Shown: one piece after another, positions 1-64,000 of the stretch
Position numbering within the stretch: position 1 is the first letter of the stretch
Layout of the letters: each line of letters starts with the position of its first letter
Origin: Desertivirga arenae
Lineage (GTDB): Bacteria; Bacteroidota; Bacteroidia; Sphingobacteriales; Sphingobacteriaceae
Length of the DNA: 64,000 nt
Direction: 5' to 3'
Assembly: GCF_017355785.1 (NCBI RefSeq)
Contig: NZ_JAFEWE010000005.1
Location: 1 to 64,000, forward strand
Notes under the pieces: generated by a model
Databases searched by the model: none
Told to the model about the DNA's origin: nothing
What the model saw: the letters and a program-made list of their open reading frames with translations, nothing else
Translations under genes and position numbers: made by a program

Positions 1-289
1 AATCGATCCCATATTTTAGTTGCACTTCACTAATGGTAGATCGGCCCGAGAGAATTTCCCGAATGATCTTATTCCTCTCAGATGGGCTACGCCTTTTCTG
101 CCTGTTTGCCAAATACTCCGAACTTCCGTATTTGACCGCCCAAGCCAGAACAGTGGACTTAGCTAAATTATGGCGATCACAAATCAGATTAATTGATCCA
201 CCTTCACGCTCAACTTCTGCGATAATCGTTTTCTTGTAAGACTCTAAATAAAGCCTACCGAACTTCTTACCCTTGATTTCTTTTGACAT
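1..289 (-). CDS. IS transposase OrfA-like protein, N-terminal part (runs off left edge)
   Basis: Reading the minus strand from the ATG at 289-287 gives 96 uninterrupted codons to the window edge, so only the N-terminus is visible. The product is small and basic, with a helix-turn-helix-like stretch (CDRHNLAKSTVLAWAVKYG) followed by a Lys/Arg-rich linker (RQKRRSPSERNKI) and a second helical stretch (STISEVQLKYGI). This layout is typical of the DNA-binding OrfA protein of IS3-type insertion sequences in Bacteroidota, which is expressed with an integrase-fold OrfB by frameshifting. OrfB would lie to the left, outside the window. No terminal inverted repeat can be assigned from this side alone. 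The family is inferred; a HTH protein of another IS family is possible. Confidence 0.6.
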   Translation of the reverse strand, partial: MSKEIKGKKFGRLYLESYKKTIIAEVEREGGSINLICDRHNLAKSTVLAWAVKYGSSEYLANRQKRRSPSERNKIIREILSGRSTISEVQLKYGID

Positions 290-381
290 CGTAACTTAAA
301 TTTAGTGATTAATACTTGTTCGTAACGATGTTAAGTTTATACAGGACGAGTCACGGCAAAAAGGAGAATTGTCATGAGTTC

Positions 382-420
382 ACCGCCAAGTACCGCCAGA
401 TCACCGCCAGATACCGCCAG
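382..420. repeat. Tandem decameric repeat, ACCGCCAGAT type
   Basis: ACCGCCA occurs four times, at 382, 392, 403 and 413, so the spacing is 10-11 bases. The block is GC-rich compared with the flanking AT-rich DNA. It forms the left border of the structured stretch around 516-612. No function is known to me. Confidence 0.7.
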
Positions 421-515
421 GCCTTTTCGATTTGGAATAAAATCCTGAAACTTGAGCTATGGATAATAAAAACAGGAATTAGACCGGAAGTGTATAGCCC
501 CTCTAGGAATAAAAC

Positions 516-612
516 AAAAAGGGGGCAGATCCCAGACAGGTTCGAGGCAACTTCGGAAAGGCTTCGAGGATTTCCGAAGAAGGTACCCCCTTTTCTCGAA
601 CAATCCTCGAAG
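516..612. repeat. Nested inverted-repeat element
   Basis: Several inverted repeats are nested here. An outer stem AAAAGGGGG (517-525) pairs with CCCCCTTTT (586-594). An inner perfect 9-base stem CTTCGGAAA (551-559) pairs with TTTCCGAAG (571-579). TTCGAGGA (563-570) also pairs with TCCTCGAA (604-611), so alternative folds exist. The arrangement suggests a structured RNA or a mobile-element end. There is no T-run directly after a stem that would make it an ordinary terminator. Confidence 0.6.
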
Positions 613-634
613 AAATTACTCTTCCTTCCGCATT

Positions 635-674
635 TCGCCGCAAAAGCCCGCAAATCCCCGCAGTTCGCCGCAGA
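635..674. repeat. Tandem decameric repeat, (g/c)CCGCA type
   Basis: Four consecutive 10-base units (635-644, 645-654, 655-664, 665-674) share the core CCGCA or CCCGCA at fixed phase. A fifth degenerate copy follows near 681. The block mirrors the ACCGCCA block at 382-420 on the other side of the inverted repeats. Function unknown. Confidence 0.65.
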
Positions 675-794
675 CATTGGCCGCAGTACTAAACTTACAT
701 TTCTACCCTTTACATTTGTGGCGTTAAAGTATTTCTTTGCGTTTAGCTGTTACCTAAATGACGAATGAAACGATCACTGGAATTGGAGAAAAAA

Positions 795-923
795 ATGTCT
801 TCTTATTTTATTATTCTTCTTTTGATATCCTGGGGTCCATTATTCCTTGTTATGATATTAGGGACTGGCTATATCTTTACTATAACTACACTTACAGAGC
901 TCCCATATTTTCCAGTGGTGTAA
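795..923 (+). CDS. Possible small membrane protein (42 aa)
   Basis: An ATG at 795 is preceded by a purine-rich GGAGAAAAAA that could act as a ribosome-binding site, and it opens a 42-codon frame ending at TAA 921-923. The predicted peptide is strongly hydrophobic (starts MSSYFIILLLISWGPLFLVM) and would form one or two membrane-spanning segments. It lies in otherwise non-coding DNA. It could be a genuine small membrane protein, the decayed start of a permease, or chance. I recognise no family. The case rests only on the ribosome-binding site and the hydrophobic pattern. Confidence 0.3.
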   Translation: MSSYFIILLLISWGPLFLVMILGTGYIFTITTLTELPYFPVV

Positions 924-1115
924 TAACGGGTGAGCGTTTGAAAAGGCTAAAGTCTAAAGCTCTTCCAATAAGCAGATCTAATAGCCTAACGGGAACGTTT
1001 GCATAAAAAATTATAGGAATACAATAGTATGTCAATGAAATAGTTCATAATCTTGCGTAGGGTTCTTCCCGCAAACAACCATTTTATTAATCATATTTAT
1101 AGCCACCATTTTTAA

Positions 1116-1862
1116 ATGAAAGCCTTTGCTATTAAAGGAAGCTTCTTTTCCTTGTTTATTCTTCTTAGTTCGTTCATAATTAAAAAAGATAAAGTTACTA
1201 TTTATATTATAGGAGACTCGACTGCGGCAAATAAAGAAGCAAAAGCTTTTCCCGAGACCGGTTGGGGAATGAAGTTGCAAGACTTCTTCAAAGGCAACGT
1301 GTCAGTTGATAACAGAGCATTGAATGGCAGAAGCACTAAATCATTCTTGAACGAGAATCGTTGGCAGCCCATCATCAATCAATTAAAAGCAGGAGATTAC
1401 GTTTTTATAGAGTTTGGTCATAACGATGAAAAGATCAACAAGCCAGGAACAGGAACAACTTTGGAAGAGTTTAAAACGAACCTGGTTAAATATGTCAACG
1501 AAACTCGTGCTAAAAAGGCCTGCCCTGTGCTACTTACTCCAGTTATGAGAAGGTCTTTCGTTAACGGAGTATTTCAGGACTCACATGGTGAGTATCCTGC
1601 TGTAACCCGACGAGTGGCTGATTCTCTCCATGTACCGCTTATTGATATGCATAAAAAAACCGAGAAGCTTATTATTGGGCTGGGGGAAGAAAAAGCAAAA
1701 TCACTGTTTAACTATGTTGATTCGGGAGATGTAAACTACCCTAAAGGTAAAAAGGATGACACCCATTTTAACCCTTACGGTGCTCAAAAAATGGCAGAAT
1801 TGGTAGTTGAAGGTATCCGAGAACAAAATATTGATCTAAAAAAAAAGTTGAAGAATAAATAG
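1116..1862 (+). CDS. Rhamnogalacturonan acetylesterase (SGNH/GDSL hydrolase, CE12 type)
   Basis: A 248-residue protein with a hydrophobic N-terminus (residues ~8-22) that looks like a signal peptide or anchor, so it probably acts in the periplasm. SGNH-hydrolase blocks are in order: GDST with nucleophile Ser35, the conserved Gly in NGRST (Gly71), GHND at 101-104, and the C-terminal DTHF with Asp215 and His217. The GDST...GHND...DTHF pattern and the length match rhamnogalacturonan acetylesterases (RhgT/YesT, CE12), which remove O-acetyl groups from the rhamnogalacturonan-I backbone so that lyases can act. It is the first gene of a co-directional set with a pectate lyase (60 bases downstream) and a GH43 enzyme, which supports a pectin role. 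Specificity for RG-I over acetylxylan is inferred from family resemblance. Confidence 0.85.
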   Translation: MKAFAIKGSFFSLFILLSSFIIKKDKVTIYIIGDSTAANKEAKAFPETGWGMKLQDFFKGNVSVDNRALNGRSTKSFLNENRWQPIINQLKAGDYVFIEFGHNDEKINKPGTGTTLEEFKTNLVKYVNETRAKKACPVLLTPVMRRSFVNGVFQDSHGEYPAVTRRVADSLHVPLIDMHKKTEKLIIGLGEEKAKSLFNYVDSGDVNYPKGKKDDTHFNPYGAQKMAELVVEGIREQNIDLKKKLKNK

Positions 1863-1922
1863 TTGCACTTCGATAAAATTTGAATTGACATATAAAAAGT
1901 TAAGAAGTTAAAATGATGAGTG

Positions 1923-3362
1923 ATGAGTATTAAAAGTAGTGTAGCATTGTCGTTACTGGGTATGTCTATCCTTGCTTCTTGTTCCAAGAAAAGTACAAAA
2001 ACTGAAATTGACCCTTCCGCGTCACCTAAAGTTGTACCTGTTAATGAAAAAGCATTGGCCTTTCCAGGAGCTGAAGGATACGGAAAAGAGACAACAGGAG
2101 GACGAGGTGGCAAAGTTATTTTCGTAACTACTTTGGAAGACGGCAACGAGCAGGGAACTCTTCGCTATGCTATTAATCAAACAGGTTCTAGAATTATCTT
2201 ATTCAAGGTTTCTGGTAATATAATCCTTAAAAGTCGGCTTCAAATTAAAAATGGAAATGTTACCATAGTTGGGCAAACCGCTCCTGGAGATGGAATTTGT
2301 ATTCAGAATTATGATGTAAATATTGACGCTGATAATGTGATTGTCCGCTACATGAGGTTCCGCATGGGAGATTTAACACGGTATGAGCAAGATGCGTTTT
2401 GGGGAAGATACCATCAAAACATTATGATTGATCATTGCTCTATGAGTTGGTCCATTGACGAGTGTTCTTCTTTTTATGCAAATAAGAACTTCACCATGCA
2501 GTGGTGCCTCTTGGCCGAAAGTCTTAACAAATCTTTTCATGAGAAAGATGACCATGGATATGGAGGAATCTGGGGAGGAAATGGGGCCTCCTTTCATCAC
2601 AATTTACTGGCGCACCATAATAGTAGGAATCCAAGGTTCGACGGAGGATTTAGAAGTGGGACGGGAGTAAGTCCTGTAGGTAAAGACCAGGTTGACTATA
2701 GGAACAACGTTATCTTCAACTGGTGCGGAAACAGCGCTTATGGTGGTGAAAATGGACAGTACAATATAGTAAATAATTATTATAAACCGGGTCCGGCAAC
2801 TCCTGCTACAAGAAATAAGCGGATTATGCAGATCTCGATGGAAACAACAAATCCATCCACCTACAGTCCGGGATACGGAAGTTTCTATATAAATGGTAAT
2901 TATATATATGGGAATTCTGTAGTGAGTGCTGACAACTGGAATGGTGGTGTTAATTTCGATACCGGGGTAAATACAAGTTCGGCAAGAAGTGCAACGCCAT
3001 TTAACTTGACAAGCATCACCTCCTATTCCGCTGAACAGGCGTATTTTGCGGTTCTAGACTCTGCCGGAGCAAGCTTCAAACGTGATGCGGTGGATGCACG
3101 AGTAGTTGATGAAGTAAGAAATGGAACGGCAACCTACAACGGATCAAAAACCGGATTACGAGGGATTATTGATTCGCAGACCGATGTTGGTGGATGGCCT
3201 GTTCTTAAACAGACACCCTCCCCTACTGATATGGATGGAGATGGGATGCCAGATGCATGGGAATTATCAAAAGGACTTAACCCTAATGTTGCAAATGCAA
3301 ACGGCAGAGAACTTAGTACTGCCTATGATAATTTAGAAGTATTTATTAACAGTATAAAATAG
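1923..3362 (+). CDS. Pectate lyase, PL1 family lipoprotein
   Basis: 479 residues from the ATG at 1923; a GTG lies one codon upstream. The N-terminus ends in a lipobox (SILASC, Cys20), so this is a lipoprotein, probably surface or outer-membrane anchored. AFPGAEGYGKETTGGRGG near residue 45 is the classic start of the PL1 right-handed beta-helix. Further helix strands follow with NVIVRYMRFRMGD and DHCSMSWSIDE, and then the conserved HHNLLAHHNSRNPRF block, whose Arg is the likely catalytic base. The C-terminus carries an Asp-rich calcium-type motif (DMDGDGMPDAWE) often seen in Bacteroidota PL1 enzymes. It cleaves polygalacturonate by beta-elimination. It is followed after 18 bases by a GH43 gene, so the two are very likely co-transcribed. 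Confidence 0.9.
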   Translation: MSIKSSVALSLLGMSILASCSKKSTKTEIDPSASPKVVPVNEKALAFPGAEGYGKETTGGRGGKVIFVTTLEDGNEQGTLRYAINQTGSRIILFKVSGNIILKSRLQIKNGNVTIVGQTAPGDGICIQNYDVNIDADNVIVRYMRFRMGDLTRYEQDAFWGRYHQNIMIDHCSMSWSIDECSSFYANKNFTMQWCLLAESLNKSFHEKDDHGYGGIWGGNGASFHHNLLAHHNSRNPRFDGGFRSGTGVSPVGKDQVDYRNNVIFNWCGNSAYGGENGQYNIVNNYYKPGPATPATRNKRIMQISMETTNPSTYSPGYGSFYINGNYIYGNSVVSADNWNGGVNFDTGVNTSSARSATPFNLTSITSYSAEQAYFAVLDSAGASFKRDAVDARVVDEVRNGTATYNGSKTGLRGIIDSQTDVGGWPVLKQTPSPTDMDGDGMPDAWELSKGLNPNVANANGRELSTAYDNLEVFINSIK

Positions 3363-3380
3363 TATCACTTTAACACACAG

Positions 3381-5036
3381 ATGAACAACCTAAAAAACGT
3401 CCTTCTTACGGGTACATTAGCGGTTGCCGGACTAGCGTTATACGCCCAGACTGGAAAACCTAACTATGTATCAAAAGTATGGGTGGCAGACCAGGGAAAT
3501 GGAACGTACAAGAATCCAATCCTTAACGCCGATTATTCAGATCCTGATGCCATTCGTGTTGGCGACGATTATTATTTAACATCTTCTTCATTTGAAGACA
3601 TCCCGGGATTGCCAATCCTCCATTCGAAAGATCTTGTTAATTGGACTCTTATTGGTCATGCACTATTGAGGCAGCCGCCATATGACCACTTCATGAAGAG
3701 CAGGCATGGCGAAGGAGTATGGGCACCAGCTATTCGATACCACAAAGGAGAATATTATATTTACTATCCGGATCCTGATTTTGGTATTTACCTTGTGAAG
3801 GCAAAGAATCCTGCAGGCCCCTGGTCTGCACCAGTAATGGTTGCTGAAGGAAAAGGTTTGATAGATCCTTGTCCGTTATGGGACGAGGATGGAAAAGTGT
3901 ACCTGGTTCATGCCTATGCAGGAAGTCGGGCGGGAGTTAAAAGTATTATAGCAGTACGACAGTTGAATGCCGAAGGTACTAAAGCGATCGATGAAAGTGT
4001 TTTAGTTTACGACGGGCACGAAACAGATGTAACGATAGAGGGTCCGAAGCTATATAAAAGAAACGGATTCTACTACATATTTGCGCCTGCAGGAGGAGTT
4101 CCTACCGGATGGCAATTGGTTTTAAGATCAAAAAGCATTTATGGCCCTTACGAACGTAAGGTAGTGATGGCTCAGGGCAAAAGTACGGTTAATGGACCGC
4201 ATCAGGGAGCCTGGGTAAGTACACAAACCGGGGAAGACTGGTTTCTTCATTTTCAGGATAAAGACGCATATGGTCGCGTAGTGCATCTAAACCCGATGAA
4301 GTGGATAAATGACTGGCCTGTTATTGGAGTTGACCCAGACGGTGATGGGACCGGAGATCCTGTCCTTACTTACAAAAAACCTAATGTTGGTGGTAAAGTT
4401 AATCCTATTGCAACACCACCAGAAAGCGATGAGTTCAATAGTATTAAATTAGGTCTGCAATGGCAATGGCAAGCTAATCCTAAATCCACCTGGATGTTTA
4501 TGAATCCTGGAAAAGGTAGCTTGAGGCTTTTCACAGATAAAGCACCGGAAGATTCAAGGAATTTATGGGAAGCGCCAAATGTACTGTTACAAAAATTTCC
4601 TGCGGATAATTTCATGGTAACAACGAAAATGACATTTACCCCTAACGAGAAGCTTGAGAACGAAAAAGCTGGGTTAACCATTATGGGCTTCAGCTATGCC
4701 AACGTTGCCCTTAAAAGTAAAAAAGACGGCGTATTTCTGGTTTATACCCTGGGAAAAGACGCGGTGAAAGGTAAACAAGAAGATGAGAAAGTCATCACCA
4801 AGCTGGAAAATAAAAAACAAGCAGTTCAGTTTAGAGTAAAAGTAACAGCAGGAGCTAAATGCCGGTTCAGCTACAGCTTAGATGGAAATCAATTCACTGA
4901 AATTCGTGATGAATTCCAGGCAGAAGTTGGAAGATGGAAGGGGGCAAAAGTCGGCTTATTTGCAACCCGTGATGCTCAGACCAATGATTCTGGTTATGCA
5001 GATTTTGATTGGTTCAGAGTAGAGCCAGTAAAATAA
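3381..5036 (+). CDS. GH43 family glycosidase with C-terminal beta-sandwich domain
   Basis: 551 residues with a signal peptide (cleavage after LYAQ, ~23). The five-bladed GH43 propeller fills roughly residues 40-330. Catalytic residues can be placed: base Asp54 in SDPDAIRVGD, pKa modulator Asp162 in IDPCPLWDEDGK, and general acid Glu220 in IEGPKLY. Residues ~350-551 form a concanavalin-like sandwich ending YADFDWFRVE, as in GH43 subfamilies such as 12 that remove alpha-L-arabinofuranose or beta-xylose. Family members act on arabinan, arabinoxylan or pectic side chains. The CE12-PL1 neighbours favour arabinan or pectin side chains here. It is the last gene of the set, with a strong terminator 20 bases beyond the stop. 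Confidence 0.88.
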   Translation: MNNLKNVLLTGTLAVAGLALYAQTGKPNYVSKVWVADQGNGTYKNPILNADYSDPDAIRVGDDYYLTSSSFEDIPGLPILHSKDLVNWTLIGHALLRQPPYDHFMKSRHGEGVWAPAIRYHKGEYYIYYPDPDFGIYLVKAKNPAGPWSAPVMVAEGKGLIDPCPLWDEDGKVYLVHAYAGSRAGVKSIIAVRQLNAEGTKAIDESVLVYDGHETDVTIEGPKLYKRNGFYYIFAPAGGVPTGWQLVLRSKSIYGPYERKVVMAQGKSTVNGPHQGAWVSTQTGEDWFLHFQDKDAYGRVVHLNPMKWINDWPVIGVDPDGDGTGDPVLTYKKPNVGGKVNPIATPPESDEFNSIKLGLQWQWQANPKSTWMFMNPGKGSLRLFTDKAPEDSRNLWEAPNVLLQKFPADNFMVTTKMTFTPNEKLENEKAGLTIMGFSYANVALKSKKDGVFLVYTLGKDAVKGKQEDEKVITKLENKKQAVQFRVKVTAGAKCRFSYSLDGNQFTEIRDEFQAEVGRWKGAKVGLFATRDAQTNDSGYADFDWFRVEPVK

Positions 5037-5056
5037 ATTTAATAAGCAGATAGAAG

Positions 5057-5091
5057 GGGCAATAGCGGTCAGCGTTATTGCCCTGTTTTTT
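5057..5091 (+). terminator. Rho-independent terminator of the pectin cluster
   Basis: GGGCAATA (5057-5064) pairs with TATTGCCC (5076-5083), extended by GCG/CGT on the loop side, and is followed by TGTTTTTTG. It lies 20 bases after the GH43 stop codon. Confidence 0.85.
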
Positions 5092-5153
5092 GTTTATTAC
5101 AGTGATGTCAAAAGATCTTATGGCTTTCCAATGTATTTGTCCTTATAAACAAA

Positions 5154-5624
5154 TCAATAGTCCAGCGGCATTACCGGATCCTGTTTACTTGTAGAGAGGA
5201 TCATCATAGTCTGAAAGGTTTTCACAACGCTGATATTGCTTATCTTCTCCATAATCAATTTCTCATAAGCTTTGATATCCTTTACATAGACTTTCAGAAT
5301 AAAATCACACCCTCCAGTAACGTGATGACATTCCACTACTTCCTTAATTTCCCTTACTTCGTCAGCAAAAGTTTGTATCGTATTGCTCTTATGAAAATCA
5401 AGTTGAACCTGAATAAAGGTTTTAATACCAAGGCCAAGTTCTTCTTCGTCAATCACAGCATGATAATTTTTTATCACTCCTGAATTTTCCAGCTTTCGCA
5501 CACGTTCCAGTGTAGGTGCCGGTGAGAGTCCTATCATGTTAGATAACTGAAGATTGGTAATTCTGCCGTTTTCCTGCAGGATCTTCAATATCTGAAGGTC
5601 GATTTTATCGGGTTGGTAAGACAT
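5154..5624 (-). CDS. Lrp/AsnC family transcriptional regulator
   Basis: 156 residues when started at MSYQPDKIDLQILKIL. The open frame extends 11 codons further upstream, but those codons do not look like the family. The N-terminal winged helix-turn-helix covers ~5-60 (ITNLQLSNMIGLSPAPTLERVRKL), and the C-terminal RAM ligand-binding/oligomerisation domain covers ~70-145, with the typical V-x-G-x-x-D-F-x-L-K-V block (HVTGGCDFILKVYV). Such proteins sense amino acids or related small molecules. It is divergent from the NRAMP gene, with about 100 bases between the starts, but nothing shows that it controls that gene. Confidence 0.92.
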   Translation of the reverse strand: MSYQPDKIDLQILKILQENGRITNLQLSNMIGLSPAPTLERVRKLENSGVIKNYHAVIDEEELGLGIKTFIQVQLDFHKSNTIQTFADEVREIKEVVECHHVTGGCDFILKVYVKDIKAYEKLIMEKISNISVVKTFQTMMILSTSKQDPVMPLDY

Positions 5625-5674
5625 GGGAGTCGATTTTAGAACGCCAAAATAAAACAATTTAAAAACTTCTCTTA

Positions 5675-5708
5675 TTGTTAGAGTGATCTAATTTAATTAT
5701 TAGATTTG
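5675..5708 (+). promoter_or_regulatory. Promoter of the NRAMP gene with MntR/DtxR-type operator
   Basis: A TTG at 5675-5677 and a full -7 box TAGATTTG (TAnnTTTG) at 5701-5708 are separated by 23 bases. Between them lies the palindrome TTAG-AGTGAT-CTAA (5678-5691). The same TTAG-N6-CTAA form appears at 10295-10308 beside the DtxR-family gene. An operator between the two promoter elements is suited to repression by metal-loaded regulator. A further TTAG (5700-5703) extends the symmetry. Confidence 0.55.
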
Positions 5709-5725
5709 CAAAACACGTAACATCC

Positions 5726-7597
5726 ATGCTTGCAGATAAATACAGTGAATCATTAGAAGAAGTTCATTCGTCGGTACATACAAAAGGGAAAACAGGCTGG
5801 CGCAAACTGTTAGCTTATATTGGTCCGGCCTATCTAATTAGTGTAGGATACATGGATCCTGGTAATTGGGCTACAGATCTGGCGGGTGGAAGTCAGTTCG
5901 GCTACCAACTTATCTGGGTATTATTGATGTCAAACCTTATTGCCCTATTACTTCAATCGCTAAGTTCGAGGTTAGGTATAGTAAGAGGTCTGGATCTCGC
6001 CCAGGCTTCCAGAAATGCTTATCCTCACTGGGCTAACATTCCATTGTATGGATTAGCTCAAATAGCTATAGTGGCTTGTGATCTGGCTGAAATTATCGGG
6101 ATGGCCATTGGATTAAATCTGCTCTTCGGTCTGCCTTTGATATGGGGAATTTCAGTTACTATTCTGGATACTTTCCTTCTTCTATTTTTACTAAACAAAG
6201 GTATGCGGATGATGGAAAGCTTTATTGTTTCAATGGTTTTCATTGTTGGGGTGTCTTTCCTGGCTGAAATGTTTATTGTTAAGCCTGGATTGTTAGAGGT
6301 AGCCAGTGGATTTAAACCAAGCCTACTTAGCGGAAATGCGCTTTATATCGCAATCGGAATTATTGGAGCTACTGTAATGCCTCACAATTTATATCTCCAT
6401 TCCTCCTTAGTACAGACCAGAAAAATAGACCGCAGTCCTTCTGGAATTAAAGAGGCTTTAAAATTCAACTTTATAGATACTACAGTAGCGCTCAACCTTG
6501 CATTCCTGGTAAACGCCTCAATCCTGATTCTTGCAGCAACGGCATTTTATAAGAATGGATACTTTGAAGTAGCTGAAATACAGGATGCTTATAAATTGCT
6601 TGAGGGAATTTTTGGTTCTCTTGCCCCTACCCTATTTGCAGTAGCTTTAATCGCTTCAGGCCAAAGTTCTACCATAACGGGAACCCTTGCTGGTCAAATT
6701 GTAATGGAAGGCCATCTTAACCTTAGGATACAACCCTGGCTTAGAAGGCTGATCACCCGGATACTTGCTATCGCTCCCGCTTTTATCACCATCATTTACT
6801 TCGGCGAAGAGTCCCTTGGGAAACTATTGGTATTAAGTCAGGTGGTTCTTAGCCTCCAGCTAGGTTTTGCTATTATACCTTTAATTCATTTTACAAGTGA
6901 TAAGGAGTTGATGGGCGAGTTTGCTATAAAGCCTATTACTAAAGTGCTTGCATGGATTAGTGCAACTGTTATCATTGGCCTAAATGCAAAACTGGTTTTT
7001 GAGGAAGTGTACGGTTGGATAAAGGAGACTGAAGGAAGCTGGTGGATTTACATCATTGTACTACCTGTTATCGCTGGTGTTTTTCTGCTGCTTTTATATA
7101 TTCTTGTGATGCCCCTCTTTAAGCAAACACCATCCCAACTATTAACAGTACCCCATGGTGATGCAAGTGACATTACAGAAATTCAATCGGTGCACTATCA
7201 AGACATTGGAATAACGCTGGATTTTTCAAAAAAGGATAAAGACAGCATACGACATGCGATTTTACAAGGGGGAAAAGATGCTCATTATTATTTGATCCAT
7301 ATTGTAGAAACTGCAGCTGCCCGCTATCATGGGGAGAAAACTTTGGATTATGAATCACGAAGTGATTTGGAGAATGTACAAAAGTATCAACAAAGCCTGC
7401 AAAAGCTGGGCTACGATGCTACTGTATTGATTGGATATGGAAATACTGCCAAAGCTATTACTAAGCTGGCGAAAGCAAATAAGCTGGATTTATTGGTAAT
7501 GGCTTCGCATGGTCATAAAGGATTGAGTGACCTTGTTTTTGGTACTACTTTGGAATCTGTAAGGCATAATGCGGGAATTCCGATATTGATAGTGTAA
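5726..7597 (+). CDS. mntH: NRAMP divalent metal (Mn/Fe) transporter fused to a universal-stress domain
   Basis: 623 residues. Residues ~28-470 form the NRAMP transporter, with the metal-binding DPGN of helix 1 (Asp44, Asn47) and the helix 6 motif MPHNLYLHS (Met218), both intact; these define Mn2+/Fe2+-transporting members. After the last membrane segments (around 440-470), a cytosolic domain ~480-623 has a universal-stress-protein (UspA-type) fold pattern ending SHGHKGLSDLVFGTTLESVRH, a nucleotide-binding-like loop. The transporter takes up divalent metal with protons across the inner membrane; the Usp tail may sense nucleotide or energy state. A TTAG-N6-CTAA palindrome sits inside its promoter, and the putative MntR and an outer-membrane receptor lie downstream. 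The symbol is by family; Fe2+ as the main substrate cannot be excluded. Confidence 0.9.
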   Translation: MLADKYSESLEEVHSSVHTKGKTGWRKLLAYIGPAYLISVGYMDPGNWATDLAGGSQFGYQLIWVLLMSNLIALLLQSLSSRLGIVRGLDLAQASRNAYPHWANIPLYGLAQIAIVACDLAEIIGMAIGLNLLFGLPLIWGISVTILDTFLLLFLLNKGMRMMESFIVSMVFIVGVSFLAEMFIVKPGLLEVASGFKPSLLSGNALYIAIGIIGATVMPHNLYLHSSLVQTRKIDRSPSGIKEALKFNFIDTTVALNLAFLVNASILILAATAFYKNGYFEVAEIQDAYKLLEGIFGSLAPTLFAVALIASGQSSTITGTLAGQIVMEGHLNLRIQPWLRRLITRILAIAPAFITIIYFGEESLGKLLVLSQVVLSLQLGFAIIPLIHFTSDKELMGEFAIKPITKVLAWISATVIIGLNAKLVFEEVYGWIKETEGSWWIYIIVLPVIAGVFLLLLYILVMPLFKQTPSQLLTVPHGDASDITEIQSVHYQDIGITLDFSKKDKDSIRHAILQGGKDAHYYLIHIVETAAARYHGEKTLDYESRSDLENVQKYQQSLQKLGYDATVLIGYGNTAKAITKLAKANKLDLLVMASHGHKGLSDLVFGTTLESVRHNAGIPILIV

Positions 7598-8039
7598 AAA
7601 ATGGATGAACACGAATTTAAGGGGATTTTCGCGAATTCTCACTAACTGATTTAAGAGCGAAATTTTTAAAACACGAATTACACTAAGCATAGGTCTAGAA
7701 TTTAAAGAGTCACGAATTCTGGAGGATTTTCACGAATTTTCACTAATGCTTGTTCAGAGTTGGAATCATAAAGACTGAAAGAGCACGAATTAATAAAAAC
7801 ACGAATTGCACGAATTACACTAAGCATAGGTCTAGAAGCTTAAAGGTTAAATATTAAGAAGAATTTCGGAGATTTTCTCAACGTGGATTGTCCTAACATA
7901 TCTTAATCCAGAATTCGTGTTTTAATTTAGGCGCCTAGCCGATTCGTGTAATTCGTGCCACTCCTTCAATTCGTGATACTCCCTAAAGTACTCTACGCCT
8001 ACATTTCGTGAAAATTAGCCTAATTCGTGAAATTCGTGA
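7598..8039. repeat. Intergenic CACGAATT repeat array with opposed halves
   Basis: The octamer CACGAATT (or close variants) recurs many times on the plus strand from about 7605 to 7818, then in the opposite orientation (AATTCGTG) from about 7910 to 8038, so the region is roughly a large imperfect inverted repeat. A 29-base unit beginning CACGAATTACACTAAGC is exactly duplicated at 7672-7700 and 7809-7837. It sits between convergent genes (NRAMP on plus, TonB receptor on minus), where it may serve transcription termination. I see no gene in it. Confidence 0.8.
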
Positions 8040-10253
8040 TCATTTCATTACATTCATTCTTACTCCCAGAAACCCTCTTATCCCCTGGTTCGGTGCGTAT
8101 ACGTATGTTGGGTCGAAGCCATCTTCAAATGGCTTGTCTGCTCCTGCTATCAGGTATGGAAGGCCTTTGTTGGGAGTAAAGTTCAACAGGTTCTTAAGCC
8201 CACCGTACAGTTCCAATTTGCGGAAATTATAGGTAAGCTGAACATTTTGCAAGCTCCACACTGGTGATTTTGCTGGACGGGGATCATTTTCCATCAGGGG
8301 AAGTTTCATAGGGCCATAGATATTCCCGGTGTAGTCAAACGACAGCTTATTTTTCTTTATGGGTATGGTTAGCGCCCAAGTTCCCATCCATGGTTCTGTT
8401 AGCAATTGACGTTCCCTTATTTTGTTTGTAGCCACATTATTAACAGTAGAAACATCCATTAATGTAAAGCCAGTGATGAGTTTGATAGCATTGGCAAAAG
8501 TGAGGTCCAAATTGGCACTTATACCCTTGGAAATGGCATATCCCCTTAGGTTATCATAAATGATCTTATTGACGTCCGTTTCATAGTCGGCCACAATTCT
8601 GTTATTGAAATATGTGTACCATGCGGAAAGTTCCAAGTTAGCTGGCGAATAGGACTCCCTAGCAATGGTTGTATTAAAATTCAGATTGAGATTATAGCTT
8701 TTTTCAGGTTTTAGGTCGTCTAATATGACAACCTCGCGTGCGCCAGTTAGTGCGGCATGATCTTCTGTAAAAATATTAACCACCCTGAACCCTGTTCCTG
8801 CATTTAATCGGAACACGTTGTAATCATCCATCTTCCATTTCCAGGCTAAGCGAGGAGTTAAAATATTACCGTGATTAGAATTATAATCGTATCGTAGACC
8901 TAAGAGAATATTGTGTTTAGGATTTATAGAAATATCATCCTGGATAAAAATTCCGGGAAGCCAAACATTCTTTGCTTGATTTCCCGCCCCTCTTGAAGCA
9001 GTGGTATTATCGGTATAATAGGTATAACGTAATGCGGTCCCTAACAGGAGGTCGTGATTAGTTAGCTTTTTATCCCAGGTTAACTGGTTAAATGCGATGC
9101 GTTGAGTTGCAACAAAGGGAGTGACACCATAAGCGGAGTTTTGGTGGTGATCATTATAAGAGAAGGAATAGACCATACGCTCTTTTAAAGGAAGCTGATA
9201 ATTTCCAAGGAGTTCCCATCTTGAGGTGTAAATACTTTCGCCATAAAAAACACTACCTCCTCGATAATTTCTGTTCCAACTCATTTGTCCGCCCCACCGG
9301 TCCTCATAAAAATATCTTCCAGCTAAACTGAACAATCGATTTTCTTTTCGCTGCAGCGACCACTTCTCGAAAACGGATATCCGATGCTGCTGAGTTACAT
9401 CCGTAAATCTATCGTTATTATTATCGATGGGATTTTTATAGTTGAAATAATTCAAACCGGTAAGGAATGCACTTTTTCCGGAGGTCAATTTAAAACCGAG
9501 GTCTGTATTCAACTCTCCCCAAGTAGTGGAAAACACGTCTGCTGAGAAATTTGGTGCTGAGCCGGTTTTCTTAGTGATTATATTAATTAAACCACCAACT
9601 GCTTCAGAACCATACAGCGAAGAGGCGGGCCCTTTCACGATCTCAATCCTGTCTATTAAGGAATTTGGAATTCCAGAAAGCCCATAAACGGTAGAGAGAC
9701 TGCTAACGATAGGCATCCCATCAATAGTTACCATGGTGTATGGCCCCTCCAAACCATTAATGTGTATATCTCCAGTATTACAAATATTACAGTTTACCTG
9801 GGGGCGTACGCCGTTCACGTTCTGAAGGGCATCAAATATACAGGCGGTAGGGTTTTTTTTGAAGAAGGCGGGCGAATAAACTTCGACGGGAACCGGACTA
9901 TCCAAGCGGTTAACCTCCTTCATTGTCCCAGAGATTACAACTTCTCTCAATTGTTTAGAAGCAGTTTTAAGATCGAAGTCGACTATCAACGTATCATTAT
10001 TAGCCAGCTTAATAGTTCTACCAGCATCTTCGAAACCTACTGCAGTTATGTTTAAGCTGTAAGTTCCTTCGGTAAGCTCATTTATCATATAGTAACCGTT
10101 ACTATCGGTTACCGCAACCTGACGGTTTCCATTTTTAATACTTACAAACGGCAATAAATTTTTATTGGCTGTCACCTTTCCATGGATCATACCTGATTGG
10201 GCGAAAACATTGAAAGAAGTAAGAATTAGACAAAACAAAAAGAGAGAGCGCAT
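8040..10253 (-). CDS. TonB-dependent outer-membrane receptor, probable metal-uptake type
   Basis: 737 residues with a signal peptide (~1-19), a carboxypeptidase-like regulatory domain (~22-95), a TonB plug (~110-230, with VKGPASSLYGSEAVGGLINI) and a beta-barrel to the end (terminal hydrophobic strand ...RGFLGVRMNVMK). It lacks the SusC length and has no SusD partner, so it is not a glycan importer. The plug carries NCNICNTGD with Cys155 and Cys158, unusual in receptors and suggestive of metal or metallophore handling. It is divergent from a DtxR-family regulator and follows an NRAMP transporter, and the shared operator type supports a joint role in manganese or iron uptake. The substrate is inferred from context. 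Confidence 0.85.
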   Translation of the reverse strand: MRSLFLFCLILTSFNVFAQSGMIHGKVTANKNLLPFVSIKNGNRQVAVTDSNGYYMINELTEGTYSLNITAVGFEDAGRTIKLANNDTLIVDFDLKTASKQLREVVISGTMKEVNRLDSPVPVEVYSPAFFKKNPTACIFDALQNVNGVRPQVNCNICNTGDIHINGLEGPYTMVTIDGMPIVSSLSTVYGLSGIPNSLIDRIEIVKGPASSLYGSEAVGGLINIITKKTGSAPNFSADVFSTTWGELNTDLGFKLTSGKSAFLTGLNYFNYKNPIDNNNDRFTDVTQQHRISVFEKWSLQRKENRLFSLAGRYFYEDRWGGQMSWNRNYRGGSVFYGESIYTSRWELLGNYQLPLKERMVYSFSYNDHHQNSAYGVTPFVATQRIAFNQLTWDKKLTNHDLLLGTALRYTYYTDNTTASRGAGNQAKNVWLPGIFIQDDISINPKHNILLGLRYDYNSNHGNILTPRLAWKWKMDDYNVFRLNAGTGFRVVNIFTEDHAALTGAREVVILDDLKPEKSYNLNLNFNTTIARESYSPANLELSAWYTYFNNRIVADYETDVNKIIYDNLRGYAISKGISANLDLTFANAIKLITGFTLMDVSTVNNVATNKIRERQLLTEPWMGTWALTIPIKKNKLSFDYTGNIYGPMKLPLMENDPRPAKSPVWSLQNVQLTYNFRKLELYGGLKNLLNFTPNKGLPYLIAGADKPFEDGFDPTYVYAPNQGIRGFLGVRMNVMK

Positions 10254-10294
10254 ATGACAAAATATTTATTACAATAATAACAAAACAAATTAAA

Positions 10295-10308
10295 TTAGGT
10301 TTATCTAA
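10295..10308. promoter_or_regulatory. Putative MntR/DtxR operator (TTAG-GTTTAT-CTAA)
   Basis: A near-perfect palindrome, TTAGGTTTATCTAA, lies between the divergent receptor and regulator genes, 42 bases before the receptor start and 38 before the regulator start. It resembles known DtxR/MntR-family sites (TTAGGTTA...CTAA type) and shares TTAG-N6-CTAA with the site in the NRAMP promoter at 5678-5691. Autoregulation and control of the receptor are inferred. Confidence 0.55.
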
Positions 10309-10345
10309 CTTTTATTCTCCTGATTTTTTGGTTAATTTTATCGCC

Positions 10346-11002
10346 ATGCTGTCATTCACAGAAGAAAATTATCTGAAAGCCCTTTTACATATCACGCTTG
10401 AAGTAGAGCATAAAAATGAAGCGGGGACGAACGAATTAGCCTCATATCTAGGCGTTAAGCCCGCTACTGCAACGGATATGCTAAAGAAATTGAAGGATAA
10501 AAAACTGATATCTTACGAGAAATATGGAAAGATCTCTCTTTCGGATAGTGGCAGAAATAAAGCAATAGAAATACTGAGAAAACACCGGCTTTGGGAAACT
10601 TTCCTTTACGAAAAATTAGATTTTACATGGGATGAAGTACACGAAGTTGCGGAACAATTGGAGCATATTCAATCGCAGAAGTTGGTAGATAAGCTGGATA
10701 AATTTCTTGGTTTTCCGGAGTATGATCCACATGGAGATGCTATTCCAAATGCTAAAGGAGAACTTAAACCCTCCTTCAAGAAAACCCTTTCCGAAGCTGA
10801 AGAAGGCACCACTTGCAGGATGGTAGCGGTAAAGGATAATACGGTTTCATTTTTAAAATATGTAAGTCAACTCGACTTAGGAATTAACACACACATACAA
10901 GTATTAGCACGTCAACCTTATGATGGGTCTATGGAAATTCTGATAAACGATAGCAAGATCACCGTATCCCAGAAATTTGCTGAAAACATTCTTATAGTTT
11001 GA
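10346..11002 (+). CDS. DtxR/MntR-family metal-dependent transcriptional regulator
   Basis: 218 residues from the ATG at 10346 (MLSFTEENYLKAL); a TTG-started extension of six codons is possible but unlikely. A winged HTH (~1-65, TNELASYLGVKPATATDMLKKL) is followed by the helical dimerisation and metal-binding domain (~66-140, HRLWETFLYEKL...DEVHEVAEQLEHI, with His and Glu ligands typical of the family). A C-terminal SH3/FeoA-like domain (~150-218) completes the full-length DtxR layout. Such proteins bind Mn2+ or Fe2+ and repress uptake genes. Placement beside the TonB receptor and near the NRAMP gene, each with a TTAG-N6-CTAA site, makes an MntR-like role the best guess. Confidence 0.9.
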   Translation: MLSFTEENYLKALLHITLEVEHKNEAGTNELASYLGVKPATATDMLKKLKDKKLISYEKYGKISLSDSGRNKAIEILRKHRLWETFLYEKLDFTWDEVHEVAEQLEHIQSQKLVDKLDKFLGFPEYDPHGDAIPNAKGELKPSFKKTLSEAEEGTTCRMVAVKDNTVSFLKYVSQLDLGINTHIQVLARQPYDGSMEILINDSKITVSQKFAENILIV

Positions 11003-11044
11003 TGTTTTGTTGATACCTTTTAAACACCCTGATCTAAAAATAAT

Positions 11045-11494
11045 ATGGGCAATGATTTAAGTATTAGAAATAAGAAAGCTTATTTCGAATATCATATACA
11101 CGACAAATATGTAGCGGGCATTCAACTGCTCGGCACCGAAATTAAATCTATCCGGCAAGGTAAAGCCAACATTAACGATGCATTTTGTGCTTTCCTTAAT
11201 AATCAATTGTACATTAGGAACATGCATATAGCAGAATATTCTCACGGATCATTCTATAACCACGAACAGAAACGCGATCGTGTTTTGCTGCTTACTAAGA
11301 AGGAGATGAAGAAGTTGAAAGACAAAACCGAAGAGAAAGGCTTTACGATAGTTCCTCTGTCTTTGTTTATTTCTGAGAGAGGTTTTGCAAAGCTGGAAAT
11401 TGGTCTTGCCCAAGGAAAGAAAGCCTTTGATAAAAGGGATACAATTAAAGAACGGGAAAGCAAAATTGAGCTGGACCGTGCAATGAAGCGATAA
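11045..11494 (+). CDS. smpB: SsrA-binding protein SmpB
   Basis: 149 residues, the usual SmpB length. The N-terminal fold starts NKKAYFEYHIHDKYVAGIQL and continues TEIKSIRQGKANINDAFC, which is the family signature. The C-terminal tail is basic (KKAFDKRDTIKERESKIELD). SmpB delivers tmRNA to ribosomes stalled on broken messages. It follows the DtxR-family gene by 42 bases and may be partly read through from it. A hairpin terminator follows at 11506. Confidence 0.97.
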   Translation: MGNDLSIRNKKAYFEYHIHDKYVAGIQLLGTEIKSIRQGKANINDAFCAFLNNQLYIRNMHIAEYSHGSFYNHEQKRDRVLLLTKKEMKKLKDKTEEKGFTIVPLSLFISERGFAKLEIGLAQGKKAFDKRDTIKERESKIELDRAMKR

Positions 11495-11505
11495 AAGAAT
11501 TAACT

Positions 11506-11534
11506 GAGGGAAGAAGAAATACTTCCCTCTTTTT
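11506..11534. terminator. Bidirectional terminator between smpB and pcm
   Basis: GAGGGAAG (11506-11513) pairs with CTTCCCTC (11522-11529) and is followed by TTTTT; an A-rich stretch lies on the other side of the stem. It is placed between the convergent ends of smpB and pcm. Confidence 0.8.
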
Positions 11535-11540
11535 AGGTAT

Positions 11541-12200
11541 CTACCAAGCCTGATCGCCTACAAGGGGTACAAAGCGGAAGGTGTCCAGTTCAATTCGTTC
11601 GAAATCGGTTTCATTAACCCTAAATACGGTTATCATTTTCTGAGACTGTTCGTCTCCTACAGGTATAACACAGATTCCTCCAACTCTTAGCTGTTTTAAT
11701 AAAGTTTCAGGAACAAAAGGAGCCCCAGCAGTAACCAGAATTTTATCATAAGGAGCATGTTCAACAATGCCTTTTGAACCATCTCCGAGAAAAAATTCAG
11801 GAGTATACCCCATCTTGCCAAGAAATAATTTGGCTTTCTCGTATAACTTCTCCTGACGTTCAATGGTAAACACCTGGGCCCCTAACTCTAGTAATATACA
11901 GGTTTGATAACCTGAACCAGTTCCTATTTCAAGAACTTTATCCCCCTTCTTGATATGAAGTAATTGAGTTTGATAAGCGACAGTATAGGGTTGCGAAATG
12001 GTTTGCCCCTCGCCGATAGGGAAAGCAATGTCTTTGTAAGCCTGTGCCCAGAACGTTTCATCAAAAAAATAATGGCGGGGAACTCTTCCTACAGCATCCA
12101 ACACAGCCTTATCTTCAATTTTCCGCTCCTCTCTGAGTAACTCCACTAATTTTTTCCGGGCACCTTTTTCTCTGTAGTTATCAACAAACTTGTAAGCCAT
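11541..12200 (-). CDS. pcm: Protein-L-isoaspartate O-methyltransferase
   Basis: 219 residues. The family block IGEGQTISQPYTVAYQTQLL (near residue 65) and the SAM-binding motif VLEIGTGSGYQT (around 90-101) are clear, followed by GDGSKG and the late motif LVTAGAPFVPETLLKQLRVGG. The enzyme methylates abnormal L-isoaspartyl residues with S-adenosylmethionine and starts their repair; it acts in the cytosol. It stands alone on the minus strand, with a possible TTTG-N17-TATTTTTG promoter immediately upstream. Confidence 0.95.
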   Translation of the reverse strand: MAYKFVDNYREKGARKKLVELLREERKIEDKAVLDAVGRVPRHYFFDETFWAQAYKDIAFPIGEGQTISQPYTVAYQTQLLHIKKGDKVLEIGTGSGYQTCILLELGAQVFTIERQEKLYEKAKLFLGKMGYTPEFFLGDGSKGIVEHAPYDKILVTAGAPFVPETLLKQLRVGGICVIPVGDEQSQKMITVFRVNETDFERIELDTFRFVPLVGDQAW

Positions 12201-12207
12201 GTAATCA

Positions 12208-12236
12208 CAAAAATACGCTTAAAGAGCCATTTCAAA
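12208..12236 (-). promoter_or_regulatory. Possible promoter of pcm
   Basis: Read on the minus strand, TTTG (12236-12233) is followed after 17 bases by TATTTTTG (12215-12208), a full TAnnTTTG match. The implied transcript would start almost at the ATG (12200), giving a leaderless or very short leader, which is why confidence is moderate. Confidence 0.35.
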
Positions 12237-12345
12237 GAAAGCGATTATAAGCTTAGAGTCTATTTAACTAAAAATGAGAGTTATAAATATGCCTTACTTT
12301 CAAAGTCCGAAACTTTGGTTATTTTCGCACTCTGATTAACCTCAC

Positions 12346-13083
12346 ATGAAGAAACTGTTACTCTCATTCTTATTACTGCCTTTTCTTTCACAGGCTCAAA
12401 TAGTTACTATAGATTCAGTAAAAGCACCAGCACGGAGACCTGCACTTCAAAAAATGAGGTCACAAAAATTGTATTCCTATTCACTTGGCGTTAAAGCGTT
12501 CAGTTACGAAGAACTTCCACAGATACTTAACCAGGTTAATAATAACAACTTTCAAAGGGAGTACGTTACAGGTTTTATTTTCAAGTTTAATGACAATCAG
12601 ATAAGCTATAGGGTTACCGGAAACTTTTTTTCAGATGATGTTGCATTCCGAAACGATTGTGAGGAATGCGAAGAAGCTAAAGGAAAACTAAGAGACAATT
12701 CCCTGCGTTTGGGCTTTGAAAAGAATATGGTCTATGGAACTGTTCAGCCTTATTTTGGTTTTGATCTGGGATATAGAAGAAACAGTTTTAGAGGAAGTTC
12801 TTCAAATGCGTCATCATTGAATTATACAAACCCTTACGATGTAAAAACACAGAAAAACGGTTTTTCCATTTCTCCAATGGTGGGTATAAAGTTTAATGTT
12901 ATAGATCACATCACTTTAGCGGCCGAAAGCAGTCTCGATCTATTGTATAGCTATGAAAAACAAGAGCGGTCTTTCAAAGACGGAAATCACACCAGAACCG
13001 TAAATAATTATAAGAAATGGGAATTTCTGCTTCGGCCAATTGGATTGCTTTCACTTCAATATAATTTTGCTGAACAGTACTAA
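12346..13083 (+). CDS. Secreted outer-membrane beta-barrel-like protein, unknown function
   Basis: 245 residues with a clear signal peptide (MKKLLLSFLLLPFLSQAQ, cleavage ~18). The mature part has alternating hydrophobic strands ending in a barrel-like segment with aromatic residues (LLSLQYNFAEQY), and phrases such as YFGFDLGYRRNS and GFSISPMVGIKFNV that are typical of small outer-membrane barrels. A pair CEEC (near residue 105) could bind metal or form a disulfide. No substrate or partner is recognised. Its stop overlaps the convergent priA stop by four bases. Confidence 0.7.
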   Translation: MKKLLLSFLLLPFLSQAQIVTIDSVKAPARRPALQKMRSQKLYSYSLGVKAFSYEELPQILNQVNNNNFQREYVTGFIFKFNDNQISYRVTGNFFSDDVAFRNDCEECEEAKGKLRDNSLRLGFEKNMVYGTVQPYFGFDLGYRRNSFRGSSSNASSLNYTNPYDVKTQKNGFSISPMVGIKFNVIDHITLAAESSLDLLYSYEKQERSFKDGNHTRTVNNYKKWEFLLRPIGLLSLQYNFAEQY

Positions 13084-15560
13084 TAGGGATCTACATCTAC
13101 CTGTATAAATACTCCTTTATTCGTTTTATCAGCTTCAAAATTTAATAAGGTATTTTTAAGGTGTTCTTTCACTTTAGTAAGTGAGATTCCGTTCCTTTCA
13201 ATTTTTAAGTAAATTGACTTGATATAAAAGTTACGTATACGTGATACCAGTGGATCTTCGGGTCCTAATATCCGCGGACCGAAGCTCTTTCGTAATTCAT
13301 TTGCAAGTCTAAAAGCTATATCACTTAAAAGCATCGCTTCCTTATGTTTCACATCCAGCTTTATTAACCTATACAAAGGGGGATACTGAAAACTATTCCG
13401 TTCTATGATCTCCGTTTTATATAGCTCCTCATAATCGTTTTTCAAAACCTGCTCTAATACCCGGTGTTTAGTGTTATGGGTCTGAATTATAACTCTCCCC
13501 TCCTTGTCTCTACGTCCTGCACGCCCGGCAACCTGCGATAATAATTGAAAACTACGCTCGTAAGCGCGAAAATCAGGATAGTTAAGAAGGCCATCGGCCC
13601 CAATGATACCGATAACGGTTACAGCGCCAAAATCAAGACCTTTTGCCACCATTTGAGTCCCAACTAAGATGTCAATCTTGCCATCCTCAAAATCACCGAG
13701 AATTTGCTGAAAACTATTTTTAGTACGTGTGGTGTCAAGATCTAGTCGTGCTACTCTAGCTTCGGGAAAAATATACTGTAGGTCGTCTTCTATCTTCTCT
13801 GTACCAAATCCCTTTTGTTCTATATGCACGGAGCCACAAGCGGGACAAATAGATACCGTGTCTTGCTTGTAACCACAATAATGGCAATGAAGCTTGCCTG
13901 AACTTTTATGGTAGGTTAAACTTACATCACAATTGATACACTTAGGTAAATAACCACAGGTTCGGCAGAGAAGCACTGGTGTATATCCCCTACGGTTCTG
14001 AAACAAAATAATTTGTTCTTTATTGGCCAATGCCTTGCTCATTTCCTCTATAAGAACACTAGTAAAATGAGCCTGCATCGTTTTCTTACTGGTCTCTTCT
14101 GTGATGCTTATTACATCAATTTTGGGCAAGACAGACGATCCATAACGTTCATTGAGCTCGACTAATCCATACTTACCGCTCTGAGCATTAAAATAGCTTT
14201 CTAATGAAGGTGTTGCAGAGCCCAATAAAACTTTTGCTTTATGTAAGTAAGCAAGGAAAATTGAAGTATCCCGGGCATGGTATCTCGGGGCTGGATCGTA
14301 CTGCTTGAATGAGTTTTCATGCTCTTCGTCCACTATTATGAGGCCTAGATCTGAGAAAGGAAGAAAGACAGCAGAACGAGCTCCAAGAACAATTTTAAAC
14401 TCATTCTTCAAAACTTTATTCCAAACCTCAGCTCGTTCGTTATCACTAAATTTGGAGTGATATATACCGATGTGATTGCCGAAATATTGCCTTAAACGTT
14501 CAATTAACTGAGTAGTCAGACCAATCTCAGGCAGCAAGTATAACACTTGTTTATCCTGCTGAAGCACTTCCTCAATAAGTCTGATATAAAGCTGAGTTTT
14601 ACCAGAAGAAGTTACACCATGAAGTAATACTACCTCTTTTTCAATAAACAGTTTTTTCGTAGCCTCAAGTGCAGTCTGCTGTGCATTGCTTAATTCAAAG
14701 TTTTGCAGAAGCTCGACCTCTTGATCACTAAAGCGGCTAACCACCTTGTGCTCAAGAATGAAGACATCTTTTTCTACCAGTCCTTTTATTACAGCTGCAC
14801 TACATCCTGACTCTTCCTGCAAAGCTTCCCTCGTGATTTCTTTGCTGTCTTTAGCAAGTTTGAAATAGGCTAAAAGAGCATCCAATTGTTTGGGCGCCCG
14901 CTCAAGAACTTCGAATAAGCCTCGTCTGCTATCAGCATCTTCGTAGAAGGGATTTAATACAATGTACGCCTTGCGACGTGGTTTATAACGCTCAACTACT
15001 TCTTCCGAAATATGAATGACACCCTTATTAAAAAGGGACTTTAAAAGCGGGAAAACAGTCTTTTGCCCCAGTAGCTTGGCAATATCTCCAACTTTTAGCT
15101 CCGGCTGAATTTCAAGTGCGTCGACCACGAGAAACTCCTTGTCTGTCAACTGCGATTTATCGTACTCAGAATCTTTTAACAGAAGAATTCTTGTCTCGCT
15201 GGCAAGTTTCAAGGCTGCTGGCAATGCCGCTTGCATTACCTCTCCTAAATGGCACATATAGTAATCGGCTATCCATGTCCATAGCTGTAATTGAGTGCGA
15301 TTAACGATGGGCTCTTCATCAAGAACATCCAAAATATATTTTGCCTCGTACAAGGTTGGCGCCTGCTCTGTAATTGCAAAAGTTATAGCAGTGTAAATGC
15401 GACTTTTTCCAAACTGTACGATAACGCGTTTACCCACCCTGATTTGTGCATTCAGAACCGCAGGGACCCTATATGTATAAGTCTTTGAAATAGCAAGCGG
15501 CAGAATGACCTCTACAAAATAGGTATGCCTTTCTGCAACAGTTTCATTAAACTCGAGCAT
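13080..15560 (-). CDS. priA: Primosomal protein N' (PriA helicase)
   Basis: 826 residues from the ATG at 15560; a GTG lies one codon upstream. The N-terminal 3' DNA-binding domain (~15-110, ISKTYTYRVPAVL...GKRVIVQFG) is followed by a superfamily 2 helicase core with Walker A GVTSSGKTQLY (~315-325), the DEEH box VDEEHENSFKQYDPAPRYHARD and the helicase C-terminal motifs (VGTQMVAKGLDF, QVAGRAGR). The zinc-binding insertion CRTCGYLPKCINC...CHYCGYKQ...CPACGS supplies eight cysteines. PriA reloads the replisome at stalled forks. Its first codons overlap the end of the upstream DUF423 gene by 14 bases, so the two are probably translationally coupled. Confidence 0.97.
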   Translation of the reverse strand: MLEFNETVAERHTYFVEVILPLAISKTYTYRVPAVLNAQIRVGKRVIVQFGKSRIYTAITFAITEQAPTLYEAKYILDVLDEEPIVNRTQLQLWTWIADYYMCHLGEVMQAALPAALKLASETRILLLKDSEYDKSQLTDKEFLVVDALEIQPELKVGDIAKLLGQKTVFPLLKSLFNKGVIHISEEVVERYKPRRKAYIVLNPFYEDADSRRGLFEVLERAPKQLDALLAYFKLAKDSKEITREALQEESGCSAAVIKGLVEKDVFILEHKVVSRFSDQEVELLQNFELSNAQQTALEATKKLFIEKEVVLLHGVTSSGKTQLYIRLIEEVLQQDKQVLYLLPEIGLTTQLIERLRQYFGNHIGIYHSKFSDNERAEVWNKVLKNEFKIVLGARSAVFLPFSDLGLIIVDEEHENSFKQYDPAPRYHARDTSIFLAYLHKAKVLLGSATPSLESYFNAQSGKYGLVELNERYGSSVLPKIDVISITEETSKKTMQAHFTSVLIEEMSKALANKEQIILFQNRRGYTPVLLCRTCGYLPKCINCDVSLTYHKSSGKLHCHYCGYKQDTVSICPACGSVHIEQKGFGTEKIEDDLQYIFPEARVARLDLDTTRTKNSFQQILGDFEDGKIDILVGTQMVAKGLDFGAVTVIGIIGADGLLNYPDFRAYERSFQLLSQVAGRAGRRDKEGRVIIQTHNTKHRVLEQVLKNDYEELYKTEIIERNSFQYPPLYRLIKLDVKHKEAMLLSDIAFRLANELRKSFGPRILGPEDPLVSRIRNFYIKSIYLKIERNGISLTKVKEHLKNTLLNFEADKTNKGVFIQVDVDPY

Positions 15561-15939
15561 CACCAGTTCTTAATCCTGTAACTAATAAACAAACCCAACC
15601 GACAATAAAGAGAAGACCACCCAAGGGAGTTATGGGGCCAAGAAATGGCAAATTTAAACCAGTTATAGCTCTCGTACTCAAGAGGTAAATAGATCCTGAA
15701 AATAAGATAATTCCAATAGAAAATGCCCAGAAAGCAAGGGTAGTCAACCTACTTTTTGGGGATAGTAATGAAAGGAATAATAAAGCCAGAGTATGATAAA
15801 AATGGTAGCTTACAGCAGTCCTCCAATTCTCCAGGTCCTGAGATGTAAGATGAGCCTTTAATCCGTGAGCTCCGAAGGCTCCAAGAATTACGGCTAAAGC
15901 ACCAAAAATGCTTGCTGTAATAAGAATTTTTCTATTCAT
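15547..15939 (-). CDS. DUF423 family small membrane protein
   Basis: 130 residues from ATG 15939 (MNRKILITASIFGALAVILG). The frame stays open 74 codons further, but those residues are not family-like and the extension would overlap the divergent gene. Four hydrophobic segments are visible, with the family block LGAFGAHGLKAHL near residue 18, a YHFYHTLALL segment and a C-terminal FLGPITPLGGLLFIVGW. DUF423 (YgdD-like) proteins are inner-membrane proteins of unknown function. It overlaps the start of priA. Confidence 0.9.
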   Translation of the reverse strand: MNRKILITASIFGALAVILGAFGAHGLKAHLTSQDLENWRTAVSYHFYHTLALLFLSLLSPKSRLTTLAFWAFSIGIILFSGSIYLLSTRAITGLNLPFLGPITPLGGLLFIVGWVCLLVTGLRTGDARV

Positions 15940-16006
15940 ATGGTTTGCTAATTTAACTATAGTAATGAGATTTCTTCCGCCTAAAAAGCTAATTTTGTGG
16001 AATCCA

Positions 16007-18616
16007 ATGAGAAAAACAATCGCCCTCAGCATCGTTTTGATCATAGCTATCATTGCTATGGCCATAAAATATTTTTCTGCTCTGTCTGTCCATAGCAATA
16101 ACGTTTCAAAAGCTCTCAAAAATATTCCTGCAGATGCTGCCTTTATACTCAACTTCAACAATGACCAATCATTCTATGAAATTTTTAAAGACTTCGAGCT
16201 TTTTGATGCTATAGTAGGAGAGCAAAGGTCTGATGAAATTAATCAATTACAACAAGCGCTGCTGAGGCAACCGGACTTTGACGAAGCAATTGCTGACGAA
16301 AATATTTTCATTTCAATACACCCTAATAAAACCAATTCTGTAGACTTCCTTTATTCAATCAATCTAAATGAAGGTTTGACACTTTCGGAGATAGAAGAAG
16401 CTTTAGGCAGGAATAGAGACATAAGCAGCGAAAAAAATTCAGAAACAGGCATATATACCATCTCCATTAAATCTTTAAAGAAGCCTTTTTTCATGCATAT
16501 TGAAGCAGGGGTAGCAACGGGAAGCTTTTCTCAAGAACTATTAAATAGAAGTATAAAAAAAGGCATAACGAGAATAGACAGTAAGTTTGTTGAGGAAATT
16601 GACTATGCAGTAACTCATAACCAAAACTCGCCAGTTAATATTTTCATCAATCACAATCGCAGCGGTGATTTTATAGGGCAGTATACACAAAACGTTCCAA
16701 ATGGAGCACTTACATTAATTACAAGGGTAAAAGGCACCTCTTCATTGAGCATGAACTATAAAAGCGATGCTTTGATGTTCAATGGAATTAGTAAAATAGA
16801 CAGTACTACGCCTACTTATCTCGGCTTATTTCTAAACCAGCAGCCTGTAAAAAATAATTTGAAGCAGGTAATGCCTAAGAACCTCTCGTATTTTATTTGC
16901 TTCGGAATATCCAATTACAATGAATTTGAAGAAAAGCTACATCACTTTTTTGAACGCAGAAAAGAACTTTCAAAGCTTCGTCAACAGTTGACATCAGTAC
17001 AAGAAAAGACAGGAGTTGATCTGGATAAAGAATTAAAACCTTTTCTAGCAGATGAGTTTGCTGTACTTGAGACGGAAGGGAGAGAGCGTTTGGCAATTGT
17101 TAAAGTTAAGAATGGCAGAGAGGTAAAATTGACACTGGAACAGATCAGTGAAATGCGCGATGATATGATAGGTAGACTTAATCATTCAAACCTATTCTAT
17201 TACTACCTCGGAGATCCTTTAAAGCAATTTTCCCGCCCTTATTTTGCCATCGTCGACAACTATCTTGTATTGGCGAATAGCACTAGTGTCATTACTAATT
17301 ACATAAACACTTACGGTAGCGAGAAGCTATTGGTGAATACACCCGAGTTTGCCGAACATAATCAATTTATTGCCAATCAGAGTAATATCTTTTATTTCAT
17401 TAACAATAAGAACGCACAAAGGCTAATCAGAAATTCACTAAGACCGCAGTATTCAGAGGCCTTTAAAAGCGGCAGTTATGGATTGAAAGACTTTTATGGA
17501 CTATCCTACCAATGGAGCAGCGACGATGGCCATTTTTTCACAAACCTTTATGCAAACTATAAATCAAGTGGTGCCCACAAGTTAACTGAAGTATGGAAAA
17601 AAACATTGAGTAATAATATCGCAATAAAACCTCAACTGGTTGAACTTGAAGGAAAAAAAATATTGTTACTGCAAGACAAAAGGCATGCTATTTACGCCAT
17701 CTCTCCTACCGGAGAAAAGTTATGGGAAACTTCTGTAAACGCTCAGGTATTGGGAAATTTTCAAATAGTAGATGATAAGAACATTATCTTTAATACCACC
17801 AGAGAACTTTGCAAATTTGATAGCCAGGGAAAAATGATTGACGGATTCCCTGTTAAACTTCCGTATAATGCCTCTCACGGTCTTTCAAGCATTTCAAATA
17901 GCATATACATTCCAGCAGTTAATGTAATTATGAGGTTCGACAAAAATGGGAGAGTACTACCCAACTGGAACCATACGTTAAGCAGCAAAATTTTATACAA
18001 TCTTGAAACTGCGAAAATTGGAAATGCACATGTAATAGCAGCGGGAACTGAGACCGGCACGTTTTATTTCTACGATGAATTTGGTGATTTACTAACGAAA
18101 GCCGAAGTAGGGGCAACTCAATTCCGTAACTCTATTTTCCTTGAGTCGGGGGATAGTCCCGAAAATTCCCGAATAGTTACCATAGATACTGCCGGGACAA
18201 TTATTTTTATCTCAATGAAGGGTTCTGTTACGAAGAAACAAATTGCTGAATTTAAAGGAGCGTACTCGTTCGCGTATGTAAATGTTGTTGGAGATGATAA
18301 ACCCGAATTTGTTTATCTTAATAAATATAGCCTGTCTATATTAAGCACTGACGGAACCCCACTAGCTATAAACAGCTTTAATTCCAAATCCAGCAAGGAA
18401 TTAAGATTGTTTAAGAAGAATAATTATTCGTGGATCTGCGGGGTGGAGGAAAAGAGCACCAAGGAGTTGTATTTATTCAATGAAGACGGTAACTTGTCGA
18501 AAGGTTTTCCTGTAAAAGGAGATGGTTACTTTCTAGCTGGGCCAATTAATAATAACAACAAACAGTCTTATCTGTTTTCTGGTATCGGGAATAGCCTTGG
18601 CCTTTATAAATTTTAG
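16007..18616 (+). CDS. Large membrane-anchored protein with C-terminal beta-propeller-like region
   Basis: 869 residues from ATG 16007 (MRKTIALSIVLIIAIIAMAI); the frame opens earlier at 15908, but the upstream part overlaps the divergent DUF423 start. One N-terminal membrane segment (~5-25) would leave the rest outside the cytoplasm. Residues ~35-500 resemble large Bacteroidota envelope proteins beginning with a 'PADAAFILNFNN' type sequence. From ~545 there are repeated blades of PQQ/WD-like character (AISPTGEKLWETSV, FDSQGKMIDGFPVKLP, YFYDEFGDLLTKAEV). A one-base gap separates it from the next gene, so the two are co-translated. I do not recognise a precise family; a role in envelope assembly is only a guess. 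Confidence 0.6.
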   Translation: MRKTIALSIVLIIAIIAMAIKYFSALSVHSNNVSKALKNIPADAAFILNFNNDQSFYEIFKDFELFDAIVGEQRSDEINQLQQALLRQPDFDEAIADENIFISIHPNKTNSVDFLYSINLNEGLTLSEIEEALGRNRDISSEKNSETGIYTISIKSLKKPFFMHIEAGVATGSFSQELLNRSIKKGITRIDSKFVEEIDYAVTHNQNSPVNIFINHNRSGDFIGQYTQNVPNGALTLITRVKGTSSLSMNYKSDALMFNGISKIDSTTPTYLGLFLNQQPVKNNLKQVMPKNLSYFICFGISNYNEFEEKLHHFFERRKELSKLRQQLTSVQEKTGVDLDKELKPFLADEFAVLETEGRERLAIVKVKNGREVKLTLEQISEMRDDMIGRLNHSNLFYYYLGDPLKQFSRPYFAIVDNYLVLANSTSVITNYINTYGSEKLLVNTPEFAEHNQFIANQSNIFYFINNKNAQRLIRNSLRPQYSEAFKSGSYGLKDFYGLSYQWSSDDGHFFTNLYANYKSSGAHKLTEVWKKTLSNNIAIKPQLVELEGKKILLLQDKRHAIYAISPTGEKLWETSVNAQVLGNFQIVDDKNIIFNTTRELCKFDSQGKMIDGFPVKLPYNASHGLSSISNSIYIPAVNVIMRFDKNGRVLPNWNHTLSSKILYNLETAKIGNAHVIAAGTETGTFYFYDEFGDLLTKAEVGATQFRNSIFLESGDSPENSRIVTIDTAGTIIFISMKGSVTKKQIAEFKGAYSFAYVNVVGDDKPEFVYLNKYSLSILSTDGTPLAINSFNSKSSKELRLFKKNNYSWICGVEEKSTKELYLFNEDGNLSKGFPVKGDGYFLAGPINNNNKQSYLFSGIGNSLGLYKF

Positions 18617-18617
18617 C

Positions 18618-20042
18618 ATGTATAAATTTGCTCTCCTGGCGTTTCTTTTTACAGTTTCCTTTAATACTCGGGCCCAGCACTGGGCACTTTTTAATACAGG
18701 AACTTTGTACGATACTTTTGAAAATCCATCTCAAAAAGCATTTAAAGCAGATACCAGCAAGCGAATAGCCTTTAATTTCCTTATCCCTACCGGCGGAGCA
18801 TCTGTAGCGGGTCAGGGACCTGCAGAAAGTACGATCAGGCAATTGTTTTATCTGGGCCCACTTGACACTAAAGGACTTGATAATAATAATACTCAATACA
18901 ATAGGATATTTGCAGATCAGAACATTTACATTGGAATGCTGCGGATATTTAAGACCGTGAAGTATAACAGGGAATTCGGTTTATCATGGCAGATAAAAAC
19001 AGAGGGAGATTATGCTGTAACCAATCAGACGTTTACAACCTTTCAGAATCCCCTGATCGAGGATAAGACCTACTATAAAAACACGCTGAATGATTACGGG
19101 AAAGCGCAATCCTACCATCAGTTCAGTTTAACATACCGGGAGAACTACAACAAGCGCCTGGCCTTTGGAGCGAAATTAAGTTACCTGAGCGGAATGCTTT
19201 ACTCAAAGCTTTCCATAACGCAATCGGAACTAGCTATCGATCAGGAAGCACAGCAATTCGATGCCTCTTTAAAAGGGTACTATCGTACTAATTTCCTCTA
19301 TAATAAATTCAGCAAGCGATCCCTGATCCCCCATATTCACAATCCGGGACTCGCCATGTCGGCAAGTTTTAACTATCGTACCCTGCGCGGGCTGTATATC
19401 CTGGGTAACATAAAAGATCTTGGCTTTATCATATGGCGAAAAACGCCATATAAGTATACTATTAATCAGGAGATCAGTATCGATGCCTCTAACCCCAAAA
19501 ATATAGACAATCAACTAACAGAAAGCCTTGAAGACGATGTTCTTGAATACCCTACCCATGAACGCTTTGTATCTTCCATCAACGGAAAAGCGCAACTGCT
19601 ATTCAGTAAAACATACAACAGGTACCAACCTAATCTAATCCTCTCCAAAAATCTGTTTAACAATTACGGGAACGCCACTCTTGTCAACAATTACAATTAC
19701 AAGGCCTGGACATTCAGTCTTACTTCAGGGTATGACCTTAGAAAAATTTTCGAATTTGGAGGGCAAATTATGTATAAGAAGCCGAATGTAGAATTCTTCC
19801 TGGGTAGTGACAGGTTATTTAAGACCATCGCATTAAGTCGTGGAATATCAGCCATGCAGGCAGACCTATCGGATCGCAGGCAGAACGAAACGCCGAAAGG
19901 TAAGGGCTATACAGGAGCCTCAGCATATCTTGGCTTCGCTTTGAAGTTTGGAAGGGTTCTCTACCATTGGCAAAACAGCAGTGAAATACCTGGGGTAGAG
20001 CCGGCTTTTAGTAAAAAGCCTAAAAAATCAGGAAAGTTTTGA
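18618..20042 (+). CDS. Secreted outer-membrane barrel protein (DUF5723-like)
   Basis: 474 residues from ATG 18618, one base after the stop of the preceding gene. A signal peptide ends near residue 18 (FNTRAQ). The mature protein opens HWALFNTGTLYDTFENPSQ and continues with barrel-like strands and long polar loops, the layout of DUF5723-type proteins of Bacteroidota, which often accompany large envelope proteins of unknown role. The C-terminus is Lys-rich (AFSKKPKKSGKF), and its last codons overlap the convergent tsaB by 15 bases. Family assignment is tentative; tight coupling to the 869-residue neighbour suggests the two work together. Confidence 0.6.
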   Translation: MYKFALLAFLFTVSFNTRAQHWALFNTGTLYDTFENPSQKAFKADTSKRIAFNFLIPTGGASVAGQGPAESTIRQLFYLGPLDTKGLDNNNTQYNRIFADQNIYIGMLRIFKTVKYNREFGLSWQIKTEGDYAVTNQTFTTFQNPLIEDKTYYKNTLNDYGKAQSYHQFSLTYRENYNKRLAFGAKLSYLSGMLYSKLSITQSELAIDQEAQQFDASLKGYYRTNFLYNKFSKRSLIPHIHNPGLAMSASFNYRTLRGLYILGNIKDLGFIIWRKTPYKYTINQEISIDASNPKNIDNQLTESLEDDVLEYPTHERFVSSINGKAQLLFSKTYNRYQPNLILSKNLFNNYGNATLVNNYNYKAWTFSLTSGYDLRKIFEFGGQIMYKKPNVEFFLGSDRLFKTIALSRGISAMQADLSDRRQNETPKGKGYTGASAYLGFALKFGRVLYHWQNSSEIPGVEPAFSKKPKKSGKF

Positions 20043-20720
20043 TTTAGGTTTTGCTACCAAAAAGTCTTTCAGATAATAAGGCTCAAAATAGGCAATATCC
20101 TCGAATTGCTGAGCATTATACTTTTCAAAAGCAATGCCTGAGAAATGTATTGCCGAATTGAAGAAATCAGTAACAAAAACAGCATGATTAGAGGTGCCCA
20201 AAATATCCTGGCACTTCTCAGCTCCATCACCAAAAAAAACAACTGTATTAGACGCAAGGACATTTGAGAATGATTCAGGATCTATAATTTTGGCTTCTAC
20301 GGGTGATATTTCTGTTAAATGCTGATCAAAGATAGCCGTATACACCTCCATCCTCCTTGCATCTATCATTGGACATAGCAATACTTCTTGCTCACTGAAG
20401 CGGCCTATAAGACCAGCAGCCATGGCCTGCAAGGTACTTACGGCAACAAGAGGTATATCTAATGCATAACACAAGCCCTTTGCAGCAGAGACGCCAATTC
20501 GAAGGCCTGTATAAGATCCGGGACCCTTACTAACAGCTACCGCATCAAGGTCAGACATCGTCCTTCCTGAACACTTTAAAACCTCTCCAATGAAAAGAGT
20601 TATATGACTAGCGTGAATGTTCCTTTCGTTCATTTCCTTCACAGATAAAACATTGCCATTTTCTGCAAGTGCAACGGAACAAGAAGTTGTAGAAGTTTCA
20701 ATTTGAAGGATCAGTGCCAT
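20028..20720 (-). CDS. tsaB: tRNA threonylcarbamoyladenosine biosynthesis protein TsaB
   Basis: 230 residues, the family length. N-terminal ASKHA-fold signatures are present: ILQIETSTTSCSVALA (~4-20), the HASHITLFIGEVL segment, and VSKGPGSYTGLRIGVSAAKGL (split across ~63-83). TsaB scaffolds TsaD and TsaE in making t6A37 of ANN-decoding tRNAs; it is normally essential. The C-terminal half (DARRMEVYTAIF, FEPYYLKDFLVAKP) is also typical. It lies alone on the minus strand, overlapping the end of the convergent barrel gene. Confidence 0.95.
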   Translation of the reverse strand: MALILQIETSTTSCSVALAENGNVLSVKEMNERNIHASHITLFIGEVLKCSGRTMSDLDAVAVSKGPGSYTGLRIGVSAAKGLCYALDIPLVAVSTLQAMAAGLIGRFSEQEVLLCPMIDARRMEVYTAIFDQHLTEISPVEAKIIDPESFSNVLASNTVVFFGDGAEKCQDILGTSNHAVFVTDFFNSAIHFSGIAFEKYNAQQFEDIAYFEPYYLKDFLVAKPKSKLS

Positions 20721-20764
20721 AAGAGCTGCAAAGATGCAATTTTTAATAGAAATGAAGAACCCAA

Positions 20765-21010
20765 TTAAGGTACCGGGTCATGACCATGACCACCCCAGGG
20801 ATGGCATCTACCAATCCTTTTAATGGTTAGCCAACCACCTCTAAATGGACCGTGTTTTTTAATTGCTTCTACTCCATACTGGGAACAAGTAGGTGTATAA
20901 CGACAAGATGCACCAAGGATAGGTGAGATAAGTAATTGATATATTCGTATTAGCAGAAGGAAAGCGGATCCTATTGCCTTCAAAAACAAATCAATCAGTT
21001 TTTTTAACAT
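20765..21010 (-). CDS. yidD: Membrane protein insertion efficiency factor YidD
   Basis: 81 residues from ATG 21010 ([14 protein letters not shown]); an earlier ATG nine codons upstream lies inside rnpA. An N-terminal amphipathic/hydrophobic helix is followed by the signature [19 protein letters not shown] and [15 protein letters not shown], with the three family cysteines. YidD assists YidC-dependent insertion of membrane proteins. Its start overlaps the end of rnpA by 20 bases, giving the conserved rpmH-rnpA-yidD order. Confidence 0.96.
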
Positions 21011-21383
21011 AGGCCCTGGTAAGCTGCGATAAAGCAACTTTTAATTTCTTTTCTATGAATGTATAATCTGCTATTTCCTTGCCTACAAAATGTATTGAAA
21101 AAATAAGTTGAAGGTTATTTTCACGAAGAAAATTGTATAATAGCTCTTCTTTGTTTAAACGATAAGCTTCACGGATTCGTCTTTTCAGCAAATTGCGGTC
21201 TACAGCATGTTTGAATTTGCGCTTGCCTACGCCAATAACTATTTGGGATGGAGGGTTTCCTGATGAGGAAAGTGGTAGGTGAACAACACGAAAGGGGTAA
21301 ACTAAAAAAGAAGAACCGTTATGAAAAAGCTCATCTAAAAGCTTTTTGCTGCATAACCGCTCTTCTTTTCTAAATTTATACAT
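20991..21383 (-). CDS. rnpA: Ribonuclease P protein component
   Basis: 130 residues, basic. The family signature [20 protein letters not shown] sits at about residues 53-72, and the N-terminal [20 protein letters not shown] is also typical. RnpA is the protein cofactor of the RNase P ribozyme that matures tRNA 5' ends. It follows rpmH by 55 bases and overlaps yidD, so all three share the rpmH promoter at 21638-21668. Confidence 0.96.
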
Positions 21384-21438
21384 TTTGATTGAGGATGCCT
21401 TTTGCAGATTGCGCTACAGGCTGCAATCAAAATAAAAA

Positions 21439-21597
21439 TTATGCTTTATGACGACGCTCGTCAGAAACTGTTAATCTCTTTCTACCTTTAGCTCTTCTAG
21501 ACGCTAAAACTCTTCTACCGTTTGCTGTAGCCATACGCTCTCTGAAACCGTGTTTATTTCTTCTTTTTCTTTGAGAAGGCTGGAATGTTCTTTTCAT
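21439..21597 (-). CDS. rpmH: 50S ribosomal protein L34
   Basis: A 52-codon frame starting at ATG 21597 and ending at TAA 21439. The peptide begins [18 protein letters not shown] and continues [19 protein letters not shown], which is diagnostic of L34. It is followed by rnpA and yidD on the same strand, the order seen in most bacteria. L34 is part of the large ribosomal subunit. Confidence 0.98.
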
Positions 21598-21637
21598 GAC
21601 TTTATATCAAAAATTGTAGCTTTTTTAAACAAGAGCG

Positions 21638-21668
21638 CAAATATAGCCGCATTTTCTTGCAAATCAAA
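21638..21668 (-). promoter_or_regulatory. Promoter of rpmH-rnpA-yidD
   Basis: On the minus strand, TTTG (21668-21665), 19 bases, then TATATTTG (21645-21638), an exact match to the Bacteroidota sigma-ABfr consensus TTTG-N19-TAnnTTTG. The predicted start lies about 35 bases before the rpmH ATG. Confidence 0.8.
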
Positions 21669-21711
21669 CATAAGTTGAGAATTTATTTCAACAAGCTAAA
21701 ACAAGTCAGGA

Positions 21712-22305
21712 TTAATCCTCAAATTGCTTTTCTAATTTCTCCAAATTCCCGATCATTTCCTGCAGTTTATCCTGTTCCCGTTTCTTGTAAGATTGCATCA
21801 GTATCCAACATAACACAAACCAGCTAATCGTAAACACAACGCCGGTGATTGTTTGCCATAGTGGTGCAGCAACAAAGACTTCAACAAAATAAAGCGCAAA
21901 TGCAACTCCCAAAGTTGTGCTGTAGATAGCAAAAGTACGGGTATTCAAATTATAACGGCGTGTTTTATACCTCTTTAAATATACGATGTACTTATCAGGC
22001 TGCTCCAGATAAAGATTATTGTCACGTATACTCTTATAGTCTTTAAATTGGATAAAAACATAGTAAATACAACTTGCAATTAAAAGAGAAAGAGATAAAT
22101 GAGAGGTCAACAGAAGAAATGATTTAAAGAGCCAAAGGCCGATAAGAAGTACTATTATAGCCGACATAATCAGACTCTCAATAAGTAACTTCTTGGAGTA
22201 ACCAGCCTTAGTTTTCTTTACTTGCCTAAGTACATCTTCATAATTAAGCTTAGGAACAGAAGCCTGACCTGTCCATATATTTTTCAAAGCATCAAAGTCC
22301 TTCAT
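21712..22305 (-). CDS. Membrane protein, probable partner of the ECF sigma factor
   Basis: 197 residues. The N-terminal ~50 residues are soluble (MKDFDALKNIWTGQ...), then come two hydrophobic segments (~45-65 and ~70-90), a basic middle (YLKRYKTRRYNLN), two more hydrophobic segments (~125-165) and a Lys/Glu-rich coiled tail. It overlaps the sigma-factor gene by 14 bases in the same direction, the usual place for an anti-sigma factor. No zinc-binding anti-sigma motif is visible, so this role is inferred from context. The four predicted spans resemble Bacteroidota proteins found next to ECF sigma genes. Confidence 0.65.
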   Translation of the reverse strand: MKDFDALKNIWTGQASVPKLNYEDVLRQVKKTKAGYSKKLLIESLIMSAIIVLLIGLWLFKSFLLLTSHLSLSLLIASCIYYVFIQFKDYKSIRDNNLYLEQPDKYIVYLKRYKTRRYNLNTRTFAIYSTTLGVAFALYFVEVFVAAPLWQTITGVVFTISWFVLCWILMQSYKKREQDKLQEMIGNLEKLEKQFED

Positions 22306-22789
22306 AACGATTATATATGTCTGTCAGCTTGTTCTTTATACGATGTATCTTAACTCGAAGGTTCCCTTCTGAGATCCCTGAGATTTCCGCTATTTCAGGA
22401 TATGGTACTTCATCTAAAACCATAGTTATAATTATCCTTTCACTTTCCTCTAACTTAGAAATACACTTATACAGCAAGGCAATTTGTTCGTTTTTCTCAG
22501 AAAGCTCCTCCTTTTTATTCTCAATAATATTATCAGTGAGCTCATCTTTAGCCTGCCTTTTCTCCACTCTCAACCACGAAAGACAAGTATTTACAGCAAT
22601 ACGATAGATCCAGGTTGAAATCATTGCCTGATTTCTGAACTTGTCCAAATTCTGCCAGACCTTCATGAAAGTTTCCTGCATAAGGTCATGGGCGGTGTCC
22701 TCATCACCGGTATAACCGAAACATAAGTGATAGATCTTACGGGAATTGGTCTGAAAAATTTCCTTAAAGACGGCTTCTTTATTAAGCAT
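22292..22789 (-). CDS. ECF-type RNA polymerase sigma factor
   Basis: 165 residues, the usual ECF length. Region 2 is visible at ~22-85 (YHLCFGYTGDEDTAHDLMQE, TFMKVWQNLDKFR), then a short linker, and region 4 at ~110-160 (ISKLEESERIIITMVLDEVP, then YPEIAEISGISEGNLRVKIH). It directs transcription of envelope or stress genes under control of a membrane partner, most likely the overlapping downstream gene. It is not a FecI-type factor paired with an STN receptor in this window. Confidence 0.93.
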   Translation of the reverse strand: MLNKEAVFKEIFQTNSRKIYHLCFGYTGDEDTAHDLMQETFMKVWQNLDKFRNQAMISTWIYRIAVNTCLSWLRVEKRQAKDELTDNIIENKKEELSEKNEQIALLYKCISKLEESERIIITMVLDEVPYPEIAEISGISEGNLRVKIHRIKNKLTDIYNRYEGL

Positions 22790-22819
22790 TTGCTTTTAGA
22801 TAGACGTTACAACGCGTTG

Positions 22820-23341
22820 TTACAAGGCAAATAATTTTTTATTAAACCACTTAGCATTCCGGTCCGCCTCGTCCAAAATCTGTCCATATTCCGAAGAATA
22901 ATCAAACTGAAGATCTTCATGTAATTTAGGAAACAGTTTCTTTAACTTTTCAACCTGGCGTATTAGTATATTATGTAAGGGTTTGTAATGCGTTTTAAGA
23001 TCAGCATAGAGCAAGTAGTTATGGCAGAACCATAACAGCAAGATCACCTCGGCTTCAACAGAGGCAGTATACTTTGCATGCTTTGCTACTAACCGCAAGA
23101 TCTTCCTTAATTGCTTAGCACTATGGTAGTCGTACTTTCGAAGAGAATGAAACTCTTCAATAAGCAAGGTTTTTACTGATTCAACATAAGAAACAGGGTC
23201 TTCAGCGTCGTATAATAGAAAGCTTAACAACTCTTTATTCTCTTTCTTATATTTTGCCAGCCTCAAGCAAATATCCACTAATTGGTCCCGGTTTAGGGTG
23301 TTCAATTCCTTTTTAATTTCACTTATCTTTTCGGCTTTCAT
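22820..23341 (-). CDS. Conserved helical protein of unknown function (possibly DUF6155)
   Basis: 173 residues, strongly helical and charged, without signal peptide or membrane segment. It opens MKAEKISEIKKELNTLNRDQLVDICLRLAKYKKENKE, resembling a small Bacteroidota cytosolic family that I tentatively equate with DUF6155. It lies 30 bases upstream of the sigma-factor gene on the same strand, so the three genes may form one unit. Function is unknown. Confidence 0.55.
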   Translation of the reverse strand: MKAEKISEIKKELNTLNRDQLVDICLRLAKYKKENKELLSFLLYDAEDPVSYVESVKTLLIEEFHSLRKYDYHSAKQLRKILRLVAKHAKYTASVEAEVILLLWFCHNYLLYADLKTHYKPLHNILIRQVEKLKKLFPKLHEDLQFDYSSEYGQILDEADRNAKWFNKKLFAL

Positions 23342-23473
23342 CTTATTGATTTACAGTGGAGACAAATCTATAGTGTTTTCATCTATTGCGAATCCTCAAT
23401 TTTAAATCAATACAAGTCTTAAAAATTTCATACTTTGACATCTGTTTACTATTTTTCGATCTAACACATTTTC

Positions 23474-24850
23474 ATGAAGCTAAAACAGGCTGCTTTATCC
23501 GCTATTATCAGCGTTTTCTTAGTTACTCTCCTCACTTTTTTAAATTCAACAAAAATAGTTGCTCTTTCTCCAGAGGTTTTAAAAGCAATTAGATGGATCG
23601 CTACCATTCCCATACTCCTTTATGCCATAAAAAAACGATCGTTAACTACCTGGATTTTAGTTTCGATGGTAGTAGGAGCTGAAATAGGCCATGATTTCCC
23701 CGAGGCGGCGAAAAATCTGCAGGTTCTAAGTAAGGTATTCCTGAAAATGATCAAAACCATAGTAGCCCCTCTCCTTTTTGCTACCTTGGTTTATGGAATT
23801 GCAGGTCACGCCGACTTAAAACAGGTAGGACGAATGGGATGGAAGTCTATTGTTTACTTTGAACTTGTAACAACTCTGGCCCTTTTTATTGGTCTTGCAG
23901 CTATAAATCTTTCACAGGCGGGTGCTGGAATTAAAGTACCAAAGGGGATCCATGAAGAACTTCCGCATGTTGCGCCTCAGAACTGGCAGGACATTATCCT
24001 CCATATTTTCCCGGAGAACATTGCTAAATCTGTTAGTGAAGGGCAAATATTACAAATTGTGGTATTCAGTGTTCTATTTGGGATTGGCCTTGCAATGGTA
24101 AGGGAAGACAAGCGTTTGCCCATGCTTCAATTTACGGAGAGTTTAGCAGAGGTAATGTTTAAATTTACCAATATTGTTATGTATTTTGCTCCAATTGGGG
24201 TTGGCGCTGCCATTGCTTATACTGTTGGTCATATGGGTATCGAGATCCTTGAGAACCTTGCAAAGCTTCTGGGAACATTATACGTTGCCCTTATAGCATT
24301 CCTTGTATTAGTACTTTTACCAATTGCACTATTTGTAGGGGTGCCAATAAAAAGATTTATTCAGGCAATTTCAGAACCTGTTTCTATAGCTTTCGCAACT
24401 ACCAGCTCTGAAGCAGCTTTGCCAAAGGCAATGGAGAACCTTGAAGCATTAGGTGTACCACGAAAAATAGTGGCATTTGTTATGCCGACGGGATACAGTT
24501 TCAATCTCGACGGTACTACACTTTATCTTGCCCTTGCCTCAATATTTGTTTCCCAGGCAGCAGGATTAAACTTTACTTTAGGCCAGCAGCTCCTTATTGT
24601 TTTTACCCTGATGCTGACAAGTAAAGGAGTGGCAGGCGTGCCCCGGGCATCACTGGTAATTTTACTTGGAACAGCAGCTTCCTTTGGAATGCCATCCTGG
24701 CCTATCTTAATTATTTTGGGCATTGATGAATTGATGGATATGGCACGAACTTCCGTTAATGTAATCGGAAATTGCCTTGCTACCATCGTTGTTGCGAAAT
24801 GGGAGGGTGAATTTAATCCGGATCAGGGCAAGGAAGTCGACAAATGTTAA
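23474..24850 (+). CDS. Dicarboxylate/glutamate:cation symporter (DAACS family)
   Basis: 458 residues. Hydrophobic helices run throughout. The family motifs are in order: the serine-rich hairpin ATTSSEAALPKAMEN (~310-325), GYSFNLDGTTLY (~338-349), the second hairpin SKGVAGVPRAS (~378-388) and the substrate-binding MDMARTSVNVIGN near 420. It transports C4-dicarboxylates or acidic amino acids with Na+ or H+ across the inner membrane. The N-terminus carries an extra hydrophobic stretch (LSAIISVFLVTLLTF) before the usual first helix. A hairpin terminator follows. Confidence 0.93.
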   Translation: MKLKQAALSAIISVFLVTLLTFLNSTKIVALSPEVLKAIRWIATIPILLYAIKKRSLTTWILVSMVVGAEIGHDFPEAAKNLQVLSKVFLKMIKTIVAPLLFATLVYGIAGHADLKQVGRMGWKSIVYFELVTTLALFIGLAAINLSQAGAGIKVPKGIHEELPHVAPQNWQDIILHIFPENIAKSVSEGQILQIVVFSVLFGIGLAMVREDKRLPMLQFTESLAEVMFKFTNIVMYFAPIGVGAAIAYTVGHMGIEILENLAKLLGTLYVALIAFLVLVLLPIALFVGVPIKRFIQAISEPVSIAFATTSSEAALPKAMENLEALGVPRKIVAFVMPTGYSFNLDGTTLYLALASIFVSQAAGLNFTLGQQLLIVFTLMLTSKGVAGVPRASLVILLGTAASFGMPSWPILIILGIDELMDMARTSVNVIGNCLATIVVAKWEGEFNPDQGKEVDKC

Positions 24851-24894
24851 AAGGTTTCTACTTCGATAATGAACACGAAACGAGCGGATTCTTC

Positions 24895-24946
24895 AAAAAA
24901 AGGCTTTTTTAAGATTAATTTTATGAGCTTTTTTAAGCCTTTTTTT
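24895..24946 (+). terminator. Terminator after the symporter gene
   Basis: AAAAAAAGGCTT near 24895-24906 pairs with AAGCCTTTTTTT near 24935-24946 across an AT-rich loop, and ends in a T-run. It lies about 45 bases after the stop. Confidence 0.6.
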
Positions 24947-24998
24947 ATCACCTGCACCTAACCTCATGATTCTCAACCAATAAAAATTACACAAGAAA

Positions 24999-25029
24999 TT
25001 TGCAGTGTATCAGAATTGGTATATCTTTG
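24999..25029 (+). promoter_or_regulatory. Promoter of tRNA-His
   Basis: TTTG (24999-25002), 19 bases, TATCTTTG (25022-25029): an exact Bacteroidota consensus promoter. The tRNA 5' end lies about 15 bases downstream. Confidence 0.8.
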
Positions 25030-25043
25030 CATCATAACAAAAC

Positions 25044-25121
25044 GGTAGGTATAGCTCAGTTGGTTAGAGCATCAGATTGTGGTTCTGAGGGTCGTCGGTT
25101 CGAGCCCGATTACTTACCCCA
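25044..25121 (+). tRNA. tRNA-His (GTG)
   Basis: The cloverleaf closes: acceptor GTAGGTA pairs with TACTTAC (one G-U), the D-arm contains AGCTCAGTTGGTTAGAGC, the anticodon stem TCAGA/TCTGA holds loop TTGTGGT with anticodon GTG, and the T-arm has GGTTCGAGCC. The extra 5' G (25044) opposite C73, the hallmark of tRNA-His, is present. CCA is encoded (25119-25121). Confidence 0.97.
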
Positions 25122-25130
25122 AAGTTAACA

Positions 25131-25164
25131 AAAGCCCTTTACTTATAGTAAAAGGGCTTTTTTA
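25131..25164 (+). terminator. Terminator after tRNA-His
   Basis: AAAGCCCTTTTAC (25131-25143) pairs with GTAAAAGGGCTTT (25148-25160) and is followed by TTTT. It starts 10 bases beyond the CCA end. Confidence 0.9.
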
Positions 25165-25302
25165 TTTTATTCTCTAACCCTACATTACCCCGGCAAATGT
25201 TGAAAAGCTTATTTAATTATTTGAAAGATTAGCAATAAATTAGCGCTATGATGACCCAATAGTCAGAGGTCAAAAAATACATCAAATTATAATTTTTTTC
25301 AC

Positions 25303-25899
25303 TTGCACACATTAAATAGACTACTCCTTCTGAAGAGTGTTTTAAGGGATAATTTTACAGAGCAGTTTATAAATAGGTATGAAGCATTTGTTCTTACCGG
25401 AGAAGAGGCGCAGGCTATTTTAAACAAATCGCAGGTAGTTTTGGAAACATTTCCCAGCATTACTGACGCTGCTATCCTTAGTTCAATATTTGCTGGCGAG
25501 CTTTACGAAACATTTCCTGTTGCCGTAATTGCCGGTACTTTAAAGTATAAAGGGGTGGAGTTGTTTTCAATCACACAGGCATTTCCTACAAGTGGGAAAA
25601 CAGTTTCTGTTCAGGTAAGACAGAAAGCGCACTTTTGGATTGAATTTGGGGGATACATTATAGATATATCATTCTTCAAACGACTTTATTCAGGAGAGGT
25701 CAGAGCCCCTTTCCAACATGCAATAATTGGAGACTTTGGTGCAAGCAGAGGGGCAATTATTTCTAAGGCCGACCTTGTGAATAAATACGGGTTCGATTAT
25801 GAACCTCAATTCTCTCTTTCCCAATATCAAATTTCCAGGCTATTGGAGGAGGCAAAAGGAGTAGCGACCACAGTACCCATTCCCGGTGTCTCAACTTAA
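25303..25899 (+). CDS. Protein of unknown function, TTG start likely
   Basis: 198 residues. No ATG fits the beginning of the open frame; the only plausible start is TTG 25303 (TTG CAC ACA TTA AAT...), since an in-frame stop lies at 25252. The protein is soluble, lacks a signal peptide and contains no cysteine. A middle block KAHFWIEFGGYIIDISFFKR has the H-x-W-[IV]-E...D rhythm of transglutaminase-like folds, but the nucleophilic Cys is absent, so activity of that kind is not supported. Function is not recognised. It stands alone between tRNA-His and a DUF2200 gene. Confidence 0.6.
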   Translation: MHTLNRLLLLKSVLRDNFTEQFINRYEAFVLTGEEAQAILNKSQVVLETFPSITDAAILSSIFAGELYETFPVAVIAGTLKYKGVELFSITQAFPTSGKTVSVQVRQKAHFWIEFGGYIIDISFFKRLYSGEVRAPFQHAIIGDFGASRGAIISKADLVNKYGFDYEPQFSLSQYQISRLLEEAKGVATTVPIPGVST

Positions 25900-26041
25900 G
25901 GCTACATGATAAGCCAGAAACACTCACCTTATTCCTCATAATTTACCTCGATCTGTTGTACTCTATCGACTTCAACAAGACCTCTATGCCAGTCGTGAAA
26001 GCAACGCTATCTGAAGCTTTCCTGCTGACCAAGCTTTGCAA

Positions 26042-26407
26042 CTAAACACCTCTTAATACTTTTTCCATTTTTCGACCTTTGGACAACTCGTCCACCAATT
26101 TATCGAGATATCTAACTTGCCTCGTAGTAATATTCTCAATTTCTTCAATTCTGTAACCACAGATTAGACCTGTAATTAAGTGTGCGTTTGGATTTAATTT
26201 TGCATTTTGAAAAAAAGTCTGAAAAGTAATTTTCTGTTCGATAAGCTCCTGCTGTTTTTCTTCATCATAGCCGGTTAGCCACTCAATAACCTGATGTAAT
26301 TCTTCTTTTGTTCTACCCTTCTTTTCAACCTTAGCCAAATAATGAGGATATACAGAAGCAAAAGTCATTTTTGCCATGCGCTCGTCGTGATTACTAGAAG
26401 TGCTCAT
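26042..26407 (-). CDS. DUF2200 family protein
   Basis: 121 residues. The family signature is clear: MAKMTFASVYPHYLAKVEKK with KGRTKEELHQVIEWLTGYDE, then FQTFFQNAKLNPNAHLITG and ICGYRIEEIENITTRQVRYL. DUF2200 proteins are small cytosolic proteins of unknown role, widespread and often free-standing. A shorter start at Met11 (MAKMTF) would also fit the family. Confidence 0.92.
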   Translation of the reverse strand: MSTSSNHDERMAKMTFASVYPHYLAKVEKKGRTKEELHQVIEWLTGYDEEKQQELIEQKITFQTFFQNAKLNPNAHLITGLICGYRIEEIENITTRQVRYLDKLVDELSKGRKMEKVLRGV

Positions 26408-26526
26408 ATTTCAAATCAATTTAGATTTCAGATATCTGAGAATTTATAAAGTTAGTTATTGGCACGATAAGAACATAATTACACATATCTCGAACATCTG
26501 TCCCATTATCTCGAAGTATGTAGCAG

Positions 26527-26640
26527 TAACTTTGAGATATGAACTCGAGGGCAAAAACCTTTACACTTCCTTAATTCCCTCCTTCTTAATTGGTTATAAA
26601 ATTGGTTTAAACCGCCTCTCATCAGGGGCGGTTTCTTTTT
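26527..26640 (+). ncRNA. Candidate small RNA with terminator
   Basis: TAACTTTG (26527-26534) is an exact TAnnTTTG -7 element, although no matching -33 element is seen. About 75 bases later a strong intrinsic terminator is present: AAACCGCC (26609-26616) pairs with GGCGGTTT (26627-26634), followed by CTTTTT. No conserved gene lies between. The implied ~100-base RNA has a pyrimidine-rich single-stranded stretch (TTCCCTCCTTCTT) that could pair with purine-rich ribosome-binding sites. An 86-codon frame across it shows no protein-like features. Confidence 0.35.
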
Positions 26641-26713
26641 ATACTAAAAATATGCATTGATCCTCATTTTTGTAAAGCAAGTTCAATATTGTTAGCAAAG
26701 GATGGTGGAAAAT

Positions 26714-26749
26714 AAAAAAGACCGGACAGTTCGCACCTGTCCAGTCTTT
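26714..26749 (-). terminator. Terminator of the minus-strand GH43 gene
   Basis: On the minus strand, AAAGACTGGACAG (26749-26737) pairs with CTGTCCGGTCTTT (26729-26717) and is followed by TTT. It lies 34 bases after the stop of the GH43 gene. Confidence 0.85.
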
Positions 26750-26783
26750 CATTCAAATTATTGCATTAATTAAACTGCCTTGT

Positions 26784-28358
26784 CTACTTTAAAGCTGAAA
26801 TCTTATCTTCCAGGCGGAAGTAATCGAAGTCTGCGTATCCTCCCGGACTTTTTGTTGCGTAACTGAACAGGCCAAAACGATAGCCCATAAAATGAGGAAT
26901 TGAGTAAGACATAGAAAGAGCTGAACCTATCGCCTTCCATGCCCTTCCGTCAAGACTATAATAGAAGTACCCCTTATCCGCCCTGTTTTTAAAATCACAA
27001 TCAGCCTTTAGATATACTATTTTCTGGTTTATTGGCACTCCCTGTACTTCAACAGTTTTCCGGTTCACCGTGTTAATCATTACAATGGTTTTGGTTCCCC
27101 CTTCAGCTTTTACACCCACCCAACCGAAATCTCTTTGTAATAAGATCAAACCCGCTCTGTCACCGTCCTTCATTCCTGATACATCCAAAGCAGTAATTGC
27201 TGCGCTTTCGGGACCAAAAGTGCGTTGAGTAAGTGTATTACGAGCCAGGAGAATGGAGGTATCTACCCTGCCTGTTTTTAATCTTAAAAATCCAGATCGG
27301 GTTTTAACAGACCAAAGACTGTTATCTGGGTTATGGTTCCATTGCCATACCAGTGGAAGATCTGCGTCACCCTTATGACGAGAAAATTCATCTGACGCCA
27401 CAATTCCAGGATTGATTCCTTTGTTCGCTGGCAGATTAAGTTTTTCTGGCACCTTCCCCTCTATTCCATGAACTGGCCAACCATCCTCCCATTTGACCGG
27501 GACCCAATACGGAATTCGTCCTACAGCTCCGAAATCCCGGAACAAATAAGCATACCACTCTCCTTTTGGAGTGCTAATGAGTCCGCCCTGAGCAACTCCT
27601 TTATCTTGCAAGGCTACTCTCCCTTCATATGGGCCAGTGATTTTATCTGCCCTATGCACAATTACAGTCCTCATCCCCCCCCTTGGCCAGCTAATATTAA
27701 AAAGGTAATATTTACCATTCACTTTAAACATCTGTGAACCTTCAGCGGGTAGTCCTCCAGCGTCTGGGCCCGTGGGTAAGCCAGCATTCTCAATTATCAC
27801 CTTTTCCGTTCCGGCTTTAACTCCTGTTAAGTCCTCTGTTAATTCTCTTAGGGAAATTTTTCCGCTTCCATTGATCATGTAAGCCTTTCCATCGTCATCA
27901 AAGAACAAGGAATGATCGTGTAAAGCAGGTTTAAAAGAAACAGCTTTCCAGGGTCCTTTCTCTATGTTTTTGGTTGAATAGATATACGTTTTGTTAGTAG
28001 TTTGAGCAAACGTAGATACGTAATAAGTTCCCTTATTGTATCGAAGGCTGCTTGCCCACGAGCCGCGTCCATAAGTGCTTTTACCATTTGTAAGATTTAA
28101 CTCATCAACATCGTCCAAAGTATTATATGCATAACTAACAAGTTGCCAGTTTACGAGGTCTTTAGATTTCATTATGGGTACACCTGGACTCATATGCATA
28201 GTTGTACTACTCATATAATAGGTATCCCCAACCCTTATCATAGAAAGGTCGGGCACGTCAGCATGAATAATGGGGTTTTGAGCCGTCTGGCCGTTAACAG
28301 ATAAACCAATAACAACGCCAAGGGCTAAGAGACAAAAATGTAAAATATTTCCTTTCAT
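26784..28358 (-). CDS. GH43 family glycosidase with C-terminal beta-sandwich domain
   Basis: 524 residues with a signal peptide (cleavage ~23, SVNGQ). GH43 propeller ~28-310: base Asp37 in VPDLSMIRVGDTYY (Leu follows where Pro is usual), pKa modulator Asp148 in HDHSLFFDDDGK, and acid Glu206 in AEGSQMFKVNGKYY. Residues ~330-524 form a concanavalin-like domain ending YADFDYFRLE, the GH43_12-like layout also seen in the pectin-cluster GH43 at 3381. Likely substrates are arabinofuranosyl or xylosyl ends of arabinoxylan fragments in the periplasm. It is divergent from another GH43 gene across 335 bases and has its own terminator. Confidence 0.88.
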   Translation of the reverse strand: MKGNILHFCLLALGVVIGLSVNGQTAQNPIIHADVPDLSMIRVGDTYYMSSTTMHMSPGVPIMKSKDLVNWQLVSYAYNTLDDVDELNLTNGKSTYGRGSWASSLRYNKGTYYVSTFAQTTNKTYIYSTKNIEKGPWKAVSFKPALHDHSLFFDDDGKAYMINGSGKISLRELTEDLTGVKAGTEKVIIENAGLPTGPDAGGLPAEGSQMFKVNGKYYLFNISWPRGGMRTVIVHRADKITGPYEGRVALQDKGVAQGGLISTPKGEWYAYLFRDFGAVGRIPYWVPVKWEDGWPVHGIEGKVPEKLNLPANKGINPGIVASDEFSRHKGDADLPLVWQWNHNPDNSLWSVKTRSGFLRLKTGRVDTSILLARNTLTQRTFGPESAAITALDVSGMKDGDRAGLILLQRDFGWVGVKAEGGTKTIVMINTVNRKTVEVQGVPINQKIVYLKADCDFKNRADKGYFYYSLDGRAWKAIGSALSMSYSIPHFMGYRFGLFSYATKSPGGYADFDYFRLEDKISALK

Positions 28359-28693
28359 AAATTTGGTTGTGTAATTTAAGGAAGATTCATATCAGGACCA
28401 ACAAGATAGAACTTCCAAAACTGATGCTTAAGAGTTGCTGACAAAGAGGGCGACTCCTGCAAAAACAAAACTATTTGAGATAACAAAGGGGACACTGCAT
28501 AAATGTGGAAAGATATAGAACAAATGTGCAGCCCATACTCAATTAAAAGCTCAATTAAAGCATTTTAACATTTGTGCTATAAACATCTTCATCAGTATCC
28601 CTCTAAGAGTAAACCTTCAGCGATTTTTGATCCTGAAATAGAATAACTAACAACAAATACTTTTATCAAATCAATTAAATAACCTTTTTATTA
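28359..28693. other. Divergent promoter region between two GH43 genes
   Basis: A 335-base AT-rich gap between two divergently transcribed GH43 genes. It must hold both promoters, but I find no exact TAnnTTTG box correctly placed for either gene and no clear operator. Confidence 0.5.
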
Positions 28694-30481
28694 ATGAGTT
28701 CAACTAAACTGTCGACCTTTTGGGGGAACAAACTAGCAGCTGCATTTATCTCCTCCATCGTCATCTGCTCAAGTGCAACTTCGCAAACTACTGTTAAATC
28801 ATCCAAAGATGCACCTGTATTCTCTCAATTTACCTACAAAGGGAACGATCGTATTTATAACGAAAATCCATTGAAAGACGACGAGTTTTACACTCCAGTT
28901 CTGCAAGGTTGCTATCCTGATCCCAGTATCACCCGGAAAGGCAATGACTACTATTTGGTAAACTCTTCGTTTGCTATGGTTCCAGGTGTTCCTATTTTCC
29001 ATTCTAATGATTTGGTTAACTGGAAACAGATCGGACATGTATTAGACAGACCTTCACAACTAAAAGTACAAAATACCGGTATCTCTGCAGGAGTATATGC
29101 ACCCGATATTAAATACAACAAGAATAATAATACCTTCTATATGATCACTACCCAAATTTCAGCGGGCATGGGTAATATAGTTGTAAAGACACAAGACCCT
29201 GCTAAAGGATGGAGCGATCCGGTTAGGCTTAAATTCGATGGTATCGATCCTTCTTTATTTTTCGATGATGATGGAAAGGCCTATGTATTACATAATGATG
29301 CGCCCCCAAAAGACAAAGCACTTTATGAAGGTCACCGTGTAATTAAAATATGGGACTATGATCTGGAAAACGATAAGGTGATAGAGGGTTCTGATAAGAT
29401 TATTGTTGATGGAGGGGTAGATATCAGTCTGAAACCTATATGGATCGAAGGACCTCATCTTTACAAGAAAAATGGAAGGTATTACCTGATGTGTGCAGAA
29501 GGAGGTACAGGCGACTGGCATAGTGAGGTAATTTTCGTCAGTGATAGTCCCAAAGGACCATTCAGGCCAGCGCCAAGCAACCCTATCTTAACTCAAAGGC
29601 ACTTTCCAAAAAATAGAGCGAACAAAATGGATTGGGCTGGTCACGCTGACCTGGTAGAAGGCCCTAATGGTAAATACTATGGAGTATTCCTGGGAATCAG
29701 ACCGAATGAGAAAGACCAAGTAACAACTGGACGGGAAACCTTCATGTTGCCCGTCGACTGGAGCGGAGAGTTTCCGGTTTTTGAAAACGGCCTTGTTCCT
29801 CTTAAACCAAAGATTAAAATGCCTGCAGGAGTAAAAAATCAAACGGGACAAAATGGTTTCCTTCCAAATGGTAACTTTAGTTTTACTGATAATTTTACTA
29901 ATGGAAAATTAGATTACAAATGGATTGGCATCCGCGGACCAAGAGAAGGGTTTGTCTCTCAGACGAAAAATGGACTCACAGTTACGCCATTCGAGAAAAA
30001 CATTAAAGCAGTAGCACCAATTTCAACGCTCTTTTATCGTCAGCAGCATAATACCTTCGAGGCTACAGTAACCCTCAAATATGCTCCAAAGTCAGAAAAA
30101 GACATGGCGGGACTGGTTTGTTACCAAAGTGAACGTTTCAACTACGTTTTTGGCATCACTCAAAAAGGGAACAATAGCTACATTGTCCTTGCCAGAACAG
30201 AAAAGGGGAACACTACCGTGCTTGCGAGCAGTAAGGTCGATACCAGGAAGCCCGTTCAATTGCAGGTAGAAGCCCAGGGAGATACCTATCGTTTTAACTA
30301 CTCTACTGATAAACAAAATTTCAAAAATCTTGGTGGGACTGTTTCCGGAGATATTCTTACAACCAATGTTGCCGGCGGATTTACTGGAAGTCTGATTGGC
30401 CTTTACGCCACTGCAGGAAATGACATTCAACCGAACTTAGAAGGGCAACCGGTAGTTAACACCTCTGCTACCCAACCTTAA
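28694..30481 (+). CDS. GH43 family beta-xylosidase/arabinofuranosidase
   Basis: 595 residues with an N-terminal signal (ICSSATSQ, ~30). The propeller spans ~60-370 with the classic YPDPSITRKGNDYYLVNSSF (base Asp76), Asp185 in GIDPSLFFDDDGK and acid Glu252 in WIEGPHLYKKNGRYYL. An accessory beta-sandwich from ~395 to the end (FTNGKLDYKWIGIRGP...) gives the beta-xylosidase architecture (subfamilies such as 10 or 11). Longer and different in detail from the two GH43_12-like enzymes in this window, so probably complementary in linkage. It would release xylose or arabinose from xylo-oligosaccharides. First gene of the plus-strand set, with its own terminator. Confidence 0.88.
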   Translation: MSSTKLSTFWGNKLAAAFISSIVICSSATSQTTVKSSKDAPVFSQFTYKGNDRIYNENPLKDDEFYTPVLQGCYPDPSITRKGNDYYLVNSSFAMVPGVPIFHSNDLVNWKQIGHVLDRPSQLKVQNTGISAGVYAPDIKYNKNNNTFYMITTQISAGMGNIVVKTQDPAKGWSDPVRLKFDGIDPSLFFDDDGKAYVLHNDAPPKDKALYEGHRVIKIWDYDLENDKVIEGSDKIIVDGGVDISLKPIWIEGPHLYKKNGRYYLMCAEGGTGDWHSEVIFVSDSPKGPFRPAPSNPILTQRHFPKNRANKMDWAGHADLVEGPNGKYYGVFLGIRPNEKDQVTTGRETFMLPVDWSGEFPVFENGLVPLKPKIKMPAGVKNQTGQNGFLPNGNFSFTDNFTNGKLDYKWIGIRGPREGFVSQTKNGLTVTPFEKNIKAVAPISTLFYRQQHNTFEATVTLKYAPKSEKDMAGLVCYQSERFNYVFGITQKGNNSYIVLARTEKGNTTVLASSKVDTRKPVQLQVEAQGDTYRFNYSTDKQNFKNLGGTVSGDILTTNVAGGFTGSLIGLYATAGNDIQPNLEGQPVVNTSATQP

Positions 30482-30501
30482 TCTCCTTTAAATGTGAAAT
30501 C

Positions 30502-30540
30502 GAGAAGGGTCTGGATTGGATGCAATCGCCCTTCTCTTTT
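30502..30540 (+). terminator. Terminator after the plus-strand GH43 gene
   Basis: GAGAAGGG (30502-30509) pairs with CCCTTCTC (30529-30536), followed by TTTTCT. It separates the GH43 gene from the GH127 unit. Confidence 0.7.
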
Positions 30541-30652
30541 CTATTAGCGAGTTAGTTTGCCTAAAATTTTTATTGAAGCGCGAACTCAGTATCTTAGGTG
30601 CTGTTGCCATAACCAATAAAACAAACAACAACACAAATAGACCAATTAAAAA

Positions 30653-33046
30653 ATGAAACATACTATAAGGAAACTTGCTGCGGCGCAGGCATTTTTTTGC
30701 CTATTTTCTGCCTCTGCTTTAAAAGCGCAGACCAAGCTCTATCCGAACGAATTCTCTCTAAAAGACGTAAAGTTACTGGAAAGCCCCTTTAAACATGCCC
30801 AGGACCTTAATATCCAAACCCTTTTGAAATATGACGTAGACAGACTGTTTGCAGGCTACCGAAAAGAGGCAGGACTTCCTTCCAAAGCCGCGATTTTTCA
30901 AAATTGGGCAGACCTCGACGGACACGTTGGTGGCCACTATATTTCCGCGCTTGCAATCAATTACGCTGCAACCGGAGATATGGAGTGCAAAAAGCGCCTG
31001 GATTATATTATAGGAGAATTAAAAGCCTGTCAGGATGCCAATACCTCAACCTATCCAGATTGGGCCAGAGGATATGTGGGAGCGGTTCCAAATGGGATTG
31101 GAATATGGCCCAAAATTAAATCAGGAGATGTTAGCCTGATCTGGAAGTACTGGGTGCCCTGGTACAATGTCCATAAAACCTATGCAGGATTAAGAGACGC
31201 ATGGTTGTATACAGGTAGCGAACAGGCAAAACAAATGTTCCTTAAGTTCTGCGATTGGGGTATTGATATTACATCCAGTCTTTCAGACAGTAAAATGAAT
31301 GAAATGCTGGGGAATGAACATGGAGGCATGAACGAAGTTTATGCTGATGCGTATGCCATGACCGGCGAGGAAAAGTACCTAAGGGCTGCGAAACGATTTT
31401 CACATAAAATGCTCTTGGATGCAATGGCCGCCTCAACTGATAACCTTGACAACAAGCATGCTAACACCCAGGTACCCAAGGCCATTGGCTTTGAGAGGAT
31501 TGGAGAGATTGCTAAGGATGAGACGTATAAAAAAGCAGGCAGCTTTTTCTGGGAGACTGTTACCACAAATCGCTCGATTGCCCTTGGGGGGAATAGCAGG
31601 AGAGAGTTCTTTCCAAGTCGGGGAGCCAACATTGATTTTGTGAATGATGTAGAAGGTCCTGAATCTTGCAATACCTATAACATGTTGAAGCTTACGGAAG
31701 ATCTTTTTAGAGTGGACCCGCAAGCCAGATATGCCGATTATTATGAGAAGGCGCTTTATAATCACATCTTATCAACTCAACACCCTACCCATGGAGGATA
31801 TGTTTATTTTACCCCAGCTCGCCCGCGCCATTACCGTGTATACTCCTCCCCTAATGAAGGAATGTGGTGTTGCGTAGGAAGTGGAATGGAGAACCATGGA
31901 AAATACGGGCAATTTATTTATACACACACTAATAACGATCTTTTTGTTAATCTTTTTTTACCATCAGAGTTAACTTGGAAAGAAAAGGGAATCAAACTTA
32001 AACAACAAACAAATTTTCCTTATCAAGCTCAGACAAGCCTCGAAATTACCGAAGGAAAAGGTTCCTTCGCATTAAAGATCCGGTATCCCCAATGGGTGAA
32101 AGAAGGAGAGTTCAAAGTACTGGTAAATGGGAAGTCTGTAGAAACTAAGGCATTACCTTCTTCCTATGTATCCCTAAATCGCACCTGGAAAAAAGGTGAC
32201 CGGGTGGATGTTATGCTTCCTATGCATACCACGGTTGAACATTTACCAAATGTTCCAAATTATATTGCTTTCATGCATGGGCCAATCCTTCTGGGAGCTA
32301 AAACTGGAACAGAAGACCTAAGGGGTTTAATAGCAGGCGATAGTCGTTGGGGACACATTGCGAGCGGAAAAAAGCTTGCTGTTGATAAAGCTCCTATACT
32401 AATTGAAGATAATATTGAGTCTCTTGGGAATAAATTAACGCCTGTTTCAGGAAAACCGCTGACATTCAAATTAACAGGAGTTAAGATAGTAAATCCGACA
32501 GATGTAGTTTTAGAGCCATTCTATAAAATTCACGATTCAAGATATATGATGTATTGGATGGGATTATCCAACAAACAGTACAAATCATATCTCGACTCGG
32601 TAGCGAAAATTGAGGAATTTAATCTTGCTCTTCAAAAAAGAACCGTTGATTTTGTTGCACCAGGAGAACAGCAACCAGAAGCCGATCATTTTATTCAGAA
32701 GCAAAACTCGAATACTGGGAATACGATGGACCAGTTCTGGCGAAGTGCGCAGAATGATGGTTTTTTTAGCTATTCCCTCTCCACGAATAAGGAAACCAAT
32801 CTAAGCCTTATTGTTCGTTACTGGGGAGCTGAATCAGGAAATCGAAAATTTGACATCTATATTAATGATAAGAAGCTTGCATCTGAAGACATTTCTGGAA
32901 AATGGAACCAGCAACAGTTCCAGGAAGTCGAATATTCCATTCCCGAATCTATATTGAAAGGAAAAGAAAAGATCATTGTGAAATTCCAGGGCCAACAAGG
33001 AAATATTGCAGGACCTGTTTATTATGTGAGATTAGTAAGGAAATAA
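30653..33046 (+). CDS. GH127 (DUF1680) beta-L-arabinofuranosidase-like enzyme
   Basis: 797 residues with a signal peptide (~1-26, ASALKAQ). The alpha/alpha-barrel family blocks run through the first 450 residues (WADLDGHVGGHYISALAIN, WVPWYNVHKTYAGLRDA, EHGGMNEVYADAYAMTG). The zinc and catalytic residues of HypBA1-type enzymes have counterparts here: Glu337 and Cys339 in PESCNTYNMLKL, and Cys406/Cys407 in GMWCCVGSGMEN, one cysteine being the nucleophile; Glu318 in RREFFP is a candidate acid/base. Beta-sandwich domains follow. GH127 removes beta-L-arabinofuranose in characterised cases, but many DUF1680 proteins are untested. It precedes an esterase gene by 11 bases, forming an operon. Confidence 0.9.
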   Translation: MKHTIRKLAAAQAFFCLFSASALKAQTKLYPNEFSLKDVKLLESPFKHAQDLNIQTLLKYDVDRLFAGYRKEAGLPSKAAIFQNWADLDGHVGGHYISALAINYAATGDMECKKRLDYIIGELKACQDANTSTYPDWARGYVGAVPNGIGIWPKIKSGDVSLIWKYWVPWYNVHKTYAGLRDAWLYTGSEQAKQMFLKFCDWGIDITSSLSDSKMNEMLGNEHGGMNEVYADAYAMTGEEKYLRAAKRFSHKMLLDAMAASTDNLDNKHANTQVPKAIGFERIGEIAKDETYKKAGSFFWETVTTNRSIALGGNSRREFFPSRGANIDFVNDVEGPESCNTYNMLKLTEDLFRVDPQARYADYYEKALYNHILSTQHPTHGGYVYFTPARPRHYRVYSSPNEGMWCCVGSGMENHGKYGQFIYTHTNNDLFVNLFLPSELTWKEKGIKLKQQTNFPYQAQTSLEITEGKGSFALKIRYPQWVKEGEFKVLVNGKSVETKALPSSYVSLNRTWKKGDRVDVMLPMHTTVEHLPNVPNYIAFMHGPILLGAKTGTEDLRGLIAGDSRWGHIASGKKLAVDKAPILIEDNIESLGNKLTPVSGKPLTFKLTGVKIVNPTDVVLEPFYKIHDSRYMMYWMGLSNKQYKSYLDSVAKIEEFNLALQKRTVDFVAPGEQQPEADHFIQKQNSNTGNTMDQFWRSAQNDGFFSYSLSTNKETNLSLIVRYWGAESGNRKFDIYINDKKLASEDISGKWNQQQFQEVEYSIPESILKGKEKIIVKFQGQQGNIAGPVYYVRLVRK

Positions 33047-33057
33047 TTAAGTATATA

Positions 33058-33879
33058 ATGAAAACTACATCACTAAGATCAATAAGAAAGCTTTTATCTG
33101 TTATATATTGTCTCGTGTTTTTTTCACTTGCCGTGCAAGCTGAAGAAATTCAGGTGGGTGGCGTAACACGACACTTTCTTGTACATGTGCCAGCAAATCT
33201 ACCCGCTAATCGACCCTTAATTATTTCAATGCACGGTTTTAACCAGGACGCCGCATATCAAAAGGCTCAAGCCAAATGGGAACAGGTGGCGGATACAGCT
33301 GGTTTTACAGTCGTGTTTCCCGATGGTCTTAATAAAAGATGGGATATTTCAGGTTCAACAGACCTTGATTTCATTCTTTCCATTATAGACAATATGTCTG
33401 CCCGGTACAAAATTGATCGCAACCGGGTCTATCTATCTGGCTTTTCCATGGGAGGAATGATGACTTACTTTGCGGCAAATCGTATTTCTGATAAAATTGC
33501 AGCCTTTGCTCCAATAAGCGGTTATCCGCTTAGGGGCCAAAATACAGAGAGTGCCCGACCAGTACCAATTATTCACACTCATGGAACAACAGACGATGTT
33601 GTAAGCTACAGCGGAGTAGAAGCTTGCATGAATGCCTGGCGAATCAGAAATGGCTGCTCTGAAACACCCATGATTACCAATCCCTACCCTGCTAGTAATC
33701 CTAACTCGATAGCAAGTAAAACTTATTGGAATGCCGGAGCAAATGGAGTTGCAATGGCATTATTAACTTTGAAGGGAAAAGGCCATTGGATTTCTAATGA
33801 CGTAGTAAATGGAGTACATACGAGTGAGGAGATCTGGAAGTTTTGCAAGAACTATTCTCTTCCTACCTCAAAACCTTAG
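33058..33879 (+). CDS. CE1-type esterase (feruloyl/acetylxylan esterase-like)
   Basis: 273 residues from ATG 33058; the open frame starts earlier inside the GH127 gene, but only this ATG gives a signal peptide (MKTTSLRSIRKLLSVIYCLV, cleavage near AVQA). The alpha/beta-hydrolase signature is GFSMGG with nucleophile Ser130; Asp in HGTTDDVV and His in GKGHWIS complete the triad. The layout matches the PHB-depolymerase/feruloyl esterase branch (CE1, LpqC-like), which removes ferulate or acetate from arabinoxylan. Co-transcribed with GH127. Confidence 0.85.
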   Translation: MKTTSLRSIRKLLSVIYCLVFFSLAVQAEEIQVGGVTRHFLVHVPANLPANRPLIISMHGFNQDAAYQKAQAKWEQVADTAGFTVVFPDGLNKRWDISGSTDLDFILSIIDNMSARYKIDRNRVYLSGFSMGGMMTYFAANRISDKIAAFAPISGYPLRGQNTESARPVPIIHTHGTTDDVVSYSGVEACMNAWRIRNGCSETPMITNPYPASNPNSIASKTYWNAGANGVAMALLTLKGKGHWISNDVVNGVHTSEEIWKFCKNYSLPTSKP

Positions 33880-34061
33880 TTTATCAGCATTAGCACTATT
33901 TTAGACCTGGGCAACACAAATCCTTATCACAATTATTCTTATTAACCAATGCCAGTGGGGAGTCTACCCTCTGGAAAGCCCCTTGAACATTCCTGCTAGA
34001 AGACTGAACAATTTTAGCATTAGACTTTTTTGGCCAGCCTTACTTTAGTTCTTTTAACTAA

Positions 34062-35186
<1,125 letters not shown>

Positions 35187-35550
35187 GTGCTTCTAAAGCT
35201 TAAGCTCAGAGGAAAATGCAGGGCTATTCTCCATCTGAGCTTCTCCAATCTAATTTATCGCAATTTCACAAGGTCCATAATCTCTGCAGTTACCCTACTA
35301 CCTAAGCGAATGAGTTTAATTACACAACAAGCAAAATTCAGATCCGATTAATTCGTGCATTTGAGAAGGCGGGAGTTACATTTTCGACTCCTTCACAGGA
35401 CAAGCAGAGGTTCCCTGCCAGGAGTTGTTACGTAATAAAAATCATTAGAACTAATATAAGGAAGAGAAATTTCTATTTAGCTGGAGAGGTGGCAGAGCAT
35501 TAAGTACAAGCAATGGCAGCTATTGGAGAAATATTTATAGAATTTCCTCA
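35187..35550. other. Intergenic region between convergent esterase and xylanase genes
   Basis: About 360 bases with no supported gene. A short stretch at 35483-35497 (GGAGAGGTGGCAGAG) resembles the 5' end of a tRNA-Ser but has no cloverleaf. The terminator of the xylan operon follows at 35551. Confidence 0.5.
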
Positions 35551-35596
35551 TAAAAAAAACCAGGAGTGATTCTCTTAAAAGAATCACTCCTGGTTA
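35551..35596 (-). terminator. Terminator of the xylan PUL operon
   Basis: A perfect 16-base stem: AACCAGGAGTGATTCT (35558-35573) pairs with AGAATCACTCCTGGTT (35580-35595), with the minus-strand T-run given by A8 at 35552-35559. It lies 16 bases after the xylanase stop. Very strong; it may also stop transcription from the plus strand. Confidence 0.95.
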
Positions 35597-35611
35597 AAAG
35601 ATTAGTTATTA

Positions 35612-37750
35612 TTATTTGTCTTTTAGAGCGTCGGCAACACCCATGTAAGCAGGTTTGCGTGTAAAACCTTCTGTCCACAGGCCAATTGGTTCTCCTGCTC
35701 TCCAACTTGAGCTCGCAGGACTATCTGTAGGACTCCAGATCGTAATTCCATATCTCTGAGCTTTCGGTACAAGCTCGAAATATTTCTCAATTACATATTT
35801 ATACATGTCTAACTGCGCCTTGTACTGGGCTTCTGTAGCGTCCGGCGTTTTAACATTGCCTAAACCTAAATCTAATTCTGACACCTTAATCAATTTGCCG
35901 GTTGCAGCAAGTAGAGTAAACATCTCCGCAATTTTGGCCTTGTCAGTATTGATATCAATGTGCATTTGAGTTCCTATACCGTCTACAACAGCACCTTTAC
36001 TTTCTATATACTTCACATATTCAATCAGGCCACGGCACTTGGCAATACTATATTCCAGATTATAATCGTTAATAAAAAGCTTATCTCCTTGATTGGCATG
36101 TTGACGAGCTATCTTAAATGCTTCCACTGCATAATCTTTACCCATGTAATCCTGCCAGTAAAACTCATCTTCCGCGAGCTTTTTACCCACGCCCGTTTTT
36201 AATTCGGACGGACGGCCATCATCCATGGGCTCATTGACAACATCCCAGGCTTTAACATAATATTTGCAGGTATCAACCATCCCCGAAATAAATTGGTTCA
36301 GAGCGTTGGTAATTATTGTTTTCTTTTCTGCAGGTGTTTTTTCAATGATCTGATCAAGTGCACCACCGAAACCCTGGCCTTGAGCTGAGAGACCACGAGT
36401 TGATCCATTACCCCAACCACCCCAGCTACCTACTCCTGATTCGAAATCAGAAGTAGCGATTAGATTTTCAGTACTTCCACTTGCAGTTAATTTTACGTTG
36501 TCTATATTAACAGTCCCGGCATAATCTCCGAAACTAATTATGAACCTATTACGATCAGCCTTTGAAGTAGTAACTTTCAGTTCATACTCTTTCCATGCAT
36601 TGCCTAAACTAAGGGTTCCAAAAGAGTTTGAAGAATAATCCGACGACGACTGTAACTCTGCACGTATAGCACCTTCAACACTTCCCTTTGCCACAATCTT
36701 TAAGGTATACTCTTTGTTGTTTTGTAAAGCGGGGAAATCATAAGCAACCTGAGCATCCCAAAAGTTTTTGGCCGATGGATTTGTAAAAAAGAACGAATAG
36801 CCCGCATTCCCGCTGCCTTTGGCATTATACTTTTTCAAAGAAATATTATCAAAATAATAACTTGTCGCATTTTTACCTAAATTAAACGCGATAGCTCCAC
36901 TCGCAGCCATGTCCTGGGTGACTGTAATAGCTTTAGTGTATTTTGACCAGGTAGTTTTAGCGGGAATACTTCCAAAAAAGTCATAAAATTTATAAGAATA
37001 AGGAACAATATGCGCCTGAGTTGGGAAACTTACATCTGCGTCAGCCTTTACATCCATACTTAACTCATATTGTTCCCCTACCGCTACAACAGGACTGAAT
37101 TTAATAAAAAACTGCGCATCCCAGTCGTTTGCTCGAACCACATCATTCGTTATTTTCAATGCTCTTCCCGTTCCCCCTGCGCCTTGCCCTGCAGGGGTAA
37201 AAGAAAGCTTTGCATTTGCATTTGACTCGTAATTTGAATTGTTATCTGTCTCAAAATTTGCTTCGGTAACAGGGTCCCAGGTAGGCGTACTTTGGCCGGG
37301 AATTATTAGTGGTGCAATAAGTTTATTTAAATAGGTAGCATTCTGATTTGCATGCCAGGTAAGTGTATGTCCATAAACCGCCATCCCTGCGTTTTTTGCA
37401 GTCTCCAGCAGGGTTTTTACGTTATCAAGGGATAGTTTTCCGTCCGCCTGAACTACCGCTCCATGTTTCATTTCATACCCCAGAACAATTTCATTGAAAT
37501 TGGTATTAGCTAGTCTATACTTCACGCCTTTGTTAACATACTCTGAAAGAGACAAGGCAACACCAAGTTTGAAATTAGAGGTCGGGTCGGCTTTCAAATA
37601 AGTTTTCAATGGTTGGTATGCGTCAATTAGCTCCTGCTGGGCGAAACTGGCAGGTTTATCGACATGATAATCAAGAAGCTCACTTTTTGTACAAGAAGCC
37701 ATCAGCGCTGAGGCAGCGAGGCTTAGTGCCAATATATTTATATTCTTCAT
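35612..37750 (-). CDS. GH10 endo-1,4-beta-xylanase lipoprotein with inserted CBM domains
   Basis: 712 residues. Lipobox ALMASC (Cys ~20) indicates a lipoprotein, probably on the cell surface. The GH10 TIM barrel is split: the first part (~45-155, MAVYGHTLTWHANQN) is followed by about 280 inserted residues forming two CBM4/9-like sandwiches (~170-430). The barrel then resumes with WDVVNEP (acid/base Glu507) and VSELDLG (nucleophile Glu625), both intact, and ends WSPTDSPASSSWRAGEPIGL. This inserted-CBM GH10 is the hallmark surface xylanase of Bacteroidota xylan loci. It is the last gene of the operon with DUF1735 and two SusC/D pairs, and would make oligosaccharides for import. Confidence 0.95.
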   Translation of the reverse strand: MKNINILALSLAASALMASCTKSELLDYHVDKPASFAQQELIDAYQPLKTYLKADPTSNFKLGVALSLSEYVNKGVKYRLANTNFNEIVLGYEMKHGAVVQADGKLSLDNVKTLLETAKNAGMAVYGHTLTWHANQNATYLNKLIAPLIIPGQSTPTWDPVTEANFETDNNSNYESNANAKLSFTPAGQGAGGTGRALKITNDVVRANDWDAQFFIKFSPVVAVGEQYELSMDVKADADVSFPTQAHIVPYSYKFYDFFGSIPAKTTWSKYTKAITVTQDMAASGAIAFNLGKNATSYYFDNISLKKYNAKGSGNAGYSFFFTNPSAKNFWDAQVAYDFPALQNNKEYTLKIVAKGSVEGAIRAELQSSSDYSSNSFGTLSLGNAWKEYELKVTTSKADRNRFIISFGDYAGTVNIDNVKLTASGSTENLIATSDFESGVGSWGGWGNGSTRGLSAQGQGFGGALDQIIEKTPAEKKTIITNALNQFISGMVDTCKYYVKAWDVVNEPMDDGRPSELKTGVGKKLAEDEFYWQDYMGKDYAVEAFKIARQHANQGDKLFINDYNLEYSIAKCRGLIEYVKYIESKGAVVDGIGTQMHIDINTDKAKIAEMFTLLAATGKLIKVSELDLGLGNVKTPDATEAQYKAQLDMYKYVIEKYFELVPKAQRYGITIWSPTDSPASSSWRAGEPIGLWTEGFTRKPAYMGVADALKDK

Positions 37751-37773
37751 TCTAATATCTTTTAAAGCTTAAA

Positions 37774-38745
37774 CTATTTGCTTACAGGAGTAAAGGTTTC
37801 CATCTTTACCCCACGATCACGTACAACCAGCGTATCTGTTGAAACAACATGCATTGCGGCTAGATCTACCTGGTAATTTAGATATAGAGCATCCCGGTCT
37901 TTAGCTCCCCAACTGTTCTTCTCGCCCTTCTTCACAAACTTCCCACTTCCGGATGCTGTGAAACTATTATCTCCACCATTAGTAATGGAACAATTTCCGT
38001 TATTATCGAAATTCAATTGAAGCTTACAAGTGATATTTTGGTTATTCTGATCCTTGAAAATGACAGGGAACTCGGCAACGGCAAGAGAATTTGTCTTTAG
38101 TCCCGAAACTTCGTCGTCTTCTACGTATTGCTTATGTCTTACGATCGTTTTATTCAGTGATGTATTTCCATTTTTTCCGGTTACTACATCCTTTCCTCTT
38201 CTTAGATAGTTTGCATGCCATGGATTAATATATTTCACGGCATATAAAACATAATTTTTACCCGCTACTATTGAGTCTGCATTTTGAACATTGGTCATTC
38301 GCACCGGAATCACATAAGTATTTTTTAAAGAAAGAGGATCAGCAAAAAAAGCATCAGATAATTCTACCTGCACCCCTCCCGCTATTTTACCCTTAGGAAT
38401 AATAATTTGATTAGACGTAAGGCGGTAGTAACTTGATGGCATTGCAACAATATCGCCACCCGTATTGAAAGCTTTATTAGCGGCAAGTGAATTGTCAATC
38501 TGAACGCCAACTGTTACATCAGATTTGTTAGAGTATACTCCTCCCATTGTTGCAAAAATTTCAAACTTATGCTCATTATCCAGGGAGGTGTCGAAGACAT
38601 CCTCACCTAGTGTTATAGTTCTTACAGGCCCCTGGTAAGCGAAATAAACCGATTGAAACTCATAATCATCAAACTCCCAGTCACCGTTCTTACAAGAACT
38701 TAAACAAACGGATGCTATCAGTACCATTAATAATAACTTCTTCAT
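37774..38745 (-). CDS. DUF1735/DUF5627 SusE-like surface glycan-binding lipoprotein
   Basis: 323 residues from ATG 38745; an open stretch upstream overlaps susD and is not part of it. Lipobox VCLSSC. The N-terminal half is a DUF1735-like immunoglobulin fold (VYFAYQGPVRTITLGEDV, YYRLTSNQIIIPKGKI) and the C-terminal half is of the DUF5627 type (NPWHANYLRRGKDVV). Proteins in this position, between SusD and the endo-xylanase, are surface glycan-binding proteins that hold xylan chains. A paralogue is found at 62307-63314 beside the second GH10-like gene. Confidence 0.8.
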   Translation of the reverse strand: MKKLLLMVLIASVCLSSCKNGDWEFDDYEFQSVYFAYQGPVRTITLGEDVFDTSLDNEHKFEIFATMGGVYSNKSDVTVGVQIDNSLAANKAFNTGGDIVAMPSSYYRLTSNQIIIPKGKIAGGVQVELSDAFFADPLSLKNTYVIPVRMTNVQNADSIVAGKNYVLYAVKYINPWHANYLRRGKDVVTGKNGNTSLNKTIVRHKQYVEDDEVSGLKTNSLAVAEFPVIFKDQNNQNITCKLQLNFDNNGNCSITNGGDNSFTASGSGKFVKKGEKNSWGAKDRDALYLNYQVDLAAMHVVSTDTLVVRDRGVKMETFTPVSK

Positions 38746-38783
38746 TTTTTCTTTCTTAAAATCAATAGTGTTTAATACCGTAA

Positions 38784-40547
38784 TTATTGCCATCCGGCAT
38801 TTTGTAATAGATTAGTATATTTAACCGTTTCGGTATAAGGAATTGGACCATAAATCATGTAGTTATCATAGGACCTGTTTTCCACATTAATAATAGAGTA
38901 ATTTGAACCTGAAATACTAATCCCTTTCGCTGTTTCATTCAGATTGCTGTTCCATCTTCGCAAATCCCAGAATCGGAAACCCTCAAAACATAGTTCTAGT
39001 CTTCTTTCGTTCCTGATTAAGTTTCTCATCGCATCTTTATCAGCCTTTATTGATTCCAAATAGGGATCGCCATTAGAAGTTCCTACTCCTGCTCGCCTAC
39101 GGATGGCTTTAATCACATCGTAAGCAGAATAAGTATGTGCTCCGGTGGCCAAAGGCCCCCAGGCTTCATTAGCAGCCTCAGCATATGCAAGGTACATTTC
39201 TGTATACCGGATATGAGGGTTAAAGTGCTTTTGAGTTGTGGTAGATGAAGGGTTGAGGTTTACATCCTGCCTTAAAAGCTTTCTCAAGTAATAACCAGTT
39301 CTTGTTGATGTTTCAACTTTATTTAAACCGTCATTGGTGGGGCTAGTGGCTGAAGTGTTTATTACCGAATTCGAAGTCCCGGCAGTGCTGCCGTTTACAA
39401 GAATAAAAAGGTTTAATCGTGGGTCGCGCCCGGTATATGGAGTACCAGCATTAAACCCGGAGTTTGCCAGATCAGAAATGGGATAACCGTTAGCCATAGG
39501 GAAAGCATCAACGAGGTTTTGAGTTGGATTAACCCTTCCGCTACCATTTAAAGTTGGGGGAAAGTTGTTCCTTTCCAGATCGTTGCTTGTACCCACATTT
39601 CCCCTCCACAAAATATCAGGGGAATTCGCACCGGCAGCAAGCGCATCAATACCTCCCGTTGTATTATACCATTGAAGGTCATTATTGCTGTCTCCTCTCG
39701 TTAAATTAGATAATCCGCCACCTAGGTCGATCACCTCTGCCGCATAATTTGCTGCGGCTTCCCATTTAGAAGCTCCGCTATTGAATGCTGGACTTGCAGC
39801 CAATAAAGCTGCCTTTGCTCTGATTGCTTTCGCTATACGCCCCGTCATACGGCCCATGAAACTTGCCCCGAAAACCCGGTGATAATTATCAGGATTAACG
39901 CCTGCATATTTTGCGGGTACGGGACTATTATCTGTATAATCGACAGGCAATAGCTCTTCAGCTTTATTTAAATCTGAATATAACTGTTCCAAGCAAGCTT
40001 CAAAAGTGGCACGAGGTTGATTGAAGTCGGACGTCACTGTCTCATGCTGTAGCAATAGCGGGACTCCGAGTAACTCTCCGTTAGCTGCCTTACCAGCATG
40101 GCTCTGTAGTAGATAAAACATAAATAGCGCTCTTAATCCGTAAGCCTCACCCTTCATCCTGTCGTTGAACATTTTGCTGATGACAGGATCTACTGCCCAG
40201 GTAACGCTGTCGGTTACAGCGAAAAACTGATTAAGGTACTGGATGGCAGACCTGCTATTTCGCCATTGATCAAAAGGGTTGTTCATAGAGGTCCACTGCC
40301 CGGTAGCCGCTTTGAGAAATCCACTGTTACGGTCATTTGTAACTGCATCATCGGTAGCTACTTCATTGAAAGACCATGAGTTTGTTGGAATACGTGTATA
40401 TCCATTTAATAAAAGGCCCTGAGCATACGTTGCATTGGTATAAGCGTTTTGCAGCTCCAGGTTGTTTTCAATCTCAGGCTCGAACATATCCTCACAGCTG
40501 CTAAACAACACTACGATTGATAAGCAGATTAATAATATCTTTTTCAT
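38784..40547 (-). CDS. SusD/RagB family lipoprotein (second SusD of the xylan PUL)
   Basis: 587 residues. Lipobox VVLFSSC near residue 18. The SusD helical/TPR fold is shown by the N-terminal NAYTNATYAQGLLLNGY, a mid-protein FNDRMKGEAYGLRALFMFYL and the C-terminal signature IRNERRLELCFEGFRFWDLR with YGPIPYTE. It binds oligosaccharide on the cell surface as the lid of the SusC transporter encoded just upstream. It is closely similar to the partial SusD at the right edge of the window, a separate copy. Confidence 0.93.
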   Translation of the reverse strand: MKKILLICLSIVVLFSSCEDMFEPEIENNLELQNAYTNATYAQGLLLNGYTRIPTNSWSFNEVATDDAVTNDRNSGFLKAATGQWTSMNNPFDQWRNSRSAIQYLNQFFAVTDSVTWAVDPVISKMFNDRMKGEAYGLRALFMFYLLQSHAGKAANGELLGVPLLLQHETVTSDFNQPRATFEACLEQLYSDLNKAEELLPVDYTDNSPVPAKYAGVNPDNYHRVFGASFMGRMTGRIAKAIRAKAALLAASPAFNSGASKWEAAANYAAEVIDLGGGLSNLTRGDSNNDLQWYNTTGGIDALAAGANSPDILWRGNVGTSNDLERNNFPPTLNGSGRVNPTQNLVDAFPMANGYPISDLANSGFNAGTPYTGRDPRLNLFILVNGSTAGTSNSVINTSATSPTNDGLNKVETSTRTGYYLRKLLRQDVNLNPSSTTTQKHFNPHIRYTEMYLAYAEAANEAWGPLATGAHTYSAYDVIKAIRRRAGVGTSNGDPYLESIKADKDAMRNLIRNERRLELCFEGFRFWDLRRWNSNLNETAKGISISGSNYSIINVENRSYDNYMIYGPIPYTETVKYTNLLQNAGWQ

Positions 40548-40578
40548 TTAAATAAAATTTAGTTTATCGATCCCTCAA

Positions 40579-43485
40579 TTAAAACATGGCTTTCACGCCC
40601 AAATTGTAAAATCTGGTCTGTGGAGCGGAGCCGATATTTAGTTCCATAATTTCTCTTTCTTTTGCTACAGTGAGCAAATTAAACCCGTTTACGTAGGCCC
40701 CAAATTCCCTGATAAATCCCTTACCTAATAAGCGGGCGGGGAATTGATAAGAAACCTGCACCTTTGCAAGGTCAAATCTGTCTGTGCTGTATAACCAAAA
40801 ATCTGAGTTACGATAATTGTTATCACTGGTACCGGTAGTAAGCCTTGGGAAAGTGGCTGTGCTTTTTGTGTCCTCGGTCCAGCGGTTGCGCACCACAGCC
40901 GAATACTTGTCCTGTCCGTCGACCCAGAAGTAAGAATTGTTTTTCATTGCAAAAGCTCCAAACCGTCCTGTTCCGAGAGCAAAAAATGTAAGGTTTTTCC
41001 ATTTTGCAGTTAGGTTTAGGCCTAAGGTTAAAGGTGAGCCAGACCATCCTCCCCTTCCAAGGTAAACTTCGTCGCGTGTATCTACAATACCATCATTATT
41101 CTGATCTTTATATTTAATATCGCCTGGTTTAACGCCACCTGAAGCTAAAGTGGATTGGCTTGGAGAGTTGGCAATATCTGAAGCATCCATGAAGAGCCCC
41201 GCGCTTTGCAGTCCAAATATAGCGTCGAGAGGTCTTCCTACTCTGAGTTGATATTCATCCACAAATTGGTTATCTGAAGCTCTTACTCTTGCTTCAGTTT
41301 GATAGTAAGTACCGTTCAAACCAAGGCTCCAGTTCGTCTGTCCCAGCTTCTTATTGAAATTCAAACCAAGATCAAAGCCTTTGCGCTGATCATTATCATA
41401 ATTTACAAAAGGGATATCTGAATAGACAGGAAAACCAGTTGAAAAATAATTAGGATAAAGTGAAGTTGGCTGAACGATGTTCCCCTTCGTTTGGCTGAAA
41501 AACGCATTCCCAGTGAATGATATGGAATTGTTGAAAAAGGAACCCTCCAGGCCAAAGTTAATCTCCCTTCTTTGCGGAAAAGTCATGTCAAAATTATTAC
41601 CCCGTCTTCTATCAAAACTATGAACCAACTGCCCATCTTTCCAGCTGTACCAGGCGGCGTCGTTATAGGTATAATAACCCTGATATAAATAGTAATTTGT
41701 TATATCCAGATCGGTGTTTAAAATACCTGCAGAGGCTGTAAGTTTCAGGTCATCAACTGCGGAGTTATCTTTAAGGAAGCTTTCCTCACTTAATCTCCAA
41801 CCAAGGCTTATAGTAGGCGAAAAAGCGCCTCTGTTTTTCTCGGGTAGCCGGGCTGAATAAACATATGCACTACTGAAATCAGCATAATATTTCTGACTAA
41901 AGTTATAGGCTAACTGCAGGCCCAGATTTGCATTATTAGTTTTATGATAACTGCCCGATTCTCCAATGTGGAAGCCATACCCTAATAAAGTACCAGAAAA
42001 ATTATGTCTTCTATTAAATGAACGATTATAGTCAAACTGACCAGAGAAGGCGATATTCTGACGATAATAACTGCTACTGATGTTCTCTATACCAGTTTTA
42101 GAATCATCACCAAATTTAGTAAGAGCACTGATCTGATCAAAACCAGCATAATTATTCCAGGAAGCTTGATATGTAGCGTAATTGTTATTGTACCCCTGCG
42201 TAAAGGAAGTTAAATAATCGATGGCTAGAGCTGATTTAAAAGACAGTCCCTGCAGCAAACCATTCAAATCGAAATCCACTCCTGTGTTAAACTGGAATTG
42301 CCGGCTTATACTTTTATTTGATCCCCCGGCATAGATGGTTCCGAACACATTTGTCTGATCCAATTGTGTTCCACCCAGCAGATATTTTCCGTCTATTATA
42401 TAATTACTGTTATTAACATAGATCGTGGAAGGATCATCACCATTTTCAACCATACTAATTGGAATAAGCGGAGAAAACCTGTTCGGACGGACGGTAGCGG
42501 CACTTCCCCAGTAATCTGCATTAACGCCTTTTCCGGTATAAAAGCTTGCTGTTGCGTCTACATTTAATTTGATGATCCGGTTAAGCTTCATGTCAATATT
42601 TCCCCGCAAGTTGAACCTATTAGCTCCTCCATTATCGGCTGCTTCGCCAAAGTTTAGCAGGGATCCGTTTGACCAGTAACCAAGGTTGGTATAATATTGT
42701 GCCTTATCATTACCACCTGAAATCTCCGTTGTTACATCATAGCGATTATAACTGTCTTTCAAATAATCGGACGAGTAGAAATTGAGATTAGGATAACGGT
42801 ATGGATTGGCACCGGCAGAAGTGTTATAGATGTCGTTGGGAGTATATAAACTGCTTAACCCATCGTTTCGAAGTGCTTCGTTGTATAGCGTCATGTACTC
42901 TGCTGATCCCAAATATTCCGGGTAGGCTGTTGGTACATTTACACCCGCATTTGCTCTAACATTCACTTGCTGCCCATAATTTCCGCCTCTTTTAGTGGTG
43001 ATATAAACTACACCTTTTGCTGCCCTGCTCCCATAGAGTGCCACCGATCCGATCCCTTTCATAACCGTGATCTGATCAATTTCGGTAGGCATTATATTAT
43101 TAGCATCGCGTGGAACACCATCCACTAAAACTAAATAACTGTTGTTTCCCCAAATATTTCCATGAAAACCAGGGGCTAAGGCTTCAAGGTTTTCCAAACT
43201 GTAGGTCGAATAATTCTTTTCCATCAATTGAGAAAGATTCACAACCGAAACTCCCCCTAACAAATCAGCCTTTTTAACTTTTTTAAAAGCTACCTGGACA
43301 AGGGAATCTTTGTCATTTTTTACATCAAGCGAATCAAGTTCTTTTATTTCTGAGCCTTTCGGGCCTTTTTTTATTTTAATAATCGACTTACTCTTTATAT
43401 CGATCGCAGCCTTTGCCGAACTTAACCCTGACAATCCCGTTGCGACAGTGAGGCATAGTGCTATTCCTATTTTTAATTGCTTCAT
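40579..43485 (-). CDS. SusC-like TonB-dependent transporter lacking the carboxypeptidase-like domain
   Basis: 968 residues from ATG 43485; the frame is open upstream but only this ATG gives a signal peptide (MKQLKIGIALCLTVATGLSG). The usual N-terminal carboxypeptidase-like domain is missing: after ~70 low-complexity residues the plug begins directly (SLENLEALAPGFHG, VDGVPRDANNIMPTEIDQIT, ALYGSRAAKGVVYITTKRG). A full barrel follows. It imports oligosaccharides with the SusD encoded 31 bases downstream. Two SusC/D pairs in series, the second shorter, match known xylan loci of Bacteroidota. Confidence 0.92.
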   Translation of the reverse strand: MKQLKIGIALCLTVATGLSGLSSAKAAIDIKSKSIIKIKKGPKGSEIKELDSLDVKNDKDSLVQVAFKKVKKADLLGGVSVVNLSQLMEKNYSTYSLENLEALAPGFHGNIWGNNSYLVLVDGVPRDANNIMPTEIDQITVMKGIGSVALYGSRAAKGVVYITTKRGGNYGQQVNVRANAGVNVPTAYPEYLGSAEYMTLYNEALRNDGLSSLYTPNDIYNTSAGANPYRYPNLNFYSSDYLKDSYNRYDVTTEISGGNDKAQYYTNLGYWSNGSLLNFGEAADNGGANRFNLRGNIDMKLNRIIKLNVDATASFYTGKGVNADYWGSAATVRPNRFSPLIPISMVENGDDPSTIYVNNSNYIIDGKYLLGGTQLDQTNVFGTIYAGGSNKSISRQFQFNTGVDFDLNGLLQGLSFKSALAIDYLTSFTQGYNNNYATYQASWNNYAGFDQISALTKFGDDSKTGIENISSSYYRQNIAFSGQFDYNRSFNRRHNFSGTLLGYGFHIGESGSYHKTNNANLGLQLAYNFSQKYYADFSSAYVYSARLPEKNRGAFSPTISLGWRLSEESFLKDNSAVDDLKLTASAGILNTDLDITNYYLYQGYYTYNDAAWYSWKDGQLVHSFDRRRGNNFDMTFPQRREINFGLEGSFFNNSISFTGNAFFSQTKGNIVQPTSLYPNYFSTGFPVYSDIPFVNYDNDQRKGFDLGLNFNKKLGQTNWSLGLNGTYYQTEARVRASDNQFVDEYQLRVGRPLDAIFGLQSAGLFMDASDIANSPSQSTLASGGVKPGDIKYKDQNNDGIVDTRDEVYLGRGGWSGSPLTLGLNLTAKWKNLTFFALGTGRFGAFAMKNNSYFWVDGQDKYSAVVRNRWTEDTKSTATFPRLTTGTSDNNYRNSDFWLYSTDRFDLAKVQVSYQFPARLLGKGFIREFGAYVNGFNLLTVAKEREIMELNIGSAPQTRFYNLGVKAMF

Positions 43486-43514
43486 TTTCGTCTCTTTTAG
43501 ATATTTAAAATCTA

Positions 43515-45410
43515 CTACCAACCTGGGTTTTGTTTAAACTCGGCATACATGTTCACATCGTTATTTTTAAGAGGTAACCAGTAATGCTTTTCTGAGAAAT
43601 TCCTTTCCAGCAGTGTTACTTCACGTAAGTTGGCCACTTTGTTTTGGGTAGGATCGGCGGTATTAAAAGTTCCTGTACGATCAAATTCCACAGACTTCTT
43701 CAATGTGTAAGGTTGCTGAATTAGTAAAAGCCACCTTCTCAGGTCGTTAAAACGATGTCCTTCAAAAGCAAGTTCAACAGCTCTTTCTCTCCGTACCTCT
43801 TGTAAAAAGGCTTCCGTAGAGTTGAGGAACTTAGGATTTACGGCATCAACTCCAGCTCTTGCCCTAATCACATTAATGGCTTCCACCGCATTTTTACTAA
43901 AGGCCGGATCTTTACCAGTTGGAGAATTGTAACCCATCAGAGCCGCTTCAGCATACATTAAATAAACATCGGCTAATCGCATATAAGGCACATAAATGTG
44001 CAAGTTATACCCCCAGTCGTAGCCATTATCGTACTTGTTTGCTGTAATTGGAATGAATTTACGAAGTACATACCCGGTACGGCTTCCTGTTCCGACGTCT
44101 CTGTAACTACCTCCTGTATAGAGGTTAGCATACCGGTTTCCTTGCTCATTTACGTTTGGAATTGCCCCCTGAACAAATTTCACACCATCGAAAACGATAT
44201 CATTATAAAAACGAGGATCTCTATTTTTCCAAGGAAATTGCGGGTCGTATCCTGATTCAGCATCAGCCTTTGTTATATCAGGAATTGGAAGGCCGTTCTT
44301 CATCCCATAATTATCAACGTAATTCGCTGTTGGTGTAAATTTTAAATCACCCTCGGAAATAACAACAGGTGTATACTGCTTACTAGTACCCCAGTTCGAG
44401 TTATTAGCGGAATAATAGGGGCCTCTGAAAATAGCTTCCGAACTTCCTGGAAGAGCCCAACCTTCGCCAGTGGTATAAAAGTTCTTATAATAATTTGTAA
44501 AGGCTACCAGGCTATACTGAGTTGTTCCCCCTTCAGTTAAATTTAATAACTCAGCGAAAGCTGCCGCTGCCTTTTTACAATATTCGGCATTATAGGTTCT
44601 GCTTCCCGTAGACTCGTAGTTCATTAATGGACTTCCCGCCCATAAGTAGTTCTTACCCAAATAGGCCAATGCCATAATCTTATTTATACGAAGCGCATTT
44701 TTACCCAAGGTTCTTCTACCAGGAGCGGTGTTATCCCAGTTTACCGGCAATAAATCGGCGGCAGCTCTGAAGTCGGCAGCAGCTTTATCAGCACATTCAC
44801 TGTATTTAAGACGAGGCAATCGCACTGCTCCCGCGCTGGGAAGCACATAGTCGATATAAGGAAGACCACCAAAATACTCCATCAAGCGGTGATGGAACCA
44901 TGCCCTGAAGAATAACAATTGTCCCTTTACCAAATTCCTTTCTTCAGGTGTTGCATCTGTCATCTTATCCATATTTGCCAGGCCGATGTTAGCTTTACGA
45001 ATGCCATACCAGGCTGCATTCCAAAGGTCTTTGTTAAAACGGTTATCCTGAGAAGTGCTGGTTGTAAAATCGCTCTGATTCATCCACCCTGAACCCCAGC
45101 CGTCAAACTCAGACTGCCAGCCCCAAAAGTTGCCGTCGTCTATCTTATGTATAAAATGAAAATTTCCAGCAGTAGAAGTTATTTCATCTTCTCCCCAGTT
45201 GAAGGAGTTTGTCCAGTAGTTATTACTGAAGTTAACAATACAGTTATACAATTCTTCCGTAAACCCCTGGAAATTGGTAAAATTCTTAAATGCTTCCTTT
45301 TCGGAAATATTCGTTTCGGGATCTTTGTCAAGGTACTTTTCGCATGATGAAAAAACCATACAAGTCCAAACGATAAGGCATGATATAATTGGTTTTATAT
45401 ACTGTTTCAT
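43515..45410 (-). CDS. SusD/RagB family lipoprotein (first SusD of the xylan PUL)
   Basis: 631 residues. Signal with lipobox CMVFSSC near residue 23. SusD motifs: LVKGQLLFFRAWFHHRLMEY, the central PYIDYVLPSAGAVRLPR region, YLMYAEAALMGYN and the C-terminal RRERAVELAFEGHRFNDLRR with HYWLPLKNNDVN. It pairs with the large SusC at 45420. Only about one third of the typical motifs match the second SusD closely, so the two pairs probably take different oligosaccharides. Confidence 0.93.
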   Translation of the reverse strand: MKQYIKPIISCLIVWTCMVFSSCEKYLDKDPETNISEKEAFKNFTNFQGFTEELYNCIVNFSNNYWTNSFNWGEDEITSTAGNFHFIHKIDDGNFWGWQSEFDGWGSGWMNQSDFTTSTSQDNRFNKDLWNAAWYGIRKANIGLANMDKMTDATPEERNLVKGQLLFFRAWFHHRLMEYFGGLPYIDYVLPSAGAVRLPRLKYSECADKAAADFRAAADLLPVNWDNTAPGRRTLGKNALRINKIMALAYLGKNYLWAGSPLMNYESTGSRTYNAEYCKKAAAAFAELLNLTEGGTTQYSLVAFTNYYKNFYTTGEGWALPGSSEAIFRGPYYSANNSNWGTSKQYTPVVISEGDLKFTPTANYVDNYGMKNGLPIPDITKADAESGYDPQFPWKNRDPRFYNDIVFDGVKFVQGAIPNVNEQGNRYANLYTGGSYRDVGTGSRTGYVLRKFIPITANKYDNGYDWGYNLHIYVPYMRLADVYLMYAEAALMGYNSPTGKDPAFSKNAVEAINVIRARAGVDAVNPKFLNSTEAFLQEVRRERAVELAFEGHRFNDLRRWLLLIQQPYTLKKSVEFDRTGTFNTADPTQNKVANLREVTLLERNFSEKHYWLPLKNNDVNMYAEFKQNPGW

Positions 45411-45419
45411 GGTATAATC

Positions 45420-48400
45420 TTAAAAAGTGATATTTGTGCCTAAATTGAAGCGCTTAACAGTAGGGTAAGCACCCTGAGAAGCCCATCCAGTGCCGGCAAA
45501 ATTTGATTCTCTGTCATCGGGCATTTTAGTCCATACAGCGAGGTTATTCCCATTGAAAAACACCCTCATACTTGCAATCCCTATTTTTTTCACAAAGCTG
45601 TTTTCCCTGCGGAACGTATAAGCTATCTCAGCATTTTTTAACCTGATATAAGACCCGTCAAACATAAACCTGCTACCGGGATTATAACTACTAGGGGTAG
45701 ATAACCAACGAGGTAGGGGTACATCTGCATTTGTATTATCTTTCGACCAGTATGATCCTTCGTTATAAACCAAATGGTTCTGGCTGGATAGACTTCCAAA
45801 CACTACCTGACGAGTGACATTATTTACTCCGTAAACCTGAACGAATGCACTGAAACCTTTCCAGTCAAAGCCCATCGTGGCATTAAAGGTATGTTGAGGG
45901 ACTGAGGGGAATGCATATGGAATGTTATCCTTCGAATCAATGATGCCATCCGCGTTATAGTCCAGAATATGGAAATTCCCTGGAAGCTTCTGAGCATCGC
46001 CATTATCAGTCATGGTACTTGCGTAAAGTTCATCCCAAGTATTATAATAACCTGCGCTTACGTGGGAGTAAGTTTGACTGATCTGCATATCTTCGCGCTT
46101 TTGATATCCTGGCAGTAACAGTGCGTCATCGGCATTAAGGACCCTATCTTTTGCCCTCGTGTAATTAACATTTCCCCAAACTCTCCAATCCGGATTTAAT
46201 TTTTTATCGACAGCTACCTCCACTTCATAGCCCTTGTTCTCTACTGCCCCTAGATTTGCTGTCGGCGCAACAGCTCCAAAAAACGTGGGAATTGCCCTTC
46301 TGTTTCCTGTTAGGAGAATGTCGGAACGCTTGTCTTTGAAGAAATCGACCTTTCCTGAGATAAAGCCTTTTAAAAATCCGAAATCAACACCAACATTCAA
46401 TTTCTGAACCTTCTCCCAACGTATGTCAGGGTTTCCTAACGCGTTCTCCTTATACCACACGTAAGGACTTGTTTCTGAGCCTTCACCGGTAATTCCCAGG
46501 TCTGTTTGTCCGCCGTACCCCCATTGAGTCAAGTATAACCAACGATCGCCGCCGCTATCATCACCAATCTCTCCATAAGAGCCCCTGATCTTCAGATTAT
46601 TAATAAATGTCAAAGGCTTCATGAATTTTTCTTCCGATAGTGTCCATCCTAATCCACCTGAGGAGAAAAAGGCAAAGCGGTTCTCAGGACCGAATTTGGA
46701 TGATCCATTATAGGATCCATTATATTCGATCATGTATTTGTTCGCATAGTTGTATGTGGTTCTGAAAACCCAATCTTCACGATTGAAAGGGATAGCGCTA
46801 CCTGTTGCATCCTGATTACGATTGAAAAGGCCCATCGCCGTAAAATTGTGTTTGGCAAAGGATTTGGAATAGTTTAGCTGGGCTTGATAGAAGAGGCGAC
46901 GAAAGGTTGCCCAATTCTGAACAGATCCCGCACTTGTAGCCCAATTAATACTGTTTTGAAAATCGAAACGGTTGGTGGCATCAAAAGCCAGTTGGTAAGT
47001 TGTTTGTCCGGTTTCAGGGTCTACCCATTTCGACTGAACATCATTATAAAGGTCATTAACACCACGGTCTCCCTCAACAAAAGTGTTATCAAGGGCAATT
47101 GTTCCTTTAAAGTTTAAGCCTTTAATCACTTTACCCAAATCCTGATCTAAGGTAAAATCAGTTGTTATACGATTAGTAGTAGTGTACTCTAGTCCGCTTA
47201 CTGCCAACAACCGTGCAGAGTTAAGGCCTCGTTGTACGTTAGGCGCATGATACCCCCAGGTTCCGTCTGCATATCTTGGCATAAATACATCCGGAGCGGT
47301 AGAGTAAGCTGCTATCCAATAAGAGTAATCACTGTTTGAAGCGCCCCAAGGCATCTTTTTTACCCCTCTTGAACCGGAGAGATTTGCCCGAAGAACTGTC
47401 GACTTAGACAACTGGAAATCCAGGTTACTACGCATATTCAAACGATTAAAACCGTAACCGGGTTCGTATCCCCTGTTATTTTCGAACTTCCTAAACAAAT
47501 CGCCTTCATATAAATAATCTGCACTGGCGAAATACTTTACTTTATTGGTGCCACCGGAGATATTAAGATTTGCGTTATGCGCTGTAGCGTAGCTTTTAAA
47601 CAAAACGTCATCCCAGTTAACATTAGGATAGCGTTCTGCCTCAGTCTGATTTGCAGGGAAACGATACTTATCAATAACTGCTTGAGGAAGATAGTCGTTC
47701 CAACTTTCTGGCCTCAGAGCCAGCTCATATTCAATTACTTGATTTCTAATTCTTAAAGCATCGTAAGCGTCATATTTACCAGGCAATTTCGAAGGTACTT
47801 TAGCCACATTGTTTACAGTTCCCCGAATACTTGCCTGGCCATCGCGACCTCTTTTGGTGGTAATAAGGATAACCCCATTTGCTCCCCTTACTCCAAAAAC
47901 GGCTGTAGCAGAAGCATCCTTTAGTACAGAAACGGATTCTACAGATCCAATATCAACACTTGTCATTGGCCTTTCGATCCCATCCACCAGGATTAAGGGA
48001 CTCGTATTATTCCATGTACTCCTTCCCCTAATTAAAATTTCCGGATCTTCATCTCCTGGCATGCCTGTACTTGCCGTTGTTACCACTCCAGGCACATTAC
48101 CAGTTAGTGCAGCTCCAATACTAGATACCCCTCCGGCCCTTTCCAATACTTTGCCAGTTGTTTGGGCGATGGCGGCTACTACACTGGCTTTTTTCTGAGT
48201 ACCATAACCAACCACGACAACTTCGTTAAGTTTTGTCAGGTCATCCTTCATGATCACCTTAACATAATTGTCGCTTCCAATATTAACCTCCTGAGCGATC
48301 ATGCCTACATAAGTTACTATCAGACTTTTAGCATCAATAGGCACATTAAATGAAAATTCCCCCTTTGCATTGGTTGAGGTGCGAGAAGAAGAACCTTTAA

Positions 48401-48596
48401 CGGCCACGATTGCTCCTATTACTGAATTTTGCTGCTGGTCAATTACTATACCTTTTACATTACGGACCTGCTGCCCGTAAACAGTATTTGCTAGCAGGCC
48501 GATAATTATCAGAGCCAGAAAGAATTTGGTTATAGGATGTCGGGAGTTACTGTATTTGTGGTCGTAGTTATTAGATAACTTGGCATTTTTTTTCAT
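45420..48596 (-). CDS. SusC-family TonB-dependent oligosaccharide transporter (first SusC of the xylan PUL)
   Basis: 1058 residues with a signal peptide (~20-42), a carboxypeptidase-like regulatory domain (~45-130, VKGIVIDQQQNSVIGAIVAV), a TonB plug (~140-255, LNEVVVVGYGTQKKASVV and VSVLKDASATAVFGVRGANG) and a long barrel ending RFNLGTNITF. The LNEVVVVGYGTQ box is the usual SusC signature. It is the first gene of the operon and the largest. It would import xylan oligosaccharides through the outer membrane with the SusD at 43515. The putative regulator HTCS lies directly upstream. Confidence 0.95.
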   Translation of the reverse strand: MKKNAKLSNNYDHKYSNSRHPITKFFLALIIIGLLANTVYGQQVRNVKGIVIDQQQNSVIGAIVAVKGSSSRTSTNAKGEFSFNVPIDAKSLIVTYVGMIAQEVNIGSDNYVKVIMKDDLTKLNEVVVVGYGTQKKASVVAAIAQTTGKVLERAGGVSSIGAALTGNVPGVVTTASTGMPGDEDPEILIRGRSTWNNTSPLILVDGIERPMTSVDIGSVESVSVLKDASATAVFGVRGANGVILITTKRGRDGQASIRGTVNNVAKVPSKLPGKYDAYDALRIRNQVIEYELALRPESWNDYLPQAVIDKYRFPANQTEAERYPNVNWDDVLFKSYATAHNANLNISGGTNKVKYFASADYLYEGDLFRKFENNRGYEPGYGFNRLNMRSNLDFQLSKSTVLRANLSGSRGVKKMPWGASNSDYSYWIAAYSTAPDVFMPRYADGTWGYHAPNVQRGLNSARLLAVSGLEYTTTNRITTDFTLDQDLGKVIKGLNFKGTIALDNTFVEGDRGVNDLYNDVQSKWVDPETGQTTYQLAFDATNRFDFQNSINWATSAGSVQNWATFRRLFYQAQLNYSKSFAKHNFTAMGLFNRNQDATGSAIPFNREDWVFRTTYNYANKYMIEYNGSYNGSSKFGPENRFAFFSSGGLGWTLSEEKFMKPLTFINNLKIRGSYGEIGDDSGGDRWLYLTQWGYGGQTDLGITGEGSETSPYVWYKENALGNPDIRWEKVQKLNVGVDFGFLKGFISGKVDFFKDKRSDILLTGNRRAIPTFFGAVAPTANLGAVENKGYEVEVAVDKKLNPDWRVWGNVNYTRAKDRVLNADDALLLPGYQKREDMQISQTYSHVSAGYYNTWDELYASTMTDNGDAQKLPGNFHILDYNADGIIDSKDNIPYAFPSVPQHTFNATMGFDWKGFSAFVQVYGVNNVTRQVVFGSLSSQNHLVYNEGSYWSKDNTNADVPLPRWLSTPSSYNPGSRFMFDGSYIRLKNAEIAYTFRRENSFVKKIGIASMRVFFNGNNLAVWTKMPDDRESNFAGTGWASQGAYPTVKRFNLGTNITF

Positions 48597-49112
48597 TACT
48601 TCACTTCATTTAGAGAAAAATAGAATTGGTTCGAATTACTTTCATACCTCTGCAAGGAAGACAGGTATAGTACTGATGGCAGAAGAAACCACCACCTTTC
48701 GGAAACATTGCGACTTGTTTTCATATAATTTTTGTTTAGTCAATAATTGGTTCAATTAATTTACAATTGAAGCCTCTTCAACTGTAGCAGACTTAATTAG
48801 GGATAAAGTAAAAATCACAATGAGGTAGGTTCCATCATCACAATTCTAATTCATCACTAGATCAAAGTCATTTTTTCCATTGCTCTACGTCAAGTGTCTG
48901 TAATCGGAAGCATCATAGTTAGTTCAGTAGGTTATAATTTCGTTTGTTCGAAGGTAGCCGGAAGGAGTTTTAAGAGGTGCAAGATTTGAATAAAAGGATG
49001 AAGCGATTGTTCAAAAAACAAGGTTTTAAAGGGTTTTGAGGCGGTTTACAAGGAAACAGTGCAAACGTTAGCATGAAATATAACTTCTACAGGTGCAACT
49101 TATAATTTGTTA
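48597..49112. other. Upstream region of the xylan PUL operon
   Basis: 516 bases between the HTCS stop and the first susC start, both on the minus strand. It must hold the inducible operon promoter, but I find no exact TAnnTTTG box. A palindrome-like site TGCAAACGTTAGCA (49060-49073, six of seven pairs match) lies about 465 bases before the susC start. No gene seen. Confidence 0.5.
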
Positions 49113-52100
49113 TCAATTACTTCCTCTTTTTGATATGATGTATTCTGAAGGTAGCATGTTAAAACGTATCTTGAATGCGCGGGCAAAATAATTTGGAGCC
49201 GAGAAGCCAACTGAATAACTTATCTGAGCAATATTCATATCACTTTTTTCCAGAAGAACGGCAGCTCTATCCAGTTTTATAGATCTGATAAATTCAATTG
49301 GAGTTTCCCCTGTTAGTTCTAGAATTTTACTATATAGGGATCCCCGGCTCATTCCCATATTCCGGCTCAAATCTTCTACTGACAATTGGGGATTATTGAT
49401 ATTTGATGTAATGTACAGTATGACCTTATTCAGGAACTTTTCATTTTCAGACTCGATTATCACCTCAGGACTTGTCATCTTAATTTGCTTGGTATAAGTC
49501 TTTTTAAGTCTTTCGTTAAGTGCTAAAAGATTCCGGATTTTAACGTTCAGGATATCCAGATTAAAGGGTTTTGTCATGTAATCATTTGCACCGGTCTCTA
49601 ATCCTAACAACTGGTCTTCTTCCCCCGTCAAAGCAGTTAATAATAGCACAGGAATATGGCTGGTTCGTTTATCGGCCTTTATCTTACGACATAGATCTAT
49701 TCCGCTGGCATGAGGCATGCTAATATCACTTACCACTAGCTGGGGATGAGAAGAAAGCGTTTTTTGCCAACCTTCCTTACCATTAGAAGCTTCAACAATG
49801 CGGTAGGCTCGCTTTAGATTATCCTTCAGATAAAACCTGAAATCGTCACTATCCTCAACTAGTAGAACTACCGGCAATTGCGAATCTGCAATTGCTCCCA
49901 ATAAATGATCCTGAGGGTTCCCTTCGTGCATCAATTCCGGTTCATCTTCATCTAAGCTCCCGGGACTTTCAATGCGATTAAATGGGAAGTGAATGGAAAA
50001 TACTGAACCTTTTCCGACGATACTGTGCACTTCGATACTGCCCCCATGCATATTAACAAACTCTCTGGTAATAGACAGGCCTATACCGCTTCCCTGGTTA
50101 AGAATAGCAGAACCTGAATTGCTCTGAAAGAAAGATTCAAATATTTTGTCGTGTGCTTTTTCTTCAATCCCTATACCCGTATCTGCAACCTGCACCTTAA
50201 GGCCGTTATCTGAATCTTCTATCCTGAAAGTAATTAGTCCGCCCTTCAAGGTAAATTTAAAGGCATTTGAAAGCAGATTAAAAAATATACGTTCCACCTT
50301 TTCATGATCGAAATTGGTGAAATAGGATCTGACCTGGCTGTTAAATTCAAAGTTGATCTGCCTTCTTTCAGAGTAATCTCTGAATGATTCTGCAACATCT
50401 CGCGCAAAGGCGATAAAATCCCCTTCAATTACATTCAGTCGTAACTCACGATCCTCCATATTACGAAAATCGAGCAACTGATTAACAAGATTTAGCAGGC
50501 GCCTTGCATTCCTGCGGATCATGCTTAACTGGCCATGTTTATTAGTACTGGTTTCGAGCTGCAGCAATTGCTCTACTGGCCCCATAATTAAGGAAATAGG
50601 AGTGCGAAACTCGTGACTTAAATTTGTAAGGAACTTTATTTTTAGTTGATCAAATTCATGCACACGTTCAGCTTCACGTCGTTCCTGCTCTATGGCAAAT
50701 TTCCCCTCCAGCTTTTGGATTCCTCTACGGCGGATGAGCCATAAAACCAAACCAATAATTAAAAAGTAGAAAAAATAGGCCGGGTAGGTTAGCCAGAATG
50801 GCGGTCTAACAGAAACTCTTATGGTGGTGACGGGACTAACCCAATTACCATTTGCACTTACAGCCTTTACGTAGAATGTGTATTCTCCAGGATCAAGGTT
50901 TGTATAAACTGCCGTATTTAGAGCTCCCACATTGTTCCATTCCCTGTCAAACTTTTCCAGCTTATACATATATCTATTTTCTTGGGGGGAGGTAAAATTC
51001 AGTGCTGCAAAACTCAAGGAAAAGTTCTGTTTATAATCTAATTTTATCCGCTTGGATATGGAAATATGCTCATTAATTTCAGCATCAGGAGATGGAAGAA
51101 CACTTTTATTTGAAATTTTAAGGTCGGTAAGAACAATTCTTGGGTTGTTCCTATTAAAATGCAAGGCACCAGGATTTACGTAATTAAAGCCATCAACGCC
51201 ACCAAAAAACAAGGTCCCATCCGATACTTTCATCCCTGAGCCCAGAACAAATGGACTACGCTGTAAACCGTTGTGGTATGAAAAATTTCTAAATTTTTTT
51301 AGCCCAGGATCAAAACTACTTAATCCCTTATTCGTGCTTACCCATATCTTTCCATAATTATCCTCCAATATCCTGTAGATCACTTCATTTGCGAGTCCGT
51401 CTTTTTCGGAATAGGGTATAAATTGTTTCTTTCTTAAATCGTAATACGCCAACCCTCCTTCGCTCATACCTACCCAAACAGTTCCGTTCGAACTTACACA
51501 TATTGCGTTCACATTATCTTTGGGTAATTTACTATTGGCAGAATTTAAAATTAACGATTTATTACTTATAGGATTATAAACAGCAATACCACCACCGCGG
51601 GATCCGATCCACAAATTCCCCTCATGATCTTCTTCGATAGCTCGGATGTACCCATTCGCCATTATAATATCCCCTCCCCTTTCAGACTGTGAAAAATGTC
51701 GGAACGATTTTTTTGAAGAATCGTAAAAGGTGACGCCCTGGCCATTGGTGCCAAGCCAAATGTTGTTCCTGCTATCCTTTTTTATACAAAAAACACTGGG
51801 ACCACTTATGCTTCTCGAACCAAGGCCTGCACTTATCCGCCGGATTTCACCCGTTTTTGTATCATAAACAAAAAGCCCGTCCAGATAAGTTCCTACCCAA
51901 ATTTCTGCACCCACACCTTCCATTGCAAGAACGGCCTTGCCTTTCCCTGAATTCGACAATGGTATATTTTTAAAGAGGCCTGTGTTACGATTGAAATGGT
52001 TAATTCCCCCTCCGTCTGTTCCCACATAAATTTCCGAACGGTTAACTTCAGCGAATGAGGTAACAACCGGAGCACTAAGTCCAAGAGGATCAGAAGGATT

Positions 52101-53150
52101 ACTCTGACGAAGGTTGAAAGTTGGAAGATTCTTATCATACTTGTTAATACCGCCGCGATAGGTTCCTACCCATGAAATACCTTCTCTGTCAATTAAAATT
52201 GAATTAACAGCCTTACCTATTAAACTATAGGGATTTCTATGATTACGTCTGATCCGACGAACTACCTTACTTGAAGGGTCAAGAATATTTAGGCCTTCTT
52301 CAGTTCCAATCCAAATTCTGCCATTTGGCTCTGCAGCCAGGGAGTATATTATGTTACTACTTAAGCTATGCTCGCTCGGGGTATGTTTATAATTAGTAAA
52401 CCCGCTACCATCTGGAAGCAACATACTTAGACCGCTATCTGTTCCTACCCAAATATTACCTTTACGGTCTTGAATAACGGATTTTACAGCGTTGTTGGCT
52501 AAGCTTGAACTGTCCTTGTCAGAATGCACATACTTCTTAAAAGAATTTGATTTCTCCAAATAAAGATAAAGGCCGTTACTGGTTCCAAGCCACATACTAC
52601 CACTTTTATCTGTAAATACCCTCTGAATAGTAGTTGAAACAGCCGCACGTGCAGCTGGATCATTGGAATAGAAATAAGTAAATTTTGATGTCACAGGATT
52701 AAATAGGATTAAAGCACCATAAGTTCCCATCCAGAGACTACCATCAGGGCCAGTAGCTATGGATAAAATTGGATTGCGAATTAGTTTATTATAATTTATA
52801 AAAGAATCCATCCTCCTGTTATACATGATCACCCCAGAACTGGTAGCAATCCATAAGTTCCCCTTCCCATCCTCATAAAGATCTACGATATCGTTGGAGG
52901 CGATACTATTTGAATCCTTTACATTATGCCGGTAAACAGTAAATTGTTTTCCATCAAACTTATTTAAACCATCATCGGTTCCAAACCACAGATAGCCAAA
53001 TCGATCCTTTAGTATAGACGTAACAATATTTGAAGAAAGACCTTCCCTGCTACCCAGGTTCATAAAATTCATTTCATTTTCCTGAGAGAAAATCAGAGAG
53101 GGAAATAGAACAAAAAAAACTATGAAATACAGATATTTCAGCTTAAGCAT
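49113..53150 (-). CDS. Hybrid two-component system sensor-regulator (HTCS)
   Basis: 1345 residues in the order: signal peptide (~1-22), two-bladed-set beta-propeller of Reg_prop repeats (~25-690, e.g. GYLWFGTDDGLNKFDG, GNLWIATSSGV), Y_Y_Y domain (~700-770), one membrane helix (~783-803), HisKA with His846 in LSHEFRTP, HATPase (DTGIGIEEKAHDKIFE, GSGIGLSI), receiver with phospho-acceptor Asp1142 (VVSDISMP) and Lys in MTKPFN, and a C-terminal AraC-type HTH (~1240-1345). All parts look intact. Such sensors bind an oligosaccharide in the periplasm and activate the neighbouring PUL. Its place just before the xylan operon makes arabinoxylan oligosaccharide the likely signal. Confidence 0.96.
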   Translation of the reverse strand: MLKLKYLYFIVFFVLFPSLIFSQENEMNFMNLGSREGLSSNIVTSILKDRFGYLWFGTDDGLNKFDGKQFTVYRHNVKDSNSIASNDIVDLYEDGKGNLWIATSSGVIMYNRRMDSFINYNKLIRNPILSIATGPDGSLWMGTYGALILFNPVTSKFTYFYSNDPAARAAVSTTIQRVFTDKSGSMWLGTSNGLYLYLEKSNSFKKYVHSDKDSSSLANNAVKSVIQDRKGNIWVGTDSGLSMLLPDGSGFTNYKHTPSEHSLSSNIIYSLAAEPNGRIWIGTEEGLNILDPSSKVVRRIRRNHRNPYSLIGKAVNSILIDREGISWVGTYRGGINKYDKNLPTFNLRQSNPSDPLGLSAPVVTSFAEVNRSEIYVGTDGGGINHFNRNTGLFKNIPLSNSGKGKAVLAMEGVGAEIWVGTYLDGLFVYDTKTGEIRRISAGLGSRSISGPSVFCIKKDSRNNIWLGTNGQGVTFYDSSKKSFRHFSQSERGGDIIMANGYIRAIEEDHEGNLWIGSRGGGIAVYNPISNKSLILNSANSKLPKDNVNAICVSSNGTVWVGMSEGGLAYYDLRKKQFIPYSEKDGLANEVIYRILEDNYGKIWVSTNKGLSSFDPGLKKFRNFSYHNGLQRSPFVLGSGMKVSDGTLFFGGVDGFNYVNPGALHFNRNNPRIVLTDLKISNKSVLPSPDAEINEHISISKRIKLDYKQNFSLSFAALNFTSPQENRYMYKLEKFDREWNNVGALNTAVYTNLDPGEYTFYVKAVSANGNWVSPVTTIRVSVRPPFWLTYPAYFFYFLIIGLVLWLIRRRGIQKLEGKFAIEQERREAERVHEFDQLKIKFLTNLSHEFRTPISLIMGPVEQLLQLETSTNKHGQLSMIRRNARRLLNLVNQLLDFRNMEDRELRLNVIEGDFIAFARDVAESFRDYSERRQINFEFNSQVRSYFTNFDHEKVERIFFNLLSNAFKFTLKGGLITFRIEDSDNGLKVQVADTGIGIEEKAHDKIFESFFQSNSGSAILNQGSGIGLSITREFVNMHGGSIEVHSIVGKGSVFSIHFPFNRIESPGSLDEDEPELMHEGNPQDHLLGAIADSQLPVVLLVEDSDDFRFYLKDNLKRAYRIVEASNGKEGWQKTLSSHPQLVVSDISMPHASGIDLCRKIKADKRTSHIPVLLLTALTGEEDQLLGLETGANDYMTKPFNLDILNVKIRNLLALNERLKKTYTKQIKMTSPEVIIESENEKFLNKVILYITSNINNPQLSVEDLSRNMGMSRGSLYSKILELTGETPIEFIRSIKLDRAAVLLEKSDMNIAQISYSVGFSAPNYFARAFKIRFNMLPSEYIISKRGSN

Positions 53151-53293
53151 TTCAGATCATATTGGTTAGTGCCTCCTTTATTCTTTTAGGAGATAGGTAA
53201 AATTAATTTTATGGGGCCTTATGGCTAGCACACATTGTTTAGGATGATGGTACAAATGTTCAAGGCTCCTTTTTTTTGCACTAAAACTGATTT

Positions 53294-55684
53294 TTATTTA
53301 TCGTTTCTCATAGCAGCATTTTCGCTAAATACTTCAAATTCTGCAACTTGCGAGCCACTGTACCCTTCTTCCGACAACGACTGCACCACTACGTTGTACT
53401 TGCCGGTCAAATCTGAGGTAAAAAAGTTTACAGTGGCGGTTCCCTCTTGGCTGGTTTCGTTAGTTCCATTCCAAAACAAGGTAGTTCTATAATCCGGAAT
53501 CCTTGAAGAGGTCATCCAATCTCCATCATACATGGGGGAGTAAAACGCTCTTTCCTCCTGTACTCCTTCATAGTCTATCACTGTAGCGTGTGTAGGCAAT
53601 GCTAAACCACCTAAGTCACCCTTGAAAGTTCGAAAACTGGCTATCCCTGAGAAACGGTTGTTTCCATAAATATATCCATTACTAACTACCTCTAGCTGCT
53701 TAACCTTTAAGGGGTCGATTTTTATAAGGGTTGTGCCATCATCGAAAACGGGCACTCCATCTACCAGAATCAATGGAGACGATGAATGGAATTCATTCCT
53801 TTCCTTGTCGAATACACTTAAGTAATAATCCTTTTTTCTTACCGCGACATTGATTTCAGAAACATATTCGCGCAGAACCTCCTCCATCGTTTTAAACCTG
53901 ACATAGTTATCTAATTTGTAAATCTTTTCGGGTTGGTGATAAAAAGAAGTGGAATCTATTGTTCGAGGGATTCGATTATTGAGCAGTCTTCCATTAAAAG
54001 CATTATTAACTTGCATGGCAACACTTCGTTGAAGAAGATCTTCTACAGAAGTTTTGAAATTGAACTTGGCGGGCGTATAATCGGAATGATTAGAGGAGAA
54101 TGGTCCCCTAATCTCTATCCTTGCCAGACTATCAATTCGGGGATCTGTTTGAACAACAACTCCCAATGGACTATCAGAAAAATCCTTTGTTAGAAAATTA
54201 AATTCCCCTGACTTATCGGCGTAAGCGGTATAAAACTGAATTCGCTGTCCCGGAATCGATAAAAAAACGTTCCGGTCAGCGAGAGGTCGGTTTGTCTCCT
54301 TTTCTAAAATCCGGCCGCTTATAATATGTCCTTGCGGCTCAGAGAAAAATCTAAGATCAGGTTTCTTCTCTTGAATAATATCTTCCCATTTAAATCTTCT
54401 CCAACCATGAGTTAGCATTAAATGATCCATCTTTTCTTCTGAATATTCTCTCAGATAAGACGAGACCCGTGGTATCCGCCCTTTTAGTTCTGAGCTTAAT
54501 AAAAGGTGTGTGGAAATATCATCATAAGGGGTAGCTATTGAATCAACCTTGAAAACAGAGATGGAAAAACTAGTTTTTAAGGCTTTCCCTCTTACTGTTT
54601 CCCTCACTGAAACCTTTACCTGTTCCCTGGATGAATAATTCTTCTTGTCTGTTAAAACTTCAACGCTTGCAAGCTTCAAAGGCTTTTTAAAATATAAACG
54701 TTCACATAATGGTTGTTGGGCATTATTGAAAAGCGTTAAATGAGAAATACCCTCCCCTAAATCCTTATATGGAACCTTAAAACCTTCTGCAATACTTTTA
54801 CTACTTAGGGTTTGGGTAAATACAGTGTGATAACCTGTATGAACAAAAAGGGTATAGCTGCCTTCGCTCTCGAGGGTGGACTGAACTGATATATTTAATA
54901 TTGAGTCGGCACCGAACGTTGTCGACATCACTGCCCCTCGTTCAAAGATTTTTGGAAGCTGTACGGAAAATGGCTTTTCATTAACCGGTGTTATTAATAC
55001 CTGGTAATCCTGAATCTGCTCCGGCCTAAAATAAAAGGTACCTATACCATCACCAGAAGGACTAAATCTTGCAATTGTGTCACCAGAGGGGTTTACAATG
55101 CAACCGCGGAAGTGAAAGGTGTTACCTTCACTATCCACAGCTTTAAATCCTACTTTACTTTTTAAACCCAGAACAAGATTCCCTCCTTCAGGGAAAAATT
55201 GTACAGCGTATTTCTTTCTGACGGCCGTTCCCAATACCTCCTCTTTAGTTAAAAAATTATAGATTGCTAAATCTTTATAGAAGTAGAAGGAAGGGTCAAA
55301 ATTCTTCATCCAACTTGTATAACATCTTAAGGTATAGGCTCCGGTAGCAAGAGTTATAGGTATATATAGAGAGCCGGAGCCATCGGATAAATCCACCTTT
55401 GTCTGAAGAACTGCTGTATTTTGCTCATCAAAAACTTCAACATAAGCAACTTTATTATAACTTATAGGACGGTTTGTGTAAGCTTCAACATTGTAGATTT
55501 TGAACCATATAATTTCTCCCGAAATATATGACGACTTATCAGTATGAACATAGATCTTCTCTTGAAATGTATTTTTAAGATAAGAGTTGAACTTATGCGT
55601 TATCGATGTAGAATCAAACTTCTGACCTAGGACATAAAACGGAAGTAGTAGGCAAACCAATAAAAGAGAAAACCCATTCTTCAT
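53294..55684 (-). CDS. MG2-like secreted protein with TonB-plug-like C-terminal segment
   Basis: 796 residues from ATG 55684 (MKNGFSLLLVCLLLPFYVLG); an ATG 17 codons upstream would put a polar stretch before the signal. The N-terminus (~40-130, KIYVHTDKSSYISGEIIWFK) resembles alpha-2-macroglobulin MG2-type domains of Bacteroidota. Later there is a carboxypeptidase-like insertion (IISGRILEKETNRPLADRNV) and, at ~635-690, a plug-like motif (ILVDGVPVFDDG and FSGIASFRTFKGD) as in TonB receptors, but no barrel follows. No thioester is seen. It is the last gene of the operon with a TonB receptor and DUF4249 lipoprotein, so it may act as an external partner of that receptor. Function unknown. Confidence 0.75.
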   Translation of the reverse strand: MKNGFSLLLVCLLLPFYVLGQKFDSTSITHKFNSYLKNTFQEKIYVHTDKSSYISGEIIWFKIYNVEAYTNRPISYNKVAYVEVFDEQNTAVLQTKVDLSDGSGSLYIPITLATGAYTLRCYTSWMKNFDPSFYFYKDLAIYNFLTKEEVLGTAVRKKYAVQFFPEGGNLVLGLKSKVGFKAVDSEGNTFHFRGCIVNPSGDTIARFSPSGDGIGTFYFRPEQIQDYQVLITPVNEKPFSVQLPKIFERGAVMSTTFGADSILNISVQSTLESEGSYTLFVHTGYHTVFTQTLSSKSIAEGFKVPYKDLGEGISHLTLFNNAQQPLCERLYFKKPLKLASVEVLTDKKNYSSREQVKVSVRETVRGKALKTSFSISVFKVDSIATPYDDISTHLLLSSELKGRIPRVSSYLREYSEEKMDHLMLTHGWRRFKWEDIIQEKKPDLRFFSEPQGHIISGRILEKETNRPLADRNVFLSIPGQRIQFYTAYADKSGEFNFLTKDFSDSPLGVVVQTDPRIDSLARIEIRGPFSSNHSDYTPAKFNFKTSVEDLLQRSVAMQVNNAFNGRLLNNRIPRTIDSTSFYHQPEKIYKLDNYVRFKTMEEVLREYVSEINVAVRKKDYYLSVFDKERNEFHSSSPLILVDGVPVFDDGTTLIKIDPLKVKQLEVVSNGYIYGNNRFSGIASFRTFKGDLGGLALPTHATVIDYEGVQEERAFYSPMYDGDWMTSSRIPDYRTTLFWNGTNETSQEGTATVNFFTSDLTGKYNVVVQSLSEEGYSGSQVAEFEVFSENAAMRNDK

Positions 55685-55750
55685 GATAGTTATGGAAATT
55701 ATCTTGTTCAATTTATATTTTGTAATTCCGGGCATAAGAGATATTTGAAT

Positions 55751-56884
55751 TTAATCAGGCCAGTACGGAGGTTTCACATTGCTTCCTTTTAGTCTGCAGT
55801 CGATACACTTATCTCTGGTCATTGTAGCATGAGTAGGAGGGCCTTTCATGGGGTCAAAGGGAGCATAGTCTTTTATCAAATAGCCGGCGGTAGTATAAAT
55901 GAGCACGCTATCAAGAGGTACGTCTCTTGATTCGCAAGCCTCCTCCCTGTATGACCATGTTGGTAATCTTTCCCTTCTATGAATGAAAATTCTCTTTTCC
56001 GTGACAGTCCCAGCTCCGATCCATCCGAGTACTTGTTCTTCCGGATTTGTGACACAAGTAATATTGCCTTTAAGCTCAGAAGGTTGAGGGTCAAAAATAC
56101 TTCCGATCTCCTCTGTGTTCTTTTTCATATCTTCAAGATATTGATAGCCCTCACGCGTGTGAGCATATTGTTTTACAAGAATGCTATACAACAGATTTAG
56201 CTTAATTGAATTACCTTTAATAAAAGTTAGGGGAGCCTGAGAAACTCTATCCTCTGATAGACGCTCAGTGGAGCTTAGTAGTATCGCTGAAGAACCGTTG
56301 CCTTGCCAGCAACGGTTAATATTAATAGACCTGTCACGCCCAACAATTCTCCCATTCTTGAGTTCTAAAAGAGAAAAAAAAGGTGTTGTTATTTCCCATG
56401 TCTCCTGGAAATGCCATGAATAGAACCTTGCTTTGTTTGAAGGGTCGTGTGTACTTACGTACAATTTAAAGCCATCATTCTCTATTCTACGGCTGATGCT
56501 ATCTATTTCGGGTGTGACTTTGCTTTCCAAAAAATCTGTTTGATAAACACTGCCATCTTTTGTAGTTATTTTTATCCGGTAAGTCTCGTTCAGATTTAAA
56601 CCGGTGGTTTTCAGCAAGCAATCCCCTTTCTCACTGGTAGTACCCGAGATCACCGTGGTTTGATGATTCTGAACTTCTATCCTTGAACCAGCTTCCGGAA
56701 TACGGCCTTGCCAGTCTTTTAAATCTCCTGTACGACTAAGGATGAAAGTTGTAGAGTCGCCAATATTTAAATATCCTTCAACGACCAGAAGATTCCTAAA
56801 ATGAGCATCCACCTCTGGACTGAAAGATTCCCTGCAGGCACTTGCAATAACCAGAATGATAATAAGAGCTATATATGATTTCAT
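55751..56884 (-). CDS. DUF4249 family lipoprotein
   Basis: 377 residues. Lipobox VIASAC, Cys ~17. The N-terminal LLVVEGYLNIGDSTTFILSRTG and RIEVQNHQTTVISG, and the late DKCIDCRLKGSN..PYWPD block, are the DUF4249 pattern. This family is routinely found next to TonB receptors and is assumed to sit on the outer membrane as an accessory. Its start overlaps the receptor stop (ATGA), so translation is coupled. The CxxC near the C-terminus (KCIDC) may be a metal or disulfide site. Confidence 0.88.
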   Translation of the reverse strand: MKSYIALIIILVIASACRESFSPEVDAHFRNLLVVEGYLNIGDSTTFILSRTGDLKDWQGRIPEAGSRIEVQNHQTTVISGTTSEKGDCLLKTTGLNLNETYRIKITTKDGSVYQTDFLESKVTPEIDSISRRIENDGFKLYVSTHDPSNKARFYSWHFQETWEITTPFFSLLELKNGRIVGRDRSININRCWQGNGSSAILLSSTERLSEDRVSQAPLTFIKGNSIKLNLLYSILVKQYAHTREGYQYLEDMKKNTEEIGSIFDPQPSELKGNITCVTNPEEQVLGWIGAGTVTEKRIFIHRRERLPTWSYREEACESRDVPLDSVLIYTTAGYLIKDYAPFDPMKGPPTHATMTRDKCIDCRLKGSNVKPPYWPD

Positions 56885-59652
56885 TTAAACCGAATATTGT
56901 AGTTTACGAAGGGAATAGCTGAACCAAAAATGGATAGCTTATATCCGTTAATGACCTTGTTCTCACTGGCAAAAAAGGTTGCAAAGGCATTTTTCCGCCC
57001 TGTCAAATTGTATACTCCAAAAGTCCAGGAATTATGAGTTAGTTGTTTAACTTTATGGTTTCCGAGCACGTTAATTGATATGTCAGAACGAAAATAATCA
57101 GGTATACGATACTGATTCCTCTCTGAATACAACAGCCGCTGCCCGCCCTCATAATAATATTTACCAACAGGAAGAGTGATTGGCCTGCCTGTACTATAAG
57201 TGGTATTTAAAGAAAAACTTACCCGGTGTGAGAAACGATAATTTCCAATAAGTGTGAAGTCATGAGGCTTATCGTAATTTGATGGGTAGTACTTACCATC
57301 ATTAATAGAATTGGCTCCCGTTACATCTTCGGTTTTTAGGAATGTCCTTGAATAGGTATAACCTATCCATCCATTCAACTTTCCGGTGAGCTTTTTTACC
57401 AGAAACTCTACGCCATAAGCTTTCCCCTGTGTTGGTAGTACATCCTGCTCGACCTTGTGATTTAAGATCAATACTGCCCCGCTCTTATAATCTAAAAAAT
57501 CCGTGATATTTTTGTAATAGCCTTCGATGGATGTTTCAACAGTATTAGACTTAAAATTTTTGTAAATCCCTAGCGAAACCTGATTACCTCTCTGAGGTTT
57601 TATATTTATATCGCTCAACTTCCAGACATCCGTAGGAGACATAGAAGTAGTGTTCGACAACATGTGTATATATTGCCTTTGTGTATTATATCCTGCTTTA
57701 ATTGAAAAAGTTGGAGTTAAAGCAAATCGTAAACCCAACCGGAATTCAGGCCCTTGATAGGTTTTCATAGACTTGCCTTTCGGATATTGTTTTTCAGAAA
57801 CAATGTTCACGTCGGTTAAAGCAAGTCCAGGGGCATAGAAGTTAGCATTTCCAGGCCCTAGTCTGCTATAGAAAGAATAACGGAACCCTGCATTTAAGGT
57901 AATGTCATTGCTTAGGTCGTATTTTGGCTCTGCAAAAACAGCACTTTCAAGAGCTTGTTCTTGCGCTAGTATATCCGGTAAGACTAAAGATCTTTCATTA
58001 TATGGTTCTATCGAGCCTGGTTTACTTTTATAATAAATAGTACCACCCCCAAATTCAAGACTTAATTTCGACTTAGGGTAGTAGCTGAAGGTGGTTTTAA
58101 AGTGGGTTTGTTCAATACTAAATTTTAGTTTATAATCAACCTCCTCATGGAATCTACTATAATTCTCATAGCCATAATTGTCTGTACCGCCCGAGATAAC
58201 ACTGTATAACTTATTGTTAAACGTATGCTTCCATCTAAGGGAAAAGTTCTGATTATTGTAGCGATAGGTAGTATCTGTACCCAGATTTGATTTGTCACTG
58301 CTAAGATAAGCAGTAAAATAAAAGCTGTTCCTTTCATTTTGCTGATGGTTGATATTCAGGTTAAGATCATAGAAGGCCGCCTTTGCTCCATGATATCCGG
58401 CCTTCTTAGGCAGTATATCCATGATCCAGTTGGAATAGGTAGTTCTTCCACCCAACATGAAGGAGCTTTTATCTTTGATAAGCGGTCCTTCAAAGTTTAA
58501 GCGACTAGTGATTAATCCAATACCCGCTGTTCCTGTAAACTCTTTTTTGTTACCTTCCCTGGTGCTTAGTTCAAGTACAGATGCAAGCCTGCCTCCGTAC
58601 TTTGCAGGAATACTGCTTTTATACAGCTGTACATCCTTCACTACTTCCGGATTAAATGCAGAGAAAAAACCAAAAAAATGAGAGGGATTAAAAACTGTGG
58701 CATCATTGAAAAGTATCAGATTTTGATCAACCGAGCCGCCCCGGACATTAAATCCAGTGCTGGACTCACCTACTGACTTAACCCCCGGGAGAGTAAGAAC
58801 AACCCTTAAGATGTCCGCCTCTCCAAACACTGTCGGAACTTGCTTGATCGTATTTATATCAAGCTTCTCTATCCCCATAGGTGTTCTACGGATATTTGCA
58901 GTTTTATCGGAGGTTATCATTACCTCTTTTAATGCCAGACGTTCTTCCTCGACACTTACATCTAATTTACCGTCACCCTGAACTAGTATCTGCCGTCGGG
59001 TATCCTCCACTCCTATAGCCTGTATATTAAGTTCATGTCTTCCTTTAGGGAGAGTGATCGTATAAAAGCCAAAACCATCGGTTATGCTTCCAACTCTGGG
59101 TTTATTAATAAAAACATGTACCCCTGGGATTGGCTCTCCTGTTTTTGAGTTTTTAATGTAACCAGCCACCGTTGCGGTCCTCTTCGCGGGATTTATATTT
59201 CTTCCCACTGGGTAGACTTTATAGCTGACATTAGTAGAAACAGAAGGTTCTGATGAAGTAAGATCTGCGACCAAAGCTTTATTATCAATAACTTTTGTTT
59301 CCTCTTCCGTCGACATCTGGAATGGAAGGGTAGTAATAATGCGAATATTTTTGGTTAGAAAAATTTCATTCTTATAAATAGCATACTGAAAATCAGTGGC
59401 CGAAAAAATCCTGTCTAGAATATCTTTAACTGTAGCCTCTTTAAAATCACCTGCAACTTTCAAACTGTCAAACAAGTCGGCTTGATAATGAAAATGGTAG
59501 GACGTTTTCGACTCGATTGCTTTCACCAGCTCCTCTAAATTACCATTTTTAAAATGTATATTGAACTTCTGGCCAATACTTTGGGCACAAGCCAATATCG
59601 GCAGGGAAATCGAGACCAGGGAAATAAAGAAACAGGTGTAAATATTTCTCAT
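56881..59652 (-). CDS. TonB-dependent receptor with STN domain
   Basis: 923 residues. Signal (~1-24), STN short domain (~27-100, FNIHFKNGNLEELVKAIESK), carboxypeptidase-like regulatory domain (~165-240, YIKNSKTGEPIPGVHVFINK), plug (~270-385, NVRGGSVDQNLILFNDATVF and AKYGGRLASVLELSTREGN) and a barrel to the end. STN domains usually contact a FecR-type anti-sigma, but no FecI/FecR pair is next to it; its own operon has none. It overlaps both neighbours by four bases. The substrate is unknown; absence of SusD argues against a glycan and the DUF4249 partner is seen with many substrates. Confidence 0.9.
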   Translation of the reverse strand: MRNIYTCFFISLVSISLPILACAQSIGQKFNIHFKNGNLEELVKAIESKTSYHFHYQADLFDSLKVAGDFKEATVKDILDRIFSATDFQYAIYKNEIFLTKNIRIITTLPFQMSTEEETKVIDNKALVADLTSSEPSVSTNVSYKVYPVGRNINPAKRTATVAGYIKNSKTGEPIPGVHVFINKPRVGSITDGFGFYTITLPKGRHELNIQAIGVEDTRRQILVQGDGKLDVSVEEERLALKEVMITSDKTANIRRTPMGIEKLDINTIKQVPTVFGEADILRVVLTLPGVKSVGESSTGFNVRGGSVDQNLILFNDATVFNPSHFFGFFSAFNPEVVKDVQLYKSSIPAKYGGRLASVLELSTREGNKKEFTGTAGIGLITSRLNFEGPLIKDKSSFMLGGRTTYSNWIMDILPKKAGYHGAKAAFYDLNLNINHQQNERNSFYFTAYLSSDKSNLGTDTTYRYNNQNFSLRWKHTFNNKLYSVISGGTDNYGYENYSRFHEEVDYKLKFSIEQTHFKTTFSYYPKSKLSLEFGGGTIYYKSKPGSIEPYNERSLVLPDILAQEQALESAVFAEPKYDLSNDITLNAGFRYSFYSRLGPGNANFYAPGLALTDVNIVSEKQYPKGKSMKTYQGPEFRLGLRFALTPTFSIKAGYNTQRQYIHMLSNTTSMSPTDVWKLSDINIKPQRGNQVSLGIYKNFKSNTVETSIEGYYKNITDFLDYKSGAVLILNHKVEQDVLPTQGKAYGVEFLVKKLTGKLNGWIGYTYSRTFLKTEDVTGANSINDGKYYPSNYDKPHDFTLIGNYRFSHRVSFSLNTTYSTGRPITLPVGKYYYEGGQRLLYSERNQYRIPDYFRSDISINVLGNHKVKQLTHNSWTFGVYNLTGRKNAFATFFASENKVINGYKLSIFGSAIPFVNYNIRFK

Positions 59653-60389
59653 AACTGAACTATTGAGTCATGAAACCTTACCAGTTCAACCATTGCTTTT
59701 TCCTTATCCTTCTTGAAATTAAGCTGATTTTTCTTGATGTACTCTTGATTTTCAGCCTGTGTTGATCGAAGTTGTTTTAAGAAAGCCTTTTTACTTTTTA
59801 TGCTTAGGTATCGCGAATTCTTGAATAGATAATACTTGTCTTCCCCAGAGACATGTTTCTCAACTTGAGTTGGGGTGATTTTTTCTGCAACTGATTTTAC
59901 TCTCTTCGCAAGAAGGCTGATCTTTCCATGATATAATTGGTCGTAATATCCGGGCTTAATGCTGCTCTCTCCTTCATTTCTCCCAGAGCTGGCTTTAAGG
60001 TTAATAAAAGTGTGCTTGTGTAAAGAAAAAAAGTCTACCTGGTCGGGTATTACAGTAGTGGGAGTAGCCCCGTCGAAATGCAATAGGACTAACTGGTCTT
60101 TAACAAGATCATACTTAATTTTAACGTTTTTGTAAATGTATCCTTCATACCCTATTATCCCTGACGCATATACATCATCTATAAAAAAAAGATGTTCATT
60201 ATCACTAATTTGCCCGGACGGATTGTACTCTCTGCCATTATAGAGTGGTGCTACACGGTTAAGGAGACTCGGATAACTTTCCTTAGCATTCTTCAGGACG
60301 CCAGCAACAAATAAGCTGTCACCCGATCCCTGAGAAAACACAGGCAGTTCTGAGAATATGATCAGAAGAAAAAATAGCAATTGTTTCAT
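59649..60389 (-). CDS. Secreted protein of unknown function, first gene of the TonB receptor operon
   Basis: 246 residues from ATG 60389 (MKQLLFFLLIIFSELPVFSQ, cleavage ~20); the frame is open for 38 more codons upstream but those are not signal-like. The mature protein has mixed beta-strands, a middle block VKIKYDLVKDQLVLLHFDG, and a Lys-rich coiled tail (LRSTQAENQEYIKKNQLNFK). No family is recognised. It precedes the TonB receptor with a four-base overlap, so it is likely part of the same envelope system. Confidence 0.65.
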   Translation of the reverse strand: MKQLLFFLLIIFSELPVFSQGSGDSLFVAGVLKNAKESYPSLLNRVAPLYNGREYNPSGQISDNEHLFFIDDVYASGIIGYEGYIYKNVKIKYDLVKDQLVLLHFDGATPTTVIPDQVDFFSLHKHTFINLKASSGRNEGESSIKPGYYDQLYHGKISLLAKRVKSVAEKITPTQVEKHVSGEDKYYLFKNSRYLSIKSKKAFLKQLRSTQAENQEYIKKNQLNFKKDKEKAMVELVRFHDSIVQL

Positions 60390-60478
60390 GATTATCGGTC
60401 GGTTAGTAAGGAGAGAAACTATTTCCTTTATTCCAGGAAAAGCACTCAATGTTTTGGTAGAGCTATTTAGGCGATGAA

Positions 60479-60510
60479 GAGAGAGATGATCTTTCTCAAT
60501 CATCTCTCTA
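60479..60510 (-). terminator. Hairpin after the GH10-like gene
   Basis: GAGAGATGAT (60481-60490) pairs with ATCATCTCTC (60499-60508), 20 bases after the stop of the GH10-like gene on the minus strand. Only a short T/C-rich tail follows, so it may be a weak terminator or a transcript-stabilising hairpin. Confidence 0.5.
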
Positions 60511-60529
60511 CTAATAAACTGGTGGCTTA

Positions 60530-62284
60530 TTATTTTCCTTGAAAGGCTTCTACAACCCCAACATAAGCGGGTTTTCTTTGATATCCAGCATTAACTGTAC
60601 TACCAGAGGTACCTCTTGTCCATAAACCCACAGGTTCATTTGGCCTCCAGGAATCACCTGAAATTCGATCATATGGACTTCTGAAAGTGATACCAGCGCG
60701 CTGCCCCGCAGGTATATGTGTATTATATGCCTTAACAAACCATTTATATGTTTCTGCTTGCTGTTGGTACAGTTCTGCCGTTGCAGCAGCGGTATTACCT
60801 CCAGTACCAATATCCAGAGCAGATATTTTAATTAACTTTCCGGTGGCCGCTAACGCTTGAAGCATCGCTTCGACTTTAGTCTTATCTACAGTAGTTACAT
60901 TTAATGCTAATTCTGTTGCAATTCCATCAACATTAGCTCCCTGGCTTTCTGTATAAGCAATATAGTCCTTCAATCCCTGAATTTTTGCAACATTATCAAC
61001 AAGATTAGTTTCTGTAATAAAGATCTTGTCGGAGGGGTTTGCGTATTGCTTAAGCATTTTAATAGCCGTAGCTGCATAATCCCTACCAAGATAATCCTGC
61101 CAATAAAACGTATTTGCTGGAAGACTACCCATCCCTACACCGGTTCTTAATTTGGTTGGATCTGTATCATCGAGTGGTTGGTAAACAACGCTCCAGGACT
61201 TAATCTTGTCTTTTCCCGCCGCTCCAACAGCTTTAATCCACTTATCGAGCTCGGCTGTGTAAATGGTTTTTCTTTCTGCCTGAGTTTTTGGTATAACCGT
61301 AAATTTCGCCCATGTTAGCCTTATATTGTCCAAGTGCATATTTGCTCCACCAGTTTCATTACCGAATGTCAAAACAAAACTATTCAGTTGTTTTTCAGCA
61401 TCGGTAAAAGCGAAGGTGGAAAGATCCAGCTCTAAATTCCTACCCCACACATTAGTTACTGCACCAATGGCCTCCAAACTTTTACCTGGGTTAAACTTAT
61501 TGAAACGCCCGCTGGGAACCGCTCCGAAAGTCGTTGATATTCCTAGGCTAATCCCCGCCCCTTGATTTCCAGCTGCAGCATTGGCATCCAACAAAAGCTT
61601 TCTGCAGTCGCCCAAAGTTACTCCCGTTGGCAAATTAACCTGATACTGTGGAAAAGCACGGGGCCCATCAAGCTTTAATGTCTTACCACTGTTTGATGCT
61701 CCAGCAACCGGATCTGTAGATATTTTTGCAGTACCAGATACGTCTGCTGTCGAATAGTAAACAGGAAATGAACTTCCAACAGTCCTGCTTTCGAAATTTT
61801 CAACCAGGTAGGTGCCGGTTGGACCAGGAATAATAAGGTCGGGAATCAAACTGTTTAGGTACGCAGCATTCTGATTGCTATGCTGAACAAGATGCCCTGC
61901 ATGAACTGCCATACCTGCTGATTTATTTACCTCTAATGCAGCAGTGATGTTATCCATAACAGGTGCACCGGTAGCTGATACAAAGTCCATATGATTTAAT
62001 CTTGTAAAGTTAATCTCATCAAAATGACTTTGCATCGTACGGTAAAACGGTGAGTTTTCAGCAACTTCAGACAAATTAAGCTCCACTCCTAACTTAAAGT
62101 TAGGCTGATTACTATAGTTGACGTATGTTTTTAGTTCTTTATAAGCATCTAATGCTTCCTGATCAATCAGAGATTGCGGTTTTTCTATGCTGAACTCCCG
62201 ACGCTCAAATTCAGAGCAGGCAACAAACAGAGAAGACAGGGCGATAGACATCGCAATACCAGCAGTGAGTTTATTAATCTTCAT
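60530..62284 (-). CDS. GH10-like lipoprotein with both catalytic glutamates replaced (probable glycan-binding pseudoenzyme)
   Basis: 584 residues. Lipobox LFVACS, Cys ~23. It aligns along its length with the GH10 xylanase at 35612: same split barrel with an inserted beta-sandwich (~150-330), same FYWQDYLGRDYA and LKDYIAYTESQGANVDGI blocks, and same ending WRPNEPVGLW. The active site is gone: where the xylanase has WDVVNEP, this protein has WSVVYQP (Gln369 for the acid/base Glu); where it has VSELDLG, this has ISALDIG (Ala489 for the nucleophile). TWH becomes VQH, and TQMH becomes TELA. The frame is otherwise intact. The insertion is shorter (one sandwich rather than two). Best read as a xylan-binding surface lipoprotein derived from a xylanase. 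It follows a DUF1735 gene as the active enzyme does. Confidence 0.9.
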   Translation of the reverse strand: MKINKLTAGIAMSIALSSLFVACSEFERREFSIEKPQSLIDQEALDAYKELKTYVNYSNQPNFKLGVELNLSEVAENSPFYRTMQSHFDEINFTRLNHMDFVSATGAPVMDNITAALEVNKSAGMAVHAGHLVQHSNQNAAYLNSLIPDLIIPGPTGTYLVENFESRTVGSSFPVYYSTADVSGTAKISTDPVAGASNSGKTLKLDGPRAFPQYQVNLPTGVTLGDCRKLLLDANAAAGNQGAGISLGISTTFGAVPSGRFNKFNPGKSLEAIGAVTNVWGRNLELDLSTFAFTDAEKQLNSFVLTFGNETGGANMHLDNIRLTWAKFTVIPKTQAERKTIYTAELDKWIKAVGAAGKDKIKSWSVVYQPLDDTDPTKLRTGVGMGSLPANTFYWQDYLGRDYAATAIKMLKQYANPSDKIFITETNLVDNVAKIQGLKDYIAYTESQGANVDGIATELALNVTTVDKTKVEAMLQALAATGKLIKISALDIGTGGNTAAATAELYQQQAETYKWFVKAYNTHIPAGQRAGITFRSPYDRISGDSWRPNEPVGLWTRGTSGSTVNAGYQRKPAYVGVVEAFQGK

Positions 62285-62306
62285 AATTCTTTCCGTTTTA
62301 ATGTAA

Positions 62307-63314
62307 CTACTGCGCTACTGGTGTGAACACTTCAAATTTTACAGCCCGGTCGCGCATAACCAAAGTGTCTTTTGTAGCAACACTTCCGGTAATAGTCGTG
62401 GCACTCGATCCAGACCCTACATTTACACCGGTATAGGCAACTTGGTAATCAAGATAGAGCGCATCTCTGTCTATGTTTCCCCAACTCTTCTTTTCGCCCT
62501 TTTTTACAAATGCCCCTGTTCCGGTTGCAGTAAATTTTGCTGTATTAGTTGTGATAGTACACTTTCCCGCATTGTCGAATGTTAATAACAAAGTACAAGA
62601 GAAGTTATTCCCCTGTGCATCTTTAAAAACCACTGGGAAATCTAACTGACTCAACCCCTTAGTGTTTAACAGATTAACCTCATCTCGCTCGACATAATCA
62701 GCATGCCGTCTCACATTTCTGGTGGTTGCACCATTAGTCATAACATCTATACCTCTTCTTAAATAATTCCCATGCCACTGATTAACAAACTTTAGTGCAT
62801 AATAAACGAAATTTTTACCTGCTAAAATCGAATCCCGCGTTTGTACCCCTGTCATCCTTATCGGAAGAGCATAAGTGTTCCTGATAGCATCGGGATCGGC
62901 AAAAAATGCATCTGTTAACTGAACCTGAACTCCTCCTAGCAGACTCCCTTTTGGAATCGTTATTTGGTTCGATGCCAGCGAATAATAATTTGCAGGTAAA
63001 GGTTTTATGCTACCGCCTGTTGAGAAATTTAGATTATTTAAGAGCGAGTTATCAACCACGAAGTTTATAGCGATATCTTTTTTATTGTCGCGTGTTCCAC
63101 CGACTGTAGCCTTAATCTCAACCTTACGTTCATTATCTAATGTGTTATCTACAAATAAATCCTCGCCCAAAACAACTGTACGTACCGGGTACTGGTAGGC
63201 AAAATATACCGCCTGATAATCAAAATCAGGATGATCAATATCCTTGTTCTTCAAACAACCGGTTGCAGTAATCAAAGCAGCTACTAATCCGGTGAATATT
63301 TTAACTTTTTTCAT
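62307..63314 (-). CDS. DUF1735/DUF5627 SusE-like lipoprotein, second copy
   Basis: 335 residues from ATG 63314 (MKKVKIFTGLVAALITATGC, lipobox Cys20). Paralogue of the protein at 37774: VYFAYQYPVRTVVLGEDLF, YYSLASNQITIPKGSLLGG and NQWHGNYLRRGIDVM align position by position. An extra glycine/serine-rich loop (GVNVGSGSSATTITGS) lies near the end. It sits between a SusD and the GH10-like pseudoenzyme, mirroring the first locus. Likely a surface glycan-binding protein. Confidence 0.8.
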   Translation of the reverse strand: MKKVKIFTGLVAALITATGCLKNKDIDHPDFDYQAVYFAYQYPVRTVVLGEDLFVDNTLDNERKVEIKATVGGTRDNKKDIAINFVVDNSLLNNLNFSTGGSIKPLPANYYSLASNQITIPKGSLLGGVQVQLTDAFFADPDAIRNTYALPIRMTGVQTRDSILAGKNFVYYALKFVNQWHGNYLRRGIDVMTNGATTRNVRRHADYVERDEVNLLNTKGLSQLDFPVVFKDAQGNNFSCTLLLTFDNAGKCTITTNTAKFTATGTGAFVKKGEKKSWGNIDRDALYLDYQVAYTGVNVGSGSSATTITGSVATKDTLVMRDRAVKFEVFTPVAQ

Positions 63315-63340
63315 TTTGAATAATAAATTACTGTGGGTCA

Positions 63341-64000
63341 TTACCAGTTAGCATTTTGTTTTAAATTGCTATACTTCAACACTTCTGAATATGGAATAGG
63401 CCCGTAAATCATGTGATCTTGAAATGCCCTTTCTTCTACATTAATTGGAGTATAAATATTTCCATTTATATCTAAGCCGCGAGCTGTTTCATTTAGTTTA
63501 GTTAGGCTTTCCTTCCAACGGCGTATATCCCAAAAACGGAAGCCTTCAAAAGATAATTCCAGACGACGTTCATTCTTAATCAACTCGCGCATCTTAGCCT
63601 TATCTGTAGCACATTCCTCTAAATAGGCGTGGTTATTAGATGTTCCAACTCCAGCCCTAGTACGGATAGCCTTGATTACATCATAAGCTGAAAATGTATT
63701 AGGACCACTCCCTTTTGGTCCCCAGGCTTCATTTGCTGCCTCAGCATAATTCAAACAAATTTCGGTGAAGCGAATACGCGGATTATAACGGTTTCTTCCT
63801 GTTACAGATCCGGGAGTTAAAGAAACATCCCAGCGAAGTGTTTTCCTTAGATAATAACCGGTACGGGTAGAAGTTGTCCTCACGTTTATACCATCGGCCG
63901 TGCCAGATTGGCTACCTGTTCTAATAGCAGCGTAATCAGGGTGAGCATTGTATAAAATATAAGCGCGTAACCGTGGATCTCTATTTGCATAAGGGTTGCT
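63341..64000 (-). CDS. SusD/RagB family lipoprotein, C-terminal part (runs off right edge)
   Basis: 220 open codons to the window edge, with no start visible; an internal GTG at 63883 is not the real start since the frame continues upstream (PYANRDPRLRAYILYNAH). It is closely similar to the SusD at 38784: TSTRTGYYLRKTLR, YAEAANEAWGP, FSAYDVIKAIRTRAGVGTSN and KNERRLELSFEGFRFWDIRR. A partner SusC is expected just beyond the edge. First visible gene of the second xylan-type module. Confidence 0.92.
   Translation of the reverse strand, partial: SNPYANRDPRLRAYILYNAHPDYAAIRTGSQSGTADGINVRTTSTRTGYYLRKTLRWDVSLTPGSVTGRNRYNPRIRFTEICLNYAEAANEAWGPKGSGPNTFSAYDVIKAIRTRAGVGTSNNHAYLEECATDKAKMRELIKNERRLELSFEGFRFWDIRRWKESLTKLNETARGLDINGNIYTPINVEERAFQDHMIYGPIPYSEVLKYSNLKQNANW

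Follow-up and report, generated by a model that had tools for sequence, protein, structure and literature searches.

A GH10-fold lipoprotein lacking the catalytic glutamate pair, a probable surface xylan-binding protein encoded in a second xylan-type PUL of Desertivirga arenae

BACOVA_03431, encoded in PUL-XylL of the human gut bacterium Bacteroides ovatus, is a surface lipoprotein that is GH10-like, has no activity on xylans and binds birchwood and corn xylan, and its neighbour BACOVA_03430 corresponds to PDB 3N91 (Rogowski et al. 2015, PMC4491172). According to that paper it was the only inactive GH10 of natural origin described until then (PMC4491172), and in our search of the literature on other dead (i.e., catalytically inactive) GH10s, with subscription journals thinly covered, only papers about BACOVA_03431 were found. 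Other described systems are comparable in part. Xyn10C-type active xylanases with inserted CBM4 domains include BACOVA_04390 and Pm25, and xylan binding by the inactivated Pm25 was mainly due to its inserted CBMs (PMC7848910). BACOVA_04391 (SGBP, PDB 3ORJ) binds xylan at the surface beside SusC/D and is composed of three beta-sandwich domains without a GH10 barrel. GH18-like surface glycan-binding proteins and chitinase-like lectins are likewise dead TIM-barrel hydrolases turned binders, of an unrelated family and with other ligands, and serve as an analogy only (PMC4491172). Moreover, a GH10 with both Glu residues changed to Gln is reported still to hold xyloheptaose in the crystal (5OFK).

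We report that the 584-residue GH10-fold lipoprotein encoded at 60530..62284 (-) in the window, i.e., the whole stretch of 64,000 nucleotides analysed here (contig NZ_JAFEWE010000005.1, positions 1 to 64,000), has lost both catalytic Glu residues and is a variant of this described kind, not the first inactive GH10. A sequence-only reading of the same DNA knew of no GH10 equivalent in the literature, but the inactive, surface-located and xylan-binding BACOVA_03431 had been published in 2015 (PMC4491172). We consider it likely that the window protein is a non-hydrolytic xylan-binding lipoprotein, a functional SGBP on a GH10 scaffold, which would act at the cell surface. This reading builds on the fold, the loss of both Glu residues, the conservation among orthologues, the operon slot, a low dN/dS and the relation to BACOVA_03431, and it is the best one because this closest characterised counterpart does the same (PMC4491172).

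Searching Bacteroides genomes we found a locus (L130/L156) where a DUF5627 protein 100% identical to 3N91 over 317 aa is followed by a dead GH10, GH30, GH98 and GH115; this dead GH10, which has Asn at the acid/base and Asp at the nucleophile position, was taken as BACOVA_03431. Like the window protein it is a lipoprotein with a GH10 fold, a barrel insert and replacements of both catalytic Glu residues, and the gene order (SusC/D, SusC/D, DUF5627 protein, dead GH10) is the same, such that operon slot and 3N91-like partner match; its setting is a xylan PUL with GH30/GH98/GH115. The two proteins are, however, about 26% identical, BACOVA_03431 carries two insert modules and the window protein one, and the replacements are Asn and Asp with small residues for the subsite Trp in the former, and Gln and Ala with Arg in the latter. 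Furthermore, BACOVA_03431 belongs to a separate clade nested among Bacteroidaceae actives, unlike the window protein. With an identity of only about 26% and a separate clade, the function is therefore not simply transferable.

The reading frame is without stop or shift and starts with a lipobox-type N-terminus (LFVAC), in agreement with the intact lipoprotein proposed from the sequence; Cys23 (62216..62218 (-)), invariant among orthologues, is the predicted lipidation site, and the lipobox together with the likeness to BACOVA_03431 suggests lipidation and surface display. The Pfam GH10 model matches with E 9e-25 and 87.9 bits, above the curated cut-off of 22.1. A structural prediction compared with a GH10 structure, proposed earlier as a check, gave an AF2 model (pLDDT 77) with a (beta/alpha)8 barrel like that of solved GH10s (Z 34.7, rmsd 2.9 Å and 329 residues aligned against CjXyn10C, 1us3). 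The barrel comes in two parts, residues 34-149 with strands 1-3 (61838..62185 (-)) and residues 333-584 with strands 4-8 (60533..61288 (-)). Homology along the length to the xylanase encoded at 35612..37750 (-), which has the Glu pair intact, stands as a gapped end-to-end alignment of 32% identity (BLASTP E 4e-97) and does not extend to the inserts: the barrel insertion of the active paralogue holds CBM4 domains, and that of the window protein a single different module of ≈174 aa. Xyn10C-type actives, this paralogue included, share domain plan, signal peptide, PUL slot and ancestry with the window protein and differ from it in their intact Glu pair and -1 subsite and in the CBM4 type of their inserts.

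Acid/base Glu507 (DVVNEP) of the active paralogue aligns with Gln369 (SVVYQP; 61178..61180 (-)) and nucleophile Glu625 (KVSELD) with Ala489 (KISALD; 60818..60820 (-)), while TWH has become VQH and TQMH has become TELA. All of these changes had been claimed from the sequence and are borne out by the paralogue alignment, and the residue correspondences are identical when C. japonicus Xyn10A is aligned (1xys, in which nucleophile E246 is mutated to Cys). The -1 subsite of GH10 enzymes comprises Lys, Asn, Gln, His and Trp, and in the window protein these are replaced by Asn97, Tyr368, Glu458, Ala460 and Arg535, respectively. From the absence of the Glu pair that active GH10 xylanases have, we infer that the protein is catalytically inactive, and the -1 subsite is so changed that the cleft itself might refuse xylose.

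The remodelling follows a pattern that is common to the clade. Comparison of 53 Glu-intact relatives gave 69 barrel positions with ≥95% conservation. Of these the dead clade has kept 36, another 13 carry a single new residue that at least 11 of the 12 members share, and seven are lost without a fixed replacement. The swapped and fixed positions (H87, T94, G130, H131, S365, Y368, Q369, K412, T424, E425, T426, E458 and R535; window numbering 1-584) are with two exceptions (11/13) strand ends round the old active site, and include Glu425 (Asp in actives; 61010..61012 (-)) at the end of strand 5, Glu458 (Gln in actives; 60911..60913 (-)) in strand 6, and Arg535 (60680..60682 (-)), which replaces the Trp platform of the -1 subsite in 11 of 12 members. 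Retained positions are Trp134, His135 (invariant), Gln138 and Trp546. The window copy is atypical in its clade, having Gln in place of the Trp134 that the other 11 of 12 members keep, and an insert 32-43% identical to those of other members.

That new carboxylates are fixed at the mouth of the old active site, and that GH10 barrels are tolerant of much change, would also fit a changed enzyme, with Glu425, Glu458 and Asp491 as a new catalytic centre for a decoration or another linkage. Against this, we know of no GH10 chemistry that uses positions 425, 458 and 491. The Arg that replaces Trp beside a Glu would more likely make a salt bridge, and BACOVA_03431, which is without equivalents of the three carboxylates, is simply inactive (PMC4491172); we hold a new activity to be very improbable.

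Orthologues were searched for in 400 genomes of the family, by a species-genome scan and in a set of 346 genomes from a second family, which we took to be Chitinophagaceae. The window clade has 15 dead relatives (one a near duplicate) from approximately 14 Sphingobacteriaceae/Chitinophagaceae genomes, and no additional dead GH10 was found in a class-wide sample. The acid/base position is Gln in 14 of the 15, the exception being a frameshifted Arachidicoccus copy with Glu. At the nucleophile position the 12 aligned members have Ala (five), a gap (five), Gly (one) or Ser (one), i.e., the Glu is always lost and its replacement is unfixed. Of the two residues suggested as a conservation check, Gln is thus conserved and Ala is not. 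The Arachidicoccus ginsenosidivorans copy (L043:7965-9667), which comes from a complete genome, is divided between two overlapping frames, and a gene in genome G1592, taken to be the same one, has kept the acid/base Glu.

Only two pairs had a measurable dS, and their dN/dS ratios (NG86) were 0.10 and 0.13; the remaining pairs were saturated. The shared state in the orthologues, the conserved slot, the low dN/dS and the fixed new residues round the old active site support the earlier claim of a repurposed enzyme and not of decay. Two broken relatives, the split A. ginsenosidivorans copy and one copy in a Bacteroides MAG, are what might be expected if the window gene were a pseudogene at an early stage of decay. 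The other orthologues are, however, full-length and open, with a dN/dS of about 0.1, shared derived residues and conserved synteny, and decay of the window gene is therefore extremely unlikely; for the clade as a whole, a pseudogene or a sequencing error is ruled out by orthologues, dN/dS and synteny.

The module inserted in the beta3/alpha3 loop (residues 156-329; 61298..61819 (-)) is a CBM-like beta-sandwich without a Pfam family, and in 13 members no Pfam match to the insert was seen at E 0.1. Its fold is of the CBM type (Foldseek 4.6e-5 to R. marinus CBM4-2), and structure comparison gave Z values of about 10-11 to CBM11, CBM15 and CBM22, but likewise to sandwiches that are not CBMs. One copy is present in the window clade and two in the Bacteroides dead clade. 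Because two Glu-intact relatives carry the insert as well, L133 in two copies and L033 together with a CBM4-like domain, it probably predates the catalytic losses. Since Pm25 binds mainly via its inserted CBMs, the insert would be the likeliest xylan-binding site of the window protein, through which most of the binding may occur.

With respect to gene context, the region has two parallel xylan-type PUL cores with the same gene order. In the first (35612-53150), HTCS, SusC, SusD, SusC, SusD and the DUF5627 protein (37774..53150 (-)) are followed by the active GH10 with CBM4 inserts as the last gene. In the second, an HTCS gene at about C39:78 kb, beyond the window, is followed by SusC, SusD, SusC, a SusD-like protein (63341..64000 (-), cut at the window edge), a BT_3987-like_N + DUF5627 lipoprotein (62307..63341 (-)) and the dead GH10, which ends the core at 60530. 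The DUF5627 product is a BACOVA_03430 homologue with 3N91 as its sole PDB relative (1.5e-80). The dead GH10 is thus not in the PUL of the active one; it closes a separate second PUL, which extends beyond the window edge. The context is that of an SGBP, with SusD and SusC upstream and the lipobox Cys, and further genes beyond the second PUL encode GH10, GH43, GH31, GH97, GH27 and GH43-CBM6 proteins.

The slot SusC-SusD-SusC-SusD-DUF5627-dead GH10 recurs in Bacteroidaceae and in those loci of Sphingobacterium and Chitinophagaceae that were examined; S. litopenaei (G052) and genome G121 each have a dead core and an active one arranged in tandem. The dead GH10 has xylan enzymes as neighbours, namely GH30/GH43/GH67 in S. 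arenae, GH43 in Arachidicoccus and GH30 in the congener G001, and in Niabella a GH30 follows immediately.

The GH10 in this slot may be active or dead, and the SusCD complexes for levan and dextran form stable assemblies that include an SGBP and also a surface GH (PMC7618045). Combined with a cleft that is strongly remodelled, the Trp to Arg change included, this would be consistent with a structural subunit, where the dead barrel docks on the SusC/D pair in a utilisome-like manner and takes the place of a surface glycanase, its cleft binding hardly any glycan or none. Yet the barrel-mouth positions are re-fixed as polar residues, which is more than relaxation, the CBM-like insert is kept and BACOVA_03431 binds xylan (PMC4491172), and we regard a purely structural role as unlikely.

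Other genes in the window were also noted. Beside the first PUL are two GH43 genes and a GH127 gene (26784-33046), together with an esterase-like gene (34071-35186 (+); an esterase as judged by its sequence only), and this gene content suggests arabinose-decorated xylan as the substrate. After the dead GH10 lies a four-gene cassette (53294-60503 (-)) encoding a 284-aa secreted protein without a family, an STN-type TonB receptor, a DUF4249 protein and an 813-aa protein. All four have homologues behind a GH10-like gene in L157 (G1405). Behind the Glu-intact Xyn10C genes of L028, L032 and L033/L117 there are homologues of the first gene or of the first two or three, and behind that of L154 a homologue of the first; in this comparison some flanks were too short for all four genes to show.

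To place the dead clades, GH10 barrel trees were computed with active-site columns and the insert removed and, for all but one tree, the LG+C20 mixture model. The Bacteroides dead clade (100/100) is placed within the Bacteroidaceae group with 99-100% support, the window clade (100/100) lies outside this group, and when either dead clade is left out the other keeps its position. A single dead clade was rejected (AU p 0.003, 0.005, 0.03 and 0.001, values that are optimistic given that the groups were named after the first tree). Long-branch attraction would draw the dead clades together, and their separation is therefore conservative. At nearly all lost positions the residues also differ between the two clades. 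Partial states were seen as well: L139 (G1405), adjoining the window clade, has Asp at the acid/base position and the nucleophile kept, and L132 (G1181), in the Bacteroides dead clade, has both Glu residues.

Both clades have the same inserted module, slot and DUF5627 partner, and in the DUF5627 tree, where each set forms a clade, their union alone was not rejected (AU p 0.12), as would be the case if one dead GH10 were ancestral to the window and B. ovatus clades and had spread by descent or transfer. Such an origin, which would be compatible with a binding role, appears improbable: the GH10 trees place the Bacteroides dead clade among Bacteroidaceae actives and reject the joint clade, each lineage also has a Glu-intact GH10 that carries the shared module (L033 and L133), and Glu residues are still present in L132 and L139. 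A dead ancestor common with BACOVA_03431 was accordingly discarded on the GH10 trees (AU p 0.001-0.03, optimistic), the DUF5627 tree alone giving p 0.12. Given the different replacement residues and the lack of a joint clade, catalysis therefore appears to have been lost on at least two occasions in one and the same PUL slot, which seems to be new. In L004, from the same genus (G001), another dead GH10, followed by a GH30, has Arg where the acid/base Glu would be and Gly in place of the nucleophile. This GH10 groups with the window clade (97/88), whereas membership is rejected for its DUF5627 neighbour (p 0.009), and with these conflicting placements a third independent loss has been considered.

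For the likely xylan-binding lipoprotein we propose that an active Xyn10C-type xylanase, with the CBM-like insert already present, would have been duplicated with the whole SusC/D-SusC/D-DUF5627 core. One copy would then have lost both catalytic Glu residues and acquired a rebuilt -1 subsite (Glu to Gln, Trp to Arg, Asn-Asp-Tyr to Thr-Glu-Thr and Gln to Glu), and would now hold decorated xylan uncut beside its own SusC/D pair, leaving the cutting to enzymes encoded nearby. A wider and more tentative proposal, for which we see somewhat less than even chances, is that the in-place turnover from Xyn10C to binder has been repeated, in at least two lineages (Sphingobacteriaceae/Chitinophagaceae and Bacteroidaceae, with L139 and L132 as intermediates), and that the fixed polar site of the window clade (Gln369, Thr424-Glu425, Glu458 and Arg535) recognises a particular xylan decoration.

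The data provide a second family of natural inactive GH10s, from environmental Bacteroidota, of apparently independent origin and with a fixed site of its own. With two dead clades, active relatives having the same module and partial intermediates, the change from enzyme to binding protein can be studied as a comparable, repeated event. Moreover, Pfam scores the dead proteins as ordinary GH10s, so that xylanase activity is overestimated when it is judged from the number of GH10s in metagenomes or PUL surveys. Finally, if the wider proposal is true, repeated turnover of this kind would be a general route for PULs to gain ligand specificity.
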